DNA of 50,306 nucleotides, from positions 1 to 50,306 of the IMG/VR virus record IMGVR_UViG_3300042558_002832; one strand, written 5' to 3'. Source of the stretch: a virus. The position numbers and the translations under genes are program-made. Shown here one piece after another: positions 1 to 50,306 of this stretch. How positions within the stretch are numbered: the stretch's first letter is position 1; the number at the start of each line of letters is the position of its first letter. The notes beneath the pieces are model-generated. The model had not been told where the DNA came from, made no database searches, and worked only from the letters and a program-made list of their open reading frames with translations.

Positions 1-294
1 GGTTCCAAGTTCGACTAAACTTGAATTTGTGAAATGTGTTGTCTCTAAGAATCCGCCTTTTCTTATTTGTTCAAGTAGGTCATGTGCAGCTTCTGTTTGA
101 ATTAATTGCATAGCCGTATCTTTTGTTAATCTACCAGCTCTAATCATTTCATCCAATTGCCGAGAAGTTACTTGATGTCTAGATCTCAAAGTAATTATTT
201 CTGCAGGAACATTAATTACTCTATGTTCTATCGTATTAGGTCGTTCATCCTCGAATAACCAATTCCTTAATTTTTTCTTTAGCCAATTTTTCAT
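1..294 (-). CDS. Hypothetical protein, 3' part outside the window
   Basis: An open frame starts with ATG at 294 and runs off the left edge, so only the first 98 residues are visible. It begins MKNWLKKKLRNWLFEDERPN and continues with a charged, probably helical stretch containing RLTKDTAMQLIQTEAAHDLL. No family is recognised. The start lies one base beyond the stop of the UDP-glucose dehydrogenase-like gene, as expected for the next gene of the same operon. The lysine/tryptophan-rich N-terminus is not a signal peptide. Nothing visible gives its function. Confidence 0.75.
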   Translation of the reverse strand, partial: MKNWLKKKLRNWLFEDERPNTIEHRVINVPAEIITLRSRHQVTSRQLDEMIRAGRLTKDTAMQLIQTEAAHDLLEQIRKGGFLETTHFTNSSLVELGT

Positions 295-295
295 A

Positions 296-1153
296 TTAAT
301 CTTCGGATATTGCTCTACCTACTTGTTTAGTCCAATCTAAATCTGTACGGACTTGTGTATTCTTAGATATTGTTGCAGTTAACATTGTGGTATCGACATT
401 TAGTTGTTTTGCAAGGAATTGTAAAGCGGCAATATCTTTAGGGAAGCAATGTCCTCCAAAACCAAAGTCTCCATCTGGACCAGGAACTGACCAATGGGAA
501 TTACCTAAACGATCGTCATAACGAGCATATTCAATTACTTTGTCGTAATCTATATTTAGTCCTTGACATAGTTGATAAATTTCATTTGCATACGAAACTT
601 TCATTGCAAGAAATGTATTGGTTACATACTTGATAGTTTCTGCGATAGTTGATGATGTTTTAATAACCGGAACTTTAGGAAAAGCTTTCGAAAAGATACG
701 TTTAACTTCAGTAGATCCAGGTCTTTCACCTCCAACGATAATTCGATTTTGATTCAAATAATCATTAACTGCATTTGCCTCTGTTAGGAATTCTGGATTG
801 AAAACGATATCAAGCCATGAGTAAATTTTATTCAAATTTTCTGTTGTTCCTGGAGGAATTGTAGATTTGATAACTACAATGTAAGTATCTTTATTAAGTG
901 CTTTTACGCATTGAGAAATTTCATTTAGCGCTGAGCAAAGTATACCTAAATCACATTCTCCTGATTTTTTCATTGGTGTTGGAACGCAAAGAAATGCAAC
1001 ATCGGTCATTTCAACAACTTCGAAAATTGATCCAACATTGCTTGGTTTGTTTGGATCTTTATCAAAGCATTTTACATCAAAGTGGTTCTTCATACCTTCA
1101 CGAACAGCTGAACCAACAAAGCCCTGTCCGATAATTCCTAATGTTTCTTTCAT
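296..1153 (-). CDS. UDP-glucose/GDP-mannose 6-dehydrogenase-like protein, short form
   Basis: NAD-dependent sugar-nucleotide dehydrogenase that would oxidise C6 of a nucleotide hexose to the uronate in the cytoplasm. Seen in the 285 residues: N-terminal Rossmann motif GIIGQGFVG (about residues 6-14), STIPPGTT (about 97-104), NPEFLTE (about 119-125) and the catalytic cysteine motif GFGGHCFPKD (about 231-240). Family members usually have 390-440 residues with a C-terminal nucleotide-binding domain. Here the protein stops about 45 residues after the cysteine motif, so that domain is largely missing. There is no sign of a frameshift, and the neighbouring gene starts directly after the stop. Related short forms may use another substrate. 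It closes a run containing thioredoxin, RmlC-like and epimerase genes. Confidence 0.88.
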   Translation of the reverse strand: MKETLGIIGQGFVGSAVREGMKNHFDVKCFDKDPNKPSNVGSIFEVVEMTDVAFLCVPTPMKKSGECDLGILCSALNEISQCVKALNKDTYIVVIKSTIPPGTTENLNKIYSWLDIVFNPEFLTEANAVNDYLNQNRIIVGGERPGSTEVKRIFSKAFPKVPVIKTSSTIAETIKYVTNTFLAMKVSYANEIYQLCQGLNIDYDKVIEYARYDDRLGNSHWSVPGPDGDFGFGGHCFPKDIAALQFLAKQLNVDTTMLTATISKNTQVRTDLDWTKQVGRAISED

Positions 1154-1154
1154 A

Positions 1155-1286
1155 TTATTTTGTTAAGAGATTGTAAACTATAACTAATTGCAGAACAAGA
1201 ACTATGATTCCAATTCCAGTTCTGATTAATTCCATACGATGTTTGTATTTAGCTAATTTTTCTTCTATTGAATCTTTATTGTTCAT
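1155..1286 (-). CDS. Small single-span membrane protein
   Basis: A 43-residue protein starting MNNKDSIEEKLAKYKHR with one hydrophobic segment (GIGIIVLVLQLVIVYNLL) and a short lysine tail. The longer open frame begins at 1337, but its first 17 residues lie deep inside the thioredoxin gene. The ATG at 1286 leaves only an 11-base overlap and fits the tight packing here. The charged amphipathic N-terminus would stay in the cytoplasm. No family is recognised. A role in lysis or in membrane anchoring of the sugar enzymes is possible but not shown. Confidence 0.6.
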   Translation of the reverse strand: MNNKDSIEEKLAKYKHRMELIRTGIGIIVLVLQLVIVYNLLTK

Positions 1287-1557
1287 TTTTAATAGAGTTG
1301 ATAATCTTTTCGATTTCGGATTCCTGCATAACACCAATTTTTTTAGATACTAAAACTCCGTCTTTCATAAATACAAATGCCGGAATAGACATGATTTTAT
1401 GTTCTTTAGCATACTCAGGACTCGAATCGATATCAATAGAAGTGATTTGAGTATCAGATCCATCTACGTTATATTTCTTCTTTAAATTTTCGATCATCGG
1501 AGCAACCATTCTACAAGGTCCACACCAATCTGCACCAAATTTAATAACTTCTATCAT
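1276..1557 (-). CDS. Thioredoxin
   Basis: Small thiol-disulfide oxidoreductase of 93 residues with the redox motif WCGPC near residues 11-15 and the conserved cis-proline region MSIPAFVFMKDG near residues 56-67. Phage thioredoxins and glutaredoxins usually supply electrons to ribonucleotide reductase, and T4 has its own (nrdC), so a role in nucleotide metabolism together with the nearby thymidylate synthase is likely. It is slightly shorter than E. coli thioredoxin (109 residues), with a trimmed N-terminus. Its ATG overlaps the stop of the RmlC-like gene as ATGA, so the two are translationally coupled. Confidence 0.93.
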   Translation of the reverse strand: MIEVIKFGADWCGPCRMVAPMIENLKKKYNVDGSDTQITSIDIDSSPEYAKEHKIMSIPAFVFMKDGVLVSKKIGVMQESEIEKIINSIKNEQ

Positions 1558-2267
1558 TTTGTATTTGTTTTATTTTTATATGAATCTAGTAGTTTTACAT
1601 ATTCATCTTTAGACATGTATTGAGTATCTCCATTAGGAGCCATAACAATAAGATCATTTCCTCGGTCATCAATAACCTCTATTTCCCATTTCTTCAAATC
1701 AGAATAAGCCATTCGCATAACTTCATCTAAACTCGGTTTCGTAGTTTCTTGGTAATGAATTAAAGATTTTGCTCTACTATCTTTTTCGGATATAACAATA
1801 TCATCCATTAAGCACATGATGTTGTTAATTTCCTTGATAGAATTCCATGCAATAGATCCTTCATATTCAGGTCTATAATCTTCATCAACCATATATTGAA
1901 CGATCGTATCAGGTTCTCGTGTAAGAAATCCATGAGCAAATCCTTTAGGAATATAAACCGCATCTCCAGCATTAAGAACAAAGATATGAAATTCTCCAAA
2001 TGTAGTTGGATGTAGATCAACAGCAAAATCAATTATAGATCCTTGAATTACTTTTACCAGCTTGGTTTGCGGATGTGGATTTTGGTAATGCATACCTCTA
2101 AACGTATGCGCTTTTGGATTGATACTCAAATTAGTTTGTAACCAATCTTTTCTCAAACATAAATCATCCTTATGTGTGAATCTTATTGGAGTCGGTGTGA
2201 AAGTTCCTCTTTCATCATAGAAAACAGGAGACTTAATCACGAATGGTTTTTCTTTCATATTTAGCAT
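1554..2267 (-). CDS. dTDP-4-dehydrorhamnose 3,5-epimerase-like (RmlC family) with C-terminal extension
   Basis: Cupin enzyme of deoxysugar synthesis. Residues 1 to about 175 match RmlC: DERGTF, TFRGMHYQ (carrying the family's catalytic histidine), QTKLVKVIQGSIIDFAVDLH and the cupin motif YIPKGFAHGFLT. RmlC would epimerise dTDP-4-keto-6-deoxyglucose, the product of the RmlB-like enzyme encoded at 12645-13643. The last 60 residues, after SLIHYQETTKPS, form a charged extension absent from ordinary RmlC (about 180 residues); its function is unknown. An alternative start is the ATG at 2258. No RmlA or RmlD is visible in the window, so the pathway is either completed by the host or branches to another sugar. 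Confidence 0.87.
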   Translation of the reverse strand: MLNMKEKPFVIKSPVFYDERGTFTPTPIRFTHKDDLCLRKDWLQTNLSINPKAHTFRGMHYQNPHPQTKLVKVIQGSIIDFAVDLHPTTFGEFHIFVLNAGDAVYIPKGFAHGFLTREPDTIVQYMVDEDYRPEYEGSIAWNSIKEINNIMCLMDDIVISEKDSRAKSLIHYQETTKPSLDEVMRMAYSDLKKWEIEVIDDRGNDLIVMAPNGDTQYMSKDEYVKLLDSYKNKTNTK

Positions 2268-3103
2268 TCTTTAGTTTTTAATCTACTTACAATATCTTGT
2301 ATTCTTGCCCATATATCAACACCTATCGGAATTGACATGAGTGAAATTAAGAATTGGTTGATATATGCATACATGGATATTGATTGTCCTTGAGTTAGTC
2401 CTACATTTTTATGAGTAAAGACTATTAAAGCCAATACCAAGAATATGGTTTTTGTTGAATTTAAAGTTGCCCAATTCTTACCTTGAAGTGTTGATCCGAA
2501 TATAACAATTCTTCTTCGACGTTCAAAAAAAGTTTTTTCTTTAGACGTATCTCCTTCGGTTAGTATATCAATTTTTTGTTCATAGTGAGAATTTGCTAAT
2601 CTAGTACTTTGAGAAATCTTACGATAGAATTTATACACAATCATACATATGAAGGGTATACAAGCCAAAACTACAAAGCCAGTTGGAATATGTTCAATAA
2701 ATATAAAGAAAAGTGAACCAATAATTGTCATTATTGACATAATATAGTAAGGAACGTAGTCTTCAAAAAATGCAACTAACCAATTAGACATTTCGGTTCT
2801 AGCAATTCTGGAAGATGCATTAGAAGATTTATCATTTTCTAAATACTCAAAAACAATGTCATTGTAAATTCTAGTATAAACTTTGGTATCGTAAACCAGT
2901 CGTTTGTACATAAAAACGTTTGCTAGCAATTCTGTTCCTAAAAGAAACCAAATCCAAAAGTATTTCCCTGCTAACAAATCATCTATTGTTTTACCTAAAA
3001 GAAATGGCTCTATTAAGAATAGCAATTGATAGCCTACCATATAAAAATAGATAATCGACAATTTGCATTTGTTGGCTTTAAGAATATCGTAAATATATTT
3101 CAT
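2261..3103 (-). CDS. ABC-transporter transmembrane domain protein without ATPase domain
   Basis: A hydrophobic protein of 280 residues with about six membrane segments (for example SIIYFYMVGYQLLFLIEPFL, the YFWIWFLLGTELLANVF region, IMSIMTIIGSLFFIFI, TGFVVLACIPFICMIVY and a C-terminal pair). The layout resembles the membrane half of exporter-type ABC proteins, including the long intracellular helices (YRKISQSTRLANSHYEQKIDILTEG). There are no Walker A, signature or Walker B motifs, and no ATPase gene is adjacent. The start at 3103 (MKYIYDILK) is chosen because the longer frame to 3160 overlaps thymidylate synthase, whose stop ends at 3105. It could be a remnant, an inhibitor of a host exporter, or a flippase-like partner for the glycan genes. 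Confidence 0.72.
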   Translation of the reverse strand: MKYIYDILKANKCKLSIIYFYMVGYQLLFLIEPFLLGKTIDDLLAGKYFWIWFLLGTELLANVFMYKRLVYDTKVYTRIYNDIVFEYLENDKSSNASSRIARTEMSNWLVAFFEDYVPYYIMSIMTIIGSLFFIFIEHIPTGFVVLACIPFICMIVYKFYRKISQSTRLANSHYEQKIDILTEGDTSKEKTFFERRRRIVIFGSTLQGKNWATLNSTKTIFLVLALIVFTHKNVGLTQGQSISMYAYINQFLISLMSIPIGVDIWARIQDIVSRLKTKEC

Positions 3104-3104
3104 A

Positions 3105-4232
3105 CTAGTTGCTAAGAGGTGCTTTAATAGTTGAATGTGATTGATAGTTTTCAATTTCAAAATCAGTATTATCTAAATGAGTCACTAATGAAACATCTTC
3201 CGATAATGATTTATAAAAGGCTTCAGTCTTCATATGTTTTAGTTTTGGTAATTCGTAAGGTTCTCTACCAATTTGTTTATCAACTTGTTCAAAGTGATCG
3301 TTATAAATATGAACATCTCCAAGTTGTCCTATAAGCTGATCAGGAACCATATTCACTGCTTTAGCAATGATTTCTAATAACAGGCCGTAAGATGCAATGT
3401 TGAATGGTAAACCTAAGAATGTATCTACTGAACGTTGATTCCACATTAAAGAGATTGCTCGTTTAGGAACATTTAATTTATCTAAATTTTCATTATCAAT
3501 ATTATCTTCTGGGAAAACCGTATTACCATTTTTACCATACCAATAAAGATTTCTTTCCCTTAAACTCAACTCTCTTGTATAAACTTGAAATCCATAATGA
3601 CAAGGTGGAAGTGTCATTTGGTCTAATTCACCTGGATTCCATGCACTAACCATTAATCGTCTACTATCAGGATTTGTTTTAAGGTCGTTGATTAGGTTTG
3701 CGATTTGGTCTATATAGGTTTCAGTATATTCTCCATTGCTGTATCTATATCCTCCAGGTATCTTTCGATTAGGATCTAACTCATCATTTATGGATACGGT
3801 CCAATGTCTCCATTGCTTACCGTATATAGGTCCTAGATCTCCATACCACTTATTGAATTCATCATCGGTCATAATCTTCTCTTCGAATTCTTTTTGAGTA
3901 AGACGTTTTGGGTATGGTGCACTAAATGGTGGATGTTCTCGGTCAAAATCTTTATCGTATACTCGATAAGCATCACCAGTCCATATATGACAGTTGTGTT
4001 CTAAAAGGTAACGAAGGTCAGTCCGTCCTTGTAGAAACCAAAGCATTTCGGTTACAATTCCTCTAAAGTACATTTTCTTTGTGGTTAGTAGAGGAAAACC
4101 TTCTGCCATGTTATGACGAATTGTATATCCAAAAATAGAACGAGTTCCAGTACCCGTCCTATCTTCTTTACTAACACCAAATTCTTTAATAGTCTTTAGG
4201 AGATCTATGTATTGTTTGTCTAATGTATTCAT
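3105..4232 (-). CDS. thyA: Thymidylate synthase
   Basis: Converts dUMP to dTMP with methylene-tetrahydrofolate for phage DNA synthesis. Motifs: EDRTGTGT near residue 23, FPLLTTKK, GDLGPIYGKQWR, DSRRLMVSAWNPGELDQM, the nucleophilic cysteine in LPPCHYGFQVY, and RSVDTFLGLPFNIASYG. With 375 residues it is about 110 longer than E. coli ThyA (264). The extra length lies in insertions after NCHIWTGDAYRVYDKDF, after HWTVSINDELDPNRK and after the catalytic cysteine (ELSLRERNLYWYGKN...). The catalytic core is intact, so activity is expected. The canonical RSCD is RSVD here. The start forms a TAATG overlap with the vWA gene. Confidence 0.96.
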   Translation of the reverse strand: MNTLDKQYIDLLKTIKEFGVSKEDRTGTGTRSIFGYTIRHNMAEGFPLLTTKKMYFRGIVTEMLWFLQGRTDLRYLLEHNCHIWTGDAYRVYDKDFDREHPPFSAPYPKRLTQKEFEEKIMTDDEFNKWYGDLGPIYGKQWRHWTVSINDELDPNRKIPGGYRYSNGEYTETYIDQIANLINDLKTNPDSRRLMVSAWNPGELDQMTLPPCHYGFQVYTRELSLRERNLYWYGKNGNTVFPEDNIDNENLDKLNVPKRAISLMWNQRSVDTFLGLPFNIASYGLLLEIIAKAVNMVPDQLIGQLGDVHIYNDHFEQVDKQIGREPYELPKLKHMKTEAFYKSLSEDVSLVTHLDNTDFEIENYQSHSTIKAPLSN

Positions 4233-4930
4233 TATTTGTTAACGTCTTTACGATCTTCGTCATTGAAATTTAAAGCATCTTGAACTGCAGAATAATCGGA
4301 TTCACTAAATTTAGCAGAACGGAACATTGCAACTTTACTCGACATATTCATGTATACACTATTCACTGAATTGGCATTTGCATTGTAATTAATACTATTT
4401 CCTGCATTAATACCCATTGCTCCTCCAGCTGCAATTGCATCTTGATTAGCACCTAGGAATAAGAAATTCCATCCTGAACTTTTCTTCTTTTCGATAAGAT
4501 CAAAAACTCCTTTTTGATTGAACTCTCTACTTGCATTTTCATGACCATCAGTAATGATTACAAATACAACATCGTCATCAGTTTTTAACTCATTGATAGT
4601 CTTACCAACTGCATCGAATAAGGCAGTAGTTGCACGAGGAACGAAAGTCTCTCCATCAATAAGATCCGCAACTTCCGAAATAGGTTTTGATTTGTAATCA
4701 ATTTGATATTGATTGTCAAATTGAACTAGAGTCATGTAAGCTTCACCTTCAGCAGCTTTTTGTTCTTTAATAAACGAATTCAATCCATTTACCGTAGCTT
4801 CTGAAATAGAACCCATAGAACCGCTTCGGTCTAGAACTACTACAATCTGAGTAGGTTTTGTTGAATCGTTAACGATTTCTGTAACGACTTTAGTGGTTGT
4901 AGTCGTTGTTGTAATTTTCTTTTTAGCCAT
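4232..4930 (-). CDS. von Willebrand factor A (vWA) domain protein
   Basis: A 232-residue cytoplasmic protein. A threonine-rich N-terminus (KKKITTTTTTTKVV) is followed by a vWA domain with an intact metal-ion-dependent adhesion site: VVVLDRSGSMG (DxSxS), a threonine in PRATTALFDAV and an aspartate in VIITDGHENAS. It is closest in type to TerY-like or other soluble vWA proteins that bind protein partners. No membrane segment or signal peptide is present, so it is not a surface adhesin. It is translationally coupled to thyA. The partner and role are unknown. Confidence 0.88.
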   Translation of the reverse strand: MAKKKITTTTTTTKVVTEIVNDSTKPTQIVVVLDRSGSMGSISEATVNGLNSFIKEQKAAEGEAYMTLVQFDNQYQIDYKSKPISEVADLIDGETFVPRATTALFDAVGKTINELKTDDDVVFVIITDGHENASREFNQKGVFDLIEKKKSSGWNFLFLGANQDAIAAGGAMGINAGNSINYNANANSVNSVYMNMSSKVAMFRSAKFSESDYSAVQDALNFNDEDRKDVNK

Positions 4931-4938
4931 TTTGTATT

Positions 4939-5865
4939 TTATTTTATTTTATGACGTGGTGATGCATGGAGTACTACAAATCCATTGTTCATTTCTAGTC
5001 CTTGACGGTTTGCAACATATTCAAGAAGATTTTTCGTAGCTCTCCAATTTAATAGAGTCTCTGTTTTCTTCCATTCCGATTCCGTATGAAGACCTTCATT
5101 TTTTCTTAAAGGAACGAATTGAATTTGATCCATATCTCCATCTACTATGAATTTAGCTAGATCTATAATTTTGATAGGTTCACCTCTACCTAAATCGAAG
5201 TTATGTCCTTTCCATTGACCTTCAGATATTTTAATCAATCCATCACATATATCATCAACATGAGTAAAATCTCTGGATTGTTGACCATCTCCTACAACCG
5301 TAAGTTTTTCGTTGTTGAGGTATTGTCTTAAGAATTTTTCAGTAACCGTTGCAAATTCACCATTTCGAGGTTCTCTAGGACCATATACATTGTAAAAGGT
5401 AGCCATTCCTATATTCATTCCATAGATTTCAGCATACATTCTACAAGCATCTTCTCCAACAACCTTGGAGAAAGTATAAGGAGTAATTAAGTGAGATCCA
5501 TGATTTTTAGATGATGTAGTTGCATATACAAATGATTTGCAACCGGACTGTCTAGCAAAATCAAGAACTTCTACAGTTCCCATTGCATTTGACCAGAACC
5601 AATGTGCAGGAGCATCAAATGAAGGTTGAATCCTAGCTTCTGCGGCTAAATGGAAAATAGTATCGAATTTTTTAGAACCCATAAGTTCTCTTATTTCTTG
5701 AATATCTCCATATACATATTCAACATTTTCATTTATGTATGATGATGAAGAGGAAATAGATGACATATTATCGATGACTATAACTTCGTTGCCTTGATCT
5801 ACTAACTTATCAACTAAATTAGAACCGACGAATCCAAGTCCTCCGGTGACTAATACTTTTTTCAT
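4939..5865 (-). CDS. NAD-dependent epimerase/dehydratase (extended SDR)
   Basis: Nucleotide-sugar epimerase or dehydratase of 308 residues. Seen: VTGGLGFVGSNLVDKL (NAD-binding glycine motif, residues 6-21), D-rich VIDNMSS, FHLAAEAR, the active-site Tyr-Lys pair in YTFSK, YNVYGPREP, and the C-terminal DFTHVDDICDGL typical of UDP-glucose 4-epimerase-like and GDP-mannose dehydratase-like enzymes. The exact substrate cannot be read from sequence. It is one of three extended SDR enzymes in the window, with those at 12645 and 38395. Its start overlaps the stop of the preceding small gene as ATGA. Confidence 0.9.
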   Translation of the reverse strand: MKKVLVTGGLGFVGSNLVDKLVDQGNEVIVIDNMSSISSSSSYINENVEYVYGDIQEIRELMGSKKFDTIFHLAAEARIQPSFDAPAHWFWSNAMGTVEVLDFARQSGCKSFVYATTSSKNHGSHLITPYTFSKVVGEDACRMYAEIYGMNIGMATFYNVYGPREPRNGEFATVTEKFLRQYLNNEKLTVVGDGQQSRDFTHVDDICDGLIKISEGQWKGHNFDLGRGEPIKIIDLAKFIVDGDMDQIQFVPLRKNEGLHTESEWKKTETLLNWRATKNLLEYVANRQGLEMNNGFVVLHASPRHKIK

Positions 5866-6113
5866 TTTTTAACAATTTTAGATTCTAATAAATTTAGTAG
5901 TGATTGTACTTCAGAAAAGGTATGAAATCTTATTGAAGGATCCGTATTGAAGATCTCAACAAACCATTGATTGCCTTTTTCTTCTGATTTTGTGTTTGTG
6001 ATTAATGATAACCCATCTACTACGTCAAGAGCATAGTAGTAATCATCGTCCCCTTCAAATTCGTTAATCATGCATTTTTCGAATCGTAGAAGATCTATTT
6101 CTCTTTCAGTCAT
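5862..6113 (-). CDS. Small acidic hypothetical protein
   Basis: An 83-residue acidic protein (MTEREIDLLRFEKCMINEFE then GDDDYYYALDVVDGLSLITN) with alternating strands and a C-terminal helix. No family is recognised. A strong terminator lies upstream (6131-6160) and a CATATAA motif ends 11 bases before its ATG, so it probably opens a transcription unit that continues into the epimerase gene. No secretion signal or membrane segment is present. Confidence 0.72.
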   Translation of the reverse strand: MTEREIDLLRFEKCMINEFEGDDDYYYALDVVDGLSLITNTKSEEKGNQWFVEIFNTDPSIRFHTFSEVQSLLNLLESKIVKK

Positions 6114-6130
6114 TGTTTATTTTTTATATG

Positions 6131-6160
6131 AAAAAAGCCAGGGATTTGATTCCCTGGCTT
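6131..6160 (-). terminator. Rho-independent terminator
   Basis: A perfect 10-bp stem (6135-6144 with 6151-6160, AAGCCAGGGA type) with a 6-base loop. On the transcribed strand it is followed by a run of six T. It sits downstream of the gene ending at 6184 and upstream of the small gene starting at 6113, separating two transcription units. Confidence 0.92.
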
Positions 6161-6183
6161 ATAAAATTGTTAATAGAAATTGC

Positions 6184-6474
6184 TTATTTGCTTAGTGCAT
6201 CAATTTCTTTATCGATTTCTGATTGTCGATTAACGTCGAGAATTTTACGATCAGTTGATTGTATCATTCGTTTTTCTGACTTAAGACCTTCAATTTGTAG
6301 TTCCTTTTTTGTTACCGTAATAGCTTCTAGCGAATCTATTTTATTTGAAAGTGTATCGAGTCTTTTGTTAACTGTCTTTGTTGGATTTCCACAAGTATTG
6401 AAGAAAGTAACAATCAACAAAAATAAGGCTAATTTGTTAAAATGTTTTTCTACGAATTGTTCAAATTTATTCAT
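6184..6474 (-). CDS. Membrane-anchored coiled-coil protein, possible lipoprotein
   Basis: A protein of 96 residues starting MNKFEQFVEKHFNK, then a hydrophobic segment LALFLLIVTFFNTC and a charged coiled-coil tail (KRLDTLSNKIDSLEAITV and following). FNTC-G may be a lipobox, so it could be a lipoprotein rather than an integral anchor. The ATG at 6474 is preferred over the upstream frame opening at 6552, because it leaves an 8-base overlap with the preceding zinc-ribbon-like gene. The small, anchored and helical build recalls spanin or tail-accessory proteins, but no family was recognised. Confidence 0.65.
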   Translation of the reverse strand: MNKFEQFVEKHFNKLALFLLIVTFFNTCGNPTKTVNKRLDTLSNKIDSLEAITVTKKELQIEGLKSEKRMIQSTDRKILDVNRQSEIDKEIDALSK

Positions 6475-6697
6475 TTTTCTTCTTTTTTGTTTTACCTTTT
6501 GGTGTGTATTGAGGAGTTTTTGCGTTGTAGTAATCATCAATATAACAATCACATACTTTCTCAGATTCTCCGCATTTTGGACATGTCATAGCTACTGAAG
6601 GATCAATTGGCGGCAAATCAGGTTTAACTTCCTCGATTTTATGAGCGTCGTTTTTCTTCTTTTCGCTAATGTACTGTATAAATTTCTTAAAAGGCAT
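6467..6697 (-). CDS. Small putative zinc-binding protein
   Basis: A 76-residue basic protein with the cysteine cluster CPKCGESEKVCDC near residues 39-51, which could bind one zinc ion, and a very lysine-rich tail. The N-terminus MPFKKFIQYISE resembles the T4 capsid-targeting pattern (MKTYQEFIAE), with Glu at the position where the prohead protease would cut. This is weaker evidence than for the two enzymes at 25420 and 30569. A GATAAATAA motif lies upstream at 6712-6720. No function can be assigned. Confidence 0.68.
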   Translation of the reverse strand: MPFKKFIQYISEKKKNDAHKIEEVKPDLPPIDPSVAMTCPKCGESEKVCDCYIDDYYNAKTPQYTPKGKTKKKKNE

Positions 6698-6715
6698 TTT
6701 AGTCTTTTAAGTTAT

Positions 6716-7252
6716 TTATCCTTGGAACGATGGATTTTGCTTTTGTAAACCTTCAACTAATTTCTCTACTGAGATTCCTTGTTCGGTAGCAACCAATTCT
6801 AAAGAAAGATCTTTAAGGTTTTGACGATCAGTATTAATTTCTGTCATTGAAATTGCAAATTGATCGCAAATTTGGCGGAAGAATCGAGCACTATCTACTC
6901 CAGTAGATACATGATTTTTCAAGAAGTGAAAAAGAGCCTCGATAATCTCAACTTTAACTTTACCATCAAGATTTCCTTTCTTGTTAACTTGAGATTTCAA
7001 TGTATCATAAGTTTCAGAAATTGCATATGATTCGTAACCTTTCCATTGGAAGTTAGGATATACTGATTCGAATAAATGAGTAGTTTGTTCTGCGTTTAAT
7101 AACACAGCATACTCTTTAGAGTTCAATTGATTTTGTAACAAATCGAATTTTTCTGTCAATTCAGCAACTTTCTTTTTGTCGATTTTCGGTGCAGTTTGAG
7201 GTGCATTCGAGTTTTCTGAAGTTGGTACTTCGTTAGCTTTGATAACTTTCAT
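6716..7252 (-). CDS. Hypothetical phage protein, 178 residues
   Basis: A soluble, mostly helical protein. A flexible N-terminus (SENSNAPQTAPKIDKKK) is followed by helices such as VAELTEKFDLLQNQLNSKEY and, near the C-terminus, LSLELVATEQGISVEKLVEG. No catalytic motif, membrane segment or known domain was recognised. A CATATAA motif is found 42 bases before the ATG in a short AT-rich leader (7253-7300), so it may have its own promoter. The composition matches the neighbouring phage genes. Confidence 0.75.
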   Translation of the reverse strand: MKVIKANEVPTSENSNAPQTAPKIDKKKVAELTEKFDLLQNQLNSKEYAVLLNAEQTTHLFESVYPNFQWKGYESYAISETYDTLKSQVNKKGNLDGKVKVEIIEALFHFLKNHVSTGVDSARFFRQICDQFAISMTEINTDRQNLKDLSLELVATEQGISVEKLVEGLQKQNPSFQG

Positions 7253-7300
7253 AATTTACTTTTTATTTGTTTTTAAAGATTTTTAATTTATATGTTAGAT

Positions 7301-7837
7301 TTAGTTTGATGTTTCAAAAATTTTTGCAATCAATATATCGTTTTTTCCTAGATCCGTATCAATCATTTCAAATTCATAATTCTCGTTGATTTCTTTAATC
7401 ATTTTTTTGATAGAATCTAAAGGTAATATCCATTCAGTACCAGCCAATCTAATATCGTCAATCATGATTACATGGTTTTTTATCTTGTGAGATTTTATCC
7501 AATTTAGTTCTTCTTCTAACGGACAGTATTTATCGCCTTTTGCAGTATTTCCTCCACTATAATGACCGTCCAACCAAAAGATAATCTTTTCGTTGATGTT
7601 TTTTATTACGGATCCTAATATATCCGATGAACTTCCTAAGTGAATATGAACATTAGGATTGTTTTCGAATCGAGTTTTAACTAGGGAATGATAAAAATCA
7701 GACAATTCTATTGAATGAACTTCTTTAAAATTACAAAGTGATGCACTATATGTAGTATCTCCTTGATATGATCCGGTTTCTACAAAGACTTGTGAATCTC
7801 CGGCATGAGTTTTGATAAAATCGGTTGTTATTTTCAT
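7301..7837 (-). CDS. Class I SAM-dependent methyltransferase-like protein
   Basis: A protein of 178 residues with a Rossmann-like methyltransferase fold. FVETGSYQGDTT (residues 18-29) is the glycine-rich SAM loop, VHSIELSDF the acidic end of strand 2, and IFWLDGHYSGG and VIMIDDIRL resemble later strands of sugar or peptide methyltransferases. It lies in a run of glycosyltransferase and methyltransferase genes and overlaps the fucosyltransferase gene as ATGA, so it probably modifies the same glycan. The substrate is unknown. A non-catalytic role is possible, as several motifs are loose. Confidence 0.72.
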   Translation of the reverse strand: MKITTDFIKTHAGDSQVFVETGSYQGDTTYSASLCNFKEVHSIELSDFYHSLVKTRFENNPNVHIHLGSSSDILGSVIKNINEKIIFWLDGHYSGGNTAKGDKYCPLEEELNWIKSHKIKNHVIMIDDIRLAGTEWILPLDSIKKMIKEINENYEFEMIDTDLGKNDILIAKIFETSN

Positions 7838-8574
7838 TTAGATAGTTTTTTCCATTTTTTTCTTGCTGTATTCCAATTAAGATCTGCCGGAAACCAAACA
7901 TCTGGACAAATAACATTTTCTGAATCAGAAAACCAAGAACCCCACCATCCAAATGAGCTGTTAGATATTACAAAGTTCTTGCATCCATACATATGTTGAA
8001 ATTGCTCCCTTTCAGATCCTTGTATAAATTTCATATTTGGATAATCAAATGTTGACTTACACCATTCAATATCATCAGATGTAAAGTATATTGTATCGAA
8101 ATCAAATTCCGAAATTGCTTTTTTGTACCAATCAATCGTACAATACTCATGTGCAGAGTTGTTTATGTAATCAGTACGTCTTACTTGAACTATAAGATCT
8201 CGTTCTCCAAGTTTTGCATGGTCTAATGCAAACTCTTCTCTTAATTCATCTATTACGTTCGAGAAGTAATTTTCATTTTGCCAATATCCTTGTACGACAT
8301 AATTGCCATCGGGTAGATTATCATATGCAGATTCGCAACCGTCAACATAAGGATGAGGTTCTTTAATATACATATTCCAATCAACATTCAAACCTTCGCT
8401 ACAAGATATTCTAAACATTTTACCTAACATATAATGTCTAGGAACCGAAGCTCTATTCAATTCATTAATAGACACATGTAATTTTGCATTATATCTTTTT
8501 GCAAGAGATTTACCGAATGCATATTGAAACATTTGATTTCCAAGGCCACCTTCAAGAACAATCTTAATCTGCAT
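7834..8574 (-). CDS. Alpha-1,2-fucosyltransferase-like glycosyltransferase (GT11)
   Basis: Glycosyltransferase of 246 residues. The N-terminal EGGLGNQMFQYAFGKSLAKR, central VQVRRTDYI (the HxRRGDY-type nucleotide-sugar loop) and C-terminal ISNSSFGWWGSWFS are hallmark motifs of family GT11, whose members transfer fucose or a related deoxyhexose from GDP or dTDP sugars. The loop has Thr where Gly is usual (RRTDY). The protein is cytoplasmic with no membrane segment. It overlaps the FkbM-type methyltransferase upstream by 11 bases. It supports synthesis of a glycan containing a deoxysugar. Confidence 0.9.
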   Translation of the reverse strand: MQIKIVLEGGLGNQMFQYAFGKSLAKRYNAKLHVSINELNRASVPRHYMLGKMFRISCSEGLNVDWNMYIKEPHPYVDGCESAYDNLPDGNYVVQGYWQNENYFSNVIDELREEFALDHAKLGERDLIVQVRRTDYINNSAHEYCTIDWYKKAISEFDFDTIYFTSDDIEWCKSTFDYPNMKFIQGSEREQFQHMYGCKNFVISNSSFGWWGSWFSDSENVICPDVWFPADLNWNTARKKWKKLSK

Positions 8575-9208
8575 AACTTTTATTTTTTAGAAGCACATCA
8601 TCAGCATAAACATAAACGATTTCCCAATTGGAACCAAGAATTTCTTGTATTTGATTCAAATTAAGTTGACCTTCGTACATTTCTTGATTGTTATATTCGG
8701 TGTAAAGATATTTAGTTCTCTTAAGAGTTTCCATAGATCCTTGAAATACTAAATCTTCTGCTCCTTGAACATCCATCCAAATAAAGTCAATTACTCTGTG
8801 TTCTATTGGTGAATAATCATCTAATCTAATAGAATCAACTTCTATTGTTTCTTCGAATTTTATCCATTTATGAAAGTCTAGATGTACTTTAGGCTTCTTA
8901 AGTGAAGATGAAGCGGACCAATCATTGCCTGTAAGTAGTGGATCTCCTGACCAATGACTACAATCACCGGCAGAAAGATAGAATTGTAGTTTTCCATTTT
9001 CATTAGATATTGCAACTTCTTCTATTTTGCATATTTTGTCTATTCCTCTATCTTTAAGTACTTTAAGATTTCTTGGATCCGGTTCAAAAGCGATAATTTC
9101 GCAATTAGGTAGAAGTTCTCTAAATTTTTGAGTTTCTGTACCAAAATGTGCTCCTATTTCTAGAAGTAAAGATGGTTTAATTTGTTGTATGAATTCTAGT
9201 ATATTCAT
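8564..9208 (-). CDS. FkbM-family methyltransferase
   Basis: SAM-dependent O-methyltransferase of 214 residues. Seen: LLLEIGAHFGTETQKF (SAM loop, residues 16-31), IIAFEPDPRNL (FkbM-type acidic motif), EVAISNENGKLQFYL and DFIWMDVQGAEDLVFQGS, a signature of FkbM enzymes that methylate sugars or polyketides. The ATG at 9208 is chosen because it overlaps the upstream stop as ATGA. The longer frame to 9241 would run into the preceding methyltransferase gene. It likely methylates the same glycan as its neighbours. Confidence 0.9.
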   Translation of the reverse strand: MNILEFIQQIKPSLLLEIGAHFGTETQKFRELLPNCEIIAFEPDPRNLKVLKDRGIDKICKIEEVAISNENGKLQFYLSAGDCSHWSGDPLLTGNDWSASSSLKKPKVHLDFHKWIKFEETIEVDSIRLDDYSPIEHRVIDFIWMDVQGAEDLVFQGSMETLKRTKYLYTEYNNQEMYEGQLNLNQIQEILGSNWEIVYVYADDVLLKNKSYAD

Positions 9209-9768
9209 TTTGTAAATACCATTATTGTGTTTTTGAACCAAGGTGCAGTTGCTGCAGATCTCAATCTTTTAGAAGAATCCTCATCATATTTGAATCCTCG
9301 TTTCTGCATTTCGAAAATTACATATTCGTTATCTTGACAGTTTACATGTCCATCTCCACCTTGCCCAACCACTGCCCAACTTAAAAGGACTTTAGATTTC
9401 GTATGTTTACAAATGTTATCTAGAAAGATTTGTTCAAATTCTTTTGGTATATGTTCACCAACTTCTAGACTCATTGAACAATCTGCAACTTCTCCTAAAT
9501 CGAAGGTTTTAGAAAAATCTAGAACTGATCCAATTCCATTAGTAAGTTTTTCTGTGTTAGGGTTTCCGTCGTATGCTTTAACTTCAATTCCGTTAGATAT
9601 GAAAGATTTTGCATAATCACCCATTCCACAACCAAAGTCAAAGACTTTATTTAGGTCATTATTTCTTAAATAGTTAATGATACTCATACATAAAGGACGA
9701 TCGTGGACATGTCCACTAGAATCTATGGATTCCCAGAATCCTCTTTCGTTAATACTAAAATTTGTCAT
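9205..9768 (-). CDS. Class I SAM-dependent methyltransferase
   Basis: A protein of 187 residues with a clear SAM loop VFDFGCGMGDYAKSF near residues 42-56, followed by VKAYDGNPNTEKL and MSLEVGEHIPKEF, as in methyltransferase type 11/25 proteins. The late segment WAVVGQGGDGHVNCQDNEY is common among methyltransferases found beside capsule or O-antigen glycosyltransferases. It is coupled at both ends by 4-base overlaps with the FkbM gene and the GT2 gene. The substrate is not identifiable. Confidence 0.86.
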   Translation of the reverse strand: MTNFSINERGFWESIDSSGHVHDRPLCMSIINYLRNNDLNKVFDFGCGMGDYAKSFISNGIEVKAYDGNPNTEKLTNGIGSVLDFSKTFDLGEVADCSMSLEVGEHIPKEFEQIFLDNICKHTKSKVLLSWAVVGQGGDGHVNCQDNEYVIFEMQKRGFKYDEDSSKRLRSAATAPWFKNTIMVFTK

Positions 9769-10460
9769 AATGTTTTTTGTAGATTTGTTAAAAATTCATG
9801 ATTTCGAGGATCCATATTCTTGGATAAACTCGTTGGGTTTAATCTTAATAGAAGTAGATTTTGTGATATATTTCTCAACTGCTTTCCGTTTCTTAACATT
9901 CGAATCCATAACTCGTAATCTTCGGCAAGTCCTTTAAGAGAAGTATCGTAACCTCCAATACTCATAACAGATTCCTTTCTAAACATAACCGTTGGATGGT
10001 TAAGGAACCAATGAGATCCTCTTGCAATATCCTTTGTGATTATTTCCGGATGTTGAGTTTCTCCAGAAATTGCCCATTCAGTTCCTGTCCAAAAAAGATA
10101 TTGAAGGTTAGTACCCACCAAGTCAACTTCAGGATTTTCTTGAAGATATTTATATTGAGTAGTTAACCTATCAGGAAATGAATAATCATCAGAATCCATT
10201 CTAGCAATAATATCATATTTTGCATTTTCTATTCCGATATTAAGAGCTCCAGATATTCCAACATTTTTTTCTAATCTAATAACTTCTACACCTTCTTCTT
10301 TATCAAGAACATCTAGTAATTTAATAGTTGTCGGATTTGTAGATGCATCATCTACTAAAATAATTTCAATATCTTTTAGTGTTTGAGATTGCATAGAATT
10401 TACTGCAATCTCTAACCAATTATGATCGGTGTTATGAACCGGAATTACTACTGATACCAT
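9765..10460 (-). CDS. Glycosyltransferase family 2
   Basis: Inverting GT-A glycosyltransferase of 231 residues. VSVVIPVHNTD opens the nucleotide-binding domain, IILVDDAST and the DxD-type motif ARMDSDDYSFPDR bind the metal and sugar nucleotide, and GLAEDYELWIRM carries the usual ED acceptor motif. The ATG at 10460 is preferred over the frame start at 10529, because the 23 extra residues would overlap the upstream gene, whose stop ends at 10465. It is part of the glycosyltransferase/methyltransferase operon. Confidence 0.93.
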   Translation of the reverse strand: MVSVVIPVHNTDHNWLEIAVNSMQSQTLKDIEIILVDDASTNPTTIKLLDVLDKEEGVEVIRLEKNVGISGALNIGIENAKYDIIARMDSDDYSFPDRLTTQYKYLQENPEVDLVGTNLQYLFWTGTEWAISGETQHPEIITKDIARGSHWFLNHPTVMFRKESVMSIGGYDTSLKGLAEDYELWIRMLRNGKQLRNISQNLLLLRLNPTSLSKNMDPRNHEFLTNLQKTL

Positions 10461-10464
10461 GTGT

Positions 10465-11094
10465 TTAAATGTTTTCGTATCCAAAAGTTGAACCCCATTT
10501 CTGATCTGCATAGGATTTTCCTGGTCCATTGTAAGTCCATCCAGTGTAATGTCTAGGAATAAAAACGAAGGCAGGATAGATTGATATTGGATATTTGAAT
10601 TTCTTAATTACGTTAGTAAAGAAAAGAGGACCTACCGTCTCCCAAGACATTCGATTTGTATTTTTGAAGGTAAGATCAGGAGTATTAAAAATCTCATTAG
10701 TGCAATGACTCATTAACTGACAGCCTTTAACGGCACCCATATAACCACATGCAACTAGATCTCCACGAAGTTCTTCATTTTCAAAACATGAAAAACTGTC
10801 ATGATTAAGAAAATGCTCATCTAAAGGATTTACGCAAATACAATCAGCATCTAGGAAAATTCCACCCATGTCATAGAGTATTTGATATCTCATTATATCG
10901 CATTTACCATTCCAACTGTCGTGTTCGTCGATATGATGTTGATTTCTAAATCCTTTAGGATATTTCTCTTTAATTAAATCTTCATTCCATAAAATATGTT
11001 CCCAATCAGGATGCGCATCTATCCAAGTCTGAATCATTTTTTGTGGTGGAGGTTTAGGTCCAATCCACATTTGGTGTATAATCTTTGGTATCAT
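10465..11094 (-). CDS. GT32-type glycosyltransferase (DXD sugar-binding region)
   Basis: Glycosyltransferase of 209 residues in the OCH1/capsular family. MIPKIIHQMWIGPKPPP is the typical N-terminus, MRYQILYDMGGIFLDADCIC contains the DxD metal site, and the late segment holds VGPLFFTNVI. Such enzymes add mannose, galactose or similar residues in capsule and LPS synthesis. A CATATAA motif lies 12 bases before the ATG. It starts the run of sugar genes downstream of the nuclease gene. Confidence 0.9.
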   Translation of the reverse strand: MIPKIIHQMWIGPKPPPQKMIQTWIDAHPDWEHILWNEDLIKEKYPKGFRNQHHIDEHDSWNGKCDIMRYQILYDMGGIFLDADCICVNPLDEHFLNHDSFSCFENEELRGDLVACGYMGAVKGCQLMSHCTNEIFNTPDLTFKNTNRMSWETVGPLFFTNVIKKFKYPISIYPAFVFIPRHYTGWTYNGPGKSYADQKWGSTFGYENI

Positions 11095-11106
11095 ACTTAT
11101 TATATG

Positions 11107-11835
11107 TTAGTTTTGAGGGTGTAATTCATGATATTGCAAAACGCATTTATGAAATTCATTAAACCAATTTTTGATTTCATCTTTAGTTAAAACAAATGTT
11201 TGAACCTCACCGGTTTCACAGCTTATCCAAATTTCGCATTGTTCAGGAAACACTCCGTATCGCTCATACATTGCAACTGAGTATGCAGAAATTTGTTTAA
11301 AGTAACCTTCAATCCATTCACGTTTCTTGGGTTTTTTTGAGGTCTTAAAGTCGATGATTTTAGGAACCGAAGATTTTGAACGTATAGCTAAATCTAATCT
11401 ACCAGCATAACCTCCACCTTTGAGTGACCAAACGGGAACTTCCTGAAATAGAATTTCTCCAATATCATCATAGAAATTAGAGTTGTTATGAAACTGTAAG
11501 AATAGATTTTTACCACATTCAAGTTCCTCTTTAGTAAGAGTATTGCATTCCGCCATAGCTCGTTGAAATGCAATTTGTAGAGGTTTTTCTAACTTTTCAA
11601 TGAAATGAGCGTTGAGATAATGCTCATGTAATGAATGCATAAACGTTCCTCTATTTGCAGAGAATTTTGATACTCTGGCTGCTTCTGCTTCACCTACACG
11701 CTTTTGCCATTCAATAAGTCCTGATTTGTCTGAAGTTTCGGATACGATTGTAGTGACAGAAGGAAGAGATAGTCCAGAACGTTCATCCACTACATAGTAA
11801 CGACCGGTTCCGTTTTTACCAACTCTTGTTTTCAA
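11107..11835 (-). CDS. PD-(D/E)XK exonuclease (RecB/Cas4/MGME1-like)
   Basis: Probable DNA exonuclease. The core AGRLDLAI, PKIIDFKTSKK and KQISAYSVAMYE corresponds to the D...(D/E)xK...QxxxY arrangement of RecB-type nucleases, and the N-terminal RGTFMHSLHEHYL supplies the usual motif-I histidine. The open frame extends to 11928, but it lacks a good ATG outside the upstream gene. A TTG at 11835 overlaps the upstream stop as TTGA, mirroring the ATGA overlaps elsewhere, and gives a 242-residue protein starting before KTRVGKNGTGRYYVV. It probably acts in recombination, replication or host-DNA breakdown. Confidence 0.86.
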   Translation of the reverse strand: MKTRVGKNGTGRYYVVDERSGLSLPSVTTIVSETSDKSGLIEWQKRVGEAEAARVSKFSANRGTFMHSLHEHYLNAHFIEKLEKPLQIAFQRAMAECNTLTKEELECGKNLFLQFHNNSNFYDDIGEILFQEVPVWSLKGGGYAGRLDLAIRSKSSVPKIIDFKTSKKPKKREWIEGYFKQISAYSVAMYERYGVFPEQCEIWISCETGEVQTFVLTKDEIKNWFNEFHKCVLQYHELHPQN

Positions 11836-12314
11836 AATAATGAGGTTATAAAGCCAATTGCTGAAGTTCCAAAAACCTTGGCAATCATGGCATTGATGAA
11901 TACTAATGATAAAGTAAAGATTCCGCAATTAAATAGCCATCTTAAAAATTTCTTAAATGATATGGATTCCGTTGATGGACTTAAAACTACTAGATATGCT
12001 GGAGATCCTTCAATTGGAGTAACCTCTGGATATACCAAATCATTTAGTCGTAATTCCATTAACAAATCATCTAATTCTCTTAACTGTTCTAGCATCCACG
12101 GCCAAACCATCTGACGTTTTTCATAAGGATATAGCTCTTCTGGGATATTAATAACTGTGTAAATTCTTCCTATACGATCAGTTCTTAATTCGTACTTAAA
12201 GGACCTAAGTCCTTCAATTACTTCTGCTTCTGATTGAGCTTTTCTTACTATTCGCCATTGACTATAATCATCTAATACTTGTGATGGCCAAGTCCATATG
12301 TTCCATATATGCAT
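11832..12314 (-). CDS. Hypothetical protein with C-terminal membrane segments
   Basis: A protein of 160 residues starting MHIWNIWTWPSQVLDDYSQW. The first 115 residues are soluble (RTDRIGRIYTVINIPEELYP...MVWPWMLEQLRELDDLL), then about 40 residues form two likely membrane spans (FNCGIFTLSLVFINAMIAKV and TSAIGFITSLF). The ATG at 12314 follows the stop of the preceding gene (12319) by four bases. The longer frame to 12458 is rejected because it lies inside that gene. No family is recognised. It could recruit the adjacent nuclease to the membrane, but nothing proves this. Confidence 0.66.
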   Translation of the reverse strand: MHIWNIWTWPSQVLDDYSQWRIVRKAQSEAEVIEGLRSFKYELRTDRIGRIYTVINIPEELYPYEKRQMVWPWMLEQLRELDDLLMELRLNDLVYPEVTPIEGSPAYLVVLSPSTESISFKKFLRWLFNCGIFTLSLVFINAMIAKVFGTSAIGFITSLF

Positions 12315-12318
12315 TTTA

Positions 12319-12618
12319 CTAGATTTCAAGGTCCGTAATATCTTCATCTCCGAGTGCTTTTTGGAAGATTCCTTCTTTTTGTTTAACAATTTTGCTTTGA
12401 TCGATAATTGCCTTTTTAAGCTCTTCTCTTTCAGCTTTATTTTCTTTGCCTGTTCCAATGAATTTCTTTTGTAACTCTTGTAATTTCAATTGTGCATCAT
12501 GATATTCTTCAGTAGCTTTCATTAATTTTTTGGAGGCCATTGCAGTAGATTCTTCTAATTTCTTTTGAGTATGTGCAGAACTGAATTTTCTAAAAGTTGT
12601 TATTTTTTCGTTTTTCAT
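12319..12618 (-). CDS. Coiled-coil hypothetical protein
   Basis: A 99-residue, highly charged protein, almost entirely helical with heptad-like spacing (EESTAMASKKLMKATEEYHD, QLKLQELQKKF, EREELKKAIIDQSKIVKQKE). No enzyme motif or membrane segment is present. A CATATAA motif abuts the start codon (12618-12624) and a tract GAATATATAG lies about 20 bases further upstream, so it may begin a late transcription unit. No function can be assigned. Confidence 0.68.
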   Translation of the reverse strand: MKNEKITTFRKFSSAHTQKKLEESTAMASKKLMKATEEYHDAQLKLQELQKKFIGTGKENKAEREELKKAIIDQSKIVKQKEGIFQKALGDEDITDLEI

Positions 12619-12644
12619 TATATGATCGGATTTTCTCTATATAT

Positions 12645-13643
12645 TCAATCTTGGTTCATATACCAAGATACCGTCTGTATAAGTCCTTGTTTGATCGTCA
12701 TTTTAGGAGTCCATCCCAATTCTCGTGTTATTTTTGTGTGGTCAATAGCATATCTAAAATCATGACCGGCTCGGTCTTTAACGAATGTAAGCAAATTCAT
12801 AGAATCCGATTCAACTCCGGTTTTTGCAGTTTGTATTTCATCGTAAATACGAATTAACATACCAACAACATCTAGATTAGATAATTCACAATCTCCTCCA
12901 ACGCAGTAGGTTTCTCCAAATTTACCATTTTTGAGGATATGAATAATTGCATCTGCATGATCTTCAACGTATAACCAATCTCTAACGTTCATTCCGTTTC
13001 CATAAACAGGGATCGATTCCTTTCTTTTAAGTTTATCAATAACAACTGGAATTAGCTTTTCGTTATATTGATTAGGTCCATAATTGTTACTGCAATTTGA
13101 TAAAAGAACATTTAAACCATATGTATGAGCATATGCTCTAACAAAATGATCAGATGCTGCCTTACTGGCTGAGTAAGGAGATTTTGGATCGTATGGAGTT
13201 CTCTCATTAAATTTCGGATCTTCCATTTCAAGAGAACCAAAAACCTCATCAGTTGATACATGATAGAAGATAAAATCTGGATTCAATTTCTTATATTCAA
13301 GAGACAAATTAAGAAGGTTTACGGTTCCCATAACATTAGTCTCAACGAATTCCAAAGGACTTTCAATTGATCTATCTACATGAGATTCTGCGGCTAAATG
13401 AATAATAGCATCTATTTGAGGGTAATGTTCAAGTAATTTAGAAATGGTTTCGGCATTCCTAATATCCATTCGGATAAAATTCGACCAAGTGCCGGCAACA
13501 TTATCCATGTTACCGGCGTAAGTCAAACAATCAATTATGAAAACATTACAATCTGGCATTATGCGATTAATGGCTTTAACCACATGAGAGCCAATAAACC
13601 CGGCTCCACCAGTTACAATTACATTTTTAAGCTTCCTGTTCAT
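12645..13643 (-). CDS. rmlB: dTDP-glucose 4,6-dehydratase
   Basis: Extended SDR enzyme of 332 residues converting dTDP-glucose to dTDP-4-keto-6-deoxyglucose, the entry point to rhamnose, fucosamine and other deoxysugars. Seen: VTGGAGFIGSHVVKAI, FIIDCLTYAGN, HLAAESHVDRSIESP, the catalytic region STDEVFGSLE, the YSASKAASDHFVRAY Tyr-Lys pair, SNNYGPNQY and NVRDWLYVEDHADAI. Length and motifs are typical of RmlB. It overlaps the sigma-factor gene upstream by 17 bases. It should feed the RmlC-like protein (1554) and possibly the aminotransferase (31294). Confidence 0.95.
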   Translation of the reverse strand: MNRKLKNVIVTGGAGFIGSHVVKAINRIMPDCNVFIIDCLTYAGNMDNVAGTWSNFIRMDIRNAETISKLLEHYPQIDAIIHLAAESHVDRSIESPLEFVETNVMGTVNLLNLSLEYKKLNPDFIFYHVSTDEVFGSLEMEDPKFNERTPYDPKSPYSASKAASDHFVRAYAHTYGLNVLLSNCSNNYGPNQYNEKLIPVVIDKLKRKESIPVYGNGMNVRDWLYVEDHADAIIHILKNGKFGETYCVGGDCELSNLDVVGMLIRIYDEIQTAKTGVESDSMNLLTFVKDRAGHDFRYAIDHTKITRELGWTPKMTIKQGLIQTVSWYMNQD

Positions 13644-14235
13644 ACATTTCTTTTATGATACGTTTTCCTCGCGCAACTCGATTTTTTACGGTATGCAAAG
13701 GAATGTTTAATTTTTTCGATATTTCATCGTATTGCAAATCATTAAAGAATTTTTCTTCGATTACTGATTTGTATTCTTCAGGAAGTGAATTAACGATGTT
13801 TCGCATTTTTGTTATTTCTGCTTGAGCTTCATCGTTTTCTTCCTTAGCAACCAAATGGTCTGCGTGATTTTCGATTGAATCGTATTCGATTTTAGATACC
13901 CAATTTTTGTTTTCGGAATTTTCGAAATAAGACATTGGTGTAGTTTTAGCAGCTTTTCTGTATCGAATAGCCATGCAAGCATGTGTATAAGCAATTCGAT
14001 AGATCCATGTTGAGATGTGCCATTTTGGATCGTATTTATCAATTTTATCGTAAACCACGGACATTACTTGAGAAACGATGTGATCAGATTCCTCGGATTT
14101 TTGTAAGATGCCATTTACGTAATTGAATAATCCTGGACGGATTCGATAATAAAGTTCAGTGAATGCTTTTTCTGAACGAGTTTCCTTGAATTTAAGGCCA
14201 AGGTCCTTAAGAGAATCTGCTTTTTGTTTTGCCAT
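13627..14235 (-). CDS. ECF-type RNA polymerase sigma factor
   Basis: Sigma-70 family protein of 202 residues. Region 2 is seen at about residues 18-95 (KAFTELYYRIRPGLFNYVNG, SDHIVSQVMSVVYDKI, TWIYRIAYTHACMAIRYRK). Region 4 is at about 148-197 (LPEEYKSVIEEKFFNDLQYD, then EISKKLNIPLHTVKNRVARG, a helix-turn-helix). No region 1 or 3 is visible, as in extracytoplasmic-function sigma factors. A phage-encoded sigma would redirect host RNA polymerase, as gp55 does for T4 late genes. It lies directly behind two-block module A, and its own targets may be the GATAAATA or CATATAA motifs; this is inference. Confidence 0.9.
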   Translation of the reverse strand: MAKQKADSLKDLGLKFKETRSEKAFTELYYRIRPGLFNYVNGILQKSEESDHIVSQVMSVVYDKIDKYDPKWHISTWIYRIAYTHACMAIRYRKAAKTTPMSYFENSENKNWVSKIEYDSIENHADHLVAKEENDEAQAEITKMRNIVNSLPEEYKSVIEEKFFNDLQYDEISKKLNIPLHTVKNRVARGKRIIKEMYEQEA

Positions 14236-14257
14236 AATATGATTGTTTAATTATTAT

Positions 14258-14316
14258 GATATAAAAATAATAAAAGTTTTGGTAAAAGTAAAATTTTTGG
14301 ATGGAAAGTTATTAAC
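14258..14316 (-). promoter_or_regulatory. Two-block intergenic module A (putative promoter)
   Basis: Transcribed-strand block 1 GTTAATAACTTT (14305-14316) and block 2 ATTATTTTTATATC (14258-14271) are separated by 36 bases. The spacer has no hairpin but holds AAAAATTTTACTTTTACCAA, shared with module B. The module precedes the sigma-factor gene. Block 2 is slightly divergent here (TATATCAT instead of TATACTAT). Confidence 0.68.
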
Positions 14317-14319
14317 AAA

Positions 14320-14616
14320 TTAAAGACCTTGATCTATTAGCCTTTTTGTATTTTCGTCTAGAGCAGAAATTATCTTCTTAAGAGTTTCTCCTGAAGGGTC
14401 TGTAGAATTAAGCATTCGTATTTGAGAAAGAACTCCTTCGATTTGAGGAGTTAGTCCCCATCCAGAAGAACATCTACTAGCCTGTTCCCCAAACATATCA
14501 ATAAATTTATCTTCTACTGCATCTCTTAATGGACCATCGCCTCCATATGCGATTTCTTTTCTTTGTACCGGACCTATTGTACAAGTCCAATATTCATATC
14601 TTTCTGGATCTATCAT
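14320..14616 (-). CDS. Hypothetical protein, 98 residues
   Basis: A small soluble protein starting MIDPERYEYWTCTIGPVQRK, with GGDGPLRDAVEDKFIDMFGE in the middle and a helical C-terminus (KKIISALDENTKRLIDQGL). No known domain was recognised. It lies three bases behind the preceding gene and just ahead of module A, at the end of an operon of small genes driven from module B. Such clusters of short soluble proteins are typical of early takeover genes in T4-like phages, but the role here is unknown. Confidence 0.74.
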   Translation of the reverse strand: MIDPERYEYWTCTIGPVQRKEIAYGGDGPLRDAVEDKFIDMFGEQASRCSSGWGLTPQIEGVLSQIRMLNSTDPSGETLKKIISALDENTKRLIDQGL

Positions 14617-14619
14617 ATT

Positions 14620-14868
14620 TTAATTTATTAGGTCATCTATAACTATTCCATGGTCATCCATTAGCTCACGAATTCTACGAAATGCAGCATATACACCATC
14701 GGAAGGATCTGAATCTGCTTCAAAACCTTCTACTTCGTATTGTACGCTTTTTTCGAGATTTGTAACAATTTGCCATAAGACACTTGCCATATCCGTAGAT
14801 TTAACACAACGTAAGTGTGCCATTCTGTCGTCTAGATCATCTAGATCAAATTCTAAAGTTGCTTTCAT
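14620..14868 (-). CDS. Conserved phage-type hypothetical protein (MKATLEFDL family look)
   Basis: An 82-residue acidic protein beginning MKATLEFDLDDLDDRMAHLR, followed by VKSTDMASVLWQIVTNLEKS. From memory, small phage proteins with this opening occur in many unrelated phages and have no known function. The ATG at 14868 follows the upstream stop (14870) almost directly. The longer frame to 14961 is rejected because it runs inside the kinase-like gene. The C-terminus FRRIRELMDDHGIVIDDLIN is helical. Confidence 0.78.
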   Translation of the reverse strand: MKATLEFDLDDLDDRMAHLRCVKSTDMASVLWQIVTNLEKSVQYEVEGFEADSDPSDGVYAAFRRIRELMDDHGIVIDDLIN

Positions 14869-14869
14869 A

Positions 14870-15256
14870 TTAGTATAATTTAATTTCAAATCTGTCTTCC
14901 ATTTGTTCGATTTTATCGACCGGTACTCCATGAACATTTTCACCTCCATGGCGATTTTCAACGATAATAGTTGAAATGCGATAATTGTACTTCAATGCCA
15001 AATCAAAATAATGTTGCATTTCCCATTCTTGAGTAAACGTATTAGCAACTCCTACTTTTGAAATTCCATCGTGCATAGATTTTTCAACATGAGCTTGGCA
15101 CCATTGATGTGCATCTCGAATTCGAGTAGGATCGAACATATATTCACCATGTTTTTCAAAAAATTGATCAGCTGACCATACTTCTTCGCAAAGTGATTCG
15201 GCCAAAGAGGATTTTCCACTACCTGGTAGTCCTCGAAAAAGGATTAGTTGTTTCAT
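14870..15256 (-). CDS. P-loop ATPase/kinase (N4BP2-like, AAA_33 type)
   Basis: A protein of 128 residues with Walker A FRGLPGSGKSSLAES (residues 7-21), then WSADQFF, MFDPTRIRDAHQWCQAHVEK and IIVENRH. This pattern is that of small zeta-toxin or polynucleotide-kinase-like P-loop proteins related to the N-terminal part of NEDD4-binding protein 2. T4 polynucleotide kinase has the same kind of domain, so an RNA or DNA end-processing role is possible. No phosphatase domain is attached. The gene sits in the small-gene operon behind module B. Confidence 0.85.
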   Translation of the reverse strand: MKQLILFRGLPGSGKSSLAESLCEEVWSADQFFEKHGEYMFDPTRIRDAHQWCQAHVEKSMHDGISKVGVANTFTQEWEMQHYFDLALKYNYRISTIIVENRHGGENVHGVPVDKIEQMEDRFEIKLY

Positions 15257-15265
15257 ATAGATTGA

Positions 15266-15556
15266 TTAGAAGTTACTATTGTTAGGTTGTTTAGTTCGTG
15301 GATATTTCTCGATGATTGCAAAAATATCGGTTACTTTAAGAGCGAGTTCTACATTCTCAAATGTTAGTTTAGCGAGTGCATCAGATTTTATTACGATTTC
15401 TGAATAATCGTAACCATCGAATGAACCGTATAAGTAGTTTTCTAATGTAAATGTGTCACACTCGCATTTGTAAGAAAGTTCTTTGATAAGATCAAGGATC
15501 TTAAAACGAGTTTCCGAATCCATGTTTTCGTGACGATTGAAGTAAGTTACTTGCAT
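15266..15556 (-). CDS. Hypothetical protein, first gene behind module B
   Basis: A 96-residue soluble protein starting MQVTYFNRHENMDSETRFKI, with LDLIKELSYKCECDTFTLEN and SFDGYDYSEIVIKSDALAKL. The alternation of helices and strands suggests a small globular fold. No family is recognised. Its ATG lies about 20 bases downstream of block 2 of module B in a leader (15557-15639) that carries no other gene, so it is the first gene of an early-type operon that includes the P-loop protein. Confidence 0.75.
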   Translation of the reverse strand: MQVTYFNRHENMDSETRFKILDLIKELSYKCECDTFTLENYLYGSFDGYDYSEIVIKSDALAKLTFENVELALKVTDIFAIIEKYPRTKQPNNSNF

Positions 15557-15576
15557 ATTATGTTTATTAAATTTAT

Positions 15577-15635
15577 AGTATAAAAATAATAAAAAAGATT
15601 GGTAAAGTAAAATTTTTGTTCAAAAAGTTATTAAC
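15577..15635 (-). promoter_or_regulatory. Two-block intergenic module B (putative promoter)
   Basis: Block 1 AATTGTTAATAACTTTTTG and block 2 TTATTTTTATACTATAAATT (extending to about 15571) on the transcribed strand, 36 bases apart. There is no hairpin in the spacer; it contains AAAAATTTTACTTTACCAA, nearly the same as in module A. The module lies between the lipoprotein stop and the next gene. Confidence 0.72.
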
Positions 15636-15639
15636 AATT

Positions 15640-16044
15640 TTACTTATGCTTAGGAGAAACAAAACCTTTCAGAATATCACCTTTTGAATATCTTTTATCT
15701 GCATAAAAGAGAATTCCACATTCAGTAGTAATCGCATATTGATTTCCTTCTCTTTCACAAAGTTCTACTATACAATCAAAGTGTTTTTCTGTTGTATCTA
15801 TTGCAGAGGATTCGTGAATAGGATTTTTACAATTACCTTTATGAGAACCCCATCTACCGTTTCCATATCCAACCGCAATATATTCGCATCCGTCTAATGT
15901 ATAAATCTGATAATTTTGGTCACGATATATGGTAGCAGTATCGAGTTCTAATCTTAGATCTTCAGGAGCTTTAGGTCGTTTCTTTTCAGGTCCACATGAA
16001 TACATCAATACCAATGCACTGATTAAGATTAAAGTCTTCTTCAT
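15640..16044 (-). CDS. Putative lipoprotein
   Basis: A protein of 134 residues with a lipoprotein signal peptide: MKKTLILISALVLMYSCGPE has a basic start, a hydrophobic core and a lipobox ending in Cys17. The mature part begins GPEKKRPKAPEDLRLELDTA and contains four further cysteines (near DGCEYIAVGYGNGRWGSHKGNCKN and FDCIVELCERE). The absence of Asp at +2 would allow outer-membrane sorting in many hosts. Phage lipoproteins often block superinfection or DNA entry; that role is possible here but not shown. The ATG overlaps the upstream stop by one base. Confidence 0.82.
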   Translation of the reverse strand: MKKTLILISALVLMYSCGPEKKRPKAPEDLRLELDTATIYRDQNYQIYTLDGCEYIAVGYGNGRWGSHKGNCKNPIHESSAIDTTEKHFDCIVELCEREGNQYAITTECGILFYADKRYSKGDILKGFVSPKHK

Positions 16045-16259
16045 TAGTTTAAGTTTATTGGATATCTTTCGAAATAGAATTTAAAGGTCAAATCGCATAC
16101 TTGTTGACGCATTTCATAAATAATAGCCTTTTCATTAGGCTGAGATTTCTCCAAGTTATCAACCAATTTAGTAGCTAATCCCATTTGATCTATCGAATTA
16201 CATGTATCGATAAATTCGTTTACCAAGTTGATTTCTTGGATTTTTGTCATTGTTGTCAT
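16044..16259 (-). CDS. Hypothetical protein, 71 residues
   Basis: A small helical protein, MTTMTKIQEINLVNEFIDTC then KLVDNLEKSQPNEKAIIYEM and a tail with FKFYFERYPINLN. No family is recognised. Methionine 4 is an alternative start. It lies between the poly(A) polymerase-like gene and the lipoprotein gene, and its stop overlaps the lipoprotein ATG (TAATG), so the two are probably co-translated. No membrane segment is present. Confidence 0.7.
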   Translation of the reverse strand: MTTMTKIQEINLVNEFIDTCNSIDQMGLATKLVDNLEKSQPNEKAIIYEMRQQVCDLTFKFYFERYPINLN

Positions 16260-16276
16260 ATATTTGTTTTTAAAGT

Positions 16277-17014
16277 TTACAATTCAAAAGTGGGTTTCAA
16301 CCATAACCCTTTAGAGAATACTAATTCGAAGAATCCTGGTATAAGTTTAGAATCAACCTCAGTTAACAATTTAATAGAAGCAATAGTATCGTGTTTCATC
16401 ATTTTGAAAACCTCATCTCTTATTCTTTCAACTGAAACCGTAGTTTTAAGTTTTTCAAGAATTTCCGGTTGAGCCATTGCATCAAATATAGATTGGTCAA
16501 TATCAAAACCTTTTGTGATGGAAAATCTTAATGCTCTAAGTATTCTTAAAGGATCATCCATCATAGTTTGAGCAGCCGGAAGAGGAGTTCTAAGTAATTT
16601 CCTTTCCAAATCGGCCTTACCTTCAAAAAGATCAATTAGATTTCCATCAAAGTCTACTGCTAATGCGTTTAAAGTAAAGTCTCTTCTTAAGAGATCATCT
16701 TCCAAAGTTCCAATTTCTAGTATTGGTTGTCTGGTTCCTGGTTTGTAACCAACCTCTTTTCTAGCCATTACAAAATCGGCAACCATTCCTTTATTGATAG
16801 AACTATCTGGAAATTTTGCTCTAATAGTAAAACAATCAGGAGTAGATAAGAAGATTTTGTAACCTTCAGCTTCCATCCATTCGGTCATTTTTTGGAATCC
16901 TTCCTCGACCGTTATATCGGTTCTATCAAGAACGAAAGTAAAGTCGATATCTTTTGAATCGATACCTATAATTTCGTCTCTTACGCAACCTCCAACTTTA
17001 AAAATTTCTGGCAT
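16277..17014 (-). CDS. Poly(A) polymerase / CCA-adding enzyme family nucleotidyltransferase
   Basis: Class II nucleotidyltransferase of 245 residues. FKVGGCVRDEIIGIDSKDID (residues 5-24) holds the G-G-x-V-R-D and D-x-D-like catalytic elements. LRRDFTLNALAVD, LIDLFEGKADLERKLLRT and DDPLRILRALRFS are the conserved head-neck motifs. Family members normally have 400 or more residues. The body and tail domains that hold the tRNA are absent, so the substrate may be a short RNA or tRNA end. It lies second in the operon behind module C. No tRNA gene was found in the window for it to act on. Confidence 0.9.
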   Translation of the reverse strand: MPEIFKVGGCVRDEIIGIDSKDIDFTFVLDRTDITVEEGFQKMTEWMEAEGYKIFLSTPDCFTIRAKFPDSSINKGMVADFVMARKEVGYKPGTRQPILEIGTLEDDLLRRDFTLNALAVDFDGNLIDLFEGKADLERKLLRTPLPAAQTMMDDPLRILRALRFSITKGFDIDQSIFDAMAQPEILEKLKTTVSVERIRDEVFKMMKHDTIASIKLLTEVDSKLIPGFFELVFSKGLWLKPTFEL

Positions 17015-17015
17015 A

Positions 17016-17285
17016 TTATTTGTTTTTACGTTGACCTAATTTTCTTTTTCCTTGTGAAATTGTAACTTCTGTATAGCTTACCTCGTTTTCGAAGTTGTAT
17101 TTGTCAAATTGAATAATTCCTTCTCGAGTAAACCGTTCGATTGTTTGTCCGGATTGAAGATTGAGAAATGTTTGTTCATCAACCGTGATGGAATCACCAA
17201 CTTTGTAATGTACCGGTTTAGTTGAGTATCCTGCAGATTCGAGGATTGGTTTTTTTACGATGAGTTTGAATTCTGTATGTGTCAT
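17016..17285 (-). CDS. Hypothetical protein, first gene behind module C
   Basis: An 89-residue basic protein starting MTHTEFKLIVKKPILESAGY, with VGDSITVDEQTFLNLQSGQT, and ending in a lysine/arginine-rich tail (GKRKLGQRKNK). The pattern of short strands suggests a small beta-rich fold with a nucleic-acid-binding tail, but no family was recognised. It starts about 18 bases downstream of block 2 of module C and is followed one base later by the nucleotidyltransferase gene. Confidence 0.75.
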   Translation of the reverse strand: MTHTEFKLIVKKPILESAGYSTKPVHYKVGDSITVDEQTFLNLQSGQTIERFTREGIIQFDKYNFENEVSYTEVTISQGKRKLGQRKNK

Positions 17286-17310
17286 GATTTGTATTGTGTA
17301 TTAAATTTAT

Positions 17311-17370
17311 AGTATAAAAATAATAAAAAAAGGGGTAAGTTGTATCAACTCACCCCAAAAAGTTATTAAC
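17311..17370 (-). promoter_or_regulatory. Two-block intergenic module C (putative promoter with embedded terminator)
   Basis: Block 1 AATTGTTAATAACTTTTTG (transcribed strand) and block 2 TTATTTTTATACTATAAATT (extending to about 17304) are 37 bases apart. The spacer is filled by the hairpin listed at 17325-17356. A stop for the upstream gene and a start for the downstream one lie on either side. Confidence 0.75.
17325..17356 (-). terminator. Rho-independent terminator inside module C
   Basis: Stem 17332-17342 with 17346-17356 (11 positions, one mismatch, 3-base loop), GGGGTGAGTTG on the transcribed strand. It is followed by a run of seven T that merges into block 2. It terminates transcription from the phosphoesterase-like gene. 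Confidence 0.92.
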
Positions 17371-17382
17371 AATTTAATACAA

Positions 17383-17883
17383 TCAAGATTCTTTATCGGA
17401 CTTTGTAATGTCTTTAATAAACTCGAAATCTATTGGTGACCAATTCCAATTTTTTATGTTTGCACAAAAACGGTTAGGAATCTGATCTAATTTGGTTCCT
17501 CCATGTATATGAATAGAACCTTCATCTTTATTGGCCCAATTCTGTAAAGCCCAATGAGAGAAAACCGCATTAATTTTAGGGATTTCGGCAATTGGTGGTA
17601 GTAAAACATGTTTTCCACCTTTGATCAGGGATACTTCAGATAAATGCTTATCATAAGTTCCACCAACAAAGAAGATCTTTCCATTCAAATGAATGATTGC
17701 AGATTCTGAGGAAATTGGATCCCAACCAAAGTTTCCTAAATGGTATACAATATCAGTAGGCTTAACTTTGGAATTCCAATTATCTATGATTTGATCTTCC
17801 ATATCTTCTACATTTTCAAATCCTCCATCAACCGCGGCTAAATTCCTACCGAAAAAAGTGTCGCTTGTTACAAATATATTCAT
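17383..17883 (-). CDS. Calcineurin-like phosphoesterase homologue with degraded active site
   Basis: A 166-residue protein with the overall plan of small phage metallophosphoesterases: MNIFVTSDTFFGRN, a helix EDMEDQIIDNWNSKVKPTD, IVYHLGNFGW, HLNGKIFFVGGTYDKH, AVFSHWALQNW and SIHIHGGTKL. In active members these blocks read DxH, GD, GNHD, H and GHxH. Here they read DTF, GN, GTYD, H and HGGT, so most metal ligands are changed. It is probably non-catalytic, perhaps a binding or decoy protein. A CATATAA motif lies 12 bases before the ATG. Confidence 0.8.
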   Translation of the reverse strand: MNIFVTSDTFFGRNLAAVDGGFENVEDMEDQIIDNWNSKVKPTDIVYHLGNFGWDPISSESAIIHLNGKIFFVGGTYDKHLSEVSLIKGGKHVLLPPIAEIPKINAVFSHWALQNWANKDEGSIHIHGGTKLDQIPNRFCANIKNWNWSPIDFEFIKDITKSDKES

Positions 17884-17896
17884 ATTTATTATATGC

Positions 17897-18649
17897 TTAG
17901 TTTTTTCTCTTGGTTCCTGGAATCAATCCAGCAGCTAAAGCTTTTTCGTAATTATCGATGATTTTTACCAATAAAGGATCTCTGACGATGTCTCCACGCT
18001 CAAATCTGAAATGAAACATTTGGTCATCTTCTCCTAGAATCTCTTTGATAAAAAATTCAAGAGCAACATACTTTTCATTGATGTCATTTTGACGACTATC
18101 ACCAATTATAGCAATTTTAGATCCTTGACCGAAACGAGTTACTGTAGTCATTAATTGTTTAATATCTGCATTTTGCATCTCATCACAAATGATAAAAGAA
18201 TCCTTAAAAGTTCTACCTCTCATATAGGCAATAGGCTCAAATTTGATTGTGCCATTATCTATAAACATTTTAAGAGTTTTTCCGTCAATCATTTCTACCA
18301 GATTGTCTAAGAAAGATTCCATAAAAGGCTGAACTTTATCCTTTTCGGAACCGGGTAAAAATCCAAGATCTTCACCCGAAGTCTCTAAAGGTTTAACAAG
18401 AATTATTCTTTTAATCTCTCCTTTTTGTAGAGCTTTAATTGCAGCCCAACATGCGGTGAAGGTTTTAGAAGTTCCTGGAGGACCAACAATAGTACAAATT
18501 CTAGAATTTTTAATTCCATTAAAAAGTTCATATTGTTTATCCGATAGCTTAACTGTCTTGTAAGAACCAAACTCTCGATTGATTGCTTCGTTTTCTAAAT
18601 ACTCATCGTAAGCTTCTTGAGTATTAACTTTTCCTTTGCGTTTTGTCAT
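17897..18649 (-). CDS. phoH: PhoH-like ATPase
   Basis: P-loop NTPase of 250 residues. Walker A is IVGPPGTSKTFTACWAA (residues 54-70), followed by RIILVKPLETSGEDLGFLPG, the Walker B-like DSFIICDEMQNAD and the sensor region SKIAIIGDSRQND, all typical of the PhoH family. PhoH proteins are widespread in phages and are thought to act in RNA or phosphate metabolism; the exact role is unsettled. The ATG overlaps the tape-measure stop by one base (TAATG). Confidence 0.95.
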   Translation of the reverse strand: MTKRKGKVNTQEAYDEYLENEAINREFGSYKTVKLSDKQYELFNGIKNSRICTIVGPPGTSKTFTACWAAIKALQKGEIKRIILVKPLETSGEDLGFLPGSEKDKVQPFMESFLDNLVEMIDGKTLKMFIDNGTIKFEPIAYMRGRTFKDSFIICDEMQNADIKQLMTTVTRFGQGSKIAIIGDSRQNDINEKYVALEFFIKEILGEDDQMFHFRFERGDIVRDPLLVKIIDNYEKALAAGLIPGTKRKN

Positions 18650-21600
18650 TAATTAATTTTCTTAAATTCAACATCTAACTTGGAATAATCAACCATATAG
18701 TAACCATTTTCATCTATCAATAAGGCATTTTCAAATTGAGTATCTAATAGATCTTGTGCCATTACACCTTGATATACAATTCCTGGTTTGTTGATGTATT
18801 GATATTCGTAAATAGTTAAACCATAGTTTGATTTTCCTATTTCTTTTATGAACATTTTTAATCGACGGTCTGATGATTTGTTTGCGATTGCGGTTGCTAA
18901 TTCATTTATAACTGAAGGATTCATAGATGTAATGGAAACCTCTCTAGATCCAGCAGGAGCAGGTGTAGATTTACCTCCTTTAGATTTATCATCTTTACCG
19001 CCAGTTCCTTTTCCACCATCTCCTCCAGATCCACCAGATCCAGCAGCAGGAGCGGCAGCAACTGGAGCATTTGCTTTTGCTAGTTCTTTAAGTGCTTCAA
19101 TTAATTCTTTGAAAGACTCTTCAATAGAATTTGTAACCGCTTTAGCAATTGCTTCTGGATTTTTAGAAAGCATTGCAATAGATTTCATCATTGAATCAGT
19201 AAGAGTCAATTTCTTAAGATCCATTCCATTGATGTGTTGTTGCATCAATTTCATAGATTTCTGAATTCTATCGTAATTATTAGCAACTTTATCGAATGCG
19301 GAAGCTTGTTGTCCTACCTTTTCAGAGTTAGTAGCGAATTGAGTAAAGTACCAAGAAGTCATATTCATGTCTTTATTCTTCTTGGGGTCAAATACGTCTT
19401 TTATAGCACCAAAATAATCAGTAATCATTTTAGTAGTTTTATCGGAATCTTTAACTTTTGCCCATACCTCAAGTGGTTTAGCAGCATTAGCAATAACATC
19501 TGTCATTGATGGTAATGTAGAAGTTGCGGATTCTATATAACTACCATTTTCGTCAATCCATTTACCAAAGCTATTCATCTCTCTACCAACAAGACTAATA
19601 ATATCTCCAATAAGTCTACCGGCAGCCATTACCATTGCTTTATTAATCTTTAGTGGCTTTCCAGGTACTAATTTAGCATCTTTAGTTCCGGGATTGATAA
19701 GATCAAATGTTTGAATTTCTCCGGTAGCGAATTTAATAACTGCTTCAGTTATTTTAGCAACAGTATCTCCTAATCCTGCAAGAGCTTCAGTACCTTTTGT
19801 AACGTAACCATCAGAGAACCATCCTTCAGAATTAGCTTCCATTCTACCAACCTCAGCAATACCGTTAACTACAACTCCAAGAATATCCATAATGGTATTT
19901 GCAGCTTTAGTAAGATCAGCGTCAGATACTATTAGAGGTTTAGCAGGTACAAGTTTAGCATCTTTAGTTCCTCCATTTATTAACTCAAATTGAGGAACTT
20001 GGCGATTAGCCATAGATAAAACTGCATCCGTTATGTTCTTAAGATTTTCGCCAACTCCAGCTAAAGCTTGAACTCCTTTTGATACATAACCACCAGAGAA
20101 AAAACCTTCACCGGCAGCTTCTTCTCTACCAATTTTAGCGAATGCCATACCAACTACGCTAATAATAGACGCGATATTTTTACCGGCATTTTCGAGATCA
20201 GCACCTGTTAATTGTTTAACGCCTTTTGGAACTAATTTAGCATCTTTAGTTCCTGCGTTAATTACTTCATATTCAGTAATTCGAAGATTAGCAAAAGCTT
20301 TTACACCATCAGCTAAACCAACTAAAGTACCACCAGCTCTTGATAGCGCATTAATACCAGTTGAAACGAATCCTCCTCCAAATATAGCATCAATTAAAGG
20401 ATTCCCGGACATTCCTGCCTTTTCTTGTCTACCAACATCTGCGAATGGTTTTGATATTGCAGTTATCACTTGAGCCATACCATATGCAGCATTCTCAAAA
20501 TCAGTTTTTGTAAGTTTTCGTTTATTTTTGATTACTAATTTAGCATCTTTAGTACCTGGATTAACTACCTCCCATTCACTAACTTCTAGATTTGCCCAAG
20601 CTTGAACTCCTTCAGCTAATCCAGCAAGTACTCTACCAGCTCCGGAAAGCGATTGAATACCGATCATTAGATCCCATGGGTTAACGTAGAATCCCATTTT
20701 CTTTTGTCGTTCGTAATCAGTTACGATACCAAATGCTCTAACAACCGAACCCATTACATATTCTAGATTGTCTGCATCTGATTTGCCAAATTTTATTTCC
20801 TTGAATCTTTTTAGAGAATGAGATATAGGTAGTAACGCAAGACCGGCGGCTGTCATTACTGCAGCACCGGCAAGAATAAAGAAAGATCCAAATCCGAGAA
20901 GTCCAAATTCAACTCCAATCATCGCAATCGTAGCACCTAGAGTACCAACATCTTCCATTTTAACTTTAGCGGATGTCCATATTTTCAATCCAGTTGCAAT
21001 TAATATAACTGCAACTGAAGCTAAAATTAATGCAACAGATCCAGCCATAATAAATCCAGGTATAGGTCCAAGACCAGCAACTAAACCAATAGCGGCCATT
21101 CCAACAATTGCAACTCCTAGAATAGCAAGATCTTCCCATTTAACTTTTGCACCCATCCAAACGGATAATGCAAATGATAGTATTAATATAGAAAGAGAAG
21201 CAGCAGCTATTGCAAATGCTCCTTTAAGAACATCGGCAAATACTTTACCGGTCAAGTAGAATATGAGAGCTAATGCACCTAAAGTTAATGTAACTAGTAG
21301 CACATCCCATGGAGAAACAGTTCCGGCAAAAGCTTTAACTGCCAATCCAACAAATATCATTCCGAGTACCCAAAGACCCATAACCAGTACGGTTTTAATC
21401 ATTTTACCAACGTTGGAATCCACGAATTTAGAAATTAATATAGCGGTTAGTGCAATGGCTGCTGTAATCGTACTGAATATAATAACATCTAATAAAGCCT
21501 GTATACCAACTCCTCTAGCAAACCAAATTACTAAAGATGATAGGAGTATCAATCCAGTTATTAAAACTAATAGACCCATTACCGATGTTAACTTAACTCT

Positions 21601-23733
21601 ATTTGCAAATTTACTTATTAGAACCATATTCAAAGAAAGCATTAACATCATTGCTCCGAATAGTAGAACATCTTGGAATGATTTTGGCGGATTCTTCATA
21701 GCTTCTGATGCAATAACTAGAGTCACCGCTTGGACTAGATTTGTTAATGCCATAACAAACATATCCATTTTCGAAACATCCATCTTCTTGATTAGTACAC
21801 CAATTCCTATTAGCATTAATGCCATCATCGTAGTTAACACTGCCATCATTCCAATCTTCATAAATGTTCCTCCTATATCTTTAACTGCTTCCGCGGCAAC
21901 TACAAGAGTTATAAGTCCGACGATACCAGTCATTGCAAGAACAAATGCATCTATTTTAGACATTAGCATTTTTTCGTCAACTTTCTTCATTTTCTGAGAA
22001 ATTTTGACTATGGTGTTCATCATAAAGCCAATTACTAGAGATCCTATAAGAACTAAAGGAGCTGCTATACCGGCGATACTTGTTATTAGAACTAAAGTTC
22101 CTATCGTAGAAGAAAGAAGAACTAAGTATATACCGGATGCAATAATCGTTTTAGCGTCTTTAGAAACGTCATTAACTGCAGTCAATAAAGATTTCAATGA
22201 GAATTGCATAACTTTAACACCTATAATTACTAGAGGTGCAAGTAATGCTGCCATTGAAAGATTTTTTACTAATTTACTTATAGACAAACTAGTAAGAAAC
22301 AACATAAGAACCGATTTCAAAGCGGTTGCTGGTTCAATACCTTCACTAGTTTTTAGAAGTATTCTAGTGGCATCTCTTAAAGAAATTGCTCGTTTTACAA
22401 ATTTATCTCCAAATAAATTTTGCATAAATGTACCGGTCAGAGCTTTAGTAAGTTCGGTTAGCTTTGAATGGCCTAATATAAAAAAGTAAAGAGCAGAAAG
22501 TAAAGCATCCTGCGGAGTAACTGGATCTATCGATCCAAAAAGACCCGATTTCATTGGTTTATCACTACCGGTGGATAATAGTATTCTAGCAGCCTGTGCT
22601 AATGATCTAGCTCTTTTAACTAAAGGATCTCCGAATATACCCTGAACTCCAACTGACATTGCTAATGCCTCTGTCAATTTATCTAACCCAGCTATAGTTA
22701 ACAATTTGAAATAACCAACAGAAAGTAAAGCATCTATGGGTTTAATAGGTTCATCTCCAAAGAATCCTTTCTTTTCCATATTACCTACACCTAATAGTAT
22801 TCTAGTTGCTGATGCGATTGCTTTAGCTCTTTTAACTAGTGGAGAACCGATCCATCCAGCAACTCCTATAGAAACAGATAAAGCTTCGGTCAATTTACCC
22901 AATTCACCCATTCCTAATAGACGGAAATATGCAACTGAAAGTAAAGCATCAACCGGTTTAATATCGCTAGAGTAACTTAGGAGCAATTTAACCGCTCTAG
23001 TCAAAACCCAAGCTCTTATTAGAAGACCAAGACCAAACATAGGTCCGGTATTCATTATAGATTCTGCTATTGCTTGCAATCCTCTACCTAATCCGGTAAG
23101 AGTTGATTCTACTTTTTTACCGTCAATTAGAGTCAGTAAAAAAAGAACTGGTATTCCATCTATGAATTTATTAAGACCTCTAGCCACCCAAGGTAACATA
23201 GCAGCACCAACAAATACTTTAACACTTGCAAATTTCTTTAGATTTTCGGCAATATCTCCGAATTTGATAATAGCCAGTCCTTTGAAATAAAGAAGCGAAA
23301 TAGCTGCCTTTGCAGGATCTACCCCATTAGCTAAATTAAGGAGTTCTCTAATACTCTGTGCGATTGCTTTGGCTCCGTCAACTAATATATCAGTCAGCAA
23401 TCCGGCAACCGCAAGTACTTTAATCATATCCATTAAAATCTTAGGAATTTCTCCTACGGCTTTCATGAATCCTCCACCTCCTCCACCAGAATCTCCTCCA
23501 CCACCTCCGCTTCCGGCTTGGCCTAGTTTTTCTATTTTAGATTCGATGTTCATTAAAATCTTAGTCTGCTTTTTTAGCTCAGCACCAAGATCATCCCGCA
23601 TAACTCCCTCTATATTTCCAAGGACTACTAATGATTGTTCGTAAGTTCTTTCAGTTGAATCTAGCATCATATCCATCTTTTTAAGGATGGATAGCATTGC
23701 ACCATTTACTTCTTCTTGTCTAGCTCCTGCCAT
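18649..23733 (-). CDS. Tape measure protein with tandem repeats and S74-like C-terminus
   Basis: A 1694-residue tail length-determining protein. Layout: charged N-terminus, a Gly-rich linker (near residues 75-90), tandem repeats of 72-75 residues around DALLSVxYF (about 190-480), a long hydrophobic region with many potential membrane helices (about 480-920), four repeats carrying GTKDAKLV (about 1000-1400), a Gly/Ala/Pro linker, and residues 1621-1694 resembling peptidase S74 (SDRRLK, GVMAQDLL, GYYMVDYSKLD). Large size, hydrophobic core and position behind a gp26-like gene identify it. At about 0.15 nm per residue the tail would be near 250 nm, an inference. T4 gp29 has only 590 residues. Confidence 0.92.
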   Translation of the reverse strand: MAGARQEEVNGAMLSILKKMDMMLDSTERTYEQSLVVLGNIEGVMRDDLGAELKKQTKILMNIESKIEKLGQAGSGGGGGDSGGGGGGFMKAVGEIPKILMDMIKVLAVAGLLTDILVDGAKAIAQSIRELLNLANGVDPAKAAISLLYFKGLAIIKFGDIAENLKKFASVKVFVGAAMLPWVARGLNKFIDGIPVLFLLTLIDGKKVESTLTGLGRGLQAIAESIMNTGPMFGLGLLIRAWVLTRAVKLLLSYSSDIKPVDALLSVAYFRLLGMGELGKLTEALSVSIGVAGWIGSPLVKRAKAIASATRILLGVGNMEKKGFFGDEPIKPIDALLSVGYFKLLTIAGLDKLTEALAMSVGVQGIFGDPLVKRARSLAQAARILLSTGSDKPMKSGLFGSIDPVTPQDALLSALYFFILGHSKLTELTKALTGTFMQNLFGDKFVKRAISLRDATRILLKTSEGIEPATALKSVLMLFLTSLSISKLVKNLSMAALLAPLVIIGVKVMQFSLKSLLTAVNDVSKDAKTIIASGIYLVLLSSTIGTLVLITSIAGIAAPLVLIGSLVIGFMMNTIVKISQKMKKVDEKMLMSKIDAFVLAMTGIVGLITLVVAAEAVKDIGGTFMKIGMMAVLTTMMALMLIGIGVLIKKMDVSKMDMFVMALTNLVQAVTLVIASEAMKNPPKSFQDVLLFGAMMLMLSLNMVLISKFANRVKLTSVMGLLVLITGLILLSSLVIWFARGVGIQALLDVIIFSTITAAIALTAILISKFVDSNVGKMIKTVLVMGLWVLGMIFVGLAVKAFAGTVSPWDVLLVTLTLGALALIFYLTGKVFADVLKGAFAIAAASLSILILSFALSVWMGAKVKWEDLAILGVAIVGMAAIGLVAGLGPIPGFIMAGSVALILASVAVILIATGLKIWTSAKVKMEDVGTLGATIAMIGVEFGLLGFGSFFILAGAAVMTAAGLALLPISHSLKRFKEIKFGKSDADNLEYVMGSVVRAFGIVTDYERQKKMGFYVNPWDLMIGIQSLSGAGRVLAGLAEGVQAWANLEVSEWEVVNPGTKDAKLVIKNKRKLTKTDFENAAYGMAQVITAISKPFADVGRQEKAGMSGNPLIDAIFGGGFVSTGINALSRAGGTLVGLADGVKAFANLRITEYEVINAGTKDAKLVPKGVKQLTGADLENAGKNIASIISVVGMAFAKIGREEAAGEGFFSGGYVSKGVQALAGVGENLKNITDAVLSMANRQVPQFELINGGTKDAKLVPAKPLIVSDADLTKAANTIMDILGVVVNGIAEVGRMEANSEGWFSDGYVTKGTEALAGLGDTVAKITEAVIKFATGEIQTFDLINPGTKDAKLVPGKPLKINKAMVMAAGRLIGDIISLVGREMNSFGKWIDENGSYIESATSTLPSMTDVIANAAKPLEVWAKVKDSDKTTKMITDYFGAIKDVFDPKKNKDMNMTSWYFTQFATNSEKVGQQASAFDKVANNYDRIQKSMKLMQQHINGMDLKKLTLTDSMMKSIAMLSKNPEAIAKAVTNSIEESFKELIEALKELAKANAPVAAAPAAGSGGSGGDGGKGTGGKDDKSKGGKSTPAPAGSREVSITSMNPSVINELATAIANKSSDRRLKMFIKEIGKSNYGLTIYEYQYINKPGIVYQGVMAQDLLDTQFENALLIDENGYYMVDYSKLDVEFKKIN
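18652..18873 (-). other. Peptidase S74 / intramolecular chaperone-like domain in the tape measure
   Basis: Codes for the last 74 residues of the tape measure protein: SDRRLKMFIKEIGKS, IYEYQY, YQGVMAQDLLDT and GYYMVDYSKLD. In S74 proteins (endosialidase and fibre chaperones) a Ser-Asp motif of this kind marks the self-cleavage point. A low-complexity linker precedes it. Confidence 0.78.
19660..20570 (-). repeat. Four in-frame repeats carrying GTKDAKLV in the tape measure gene
   Basis: The DNA string TTTAGCATC (plus strand, coding DAK) recurs at 19672, 19954, 20236 and 20539, spaced 282, 282 and 303 bases (94, 94 and 101 residues). The surrounding segments are similar too (GGYVSKGVQALAG, GGFVSTGINALSR, DGYVTKGTEALAG). 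It is a tandem protein repeat, not a CRISPR. Confidence 0.9.
22496..22950 (-). repeat. In-frame tandem repeats around DALLSV in the tape measure gene
   Basis: The plus-strand string GAAAGTAAAGCATC recurs at 22496, 22721 and 22937, spaced 225 and 216 bases. Each unit reads DALL(S)xxYFxxL, then a helix with LTxAL, then (G)xPLVKRAxxxxxxxRILL. More diverged units flank these. Confidence 0.88.
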
Positions 23734-23744
23734 TTATTAGGCTA

Positions 23745-23972
23745 TCATATTTTTAGAGATGAGGGTATCGAAGGGAAGTTAGCTCCAGAGAAGCTCGGTA
23801 TCGATGGCATTTTGAATCCTGCAGAATTAAGGTCTTTTGGAACCATTTTTCTTGCATTTTTCATGGTTTCGTTAGTGTCCATGTTACTTTGTTGTCCTTC
23901 TTCGGCCTCTTGTTTCTCTTTTAGTATATTTATCAAGTTCTGAACGATATACTCGTACTCATAATACGGCAT
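23745..23972 (-). CDS. Small protein before the tape measure, possible frameshift product
   Basis: A 75-residue frame from ATG at 23972: MPYYEYEYIVQNLINILKEK, an acidic/Gln-rich middle, then a Pro/Ser-rich tail (MPSIPSFSGANFPSIPS). Its position just before the tape measure is that of tail-assembly chaperones. The same frame stays open upstream through the gap into the end of the gp26-like gene, so it could also be reached by a +1 shift at CTT-TAA near 24030. The ATG leader is unusual for this genome (GAAGTGGAGGTT rather than AT-rich). Either independent start or frameshift is possible. Confidence 0.68.
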   Translation of the reverse strand: MPYYEYEYIVQNLINILKEKQEAEEGQQSNMDTNETMKNARKMVPKDLNSAGFKMPSIPSFSGANFPSIPSSLKI

Positions 23973-24027
23973 AACCTCCACTTCTGAAGGTTGTAGCCGT
24001 AAATGATACAATAAATAAGTTTTAGTC

Positions 24028-24990
24028 TTAAAGAAGTTCTCCAGCGATATCTGAAACAACGAAAAGACTTTTGATTCCTCCGGGAAACGTGATCTGTGTG
24101 CGCACCTCCGTACCGCACTTCTCACATTCTTTGAATAGTTGCTCTTTAACGCCTATTTTACACATTTCAGTTAACGCATTGAATGTTTGGTATTTTGTAG
24201 TATTCCACTGCATAAATTCAATTTCCAAATTTTTGATTTTTTGTTCATTGAATCCTCTCCAATCGGTTGTCATGTAAGGAAGGTTCTTAATAAATGAAGG
24301 ATCTAATTTCTTTCCTTCTTGCTCTTGAACTCTTCTGATGTAACGAGTTACTTCTCCCATAACACCAATTGATGGCGGAGCCATTTCAATTGTTCCTGAA
24401 GTTTTTGTAGGAATCACATACATTTTTCTTTCTTCGTTGTAGTATTTAGCTAATTGCTCTGGAATCTCGTTAGTTTCGAAAGATTGATTATTAATCAAGA
24501 TTTCGTTATCATGATTACACTCTCTACAAGGAACTGTGATTGCTAATTTATTTTCTCCGTTAGCAAAAGTAAGATCTCTAATAGTCATAATTACATGGAT
24601 ACGATCTTCCTCACGCAAATCTTTGAAAGATGCTTGTTTTCCAGGAAATCTCATCATTAAACATCCTTTAATGATTTCATTTAAAGCTTCATCTACTGAA
24701 AATGGATCTTTTTCATCGATAGTAGAGAAATGACGAATTTCTTTAACTGATGCAGCGCGGATAAAGAATCTAGCTCCCTCTGCATAGTAAAGTCCTTTAG
24801 ATGGGAAATTTGATGGCCAAATTTCATGATAACCAGGTAGTAATGCGGGTTCATCATCTCGATCAGTATATGCTGAAGCTTTACCGAGTGATGTAGGTTT
24901 AATTGGCTCTTCACTAATAGGTTGGTTTGCATGGAATTCTCTGCTTTCTAGATCTCCAGCTGCATTTTCATAGTTGTTTTCGTTACTCAT
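24028..24990 (-). CDS. Baseplate hub assembly protein, gp26-like (T4_baseplate family)
   Basis: A protein of 320 residues. LPGYHEIWPSNFPSKGLYYA followed by FFIRAASVKEIRHFST is the N-terminal pattern of T4 gp26-type baseplate proteins (P-S-x-G-x-x-Y, then x-I-R). Two cysteine pairs, CRECNH near residue 153 and CEKCGTE near residue 292, could form one zinc site, as in larger members of the family. T4 gp26 is shorter (208 residues). Its position directly upstream of the tape measure fits. It overlaps the RHH-like gene by 8 bases. Confidence 0.82.
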   Translation of the reverse strand: MSNENNYENAAGDLESREFHANQPISEEPIKPTSLGKASAYTDRDDEPALLPGYHEIWPSNFPSKGLYYAEGARFFIRAASVKEIRHFSTIDEKDPFSVDEALNEIIKGCLMMRFPGKQASFKDLREEDRIHVIMTIRDLTFANGENKLAITVPCRECNHDNEILINNQSFETNEIPEQLAKYYNEERKMYVIPTKTSGTIEMAPPSIGVMGEVTRYIRRVQEQEGKKLDPSFIKNLPYMTTDWRGFNEQKIKNLEIEFMQWNTTKYQTFNALTEMCKIGVKEQLFKECEKCGTEVRTQITFPGGIKSLFVVSDIAGELL

Positions 24991-25231
24991 TTTCTATTTT
25001 GTTTTTTTGTTCTAATGTTTTTTGAATAATTTTTTTTACGTCTTCATTAACAAACGAAGATTGTTCTCCTTCATATTCTTTTATATGACTGAGTATTAAC
25101 TCACGTACATACGAAGATACAGTCACTAACTTTCCGCTTTGTATTGCATATTGCAAAATGATATTTTTAAGTTTGTGATGGTCTGTGGATGAAAGAAGAA
25201 CCTGAATCTTTTCGTCTTTAGGTGCCTTCAT
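24983..25231 (-). CDS. Putative ribbon-helix-helix DNA-binding protein
   Basis: An 82-residue protein. KIQVLLSSTDHHKLKNIILQ followed by VTVSSYVRELILSHIKEY has the strand-helix-helix layout of Arc/MetJ-type regulators, with the second helix beginning at SSYVREL. The tail is charged and helical (KKIIQKTLEQKNKIENE). It is first in the tail-gene unit, with GATATATAG in its leader (25241-25250), and may regulate that unit. RHH folds are hard to call by eye, so the family is tentative; the gene itself is likely. Confidence 0.7.
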   Translation of the reverse strand: MKAPKDEKIQVLLSSTDHHKLKNIILQYAIQSGKLVTVSSYVRELILSHIKEYEGEQSSFVNEDVKKIIQKTLEQKNKIENE

Positions 25232-25354
25232 GATTTTTCATCTTTTTTACTATATATCTGGATTATCTGATTATTTTATTAAAAGAGTATAAAAATATGT
25301 TAATCAAAATAGTTGCCATTTAGGGATACTAATTTTTCCTAAAGTATTACCTTA

Positions 25355-25395
25355 TTAAAAGAACAATGGTTCACTAGAAATCATCTAGTGAACCA
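25355..25395 (-). terminator. Terminator hairpin after the glycosyltransferase gene
   Basis: Perfect 11-bp inverted repeat TGGTTCACTAG (25367-25377 with 25385-25395), 7-base loop, followed on the transcribed strand by TTGTTCTTTTAATAA. The T tract is weaker than in other terminators here. The rest of the 188-base gap (25232-25419) holds a possible promoter with TTTTTATACTC at about 25289 and no gene. Confidence 0.82.
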
Positions 25396-25419
25396 CAGGG
25401 ATAAAGCTTTTATTATTTA

Positions 25420-26298
25420 TTAGAATTTACCTTCGGAATTACGATACTTGGTAGTTAGTTTTGGAACATAAATCATTTGATGGTCGTTCTTCTCATCTTC
25501 AACAACTCGTTTGATTCTTTCTGTATTATCCCAATCTCCAGGAAAACATTCCTTTCTACGAGGGTCTGTTGATTTTTGTTTATCCCAAGTACGGTATTTA
25601 ATGTACTTGAGCGGTTCCATTTTCCAAGTCATAGCAGAGTGACATTGTCCTCCAAGACCTAATGTGTAATTGTTTTCTTCGATTGGAAATTTACCCTTTT
25701 CCGGAAAATACATGTAAGAACCTGCATCTCCTTTAACTCTTTTCTTTCTTGCTTGAGTTAAACAATAGATAACATCAGGGAATTGAGTATATGCTTGTGC
25801 ATGTACTTTAAGATGATCTTTTTGCCATGCATCATCATGATCCAATCGAGAAAAGTATTTAATACCATCTTTTTTCATTTGATCTATGATATGATTTGCT
25901 GCAGTATTACCGCCAGTCAAATGTGGAATAGATCCTTCATATTTGTCACGTTCTCCTGGAGTTTTCATGTTATCCATCCAATACTTGTCTTTAGGAAGAA
26001 TAGATGCAACTAGCTTTTCAATTTCAGGCCATTCATCTTGAGGATATCCATCACCCATAATGTATGCCTTCCATCCAGGAAATGATTGTTCTTTGATTGA
26101 ATTTAGACAATCAGTAAGTACCTTTTCGGTAGTCATGTGATTACCTCTTTTACCACCGTCTATTTTGTAAGTGGTTATACAAACACCAAATTTGATGTCT
26201 TTATTAGGGGTTTCGGTTAATGCAGCTTCGTTTATAGATTGTAGCTGAACGAATTTAGATTGTTCGAATAAAAAATCTTCGTATTTCAAAAATTCCAT
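25420..26298 (-). CDS. Glycosyltransferase (GT2-like) with capsid-targeting-like leader
   Basis: A protein of 292 residues. After about 33 extra N-terminal residues a GT-A domain starts with FGVCITTYKIDGG, followed by AYIMGDGYP, the DxD-type FSRLDHDDAW and a late CFPGDWDNTERIKR. The leader MEFLKYEDFLFE-QSKF has the shape of T4 capsid-targeting peptides (MKTYQEFIAE-A), with L-x-E at the expected prohead protease cut. It may be packaged into the head and injected with DNA; this is inference. A GATAAATA motif lies at 26320-26327. Confidence 0.85.
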   Translation of the reverse strand: MEFLKYEDFLFEQSKFVQLQSINEAALTETPNKDIKFGVCITTYKIDGGKRGNHMTTEKVLTDCLNSIKEQSFPGWKAYIMGDGYPQDEWPEIEKLVASILPKDKYWMDNMKTPGERDKYEGSIPHLTGGNTAANHIIDQMKKDGIKYFSRLDHDDAWQKDHLKVHAQAYTQFPDVIYCLTQARKKRVKGDAGSYMYFPEKGKFPIEENNYTLGLGGQCHSAMTWKMEPLKYIKYRTWDKQKSTDPRRKECFPGDWDNTERIKRVVEDEKNDHQMIYVPKLTTKYRNSEGKF

Positions 26299-26321
26299 TT
26301 AGGACTAGCTTATTTTGATAT

Positions 26322-26939
26322 TTATCTTACTTTTCTTGCAGGAACACCAACATAAGTTCCTGGTTCATTTATATCTTCTATGACTACTGCACCAGCACCA
26401 ACAACAACATCATTACAAATTTTGATATTTGGTAATATAGTTGCACGAGTACCTATTCTACAAGATCCACCAATTTCAGCACCTCCGAGGATTTCAGCTC
26501 CTGGCATGATTTCACAGAAATAACCAATTTTAGCATCATGATGTATTGAGGCAGATGTATTAATTAAACATCCAGCACCTATAACAGCTCCTGGTTCTAT
26601 AATTACATTAGACAAAATAAGATTTCCTGGTAGGATTTCGTTTCTAATATCTTCAAACACGTTTGCATTTTCTGATATAACCGTCATTGGAGTTCCTTCT
26701 ATTTTAATTAATTCAACAAAGAAAAATTCTCTCCATTTTGGGTCTCCTACGCATACCGCAAATGAGAATGGTTCATTTATTTCTTCTAATGAGTTTATAA
26801 CTCTATGTCCATAAAAACTTTCAGGAGCAGTTTCCGTATTATCAAAGAATACTAGGTCATCTAGTGTAGATCGGTTTTTATTTTTAAGATCTACTAACGC
26901 TTGTTTAGCAAGACCTCCAGTTCCAATAATTAATTGCAT
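26322..26939 (-). CDS. Sugar O-/N-acetyltransferase, NeuD/PglD-type left-handed beta-helix
   Basis: Acyltransferase of 205 residues. The N-terminal nucleotide-sugar-binding subdomain opens with LIIGTGGLAKQALVDL. The C-terminal two thirds are hexapeptide repeats (VIIEPGAVIGAGCLINTSAS, EIMPGAEILGGAEIGGSCRI, VVVGAGAVVIEDI) and end GVPARKVR. The catalytic histidine is probably in ASIHHDAKIG. Such enzymes acetylate amino sugars made by aminotransferases like the one at 31294. It is two bases from the topoisomerase gene. Confidence 0.92.
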   Translation of the reverse strand: MQLIIGTGGLAKQALVDLKNKNRSTLDDLVFFDNTETAPESFYGHRVINSLEEINEPFSFAVCVGDPKWREFFFVELIKIEGTPMTVISENANVFEDIRNEILPGNLILSNVIIEPGAVIGAGCLINTSASIHHDAKIGYFCEIMPGAEILGGAEIGGSCRIGTRATILPNIKICNDVVVGAGAVVIEDINEPGTYVGVPARKVR

Positions 26940-26941
26940 TT

Positions 26942-28315
26942 TTATTTAGCTATTTTTTTGCGAAGTTCTTTTAGATCATCCGTGTACATTTGTACAGGTT
27001 CTAATTTCGAGATTCTAATCGATTCTTCAGTATTTGCTTGAACTTCCTTAAGTAATTCTTCATAATTTTCTTTCGTTAACGAATGAATCGCCATTGAAAG
27101 TAGATATGAATATGTATCATTAACTTTATCGAATTTCATTTTTTCAAGATCAGTAATAATGTCATTCTTAGGTCTGTTATTGATTTTTAGCTTACCATCA
27201 ATTATTGATTTGATAAATCTAGCACGATTTGAAAGATAAATGTTTCTTTTACTTAATTCAGAAAGCAAATAATCTTTTCTTTTTTGATAGAAGCTTAATC
27301 GAAACTTAACGAAATAATTGATTAGTTCGATAACATTTTTGAAGATAATCAATTTGCCATTTTCGTCAAGACATGTTAGATTTTCAGTTTCTGCTTCAAT
27401 TAAACGAAGAGTTCCTTCAAGTTGACCCTTTTTAATTCTATCAGCTAATTCAGTTCTAGAAAACTTAACTACATAATTAATTCCTTTTGAACAATTATCA
27501 TCGTAAAATTGCACGATTCCTTTGTCCATTAATTGGTTTAACCAAGATTCGTATTTTTGATAGGTTGTACTAGGAGGCAGTTCAGTAATTTCAACAGTAT
27601 TTGTATTTTTTACTTGATGAACTCCTTTAATTACGAATGAATTTTCTGTACCTGCAACCTTTTCAACCGGACCATTAAAATCTTTCCACCAAGGAAGAGG
27701 TTCATCGAATTTCTTACCACTAAGAGATTTTAGACAAGCATCAATTAAATCAATTGGATTTCGATTAAGGATATTAGTAGCAAATCCTACTGCAATACCT
27801 GAAGATCCGTTAAGAAGAACTGTTGGAATGATAGGAAGGAAGAATTTAGGTTCAATTTCAGAACCTTCTTCATATTGAGATTCTACCAATTCAAAATCTT
27901 TATAGATCAAACGAAAGTTACCATTCAATTTTGTACTGATATATCGAGCAGCACCAGGTTCAGGAGAACGAAGAGAACCAAATTGACCAATCTCATCTAG
28001 AAGTGGCATTGAGTTCTTAAACGATTGAGCCATACCAATGATAGCTGCATTAAGAGAAGCATCACCATGATGGTAATGTGCATCAGCTGCAATTCTACCA
28101 CCAAGTTGAAATACTTTAACCGGTTTTTCAGAACCTGATTTCCATACTCGATTTGCAACATGAATGATTTTTCGTTGAGTTGGTTTGAATCCATCGATAA
28201 CCGAAGGTATTGCTCGGTTTTCAATCGTGTACATACCATAGGTTGCATATTCATCTGATAGATATGCAGTTACTTCCTTTTCAGTTGCTTTTTTAAGCGT
28301 TTCTTCCTTTATCAT
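26942..28315 (-). CDS. DNA topoisomerase II, medium subunit (gp52-like, GyrA-type)
   Basis: DNA-breaking subunit of a T4-type topoisomerase, 457 residues (T4 gp52 has 442). Seen: MYTIENRAIPSVIDGFKPTQ (GyrA N-terminal), DAHYHHGDASLNAAIIGMAQ, and the active-site tyrosine in GAARYISTKL, followed by LLNGSSGIAVGFATNI. It lacks the GyrA C-terminal wrapping domain, as T4 gp52 does. It forms one operon with the ATPase subunit and the 30-residue ORF in between. Confidence 0.95.
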   Translation of the reverse strand: MIKEETLKKATEKEVTAYLSDEYATYGMYTIENRAIPSVIDGFKPTQRKIIHVANRVWKSGSEKPVKVFQLGGRIAADAHYHHGDASLNAAIIGMAQSFKNSMPLLDEIGQFGSLRSPEPGAARYISTKLNGNFRLIYKDFELVESQYEEGSEIEPKFFLPIIPTVLLNGSSGIAVGFATNILNRNPIDLIDACLKSLSGKKFDEPLPWWKDFNGPVEKVAGTENSFVIKGVHQVKNTNTVEITELPPSTTYQKYESWLNQLMDKGIVQFYDDNCSKGINYVVKFSRTELADRIKKGQLEGTLRLIEAETENLTCLDENGKLIIFKNVIELINYFVKFRLSFYQKRKDYLLSELSKRNIYLSNRARFIKSIIDGKLKINNRPKNDIITDLEKMKFDKVNDTYSYLLSMAIHSLTKENYEELLKEVQANTEESIRISKLEPVQMYTDDLKELRKKIAK

Positions 28316-28327
28316 ATTTACGTTTGT

Positions 28328-28420
28328 TTAGAATTTACCGAACATCATATGTTCTCTACATTTTTGAACTTCTTTATTGATGAAGTCCATCCATTTCCAA
28401 AGTTGTTTTAGTTTTTTCAT
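28328..28420 (-). CDS. 30-residue ORF between the topoisomerase subunit genes
   Basis: A very short frame: MKKLKQLWKWMDFINKEVQK then CREHMMFGKF. It is supported by an ATGA overlap with the stop of the large topoisomerase gene, by the empty gap it fills, and by a basic amphipathic composition that looks like a real peptide. It could be a small topoisomerase partner. Conservation in relatives would decide. Confidence 0.5.
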   Translation of the reverse strand: MKKLKQLWKWMDFINKEVQKCREHMMFGKF

Positions 28421-30258
28421 TTTTGTAAAAGCATTTTTTTACGAGGAGCAGAATCTCCACCAAACCAAGCTTTAAGAGATTCTTTGTATAGTTTATCATT
28501 TTTAATTCTGATTAATCTAGGATTTTTTATGATTTCTTCATACTCATAATCTTCTAAAGATGCAAGTCCTTTCTTGTATTCGATTTCCCATTTTCTAGGA
28601 TCATTTTTAGTTTCCCATGTATTGTATTCGTCATTTGAATAGAAATAAAGAATTTCTTTTGATTTTTTAGCAACAACCAAAGGAGTTAGTACTTTGTAAA
28701 TTCTTCCTTGGTCAAATAACTCTGGCCAATATCTATTAAAGAAATTTATTAGCAAAGCAGCAATTGCATCACCATCAGGATCTGCATCTGTGTAAATTAG
28801 TACCTTACCATATCGAAGATTTTCCGGATCTTCTCCTAATTTCAAACCAATAGATGCCATTAAATTAATAACTTCGTCGGATTTGATTACTTCGGTATTT
28901 TTCATTTCTGATACATTAAGAAATTTACCTTTAAGAGGGAATGCTCCAAATGATTGTGCATCTCTAAATTTACGAACTGCAGATAATGCAGACATTCCTT
29001 CAAAAATTCCTAAAGTGCAATTTCCACGTTCAGTTCTTGATTTTGCATCGATTAATTTCAAAATCTTACTTGTAGAAAGAGACGAATTTAATTTTCTTAA
29101 TTGAGCTTTTTCTTCAGCATTTTTCTTTTTATCAATCCAATCTAGAATAGATGCAACAATTTCGGATGCAAATACTTGTTTGATTAGTTTATCGGAAACT
29201 GTATGAGTAGATCCAAAATCTTTAGGTTCGGTGATTAATCTTTCTTTAGTTTGAGATGAGAATGCTGGATTGATAATCGTACAATTAACAAACAACATCA
29301 TATGATTTCTAATGTCGGATGGTTTGATTTCGACTTTATGTTTTTTCTTCATTAATAAACGAATGGCATCTACAATTTGAAGCATTACGTGATTAACGTG
29401 ATTACCAGCTTCCTTAGTCTCGATTGAGTTAACATAAGAAATTGTTTGATAACCATTACTTGAAGGAGCAACCGCAATTTCCCAACGTTCAGATCTTTCG
29501 TAAAAAGGAGCATCTACATAAAGTTCAGCATATTCTTTGAAATTTCTGAATCGGATTTTTTCACCATTGAATTGAATCTTCAAATTAGTATTACACGCTG
29601 CAATTTCTACTAGACGTTTACGCATTAGATCCATATAGATTTTGGTAATTCCGGTCATTCCGAAATAAGCATAATCTGGAGTATAAGTAATTTCAGTAAA
29701 TCTTTTGTCAGATGCTTTAATTTTTGGTTCAGTTCTTTCACTCATTCCGTTAAGAAATGTCTGATCAAATTGATTTTTACCATCTGCGGTTAAAATTCTA
29801 AAAGAAGTTGAGAATATATTTGTTAGTGTAGAACCAACACCATTTGTTCCGGCTACATCGCGTTCTTCACTATCATCGAAGTTAGAACCTGCACGGAGAT
29901 TAGAAAAGATTAATTCAGGAATCCAAATGTTTTGAACATCGTGAATAACAACAGGAATACCTCCATTATCATAAATTGATACAGAACCAGTAGATTCGTT
30001 AACTTTAACGACAATAGAATCTAATTTAGGATTTCTTTTTGATTCGTCTACCGAATTTGATACGATTTCATCGAATAACTTCATAAAACCTGGTATGTAT
30101 TCAACATCAGTTTTTTCGAATTTCTTATCTTCGTTTTGAAGCCATTCAGTAGCATTATTTAATTTAATAGAACCAACATACATTCCGGGACGTAATCTAA
30201 CATGTTCAACGTCTGTGAGTACTTGATACTTAGAGGATATTGTTTTTTGTTTGCTCAT
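28417..30258 (-). CDS. DNA topoisomerase II, large subunit (gp39/gp60-like, GyrB-type)
   Basis: ATPase and Toprim subunit of 613 residues. DEIVSNSVDESKRNPK, SIYDNGGIPV and VAGTNGVGSTLTN are the GHKL ATP-binding motifs. GNCTLGIFEGMSALSAVRKF begins the Toprim part (motif EG), and VLIYTDADPDGDAIAALLIN is the DxD metal site. In T4 this function is split between gp39 (516 residues) and gp60; here it is in one chain. It is in the operon behind module D and probably works with gp52-like protein in replication and recombination. Confidence 0.95.
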   Translation of the reverse strand: MSKQKTISSKYQVLTDVEHVRLRPGMYVGSIKLNNATEWLQNEDKKFEKTDVEYIPGFMKLFDEIVSNSVDESKRNPKLDSIVVKVNESTGSVSIYDNGGIPVVIHDVQNIWIPELIFSNLRAGSNFDDSEERDVAGTNGVGSTLTNIFSTSFRILTADGKNQFDQTFLNGMSERTEPKIKASDKRFTEITYTPDYAYFGMTGITKIYMDLMRKRLVEIAACNTNLKIQFNGEKIRFRNFKEYAELYVDAPFYERSERWEIAVAPSSNGYQTISYVNSIETKEAGNHVNHVMLQIVDAIRLLMKKKHKVEIKPSDIRNHMMLFVNCTIINPAFSSQTKERLITEPKDFGSTHTVSDKLIKQVFASEIVASILDWIDKKKNAEEKAQLRKLNSSLSTSKILKLIDAKSRTERGNCTLGIFEGMSALSAVRKFRDAQSFGAFPLKGKFLNVSEMKNTEVIKSDEVINLMASIGLKLGEDPENLRYGKVLIYTDADPDGDAIAALLINFFNRYWPELFDQGRIYKVLTPLVVAKKSKEILYFYSNDEYNTWETKNDPRKWEIEYKKGLASLEDYEYEEIIKNPRLIRIKNDKLYKESLKAWFGGDSAPRKKMLLQK

Positions 30259-30284
30259 TAAAATGATTTTTAATTAATATGTAT

Positions 30285-30467
30285 TCAGTCATTTTTTGGT
30301 TTCGAAGGGATGTAATCATAGATATACGAAAGTGCCAATAAAAGACGATCTAATCTGATTTGATAGACTTGTTCTTTGGCGGTTAATCGCTTATAAGATC
30401 CGTTTCCTTTATACTCGTAATGATATTTACCTTCACTGTCCGAGTGCCAATAGTTTTCTGGAGGCAT
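30285..30467 (-). CDS. Small hypothetical protein, first gene behind module D
   Basis: A 60-residue protein: MPPENYWHSDSEGKYHYEYK, then SYKRLTAKEQVYQIRLDRLL and a tail YIYDYIPSKPKND. It is tyrosine-rich, soluble and predicted to be helical in the second half. No family is recognised. It begins about 20 bases downstream of block 2 of module D and precedes the topoisomerase gene by 26 bases, so it is an early-type gene of the replication operon. Confidence 0.72.
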   Translation of the reverse strand: MPPENYWHSDSEGKYHYEYKGNGSYKRLTAKEQVYQIRLDRLLLALSYIYDYIPSKPKND

Positions 30468-30498
30468 AGTTTTTTATTTATGTGAGTATTAAATTTAT

Positions 30499-30557
30499 AG
30501 TATAAAAATAATAAAAAAAGCCGAGATTAAAAAATCTCAGCTCATAAAGTTATTAAC
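30499..30557 (-). promoter_or_regulatory. Two-block intergenic module D (putative promoter with embedded terminator)
   Basis: Block 1 AATTGTTAATAACTTTA and block 2 TTATTTTTATACTATAAATT (extending to about 30491), 36 bases apart. The spacer is occupied by the hairpin at 30513-30542. The module separates the methyltransferase unit from the topoisomerase operon. Confidence 0.75.
30513..30542 (-). terminator. Rho-independent terminator inside module D
   Basis: Stem 30519-30528 with 30533-30542 (AGCTGAGATT on the transcribed strand; one U-G wobble), 4-base loop, followed by a run of T that continues into block 2. It ends transcription of the methyltransferase gene. Confidence 0.9.
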
Positions 30558-30568
30558 AATTTTACTTT

Positions 30569-31297
30569 TTATTTCTTCTGAATAATGAATTCATTCAAAT
30601 TTTTCAATCCAAGTTCATCATGTGCTTTAGCTGCATTTTCAAAGTTACCAATAACGTTCCATCCATCGAAAGAACCATCTCCACACATTTCATCAACCGC
30701 TTTTTTCACACCAGGGGAGTCTTTATGATCTTCATAATCATCAAAAACGATGAATCCTCCAGGCTTAACAAGTTCGTTGTAATTTTTAAAGTCCTTCTTA
30801 ACTACTCCATAAGCATGAGATCCATCAATAAATAACATATCAACACCTTCGCCAATAGCCTTTTTAACTGATTCAACCATTTTCTCATCATCAGAGAATC
30901 CAACAAATTTCTTAACTTCTTTACCTTCTTTGATGTAATTTTTGATGTTATTATCGAATTTTTCCTCTTGTTTAGGAATGGCTTTGAAAGGATCTATAGA
31001 ATAGTATTTCTTGGCATTTGGATTTTGTAACATTAAGCACATAGATCCACCGCAATAAGATCCGATTTCCATATAACTTTCAAAGGTCTCTCCGCACATT
31101 TCACCTAATGTATGTAGTACATGTATATGATGATGAAAAGTCTTACCTTCAATACTTTCAGCAATTTCTTTAACCATATCATTGCCTTTTTTATAGCTCG
31201 CGTGATTCAGAATATCTTCTTTGGTATACATTTTAGGACCTGAAGATTTCTTGGATTCGAACAACATCCAATCGTTAAAGTTCAAAATTTTTTTCAT
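30569..31297 (-). CDS. SAM-dependent methyltransferase (type 24) with capsid-targeting-like leader
   Basis: A protein of 242 residues. The methyltransferase core starts with SYMEIGSYCGGSMCLMLQNP (SAM loop), then YYSIDPF, DMLFIDGSHAYGVVKKDFKN and LVKPGGFIVFDDYED. This is typical of the type 24 group that includes macrocin- and CmcI-type sugar or antibiotic O-methyltransferases. The first 15 residues, MKKILNFNDWMLFE-S, form an extra leader ending in L-F-E like that of the glycosyltransferase at 25420, which suggests head packaging (inference). Its start overlaps the aminotransferase stop as ATGA. Confidence 0.87.
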   Translation of the reverse strand: MKKILNFNDWMLFESKKSSGPKMYTKEDILNHASYKKGNDMVKEIAESIEGKTFHHHIHVLHTLGEMCGETFESYMEIGSYCGGSMCLMLQNPNAKKYYSIDPFKAIPKQEEKFDNNIKNYIKEGKEVKKFVGFSDDEKMVESVKKAIGEGVDMLFIDGSHAYGVVKKDFKNYNELVKPGGFIVFDDYEDHKDSPGVKKAVDEMCGDGSFDGWNVIGNFENAAKAHDELGLKNLNEFIIQKK

Positions 31298-32319
31298 TTC
31301 GGAAGTTCATTTATTATTTTTTTGAGTGTAATTTCATCTAATTCTGAATGACATGGAATACAAAGTATTCTTTTATAGAGATCTTTTGCTACTCTCGTTC
31401 CTTTAAGAGGAACATAATACTTTTTAATTTCAGCAGTACTATATTGAGGAATACTAACTGGTTTGTCATAAACTACAGTAAAGCAATTAACAAAGGTATT
31501 GCTAGGATCTGCATAATTTGATAAAGTTTTAAGTCCAGCCTTCTTTATCAATTTTAGGAAAAGCGTATATAGTTTCTTGTGATGATTAACATATCCATCA
31601 AAGTTTCTTTTTACATGTTGGAATATAAAAGCGGCAGAAATATCGGACATTCTAAGATTCGATGCATTACGATTCCAAACTCCCATATCAAAGCCAAAAT
31701 TTAAAGCTTTTCTGATATCATCTTCAAATTCAACATCACATATAATAAGTCCACCTTCACCGAAACCTAAGGGCTTTGTATGATGTAAACTTACAAATGT
31801 GGCGTTTCCGCAATTCAAAGAGTTACGTCCTTTATAAAAAGTCATAGGAACCGTAGCATTATCAAATATAAGTAACTTTCCATTATCAGCAGCCCATTTC
31901 TCGTATTTCTCAATATCACTTACCAATCCAAATAGATTAGTAACTACGATACCATCTTCATTACCTTTTATCGAATTAAGATCAAAAGAAAAATCGTCTG
32001 GAGTTATATCGACTATATGAGTACCTTCAAAAGGTCCTTGAACCGAAGATGGAAAAGAATAGGCTTGAGTTGCCCATTTATGTTTCTTTCCTCTTTTTCG
32101 GTTTATACCATGACCGATAGCATGTAAAGCTGCACTTCCATTACCTGCAAGTATACAAGCTTTATTGGATTCTATTTTAAGTATCTCTCTGAAGTAATCT
32201 TCGAGTTTAGATACTAAAGGACCGAAATTAGTGTAGTGATTTCTGTCCTTAGATTGCTGCAAAAGGTCTTCCACCATCGGGAAGTCTATATCCTTTCTAT
32301 TTAACCAATTGATATACAA
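31294..32319 (-). CDS. DegT/DnrJ/EryC1-type sugar aminotransferase
   Basis: PLP-dependent nucleotide-sugar aminotransferase of about 341 residues. Seen: NHYTNFGPLVSKLEDYF, ACILAGNGSAALHAIGH, the aspartate region LIFDNATVP, and the PLP lysine in SLHHTKPLGFGEGG. It would aminate a keto sugar such as the RmlB product. The start is uncertain: the frame begins with TTG at 32319 (reading MYINWLNRKDI), there is no ATG upstream before an in-frame stop, and the next ATG (32277) would remove 14 residues. TTG is favoured by family alignment from memory. Confidence 0.9.
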   Translation of the reverse strand: MYINWLNRKDIDFPMVEDLLQQSKDRNHYTNFGPLVSKLEDYFREILKIESNKACILAGNGSAALHAIGHGINRKRGKKHKWATQAYSFPSSVQGPFEGTHIVDITPDDFSFDLNSIKGNEDGIVVTNLFGLVSDIEKYEKWAADNGKLLIFDNATVPMTFYKGRNSLNCGNATFVSLHHTKPLGFGEGGLIICDVEFEDDIRKALNFGFDMGVWNRNASNLRMSDISAAFIFQHVKRNFDGYVNHHKKLYTLFLKLIKKAGLKTLSNYADPSNTFVNCFTVVYDKPVSIPQYSTAEIKKYYVPLKGTRVAKDLYKRILCIPCHSELDEITLKKIINELPK

Positions 32320-32479
32320 ATGTAGTATCTTTATTTTGTAGTGGAAGTGAATTACCAGACTTACCAGAATTACCTGAAAATCTATTTACTTTCAACTGTT
32401 TCAACCAGTAATGGTTATATGATAAATTGAGGTAGTCAGTTTCACAGTCCATTTTTGGATCATTTTTATATTTATCCAT
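32297..32479 (-). CDS. Small hypothetical protein
   Basis: A 60-residue frame MDKYKNDPKMDCETDYLNLS...FSGNSGKSGNSLPLQNKDTT, ending FVYQLVK. It overlaps the start of the aminotransferase by 23 bases. The Gly-Asn-Ser repeats suggest a flexible peptide. It may be a real small protein or the end of a decayed virion gene. Start at 32479 is chosen over 32506, which lies next to the terminator stem. Confidence 0.42.
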   Translation of the reverse strand: MDKYKNDPKMDCETDYLNLSYNHYWLKQLKVNRFSGNSGKSGNSLPLQNKDTTFVYQLVK

Positions 32480-32494
32480 CACTACATATAATAA

Positions 32495-32536
32495 AAAAGA
32501 CAACAAAACCTCAGATGATAGCGAATCTCTGAGGTT
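32495..32536 (-). terminator. Terminator hairpin downstream of tail tube gene (second)
   Basis: 9-bp perfect stem AACCTCAGA (32507-32515 with 32528-32536), 12-base loop, followed on the transcribed strand by TTGTTGTCTTTTTT. About 60 bases of unexplained sequence lie between it and the first hairpin at 32601. Confidence 0.75.
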
Positions 32537-32595
32537 TCTATTGCCGTAGCAATAATCGGTCCTAAGTCCAATGTTATTGAATGTTTAAGTCTGTA

Positions 32596-32622
32596 GAAAA
32601 AGGGAGAACTTTCGAACTCCCT
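32596..32622 (-). terminator. Terminator after tail tube gene
   Basis: Stem AGGGAG/CTCCCT (32601-32606 with 32617-32622), 10-base loop, followed by TTTTTC on the transcribed strand. It lies 60 bases after the tube stop. High expression of tube and sheath would need a firm stop here. Confidence 0.82.
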
Positions 32623-32682
32623 TCATTCACATTGTTATATGAATTGATCTCTAATTTTCCCGAGACCCAGGCTACTAGTTTA

Positions 32683-33237
32683 TTAAACGATGTTTTCTGT
32701 CCACCAGTCACATCTCCAACCGATTCCAGAGAAGTCGATTTTCTCTCCTCCACCGTAATCAAGACCCATTTCAGGTAGGTCTCCTTTAGGAACACAATCA
32801 TGGAAAGTTCTTTGCCAGAAGATGTCTCCTTTTCTATTGAAGTTTGTAACAATGATAGTACCAACGTAACTACTTTTAAGTCCTTGTTCACCAGTAAGTG
32901 GATTCCAAACTAATCTCCACCAATCACGAAGTGTTTTGTAGACATAAAGTTCGTTAGCATCATTTAAGTTCAAAGAGAAGTCGATCGTTAAGTCAACTGT
33001 AGTTCCTGAAGGAACACCAGAAGCATACGAACGAGTTGCCCATTTATATTTTTGTTCAACAACCTCTGATCCTTTATCTTGAGTCAAACCGCCAATTTTG
33101 TTAACATGTTCGATCAAAATATCAGAACCGGATATCCCATTAGGGGCTAATACGGTTACCTCGAAGAGGTTTTGATACATTGGTTCGTAATACTTAGTAG
33201 CGGCTTTGCTATTTAAGAAATGTGATAAACCTGCCAT
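32683..33237 (-). CDS. Tail tube protein (gp19-like)
   Basis: Inner tube subunit of the contractile tail, 184 residues (T4 gp19 has 163). Typical features are the Ala/Gly N-terminus MAGLSHFLNSKAATKYYEPM, QNLFEVTVLAPNG, VDLTIDFSLNLNDANELYVY, and the long C-terminal strand TFHDCVPKGDLPEMGLDYGG. Position directly after the sheath gene is the T4 order (18-19). A hairpin at 33285-33310 and a GATAAATAA motif at 33265-33273 lie in its leader. Confidence 0.93.
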   Translation of the reverse strand: MAGLSHFLNSKAATKYYEPMYQNLFEVTVLAPNGISGSDILIEHVNKIGGLTQDKGSEVVEQKYKWATRSYASGVPSGTTVDLTIDFSLNLNDANELYVYKTLRDWWRLVWNPLTGEQGLKSSYVGTIIVTNFNRKGDIFWQRTFHDCVPKGDLPEMGLDYGGGEKIDFSGIGWRCDWWTENIV

Positions 33238-33284
33238 TGTATGTTTTTGTTTATTTTCGTTTAATTATTTATCTAAGTGATCCC

Positions 33285-33310
33285 GGAAGAGATCCATAAG
33301 AATCTCTTCC
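33285..33310 (-). other. Intercistronic hairpin between sheath and tube genes
   Basis: 9-bp perfect stem GGAAGAGAT with ATCTCTTCC and an 8-base loop, with no T run on the transcribed side. It may be an mRNA 3'-end stabiliser or processing site that adjusts tube to sheath ratios rather than a terminator. Confidence 0.7.
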
Positions 33311-33323
33311 AAGTCACAAATTG

Positions 33324-36300
33324 TTATATGAAGTTACCTGTTGCGATAGCTCCAGTTTTTAGAATTGTTGTTCTGTGTACTAGAATACCCATTCCTCTAA
33401 CAGGTTCGATGTAAGTATCTAAGATACCAATATTAGAATCAATTACCTCGTTAGTGTTATTAGTACTATCCATGATGTTTTGGAAGTCGAATACACCTCC
33501 ATCAGAAAGAATCTGAGTTAAGAAGTTATCTGCCAAAGTTTTAATTTCTAAACGATTTTGAGCAGTATTGAATTCCCAACGGTAATTTTTAAGAATAGCT
33601 TCAATTCCATCTTGAATGTAAATTAATAACTCTCTAACGTGAATTTGAGAAAGAGCAGATTTTACATTTTGTTGAGCAGTTTGGTTAGCATTAATAACTA
33701 GTCCAAATCCACGTTTGTTCAAGATTGCATTGTAACCAAATGGTTCGATGAAGTCTAGATCTGTACGATCGAATGCATATTCAACTCCAACAATACCTTG
33801 ACCTGTAACGATACCTCTACGAGGACCAGCTACAATCGAATAAGGAAGAGCTAAATTATATTTGTCGATATACAAGTTAGATATCTGAGCAGCAGGTGGA
33901 ATTGACATATTTCTTCCAGCCTCTCTTATAATTAAGTTAGGACCGTAGAATGCTGAGTAGTTAGCTCCATCTGCAATACCAGGAAGTGTAAACACATTTG
34001 ATGGGTTAAGATCAAGATTACCTCCAGTTGCAATATACTTAGGATCAAAAGATGATGTAGAATCAAATTTGAATAGAGGGTTAACTGAATCTCTGAATTC
34101 TTTCACCGATGGCATATTACAAATTGCTAAAGAAGACATTTGTCGTTTAGCCAAACGAGTTAGACGAATTTTTGAAGCAGGCTCGATTCCACCTTCGAAC
34201 GAATCGACGATGTAACGATATGTGATAACATCTCTATCAGTTAATGTAGCTGCAATGTTTGTATCATACATTACGTCTAGAATTTCATTTTGACGAGTTA
34301 ACGTTCCATCAGGAACTTGAGCAGCTCTTAAAGTATATCCAGAAAGTGCATGAATATGGTAATGATTAACGAAGTTTTCTACTGCTTTATATCTTTCGAT
34401 TTCGTATTTAGCAGTTAAAGAATTGAATCTTAGGAAGATAGGATCGTTAGTAATTACTTTGATTTTTTTGTAATCAACCGATGTAGGATCTTTAATCTCA
34501 GAAACCGTAATGATTTTAGTTAAACGAGATTTTCCAGTTACAGGAGATGTTTCAGTAGCAGCTCCGGTTCCTCCAAAGTTCATTACTAAATAATCACCAA
34601 CTGCAATTTTACCATTGTAATCTCCGTTTGTATTGTCTAACCAAATCGTAGTTACTGGATCTGTATAAGAACCATAAACCTCAAGAGATTCATTGATAGC
34701 TCCGGTAAATGTATTAACCGTATAAGTAGGTTGAATTGCGATTGGAACAGGTAAAGTTAAAGCCTCATCAGAATAAGCATTAACCACTACGTAATTAATT
34801 ACTGATGAGAAGATTGGAGCTTCGGCTCCAAATACGTTTTCATTTGAACATATAGTTCCAATAGCGGTTGTATCGAAATTAGTTTCGTTGAATCTAGAGA
34901 ATTCAGCATAAGCAAAAGCAGTTCCTCCAATAGTAATTCTATCTGCATCAGTAATGATACCTGAAAGATTATCTTGGTACATATCAGATTCAACTAGTGC
35001 GAATACATCGGTTGCATCTCCAAAAGTATGAACTAATGAAGGGATGATAGGTAAAGAAGCAGTTCCGGTAAGTGGACCAGAAACTCCAGATTCGATTACA
35101 TAGAAGCTAGAAGAAGTTGCCGTAGGACCAGTAACTCCTGTATCTGCTTTAAGAGATATTTTAAGAGTTAACGTATCTAAAGCTTCATCATATTTTTCAG
35201 AATTAACTTTTACGAAATTAGCGTATTGAGCCATTCCTACAGTTTCTGCTTTGATGAAAGTTTTGTTAGGAGCAACAGAATTTCTGAAGTCTAAGAAAGA
35301 TTGTGCACTTGGGAATGCACATGTGTAATTTGCTGGTAGTGTAGCAGCAGGACCGTAGATAGTAATTGTATCATAATATCCAGATCCAGGAGCATAACCG
35401 GTAGCTCCGATTAATCCGGAAGAAGCAGTAACTAATGCATTAGCACCAGTTTGTCCAGCAGTTGCAGCGATAACTAAAGAAGTTACTCCTTTAACGGTTG
35501 CATATGGTAATGAATCTACGATAGGACCATAATAAGAAAGGTAATCTAAAGTTGTAGGAGCTTCACTTTCTAATGTGTGACCTACAAGGTCAATTAAATC
35601 TCCTGAAATTTCTCCAGGTTCGTCATCTAATTTATCGTTATCGAATCCTAAAAGTAAACCGGTTTTTGAAGTTTCTAGATTAACTAGATCTTCGATATAC
35701 AAATTAGATCCGTTTTTATCTTGGAATTCCGGAAGTAAAGCTCCAGTATAAACTCCTAATACATTAACAGTATCAAGGTTTAAGAATGATTCAAGACCGT
35801 CTCTTTCAAAACCGTATTGATCTACGTAAGTCTTTTTAAGACCTTGTGCATCGAAATAAGGTCCAAATACAGGATCTATTGCAAGTACTGTGTAATTAGA
35901 AAAATCTCCTTCTACGATGATTAAATCGATCATATAATCACTAATATAATCATTTTCGTTCATGTATTCTGGGATTTGTCCAACTGCAAACCATTCTTTT
36001 GCAAGTATATTAAATCCTAGAATGTCAGATTTTCTTGCAATTACAGAAATAGTTTTTCTACCAACGTTAGCAACGTTAAGTAAACGTTGTTTAGTAACTG
36101 ATTGAGAAGATCCGTTATTTGCATAATCAACTAAAGCATTAGGATCGACAAACCAGAATTTATCTTGGTTAAAGAAACTAGAAACTGGAGAAGATACAGT
36201 TGGTGAGTTAGTCATTGATGCAGAAGTCGAGATAGACTTAAATTGTGATTTGTCTGCATCTGTTAAATTAAGAAGGTTCAATACAATAACCGGACCTCTA

Positions 36301-36551
36301 TCTAGACATGTAAGAACGGTTCTATGAAAATAAGATCCTTTTCTTTCAAGCGCGGTATCAATATCACCAAAAACTGTTCTAAAGAAAGTTGAATCCTGAA
36401 CGAATACTGGAGTATTGAAAGGACCTTTCTTAGAGAATCCGATGATTAATCGAATAGTCTCAGAAGGGATACTGATAATTTGGCTCTTATCAAATTCTAG
36501 ACGATATACGCCAGATGACTTGAATTGTTGTAAACTTGGTGAAAGTGCCAT
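33324..36551 (-). CDS. Tail sheath protein (gp18-like)
   Basis: Contractile sheath subunit of 1075 residues; T4 gp18 has 659. The N-terminus MALSPSLQQFKSSGVYRLEF and IPSETIRLIIGFSKKGPFNT matches gp18-like proteins. The conserved C-terminal domain includes PPAAQISNLYIDKYNLALPY, GYNAILNKRGFGLVINANQT and HVRELLIYIQDGIEAILKNY. The additional length lies in the middle (about residues 290-690, Gly/Thr/Ala-rich), probably surface-exposed domains. It is followed by tube and preceded by terminase, the T4 order. The leader has GATATATAC before an A-rich stretch. Confidence 0.95.
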   Translation of the reverse strand: MALSPSLQQFKSSGVYRLEFDKSQIISIPSETIRLIIGFSKKGPFNTPVFVQDSTFFRTVFGDIDTALERKGSYFHRTVLTCLDRGPVIVLNLLNLTDADKSQFKSISTSASMTNSPTVSSPVSSFFNQDKFWFVDPNALVDYANNGSSQSVTKQRLLNVANVGRKTISVIARKSDILGFNILAKEWFAVGQIPEYMNENDYISDYMIDLIIVEGDFSNYTVLAIDPVFGPYFDAQGLKKTYVDQYGFERDGLESFLNLDTVNVLGVYTGALLPEFQDKNGSNLYIEDLVNLETSKTGLLLGFDNDKLDDEPGEISGDLIDLVGHTLESEAPTTLDYLSYYGPIVDSLPYATVKGVTSLVIAATAGQTGANALVTASSGLIGATGYAPGSGYYDTITIYGPAATLPANYTCAFPSAQSFLDFRNSVAPNKTFIKAETVGMAQYANFVKVNSEKYDEALDTLTLKISLKADTGVTGPTATSSSFYVIESGVSGPLTGTASLPIIPSLVHTFGDATDVFALVESDMYQDNLSGIITDADRITIGGTAFAYAEFSRFNETNFDTTAIGTICSNENVFGAEAPIFSSVINYVVVNAYSDEALTLPVPIAIQPTYTVNTFTGAINESLEVYGSYTDPVTTIWLDNTNGDYNGKIAVGDYLVMNFGGTGAATETSPVTGKSRLTKIITVSEIKDPTSVDYKKIKVITNDPIFLRFNSLTAKYEIERYKAVENFVNHYHIHALSGYTLRAAQVPDGTLTRQNEILDVMYDTNIAATLTDRDVITYRYIVDSFEGGIEPASKIRLTRLAKRQMSSLAICNMPSVKEFRDSVNPLFKFDSTSSFDPKYIATGGNLDLNPSNVFTLPGIADGANYSAFYGPNLIIREAGRNMSIPPAAQISNLYIDKYNLALPYSIVAGPRRGIVTGQGIVGVEYAFDRTDLDFIEPFGYNAILNKRGFGLVINANQTAQQNVKSALSQIHVRELLIYIQDGIEAILKNYRWEFNTAQNRLEIKTLADNFLTQILSDGGVFDFQNIMDSTNNTNEVIDSNIGILDTYIEPVRGMGILVHRTTILKTGAIATGNFI

Positions 36552-36602
36552 TTGTTATACTATTTTTTTAGGTATATATCTTCGTTCCGAAATTATTTTA
36601 GA

Positions 36603-38393
36603 TTAGAAGAAATCATAGTTTCCATCATCCCTATCTGTGCTTTCTAACACTTCGTCGATGGCTTTTTGGTAAAGAGGATCAATAAAATCATAATACTCTT
36701 CAATAATTTCCATAAAATCTAACGTATCAAAGAATGAAGAACTGTTGATTATAGTCATCATAATATCGTCGTTTCCTGTCTGTGCTGAATAGGTTCCATT
36801 AGGATTTCTTGAGAATAGCTCGGCTTCTTGTATAGATCGTTTCTCTTTAACGATTATTCTTCCTTGAGATATTAACTTTTTAGCTTTCTCGCAATAAAGC
36901 TTTTTGGAATCTTTTTGAATTCGCAATCCAGGATTCTTGGTTTTAGCACCAACTCTGTGATAGTATCTAACAATAACTTCTTCATCGAAATCATTGCTTG
37001 ACGGATATAAAGTGACCATGTTTTTTAGAAGATGAGATCCGTATGTATTGTATTCAACAATCAATCGAAGGTTTTCTTGATTAAAAACATCAACTGTTAA
37101 CGAATAAAGTATTTTAGAAACATCATCTATGTTATGTAAATTAGAACGGAATATGCCAACTTGTTCAATTCCGAAAAAATCAGATATTGAGCTCGGAGAG
37201 GTTACTTTTTTGATTTCATCTTCTGATAGGCAATTCACTTGGAATATATTGAAAACCGTATAATCTCGTCCGATACCTTCGGAAAGATCTATTGTCATTA
37301 CAAAGAAATTTTCTTCGTTGTTGATATCAGCAATATCAAATTCAGGATCCCATCGTAAACCAGAATAGTCAATACAAATATCATCTAGTGGATCGATTTC
37401 TCTAAATTCAAAATCTCTTTCAAATCTCTTAAGTCTTAGTAACTCTTCTGATGAAAGGAGCAACGAAGATGATGATAAGAATTGACATCCGTATTGTTGA
37501 TTGAAGGCTTCTTCTGATCCTAAATTGGCTATCTCTCGAGCCTTCCAATCTTCATCTCTTCCGGGAACTTCCCACCAATCTACTCGGATTGCAGTGTACT
37601 CATTCATATTACTTATAGCTCCTTCATACAAATCATGGAATAGGTCATATCCATTAGGTGTACTTGTTATGATAACTCGAGAGATCGTAGATGATGAAAG
37701 CGTAGGATAAACGTTCTCATAAAAAGGACGCTTAATACTTTCCATAATATGAGCAAACTCATCCAGGAATAATAAGTGAATGGTAAAACCGATACCTCCA
37801 GTCTTGGTTGTGTTTTGACCAATGATTCGACATTTATTATCGAACATCATAGTCATAACGTCTTTCTTAATTACGCCTGGCTTAAGAAAGAATGGAAGAC
37901 CTTCAACAATTGCTTTGATTTTATCCATAATTTCCTTTGTAGTAGCTCCTTTGTTGGACATAAGGAGTACATTTTTATCAAAGTGAAATAGTAGATACCA
38001 AGTTAAAAAGATAGATGAAGTGATAGTCTTACCAATTTGTCGAGGAGCTAAAAAGATATTCCATCGATTGTCTTGGTATGATCTAAGAACCTTTTCTTGA
38101 TATGGTCTTAATTTGATCTTCATGTAACCTTCATCGGTCATTACTTGACAATACTTATTGGCAAAATGCACAATATCTTTTGCACATTTTTTTAGTTCTT
38201 CAAATTCTTCGTCTGTATATTCGAAAGTGATATTTCCTTTTCGATAATCAGGATTTCCCTCGTAAAATGGATGTTCGGCTGTATTGTAACCTTCTTCCAT
38301 TGCAGCCAGCAATTTGTCTACTTTTTCAGTAGTCCATATCAGACGATCATCGCTTTCAGAAGGTTCTTTGTATTCTTTTACGGTAAATGACAT
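36603..38393 (-). CDS. Terminase large subunit (gp17-like)
   Basis: DNA-packaging motor and headful nuclease, 596 residues (T4 gp17 610). ATPase: NIFLAPRQIGKTITSSIFLT (Walker A, near residues 116-135), HLLFLDEFAHI (Walker B), RVIITSTPNG (motif III-like). Nuclease: FFVMTIDLSEGIGRDYTVFN (first acidic residue), IVEYNTYG and a late DDIMM. It uses pac/headful-type packaging as in T4 relatives. The sheath gene follows directly, but the candidate small terminase is 5.5 kb upstream, separated by sugar genes. Confidence 0.97.
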   Translation of the reverse strand: MSFTVKEYKEPSESDDRLIWTTEKVDKLLAAMEEGYNTAEHPFYEGNPDYRKGNITFEYTDEEFEELKKCAKDIVHFANKYCQVMTDEGYMKIKLRPYQEKVLRSYQDNRWNIFLAPRQIGKTITSSIFLTWYLLFHFDKNVLLMSNKGATTKEIMDKIKAIVEGLPFFLKPGVIKKDVMTMMFDNKCRIIGQNTTKTGGIGFTIHLLFLDEFAHIMESIKRPFYENVYPTLSSSTISRVIITSTPNGYDLFHDLYEGAISNMNEYTAIRVDWWEVPGRDEDWKAREIANLGSEEAFNQQYGCQFLSSSSLLLSSEELLRLKRFERDFEFREIDPLDDICIDYSGLRWDPEFDIADINNEENFFVMTIDLSEGIGRDYTVFNIFQVNCLSEDEIKKVTSPSSISDFFGIEQVGIFRSNLHNIDDVSKILYSLTVDVFNQENLRLIVEYNTYGSHLLKNMVTLYPSSNDFDEEVIVRYYHRVGAKTKNPGLRIQKDSKKLYCEKAKKLISQGRIIVKEKRSIQEAELFSRNPNGTYSAQTGNDDIMMTIINSSSFFDTLDFMEIIEEYYDFIDPLYQKAIDEVLESTDRDDGNYDFF

Positions 38394-38394
38394 A

Positions 38395-39336
38395 TCATTT
38401 TCTTTTTTGTTCCATAAACCAATCTATAGTCATTTTTAGACCTGGTTCTAATTCTATTGATGGAATGTACCCAAATGATTTTGAGTTATTTATATCAGCT
38501 AAAGAATTCTGAATTTCTCCTTTTCTTGGAGATTCGTAAATAGGTTCAATATCAGAATTTAGACTGTCTTTGATTATTCTATAAAGTTCGTTAACGGATG
38601 TAGTTTTTCCCATTGCTACATTAAAAATAAATGATCCATTTTCATTTACATTTTTAATCAAATGTATGTTAAAATCAACAACATTTTTTACATGAGTAAA
38701 ATCTCTAGATTGAGTTCCATCTCCATATATGATTGGAGACTCGCCATCAACAATAGATTTTATGAATTTTGGAATAACCGCAGAGTATTCTGAATCCCAT
38801 TTTTGATTTTCTCCAAATACGTTAAAGTATCGCAATCCATAAAAATTGATTCCATATATCTCATTTGACTGTCTAGCTATCATCTCATCCATTCGCTTAC
38901 TTAGAGCATAAGGAGAAAGAGGTTTTCCGATAACCGTTTCTTTTTTGTATTCAGCCGGATCGTCTCCATATACAGAAGATGAACTTGCATATATGATTTT
39001 TTTGATGTTGTTATTTTTTGCAGCTTCAACGATATTCATAAAGCCACATACATTATTTAACATGTAATCTTTTGGAATTTCCATAGATTTTGGAACAGAT
39101 CCCCATGCTGCTTGATGACATATAACGTCAATTCTTTCGCAAATTTCATTTACTAACTCAAAGTCACATATATCTCCTCTCATTAAAAAAATCTTGTCCG
39201 ACTTTACTAGGTTTTTAGGATCTCCATTTACCAGGTTGTCAATTATGAAGATTCTTGTAATTTCTGGATCTTCACATAATTTGTTAGCTATATTAGATCC
39301 GATGAATCCAGCACCTCCGGTTATTAGTACATTCAT
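38395..39336 (-). CDS. NAD-dependent nucleotide-sugar epimerase
   Basis: Extended SDR protein of 313 residues. LITGGAGFIGSNIANKL, HQAAWGSVP, ASSSSVYGDD, the YALSK catalytic pair, GLRYFNVFGENQ and SRDFTHVKNVVDF are the motif set of UDP-glucose/UDP-GlcNAc 4-epimerases (GalE/WbpP type). The exact sugar is not readable. It starts in an ATGA overlap with the upstream glycosyltransferase. It is part of the glycan block between the candidate terminase genes. Confidence 0.93.
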   Translation of the reverse strand: MNVLITGGAGFIGSNIANKLCEDPEITRIFIIDNLVNGDPKNLVKSDKIFLMRGDICDFELVNEICERIDVICHQAAWGSVPKSMEIPKDYMLNNVCGFMNIVEAAKNNNIKKIIYASSSSVYGDDPAEYKKETVIGKPLSPYALSKRMDEMIARQSNEIYGINFYGLRYFNVFGENQKWDSEYSAVIPKFIKSIVDGESPIIYGDGTQSRDFTHVKNVVDFNIHLIKNVNENGSFIFNVAMGKTTSVNELYRIIKDSLNSDIEPIYESPRKGEIQNSLADINNSKSFGYIPSIELEPGLKMTIDWFMEQKRK

Positions 39337-39956
39337 ATTTTATTTATTTCGTTAACAATTTCGTATTCGATATTCCAATCAGTATTGCATAGAGGGTCAC
39401 TTAAAAAAATTTCTCTATTTTTTGATGTATCTCTATTTATATGTTTAGTAGAGAAAGCTGGATCAACTTCTAATTTTATAGGAGCAATTTCAAATGAATA
39501 ACCTAATCTTTTTGCTCTTCTAATGAAATCAATATCGGACATTCCATAATTGCCACTATAAATGGTATTCCATCCTCCTATTTTTATATAGTCTTCTTTT
39601 CTTATTAGGATGTGTGAAGGATTTGGTAGTAATTGCTTATCTCCACAAACTCTATTAAAGTGAAAAATTGTTTTGTCCGGGATATCTATTTTAGAAATTT
39701 CTGAATAATCTGCTCGATGATCTAAATCAAATCTCAATATAACATCTCCTTTACATTTAAGAACTCCAAGGTTAACTGCATCCGAATTGAATAACAAATC
39801 TTCTTTTATTCTGTAGACATTTGCCCAATCTATCTTTAGAGGAGAAGGACTACAATCGTCAACTACTACTAGGTCTAAATCGCAAGATCTCAAATTAGAT
39901 TCTTGCCACATTAATGCATCGTATGAATTGTAGTAACAAGTGGATAGGCTTAACAT
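39333..39956 (-). CDS. Glycosyltransferase, GT2-like
   Basis: A protein of 207 residues. MLSLSTCYYNSYDALMWQES opens a GT-A fold, LDLVVVDDCSPSP is the nucleotide-binding motif, VILRFDLDHRADY has the DxD metal site, and KIGGWNTIYSGNYGMSDIDF carries the acceptor-side acidic motif. It is shorter than ordinary GT2 enzymes, with little after the catalytic domain. It is four bases from the 1059-residue multi-domain glycosyltransferase and probably extends the same glycan. Confidence 0.87.
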   Translation of the reverse strand: MLSLSTCYYNSYDALMWQESNLRSCDLDLVVVDDCSPSPLKIDWANVYRIKEDLLFNSDAVNLGVLKCKGDVILRFDLDHRADYSEISKIDIPDKTIFHFNRVCGDKQLLPNPSHILIRKEDYIKIGGWNTIYSGNYGMSDIDFIRRAKRLGYSFEIAPIKLEVDPAFSTKHINRDTSKNREIFLSDPLCNTDWNIEYEIVNEINKI

Positions 39957-39960
39957 AAAT

Positions 39961-42900
39961 CTAGATATGATTTTGTATTGAATCTGCGTTCATGTATTCT
40001 TTTTCTTTTATGACGTTACTATATCCAGCACTATCACCGTAATGAAGACATTTTAGTTCTCCATCGGAATATCCAATCCAAAATTCAGCTTCATGTCTAT
40101 CTCCAATTCTTATTCTATCGATATCCGGCAAAGACTTTATATAGCTTGATTTTGACCACCAAAAATTGCCAGAAAAATGTTTTGGATTCCTTTTGTACCT
40201 GGATTTGTATTCTGATGTTGACCACCAGAATTTGTCGGTTGATCCCGATACACTCTCCATTGATGAAGGAGTCTCTCGTATTTTAACACCAACTGCATCA
40301 TATCCGTCTTTTAATGATTCAATACAAGAAGAATAATCATCTATCAAATAATGCTCCATGTATCTTCTCCAAGCCCTTATAGGTTCTATTCTACGAGCAT
40401 CTTTAATTTTACTAACTCCTTTGGTATGTAGGTAGTAACAATAAAACTCGTCTTTTGATGCCATCTCTTTAATCTGATTTAAGATTCCAAACTCATACTC
40501 ATTCTGATTAGTTAGGTGGATCCTTATATCGACATTGAAATTCTTTTTATATGAATCGATAATTTTATTAAAATCCTCTAGGTCTGAATCTACTTTGTAA
40601 TAGACTCTTAAGAATAAAACATTGGTATCTTTCATTAAGTTAGAATTGAACAATCTTTCCATTTGCTCAACGACTATAGATTTCCAATCATTAATGAGAG
40701 CTACAAAATAGAACCCGTATATTCGCATACCTTTCACCGATATATCTTCTTTTTGACTACGGTAACCCAAATCAAGGTAATTTTTTATGATTCTTTTCAA
40801 AGAGGTCTTTTCTTTGATCTCTTTCATTTTTTTCAATGCTATATTCCATTCAGCTTTACCAAATGTACTATAAATCTTTTTTATGACATTATCCACCGAT
40901 TCATCATTAGGATCGCAATAGTAAGGATAATCACTTCCTAGCATTTCTATGTTATGAGCACTTCTATTAGCGATTACTGGACATCCAAGAGACGCTGCAG
41001 TTGATATCTTAGTCAATGGTTGTATCTTATCATCTTCGCCCTTTGGTTTGACGGCGTAGTGAACGTTGTAGTGTTCATAAAGACTTATCTTCTCATCAAA
41101 GTCATACCAATCTATGCTGTGTCTTTCTATATTAGAGTTTTTACCATAACACTTCTCTGGTTGACCTATATAGCATATTCTAGGAGAAGAAATTCCATCG
41201 TGTATGCTTATATTACTAAATCTTTCATCCCAATGATGGTATATGACTTTACACTTCTCGGGACTTTTGAATATGTGTCTCAATTCCTCCATCTGTCTAA
41301 CCGAGGTGAATATACCATAGTCAAATGATTTGAATGTATTGAGATTATGTTTAGATTGGTCAAAATCTACCATATCACATATGACTTCGTTAAATTCGGT
41401 CAGCGGTAAAGCTTTTTCATAATTTGACATCTTTAGGAGCACAATTTTCTTGTACTTTATCTTATTAGATTCATTAAAAGAAACGATATTACATCCGATT
41501 TTTTCTGATATGTCCCTACCTCTCATTTTCGTAGATCCCCAATTACCTCTACCTTCATCGTATACGAAGCATAAGTTGTTATTGAATACTCGACTTTTCT
41601 TATGAGGAGTAGGTATGTAATTTCCTCTTTTGTCGGTATCTACTTTGATGAGAATACTCTTTCGTCTATCTTCTATCTTGAAAGTTCCTATAGAAACTCC
41701 AGCTTTACTAATTGAATACGGAAAAGCAATCTGATCTCTGCTCGAGTACCTCAATATCTCTTCCCACCATATGTTATTGAAGTTTTGTACTCGTTTAGTA
41801 TTTTTTCTTAACATCAAACCACATTCATAAAGTCCCGAACCAATGCCAAATTTTCGGTATTTCTCTAGCTGATCGGAAATTCGAGATTCGCTATCTAGTT
41901 TAGATTCTATACATTGAGCTCCCTCTTCATAAATGGAATTTCTCTTATGATGTCGGAAAACCAAGATCTCCTTTTTAGACTCTACTATCTCGCCTACTAT
42001 TTTGTTAGGATCTTCGGTTAACATCATATTAGCATCGATGTGTAAAGAGTAGTCATGATTAGGAAGTAATTCATGTGGATGCGTTCTTATATACTTGCAT
42101 ATAAGTTTTGTATTCTTTAGCTTAGTTATGTGAGGAAACTTACTTATGTTTATTACTTCCCATCCGTCAATCTCAATATCTCTATCTAAGAAAGCTATAC
42201 ATTTCGTGTTATCAAATTTTTTCGTTGGACGTAAATTGTCGTAATCTCCTATATTTTCAGTAAAGACTACGATTCTAGGTGATTTGTTGAAAACCACACT
42301 AAAATCTTCTGATATCGTTGATTGTGAATTTCTAAAAAAACGTCTACTTTTTGACATTCTTCCGTGATCTTCTTTGTATCTTCTAACATAGGCAAATCTA
42401 TCTGAACTAGGAACCGAAATAGTTAGATTTTTACGATCTACATAATAGCAATTAGAAAGAATTTTACCTGTTTTCATAGAAGCCTCGGATCCAAAACATA
42501 AAGTAAACCTATTAAAGTATTCACTATCTCCTCCATATCTGGTATCATCATAATATCCTAATATGTCAAAAACTTCTCTTTTGTATAGAGTCGTATTTTC
42601 GCAAAATGAATATGTGCTAACTACCTTTTTTGTATTAAAATCAACTCGGTTGTATCCACAAGAAACACCTTTTGTATTGACATCTAAATCAAAAAATCCT
42701 AATTGAAATTCTAATTTATCTGGTAGCATTAAATCATCGGAATCATGAATACAAAAATAATCAAATCCTAGGTCAGATCCGAAATAAAGACCTATGTTAA
42801 TTGATCGATAAGTTCCTAAATTTTTATTGTTTTTTAGTACTTTTACACGAGTATCTTTTATAGAATTAAGAATTTCATATGTTCTATCTGTGCTGCAATC

Positions 42901-43140
42901 ATCGACAACAACTACCAAGAGATCTTGATATGTTTGATTTAGAACTGAATTTACTGAATCTAATATAGTCTTTTCTGAATTATAAGTCGGAATAATAACC
43001 AACACTTTACCTATGTTTATTGAATAACTAGTAATCTCTTCTTTAATCTCTTCTTTAATATCAATCTTCGGTCTTTTGAAATTAATGCCATGATTTTGTT
43101 TCTTACTCCAACCATGAACCTTTTTTAATTTACTACTCAT
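39961..43140 (-). CDS. Multi-domain glycosyltransferase (four candidate domains)
   Basis: 1059 residues. Domain 1 (about 45-265) is GT2: VLVIIPTYNSEKTILDSVNS, VVVVDDCSTD, FCIHDSDDL. Domain 2 (about 285-500) resembles the DUF616/TOD1 type: IVVFTENIGDYDNLRP, YSLHIDANMM, RHHKRNSIYEE. Domain 3 (about 535-810) looks like a GT-B part: WGSTKMRGRDI, RICYIGQPEKCYGKN, LTKISTAASLGCPVIANRSA. Domain 4 (about 815-1059) has CYYLHTKGVSKIKDARRIEP, WRRYMEHYLIDDY and FSGNFWWSKSSYI, as in HTKG-type glycosyltransferases. It might build a whole oligosaccharide alone. It overlaps the deacetylase gene as ATGA. Confidence 0.9.
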   Translation of the reverse strand: MSSKLKKVHGWSKKQNHGINFKRPKIDIKEEIKEEITSYSINIGKVLVIIPTYNSEKTILDSVNSVLNQTYQDLLVVVVDDCSTDRTYEILNSIKDTRVKVLKNNKNLGTYRSINIGLYFGSDLGFDYFCIHDSDDLMLPDKLEFQLGFFDLDVNTKGVSCGYNRVDFNTKKVVSTYSFCENTTLYKREVFDILGYYDDTRYGGDSEYFNRFTLCFGSEASMKTGKILSNCYYVDRKNLTISVPSSDRFAYVRRYKEDHGRMSKSRRFFRNSQSTISEDFSVVFNKSPRIVVFTENIGDYDNLRPTKKFDNTKCIAFLDRDIEIDGWEVINISKFPHITKLKNTKLICKYIRTHPHELLPNHDYSLHIDANMMLTEDPNKIVGEIVESKKEILVFRHHKRNSIYEEGAQCIESKLDSESRISDQLEKYRKFGIGSGLYECGLMLRKNTKRVQNFNNIWWEEILRYSSRDQIAFPYSISKAGVSIGTFKIEDRRKSILIKVDTDKRGNYIPTPHKKSRVFNNNLCFVYDEGRGNWGSTKMRGRDISEKIGCNIVSFNESNKIKYKKIVLLKMSNYEKALPLTEFNEVICDMVDFDQSKHNLNTFKSFDYGIFTSVRQMEELRHIFKSPEKCKVIYHHWDERFSNISIHDGISSPRICYIGQPEKCYGKNSNIERHSIDWYDFDEKISLYEHYNVHYAVKPKGEDDKIQPLTKISTAASLGCPVIANRSAHNIEMLGSDYPYYCDPNDESVDNVIKKIYSTFGKAEWNIALKKMKEIKEKTSLKRIIKNYLDLGYRSQKEDISVKGMRIYGFYFVALINDWKSIVVEQMERLFNSNLMKDTNVLFLRVYYKVDSDLEDFNKIIDSYKKNFNVDIRIHLTNQNEYEFGILNQIKEMASKDEFYCYYLHTKGVSKIKDARRIEPIRAWRRYMEHYLIDDYSSCIESLKDGYDAVGVKIRETPSSMESVSGSTDKFWWSTSEYKSRYKRNPKHFSGNFWWSKSSYIKSLPDIDRIRIGDRHEAEFWIGYSDGELKCLHYGDSAGYSNVIKEKEYMNADSIQNHI

Positions 43141-43775
43141 AATCTAGTAAAGTTCAGTTTTAATTTTTTTGCTCTATTTATTATTTGCTTAATTGCATCA
43201 AGAGTTTCGAATCCGAGTCCGTTAGTATGTAAAAGATATACATCTCCTCCTTTCATGAATTTAAGTATGTTTGCAATCGCTCTATCTCTTGATTCTTCTT
43301 TAGGTCCTAACTTACCTTTAAATCGATCAAGAACTTTTCCAGTCCATGCTAAAAACTCAATTCCTTTTGAATTGAGGTATTTAATTGAGTAATCAGTAAA
43401 AGCTCCATGAGGAAATCGATAATACTCTACCTTTATGTCAAATGTAGATTCTAAGTAAGTTATGGTATCATCTATTTCTTTTCTTTGATCTTCTTCTGAA
43501 AGATTCAATATATTGACATGATGATTTCCATGAGCTTGTATAGAAAAAAGTGGATTTTTAAAGACAGTAAGATCTTTGTCTTTATTTTCTTTACACCACT
43601 CAACGTTAAGCATAAAGGTTGCAGGTATTCTATTTTCTATCAACCAATTAATGATCTCTAGGTCTAAATCATGAGATGGACACATATCAAATGTCAAATG
43701 GAGATGAGTATCTCCAACTGACTTAATTGCTCTAGGATCTAGTTCTTTTTCTAAATGCCTAAGCGGATTTTTCAT
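43137..43775 (-). CDS. Polysaccharide deacetylase (NodB-like, CE4)
   Basis: Hydrolyses N- or O-acetyl groups of glycans such as GlcNAc polymers. Motifs: TFDMCPSH (normally TFDDGP; the second Asp is Met), IQAHGNHHVN (metal histidines), YYRFPHGAFT, and LLHTNG at the end. It has no signal peptide, so would act in the cytoplasm or after lysis. The frame opens at 43862 (MDLMRTAITNKK), but the ATG at 43775 (MKNPLRHLEKEL) avoids overlap with the small ORF 43795-43971 and has an AT-rich leader. Both remain possible. Confidence 0.85.
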   Translation of the reverse strand: MKNPLRHLEKELDPRAIKSVGDTHLHLTFDMCPSHDLDLEIINWLIENRIPATFMLNVEWCKENKDKDLTVFKNPLFSIQAHGNHHVNILNLSEEDQRKEIDDTITYLESTFDIKVEYYRFPHGAFTDYSIKYLNSKGIEFLAWTGKVLDRFKGKLGPKEESRDRAIANILKFMKGGDVYLLHTNGLGFETLDAIKQIINRAKKLKLNFTRL

Positions 43776-43794
43776 GATAAAATCATGATATTTA

Positions 43795-43971
43795 CTAAAG
43801 GTCCCTCTCTTGATGTCTTGTATCATTTTCTTGTTGGTAATCGCAGTCCTCATCAAATCCATATTCGTCTTTGTTATCGTTCCATTGAGGAACTGAAGGA
43901 GGTTTGTCTTTTTTAGATGTTTGTTTGTTCGTCGGAGTCGAAATCGGTTGGGTCTGATTTTGTTTCTTCAT
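43795..43971 (-). CDS. Small hydrophilic ORF between candidate small terminase and deacetylase
   Basis: A 58-residue frame starting MKKQNQTQPISTPTNKQTSK, then proline/aspartate-rich, ending TRHQERDL. It overlaps the end of the candidate small terminase gene by 59 bases. It fills the only gap between the two genes and has ordinary codons for this genome. It is probably disordered. No family is recognised. The deacetylase start at 43862 would conflict with it. Confidence 0.48.
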   Translation of the reverse strand: MKKQNQTQPISTPTNKQTSKKDKPPSVPQWNDNKDEYGFDEDCDYQQENDTRHQERDL

Positions 43972-44539
43972 TACCTAATTCTTCTTGTATTTCTTTCATT
44001 AAGTTTCTTGTTCCGCGATTAACGTTACCAATAGCTTTAGGTTTAATTTCTATTGCTTGAGAATCTGAATAAATGTCAATATCTCTTTTGAGCTTTTTCA
44101 TGTTCTCTTCGGCAGCCATCATATGAAGTGTTTGATGCTTCATAATATCCAACATAGTCTTTTGTAGGCCTCCAAGAACCTCAAACATACGAGGAGATAC
44201 TTCACCGGCATCAATACTTCGCATTAAAGTGGTTATTGCATGTTCAGCAGTCTGCATCTGAAATATCAGGTTAGACATCGTCATTACATCAATTTTTGCC
44301 TTTAATTGAATGTACTCATTCTTTTGTATAAGTTCTTCTGATAGATAGAACTTTAAAAGAGAGTTCATTAATTTTCTAGCGCTGTTTGTAGAGGTATCTT
44401 TAACCACCGCGTAGTTCATAGGTTCATGTTCGCTAAAAGTCGGTAGACCTCCACCAGTAGTTGCCGGTAGGTCATCTTTTAATAAATCATCTATTGATCT
44501 ACGGATTGGGCTTTCCTCGTTATTCTTTTCGTTCTCCAT
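43913..44539 (-). CDS. Candidate small terminase subunit (gp16-like)
   Basis: A protein of 208 residues. Flexible N-terminus (RRSIDDLLKDDLPATTGGGL), a helical core from LMNSLLKFYLSEELIQKNEY through FQMQTAEHAITTLMRSIDAG to EENMKKLKRDIDIYS, and an acidic tail. The all-helical core with central coiled coil is the build of T4 gp16, and the gene lies upstream of terminase, sheath and tube as in T4. No sequence motif proves the call. GATAAATAA and CATATAA motifs lie in the leader (44545-44561), which suggests its own late promoter. Confidence 0.6.
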   Translation of the reverse strand: MENEKNNEESPIRRSIDDLLKDDLPATTGGGLPTFSEHEPMNYAVVKDTSTNSARKLMNSLLKFYLSEELIQKNEYIQLKAKIDVMTMSNLIFQMQTAEHAITTLMRSIDAGEVSPRMFEVLGGLQKTMLDIMKHQTLHMMAAEENMKKLKRDIDIYSDSQAIEIKPKAIGNVNRGTRNLMKEIQEELGNEETKSDPTDFDSDEQTNI

Positions 44540-44556
44540 TTCTTTTATATGATTAT

Positions 44557-46413
44557 TTATCGTACGTATTCCTTAACCATTCTCAATGGAGGAATTGCGT
44601 TATCGATCGTCAACGCATATCTAGAATCTTTAACTATGTATTGATTAAGAAGAAGTGGTTGTTTTTCTTCTTCTATAGATTCATCCCATATCCTAACATT
44701 CGTAATTCCTATAGTTCCAGCTCTTAATTCAAATGTTCCTGAATTTTTAACTTCTTGAGTTGGTGAATCTACGTGCTTAGTGAATATAAGCTTAAGATCG
44801 GTTGTTTTATTTTGCGTTGGTTGCTTGGTATTGTACTTCATTTCCCAGATATGTATAGACACCTGAGAAAATTCGTTCATGTGATTAACTACTAATCCAT
44901 ACCAATTTTGAGGATTCAATTTAGGAATCTCAAATGTATGAGTATTGGAATTAACTTTAACCGTAATCGATTGAGTAATTGCAGAATTAGCAGTAGTTCC
45001 TGGAGCATAATCTAAAATGATTCTAAATCCTTTTTGTTCGATATCTGAATATCCATCTATAAGAATATCGTAAGTGTTAGGAGATTTTGTAAATGTAGTT
45101 TTAGTTGTTTTGAACCACATAGAAAATGCGGTATTTTTTTCAATTCCTCGATTTACGCTCATTTTGTATTTAACCGCTAAATCACCCCATTTCATTACTT
45201 TATCCATATCGTAAAAGTATTTTCCGACAATTGTAAAGTAATTAGTCAAATCACTAACTTCTATTTTTAGATTGCTATTTATATGAGATCTCACTTTATC
45301 AAATCCACCTATTGCAGTGGTTGTGTATTGTTGTGGGTTTGTTATATCAATATACTCTTTATCAATTTCTGGTTGTAGAATCTCATCAAAATCTTCGGTG
45401 ATATCATCAACGTATTGAGCAATAGCAGGATTTTCTCTCATTACATTTGCTTTATCTTGCCATTTATAAAGCATAACTTTGTAATAAGCTTCCGCTGCCA
45501 TGAAATCTCTATATAGGTATGCTGAATGGACTTCAAACATACGATCAATTAAAGGAAAGTAAAGGTAATCTTTTTGTTCTGGTAGATCATCATATCCAAA
45601 AGCTCTTTCAAAATGTTCTTTAACTATATGAACTTCAATACCATCACCAAAGTCCATATCAAATGGCATAAATTTGATAGCATTGTCAGGAAGCGTATTA
45701 TCAGGAACTAGTATTTTGATGTCTTTAACATCAGTAACTTCGAATAAAGAGTATTCCTTAAGTACGGTATCTGCGGATTCCAGTTTTGCTTGAGTTTTGA
45801 AATATCTTACACAATGCCCGAACATTTCAGAAACTGCACACGAAAGATCTTTCCATAGCTGGATTCCTGGACCCATTACATCATAAGGTCTAAATAGACT
45901 TGATGAATCGCATTTTAGAGTAACTCCACTACTAAAATTAGTAGTAACACATGAATTTGCTTTACATGCACTTTGAACTGGAAATTGCTTTTCTATTGGA
46001 AGTTCTGGAGCAGGAACATGAGTGATTTCTAAAACAACAGTTTCTAGTCTTCTAGCTCCTGATTCAGTTCCTCTACGAACAAATCTAAATTGGATATCTA
46101 TGCAATTATTCTTGGAAAGAATGTTTCTATAGACTTGTTGAAGATTTGGATTTTCAACTCCTCCAATTAAGAAATTTTCCCAAGCGGACCAAACCACATG
46201 AGGTTTACCAGTAGCTCTGTCTAATTGCGTAGTATCATATGACCATCTAATATAAACGTCATGTCCGTTTTGTACAGTATCTAAAGGTATAAGATCAAAA
46301 CTTACCGAATCAAAAGAGCCTACATATCTGAATGGCTCACTAAAAGATACAAGAAGAGTATCTCCTTCTTTGTAAGTTATGTTATTGGATGTTATATTTA
46401 ATGTGTATCTCAT
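44557..46413 (-). CDS. Probable virion structural protein, 618 residues
   Basis: A beta-rich protein. The N-terminal part (MRYTLNITSNNITYKEGDTL, GHDVYIRWSYDTTQLDRATG) resembles a small Ig-like domain, the middle has helices (about 270-340), and the C-terminal 200 residues (FSMWFKTTKTTF, RIILDYAPGT, WYGLVVNHMNEFSQVSIHIW, GTIGITNVRIWDES) look like a LamG/concanavalin-type jelly roll that could bind sugar. It lies among head/neck-region genes and could be a neck, whisker or fibre-like protein, but no T4 counterpart was recognised. Confidence 0.68.
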   Translation of the reverse strand: MRYTLNITSNNITYKEGDTLLVSFSEPFRYVGSFDSVSFDLIPLDTVQNGHDVYIRWSYDTTQLDRATGKPHVVWSAWENFLIGGVENPNLQQVYRNILSKNNCIDIQFRFVRRGTESGARRLETVVLEITHVPAPELPIEKQFPVQSACKANSCVTTNFSSGVTLKCDSSSLFRPYDVMGPGIQLWKDLSCAVSEMFGHCVRYFKTQAKLESADTVLKEYSLFEVTDVKDIKILVPDNTLPDNAIKFMPFDMDFGDGIEVHIVKEHFERAFGYDDLPEQKDYLYFPLIDRMFEVHSAYLYRDFMAAEAYYKVMLYKWQDKANVMRENPAIAQYVDDITEDFDEILQPEIDKEYIDITNPQQYTTTAIGGFDKVRSHINSNLKIEVSDLTNYFTIVGKYFYDMDKVMKWGDLAVKYKMSVNRGIEKNTAFSMWFKTTKTTFTKSPNTYDILIDGYSDIEQKGFRIILDYAPGTTANSAITQSITVKVNSNTHTFEIPKLNPQNWYGLVVNHMNEFSQVSIHIWEMKYNTKQPTQNKTTDLKLIFTKHVDSPTQEVKNSGTFELRAGTIGITNVRIWDESIEEEKQPLLLNQYIVKDSRYALTIDNAIPPLRMVKEYVR

Positions 46414-46422
46414 CTAGTAGCC

Positions 46423-46800
46423 TTATTTGTTTATGGCAGCAAAGATGAGTGATAGTATGATTCCGACTATAGAAGTATATACAATCCAAAGGGCTTTACT
46501 TACGCCATCCTTCCATTTATCAAGGTTATCGACTTTGTTTTTCAAATCAGGAAACTCGTCTAAACTTTCTTCGAATCTAGTGATAGAATCGGTGTTTTTG
46601 TTTATTCTTACGATTACTCCATCGTCTGGGTTAAACAATCTTTTTTTAAAGTATTCTAGATCTTCCTTTATGGTTTTTTGATCTGCGCTTAAACTTTGAA
46701 TAGACTGCTTAATAATCTCAAGCTCACCGTTAGGTAACTTTTTCTTTATTATTTCAAGAGCAGATAAAATCTCCTCAATTCTAGGATCTTGTCCAGCCAT
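46423..46800 (-). CDS. Coiled-coil protein with C-terminal membrane anchor (XhlA-like)
   Basis: A 125-residue protein: soluble heptad-rich N-terminal part (ILSALEIIKKKLPNGELEII, SLSADQKTIKEDLEYFKKRL, FPDLKNKVDNLDKWKD), then one membrane segment LWIVYTSIVGIILSLIFAAI. This is the plan of hemolysin XhlA/holin-associated or tail-tip anchoring proteins. No muralytic enzyme gene is adjacent, so a lysis role is only a suggestion. GATATATAC in the leader (about 46817-46825) resembles the leader of the sheath gene. Confidence 0.7.
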   Translation of the reverse strand: MAGQDPRIEEILSALEIIKKKLPNGELEIIKQSIQSLSADQKTIKEDLEYFKKRLFNPDDGVIVRINKNTDSITRFEESLDEFPDLKNKVDNLDKWKDGVSKALWIVYTSIVGIILSLIFAAINK

Positions 46801-46824
46801 TATAAACAGGATTTTTTGTATATA

Positions 46825-47496
46825 TCACTTTTCAACAATTATAAGTGCGATACTATTATCCTTTTCTAATTTGGTACCGAAAATAAGTTGTAGGTTTAAG
46901 ATATATGTGGCTTCTTCACTTTCCTGATCTAGTCTTGCTAAATACATACGTAATTTGGAAAGAAACTCTCTAACGGAGACTTCGAAGTATGGAGTTTTAT
47001 CAAATGGATCATTTCTATAGTAACCTAAATTTTTGAAAATCATTTTACATTCTGCCAAAAATTCAGGAGCACATATTGAAGGCAAATCAACCTTAGTGTG
47101 TATGATACGATAATCAAAAGATATTGAATCTTTTATCTTTCTAGAGTAAATTTGTGATTCTGATACGTTTATTCTAAAATATCTCATCTTAGAAAATGAG
47201 CGAATCATATTGTCTATAAAGAATATAGAAGTAACTGACTGATTAAGCGCATCATAAGGAGTTGAATCAAAATCAACCAAATCCTTCTTGAATTTAGTAT
47301 GAAGAATATCGTACATATCATCAACTTTCACGAAAAAAGATGTATCATCTAGTCCCGGAATTCTAACGGTATGAGCCCTTTCTTTGAGTTCGGTTATTAA
47401 TAAACGGTCTTTGTAATTGTTATTGTAAAGATAAATCTCAAGAATTAAAGGATCAATAGCATTAGTTATCATATCATCTTCATTAATATCAGTCAT
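46825..47496 (-). CDS. Hypothetical protein, probable virion or assembly role
   Basis: A protein of 223 residues starting MTDINEDDMITNAIDPLILE, with VRIPGLDDTSFFVKVDDMYD, YRIIHTKVDLPSICAPEFLA and a helical end (FLSKLRMYLARLDQESEEAT). No T4 counterpart was recognised; size and position upstream of the 618-residue protein would suit a head completion, neck or tail-terminator protein. It has an 8-base overlap with the next upstream gene. No membrane or signal sequence is present. Confidence 0.72.
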   Translation of the reverse strand: MTDINEDDMITNAIDPLILEIYLYNNNYKDRLLITELKERAHTVRIPGLDDTSFFVKVDDMYDILHTKFKKDLVDFDSTPYDALNQSVTSIFFIDNMIRSFSKMRYFRINVSESQIYSRKIKDSISFDYRIIHTKVDLPSICAPEFLAECKMIFKNLGYYRNDPFDKTPYFEVSVREFLSKLRMYLARLDQESEEATYILNLQLIFGTKLEKDNSIALIIVEK

Positions 47497-47896
47497 ACAT
47501 CTTTAATTGTTTTTCTAACGAAGAGAAGAGTTTTTTCATCTCTTCGGGATTGAATCTAATAGCATCTTTTAATTCTCTTTCTCCTAAATTATTTCGTTGC
47601 ATCCATATCTTTGCAACTTCAGGATCAGGTTTCCATACTTTGTCAGTAGGAGATTTTTTAGTTTTAGTATATATCCATCCTGGAACTCTTTTGAATCGAG
47701 ATGCAACCAATTGCCAAAGATCTACAACTGCCCATCCATTCATACCAACACGATTTAATTGCTGAGCAGTCGTTGGATGTTGAATGGCCATAAATCTTTG
47801 GATCATAAAGAAATGTTTAGCCTTGTCTGAATTCTTGAGTTGTGAATACTTTTTAGGGTCAGTAAACATGACCTTTACAAAATCGAATAGTTCCAT
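47489..47896 (-). CDS. Hypothetical protein, 135 residues
   Basis: A basic protein: MELFDFVKVMFTDPKKYSQL, KHFFMIQRFMAIQHPTTAQQ, then WQLVASRFKRVPGWIYTKTK and EKQLKMYD at the end. It is rich in aromatic and lysine residues with a helical build. It might bind nucleic acid or replication proteins, but no family is recognised. Its stop overlaps the following gene by 8 bases. Confidence 0.74.
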   Translation of the reverse strand: MELFDFVKVMFTDPKKYSQLKNSDKAKHFFMIQRFMAIQHPTTAQQLNRVGMNGWAVVDLWQLVASRFKRVPGWIYTKTKKSPTDKVWKPDPEVAKIWMQRNNLGERELKDAIRFNPEEMKKLFSSLEKQLKMYD

Positions 47897-47897
47897 A

Positions 47898-48110
47898 TTA
47901 TTTTTTATGATAGTAGATGTAGTAGATGTTAATCATGATAACCAATATGTTCATAACTTGCACAGGATAGGATCCTAAAAAGAATCCGTAAACAACAAAC
48001 ATTGCGCATCCTATAGTGTTAACAACTCTAAGAGTAACCATGTCTCGTAATGTCATCGATATTAAAACAATTATCATTGACAAATATCCAAAAAGTTCTA
48101 AATGGCTCAT
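47898..48110 (-). CDS. Small three-helix membrane protein (YgjV/SemiSWEET-like)
   Basis: A 70-residue protein with three hydrophobic segments (LELFGYLSMIIVLISMTL, LRVVNTIGCAMFVVYGFFLG, YPVQVMNILVIMINIYYIYY). The motif LRxVNxxGCxxFVxYGxxxG followed by YPxxxxNxxxxxIN recalls small YgjV- or SemiSWEET-like triple-helix proteins common in Bacteroidota; this is a memory-based comparison. The start is coupled to the upstream gene by an ATGA overlap. It could transport a small sugar or change the membrane. Unknown in function. Confidence 0.75.
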   Translation of the reverse strand: MSHLELFGYLSMIIVLISMTLRDMVTLRVVNTIGCAMFVVYGFFLGSYPVQVMNILVIMINIYYIYYHKK

Positions 48111-48331
48111 ACTGAAAGATTGTCACCAAGTTTATCATCTTCAGACTCTTCTAACGAAGGAACATTTCGATATTCTTTAATATATCTCTTTTGTTCGAGT
48201 ACTAATCGTTTTTCTTCAATTTGGTTTTTCTTTTCCAATCCGTCTGCAATTCTTTTTAATTGCTCGGCTATCATTGGAACGTCAAAATCAACGAATCGTT
48301 GACCTCTACGAGTTTTTGCAAAATCATCCAT
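48107..48331 (-). CDS. Small charged hypothetical protein
   Basis: A 74-residue highly charged protein: MDDFAKTRRGQRFVDFDVPM, a helical centre (AEQLKRIADGLEKKNQIEEK, then RLVLEQKRYIKEYR) and an acidic tail. It is a probable coiled coil. No family was recognised. It follows the nuclease gene by 14 bases and overlaps the membrane-protein gene, so it is part of the same transcript. Confidence 0.7.
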   Translation of the reverse strand: MDDFAKTRRGQRFVDFDVPMIAEQLKRIADGLEKKNQIEEKRLVLEQKRYIKEYRNVPSLEESEDDKLGDNLSV

Positions 48332-48345
48332 ATTTGTTTGTTTTA

Positions 48346-49593
48346 TTATTTTATGAGGTTATCCCAGAAATCACCATCAAAAGATGATTCTTTTTTATCA
48401 ATAATTTTTACATCAGAAACACTTTCTGATATTGATTTGAATAAACCGGATTCGTTAAATTCGGTTTTCTTTTCTTTTGTGTATGTAGTTCCTTGAAGGA
48501 TTTTTTCTTTATCAAGAATTGAATGTATTTCAGATCCTGAAAGAGATTTTGTGTTGTTTTCGATAGATTCGAACATTGAATTGCAAACATCATTTGGAAT
48601 ACAACTTGTATGTAGATAAACAAGATCTCGATTAGTTTTCCATCGTTGAATTACTTCATCTAAAGGTTTATCAATTTTAATTGCGGATATTGCCAATTCG
48701 CAGATTCGTTGAATATGTTCATCTAAGAAGAAATGAGATTGATTGATAAAGACTTTATCATCTTTGAACTTAGACATAATTTCAGAAACATGTTTATCGG
48801 TAACTCGGTAAGTTACAGGTCCTCGTTTTGTTTCTTTAACCACGGTATGTAAAGGAGGAACATTATCACCAGCATCACCAACTAGAATTTTCTTAAATAA
48901 GAAGTCCATAACATTTACTTCATGAGCTTTCATTTTGTTTCCTTTAATGATATCTCGAAGATTTTGTTTAGTATTTGACATTAGATCTACAGGAAGATTG
49001 AAAATATCGTTTGTAGTTGCATGTTCCTCGATATCTAACCATGATTGGAATCTAGGAAATACATGAATGTCTTTATCGAATTTATTGTAGTAAATTGTAT
49101 TTGCAGATGATGAATTGTCCATATTAACTAATTGTAGCAAATCATTATCACCTGAAATGATAATTGCATTTTGACCTTGTTGATTAAGATGAGATGACCA
49201 TGCAAAGATTAAATCATCGGCTTCGGCATGTTGTACTCTAGAAACAATTACACCAAGTTTTTCTAATGATGCAATAAATTCATTATGAACGTTGTAAATT
49301 TCGTTCCAGTTAATTGATGTTGATTTTACTCGATTTGCTTTGTATTCCGTATCTAGGAATTTTTTACGCCAAGATGATGAATCGACCGTATAAACTATTC
49401 GATTAACAACGCCTTCGAAACGTTTAATTTCTGCAGCAAAGTCTGTGGCTAATTTCCAAAGAAGAAGATTTTTATCAGCTTCTGGTTCATCGATGAAATT
49501 AAAAGGTTTGCCAGTTTTAATTTTTTGGCCGATGAAATAAGTTTTGTGTAACCAAAAGTTACCGTCAAAGATTAATGTGTACTTACCAGTCAT
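48346..49593 (-). CDS. rnh: RNase H / 5'-3' exonuclease (T4 Rnh-like, FEN family)
   Basis: Flap endonuclease-type nuclease removing RNA primers at lagging strands, 415 residues (T4 Rnh 305). LIFDGNFWLHKTYF carries the first metal Asp, VYTVDSSSWRKKFLDTEYKA the second, AEADDLIFAW the third cluster, IIISGDNDLLQLV the fourth, and VGDAGDNVPPL the helix-hairpin-helix with its last Asp pair. About 110 residues follow that in T4 Rnh are absent, probably interacting with other replication proteins. CATATAA lies 24 bases before the ATG. Confidence 0.92.
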   Translation of the reverse strand: MTGKYTLIFDGNFWLHKTYFIGQKIKTGKPFNFIDEPEADKNLLLWKLATDFAAEIKRFEGVVNRIVYTVDSSSWRKKFLDTEYKANRVKSTSINWNEIYNVHNEFIASLEKLGVIVSRVQHAEADDLIFAWSSHLNQQGQNAIIISGDNDLLQLVNMDNSSSANTIYYNKFDKDIHVFPRFQSWLDIEEHATTNDIFNLPVDLMSNTKQNLRDIIKGNKMKAHEVNVMDFLFKKILVGDAGDNVPPLHTVVKETKRGPVTYRVTDKHVSEIMSKFKDDKVFINQSHFFLDEHIQRICELAISAIKIDKPLDEVIQRWKTNRDLVYLHTSCIPNDVCNSMFESIENNTKSLSGSEIHSILDKEKILQGTTYTKEKKTEFNESGLFKSISESVSDVKIIDKKESSFDGDFWDNLIK

Positions 49594-49621
49594 TATTTAT
49601 GATTTTTTAATTATATGAAAT

Positions 49622-49874
49622 TTAGTTAAGACAGATTTTTGAAATCATTTCACGAATTGGTTCTTTTTTGAGATAATCAAATAGCTCTTGATAAGACATA
49701 ATCTCGATATCAGACATGTAGTTTTCATCCCAAACTTCGTAATGTTCAGGTTTTGTTTGACATTCTAGAATTGAGATTATTGAACCATCCTTTCGAGTAT
49801 GGATGTAATTAGTTGCATACATTAAGAAAGGATTTTCTGTGACTGCAAAGTCGATTGGGAATTGTATTGACATA
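49622..49874 (-). CDS. Small hypothetical protein, first gene behind module E
   Basis: An 83-residue protein: MSIQFPIDFAVTENPFLMYA, then IHTRKDGSIISILECQTKPE and IMSYQELFDYLKKEPI. No family is recognised. The longer frame start at 49915 would run through block 2 of module E and the terminator, so the ATG at 49874 is taken as the start. It leads the operon that includes the nuclease. Confidence 0.75.
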
Positions 49875-49889
49875 TTTATTAATTTTATA

Positions 49890-49947
49890 GTATAAAAATA
49901 ATAAAAAAAAGCCACAAGAAAAAATCCTGTGGCTAAAAGTTATTAAC
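49890..49947 (-). promoter_or_regulatory. Two-block intergenic module E (putative promoter with embedded terminator)
   Basis: Block 1 AATTGTTAATAACTTTTA and block 2 TTATTTTTATACTATAAAA (transcribed strand), 35 bases apart, with the hairpin at 49904-49934 in the spacer. It separates the acidic small gene from the nuclease operon. Confidence 0.75.
49904..49934 (-). terminator. Rho-independent terminator inside module E
   Basis: Stem 49911-49920 with 49925-49934 (AGCCACAGGA on the transcribed strand, one U-G wobble), 4-base loop, followed by a T run that leads straight into block 2. Confidence 0.9.
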
Positions 49948-50000
49948 AATTTGTATTTAGTAATTAATCTAAATTAAGAGACTCATTAGTAAATGATTTT

Positions 50001-50294
50001 TTAGAATTTAGAATCTCTAGTAAAGAAGAATGCAACGAATCCATATTCATCGTATCTAACTACTTTCAAATTAGAATCTAACATAAGATCAAATCCGCTA
50101 GGAAGATCAAGATCACCTAGATCTGTAGGAACTCCTCTAAATTTAGAGTCCATAGCATCATATGCCTTAGTTAAAACAGCGTCATCATAATCAGATTCAG
50201 AATCTAAACGACAAACATTTGAAGGATTTTCACCTAAAAGATCACATGCCTTTTGATGATATGCTATAACATCGTCGTCATCCATTTCATCCAT
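50001..50294 (-). CDS. Acidic hypothetical protein, possibly extending past the window
   Basis: A 97-residue frame starting MDEMDDDDVIAYHQKACDLL, with AYDAMDSKFRGVPTDLGDLD and a tail RYDEYGFVAFFFTRDSKF. It is strongly acidic and soluble. No family is recognised. The frame stays open to the right edge of the window (four codons), so the true start could lie outside. The 66-base gap after it carries only module E. Acidic phage proteins of this type often bind host enzymes. Confidence 0.68.
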   Translation of the reverse strand: MDEMDDDDVIAYHQKACDLLGENPSNVCRLDSESDYDDAVLTKAYDAMDSKFRGVPTDLGDLDLPSGFDLMLDSNLKVVRYDEYGFVAFFFTRDSKF

Positions 50295-50306
50295 AAGAAT
50301 ATCTAC

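Follow-up and report, generated by a model that had tools for sequence, protein, structure and literature searches.

A predicted four-domain glycosyltransferase chain in a variable slot between two packaging genes of a phage

A 50,306-base virus record of IMG/VR (the window, i.e. the whole stretch of DNA analyzed) encodes on its minus strand, as for all window features given below, a single chain of 1059 residues (39961–43140) in which GT2, TOD1-like, GT-B-like and HTKG domains follow one another, and whose gene is the longest in a cassette between two packaging genes, a point absent from the initial annotation. We propose, at a probability of about 0.5, that the chain is a soluble protein whose four glycosyltransferase domains would each add one sugar in turn to yield a short oligosaccharide, most likely on a virion protein. 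The gene is confirmed as real, intact and unusual: the frame of 1059 codons runs without interruption, and 11,387 bp including it recur with 0 mismatches in a second IMG/VR record (IMGVR_UViG_3300044732_002489), so that the frame is not an assembly joint of the window record. That it is a phage gene is likewise borne out, since a T4-like sheath, a terminase and a gp23-type capsid gene surround it. The initial annotation had described one chain with these four parts, and its labels and boundaries are essentially right, the third domain being the least certain; the domain-by-domain HMM and structure check that it called for places three domains confidently in glycosyltransferase folds and the fourth (GT-B) probably. 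No candidate membrane segment was found in the chain, the top 19-residue hydropathy mean being 1.0.

The chain opens with a basic leader (+5; residues 1–44, 43009–43140) without a known domain, which aligns in part with the leader of a sister allele, L236. The GT2 domain that follows (GT-A; residues 45–285, 42286–43008) matches PF00535 at 8.4e-26, with 91.3 bits against a cut-off of 23.3, and carries a DXD within HDSDD (residues 132–136) and GGDSEY at 203; its nearest solved sequence is heparosan synthase B (phmmer, 2.3e-21). The second domain (residues 286–512, 41605–42285) belongs to TOD1/MUCI70, formerly DUF616 (PF04765 8.6e-20; 71.7 bits, cut-off 21.4), and retains the family-invariant residues D369, within HIDAN, and R468–Q470, which form the RDQ at 468–470. 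Because a local MAFFT alignment of the whole chain misplaced single-domain relatives, the domains were folded apart, and the AlphaFold2 model of the TOD1 domain, folded with 42 phage relatives, reached a pLDDT of 90.1. Its structural neighbours are GT-A enzymes (Z 11–12.7), in agreement with a predicted GT-A fold, headed by LARGE1 (Z 12.7, rmsd 4.1, 200 aligned) and followed by 2p73, a glycosyltransferase of PBCV-1 capsid glycosylation (Z 12.1, rmsd 3.3, 167 aligned), with blood-group and alpha-1,3-galactosyltransferases at Z 11–12; neighbours within 1 Z unit count as tied, and many other GT-A enzymes tie with 2p73. A GT2 gene followed by a TOD1 gene was considered as a general phage order and rejected, as only 11 of the 48 upstream neighbours of TOD1 genes had a GT2 match and the others include epimerases, dehydrogenases and oxygenases, so that GT2 adjacency is common, not a rule.

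Residues 513–805 (40726–41604) likely adopt a GT-B fold with a GT4-type signal. This region has no Pfam match, and searches of viral contigs, genome contigs, INPHARED phages and PDB sequences returned no relative other than the phage's own second copy; 395 genomes from the phylum of a Prevotella relative gave marginal matches only, two of the three best being GT4 proteins. A 66-row GT4 profile matches the region weakly and collinearly at 602–647 (the end of the N-terminal half) and 715–790 (the GCPVIA region), with hhalign probabilities of 38 and 69 against ≤1.4 for the controls (eight shuffles and three other domains, all <1.5%). This profile alone gave a signal, and none was obtained by hhalign with the small alignments of GT4, GT9, GT10 and L236 GT-B domains. 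Compared by eye with the GT4 proteins of L285 and L287, the EX7E motif seems to have Thr in place of its first Glu, and the second is present in AHNIE. The model of the region (pLDDT about 30) is unreliable for lack of relatives.

The HTKG domain (residues 806–1059, 39964–40725) has no Pfam model, in the chain or in 39 relatives, and its structural model, most of which has pLDDT >90, confidently adopts a GT-A fold. The model's neighbours are GT-A enzymes, of which heparosan synthase 2 is the best (Z 13.4, rmsd 3.8, 179 aligned), with hyaluronan synthases and LH3 also among them. In a profile–profile comparison by hhalign the domain aligned over 160 columns with the C-terminal half of RgpF (probability 92.7, E 4.2e-7; ≤1.1 for the GT2, TOD1 and GT-B controls), HTKG/HTKK, WR and GNFWW/GTxFW being brought into register, whereas neither the whole chain nor 40 HTKG-containing members matched PF05045 (RgpF) at E≤1. 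HTKG is thus a distant relative of RgpF, not a member of PF05045, and RgpF differs further in its N-terminal domains, the chain moreover being a phage protein. Some Pfam models (Mre11 cap, LPD11 and others) hit between one and three HTKG members at E 0.005 to 1, and these hits were taken as chance. The HTKG motif occupies the position where GT-A enzymes usually have their DXD, and the family-invariant residues H905, K907, G908, W924, R925, G991–W995 and E1019 are retained. Relatives were found as 468 stretches in viral contigs and at 28 loci in bacterial genomes, and this unclassified family, which numbers several hundred proteins of phages and bacteria, lacks a Pfam model and is linked to RgpF, deserves further attention, as do the exact architecture of the chain and its accessory slot.

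Since HTKG stands in place of DXD, and apparently Thr in place of the first EX7E Glu, one or two of the domains may be non-catalytic. This is taken further in the improbable reading that the chain is a recent pile-up of domains, of which just one or two would be catalytic, above all GT2, and the others scaffold or decaying; it fits with a textbook DXD being kept by the GT2 domain only, among the four, with the absence of DXD from HTKG and with the GT-B domain being an orphan in viral and genome contigs. However, all four regions are open, TOD1 and HTKG keep their family-invariant residues, and the relatives of HTKG are widespread and conserved despite the missing DXD. If, as we prefer, all four domains act, four unlike domains suggest sequential transfer of one sugar each; the processive assembly envisaged in the initial annotation is unsupported, as no sign of processivity is seen here.

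Chloroviruses provide the best-documented multi-domain glycosyltransferase chains, and the present chain is a variant within the multi-domain viral glycosyltransferases, with a fused-chain organization of a kind already known. No other chain with the same domain order was found in the collections searched (loci fetched for HTKG and TOD1), nor any close relative of the full chain, and the HTKG and TOD1 relatives at the fetched loci are nearly all single-domain genes. The combination had been described as unrecognized from other systems, which holds for the exact order in these collections; as regards fused chains as such it was overstated, given HTKG fusions in bacteria and another phage, chains of sister phages at the same site and the three-domain glycosyltransferases of PBCV-1. 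Phage L072 encodes a GT4-HTKG-GT9 fusion, bacterial L190 and L185 have GT10, HTKG, then GT2 and TPR-like repeats, plus GT25, L194 is built likewise without a GT25 match, and L174 and L187 are GT10-HTKG. A GT-B-type domain stands immediately before HTKG in L072, L190, L194, L174 and L187, as in the chain. Most of the bacterial proteins share this succession with the chain, and the long ones GT2 as well, but their order is another one, with GT10 instead of a GT4-like domain and no TOD1, and they come from bacterial MAGs and are uncharacterized. L190, L185 and L194 are single-chain proteins of about 1400–1850 aa.

PBCV-1 A111/114R has three glycosyltransferase domains and builds the capsid N-glycan (PMC7826918). 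Like A111/114R and A064R, which glycosylate capsid protein, the phage protein joins several glycosyltransferase domains of ~200–300 residues in one virus-encoded chain, and among solved folds the PBCV-1 capsid-glycosylation enzyme 2p73 is one of the closest to its TOD1 domain. By contrast, the PBCV-1 proteins belong to a eukaryotic algal virus and have three domains and an established acceptor.

The gene lies in an operon-like arrangement. The slot is bounded upstream by a conserved 208-aa gene (43913–44539), which abuts TerL directly in most relatives and, judged from position only, is probably the small terminase. A polysaccharide deacetylase (43137–43862; PF01522 4.6e-20), present in the same slot of many sister phages, overlaps the start of the chain by 4 bases, and 4 bases after the chain there is a small GT2/GT7C-like glycosyltransferase (39333–39956; PF02709 5e-5, PF10111 2.3e-5). 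It is followed by an NAD-dependent, TviC/GalE-like nucleotide-sugar epimerase (38395–39336; PF01370 6.7e-57, phrog_540), whose best NCBIfam is TviC, under its cut-off. The terminase large subunit (36603–38393; PF03237 1.8e-18, phrog_5989 2e-53) forms the downstream boundary, after which the same run continues with the tail sheath (33324–36551; phrog_34521 5.9e-136). Across the stretch from the deacetylase to TerL, neighbouring genes overlap by 4 bases or stand 1–4 bases apart, and the starts of the cassette genes have no clear Shine-Dalgarno sequences.

In most distant relatives the 208-aa gene and TerL abut or overlap, so that the inserts of the slot are accessory. The slot was compared across 58 newly fetched loci that carry both bounding genes, some of them on near-duplicate contigs. 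It held no gene of at least 60 codons at 32, the deacetylase alone at 18, the deacetylase with an unknown gene at one and other unknown genes at three, while glycosyltransferase chains were present on four contigs (the chain, L236, L239 and L253); a further set of loci gave the same pattern. L236 (GT2-GT-B-GT4, 939 aa) and L239/L253 (GT2-GT25, 532 aa), from two other lineages, share the genomic slot with the chain, but have other C-terminal domains, with neither TOD1 nor HTKG. L236 is 45% identical to the chain over 248 residues, which take in the GT2 domain and some of the leader, and the leaders of L236 and L239 are 61% identical over 59 aa, with different domains behind; this common leader was not found on other proteins. 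Exchange of domains at a single site would be expected to leave such a pattern, a common leader or GT2 domain with differing domains behind it. We tentatively suggest that the slot could be a glycan-specificity cassette, in which a lineage swaps whole glycosyltransferase domains so that the swap of one protein gives a different virion oligosaccharide, and in which HTKG would represent a widespread, unclassified family of DXD-less GT-A enzymes. In a sister phage (L263, 2771–3643) a 290-aa protein, GIY-YIG endonuclease-like by eye, adjoins the 208-aa gene, which suggests that mobile genes also enter the slot region.

To our knowledge, few phages glycosylate their own particles. The placement among packaging and tail genes together with the PBCV-1 precedent favours a virion protein as the acceptor, although a late-gene position is no proof of a virion target, and the GT-B assignment comes from weak profile matches. 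We infer that the chain would be made together with the packaging and tail proteins, and that each domain would add its sugar sequentially, with the adjacent epimerase providing a nucleotide sugar, the small glycosyltransferase contributing a further sugar, and the deacetylase trimming the product by taking an acetyl group off an N-acetylated sugar after addition. As the content of the slot varies among sister phages, the glycan probably varies too, as expected of a surface coat under selection. A different target is conceivable but rather unlikely, namely the host surface polysaccharide or lipid-linked glycans, which the chain would modify late in infection, e.g. to block superinfection or to keep progeny from re-adsorbing to debris. 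Phage GT2s of the GtrB type alter host surface glycans, and a phrog_841 match was found. The TviC-like epimerase and the polysaccharide deacetylase alongside the chain would also suit such a role, as would the nearest named relative of HTKG, RgpF, which builds cell-wall rhamnan (PMC9746298). Against it stand the chain's lack of a membrane segment, the placement in a late operon and the genes scanned, among which no flippase, polymerase or lipid-carrier glycosyltransferase was recognized.

Less likely still, the oligosaccharide would be put on phage DNA bases as an anti-restriction modification. DNA-glycosylating phage glycosyltransferases exist (cited in PMC12619734). The coupling of the chain gene to the packaging terminase would fit with this role, and a second thymidylate-synthase-family gene in some sister phages keeps it in consideration. 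However, the thymidylate synthase of the window has a PFN motif, which we take to mark an ordinary dUMP enzyme, not a dCMP hydroxymethylase, and thus lends no support to hydroxymethylcytosine; no base hydroxymethylase was recognized in the incomplete genome, and DNA sugar-modification genes are normally early. The four-domain chain in its exchangeable slot of the packaging operon offers a small system in which glycans made by a virus can be put to the test.

Relatives of the large terminase with 63–89% identity lie on contigs of up to 294 kb, and the records nearest by terminase (33–43%) comprise uncultured huge phages together with Tenacibaculum phage PTm1 and Sphingomonas phage PAU. An overlapping contig adds the gp23-type capsid gene just upstream and a gp44-type clamp loader, and together with the lack of clear Shine-Dalgarno sequences these features suggest that the phage is a T4-like jumbo phage infecting a member of the Bacteroidota. 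Further sugar genes of the window, which speak for the proposed glycan assembly, encode a GT2 (25420–26298), a hexapeptide acyltransferase (26322–26939), a TylF/CmcI-type methyltransferase (30569–31297) and a DegT aminotransferase (31294–32319), the product of which could be a methylated or acylated amino sugar. An intergenic unit occurs in five minus-strand copies (14229–14318, 15551–15646, 17292–17375, 30479–30567 and 49872–49959) and consists of a fixed motif, TTGTTAATAACTTT, in several copies a variable hairpin with a T-run after it, and then a largely fixed ATTTTTATACTATAAATTTAATA block. The unit resembles a terminator with a T4-late-like promoter behind it, and the glycan genes are flanked by its copies at 49.9 kb and 30.5 kb. 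An Rfam scan of the window gave no match. Elsewhere in the window are a nucleotidyltransferase of the poly(A) polymerase head domain/CCA-adding type (16277–17014; PF01743, 6.8e-20) and a fibre-like protein of 1694 aa (18649–23733), which contains internal repeats and matches an S74 chaperone weakly at its C terminus, and upstream of the window the overlapping contig encodes a RimK-like ATP-grasp protein (L359, 3682–5175). In three contigs (L261 2887–5380, L268 1550–4313 and L296 5861–10353) the large terminase genes are split by long inserts that are intein-like by eye.
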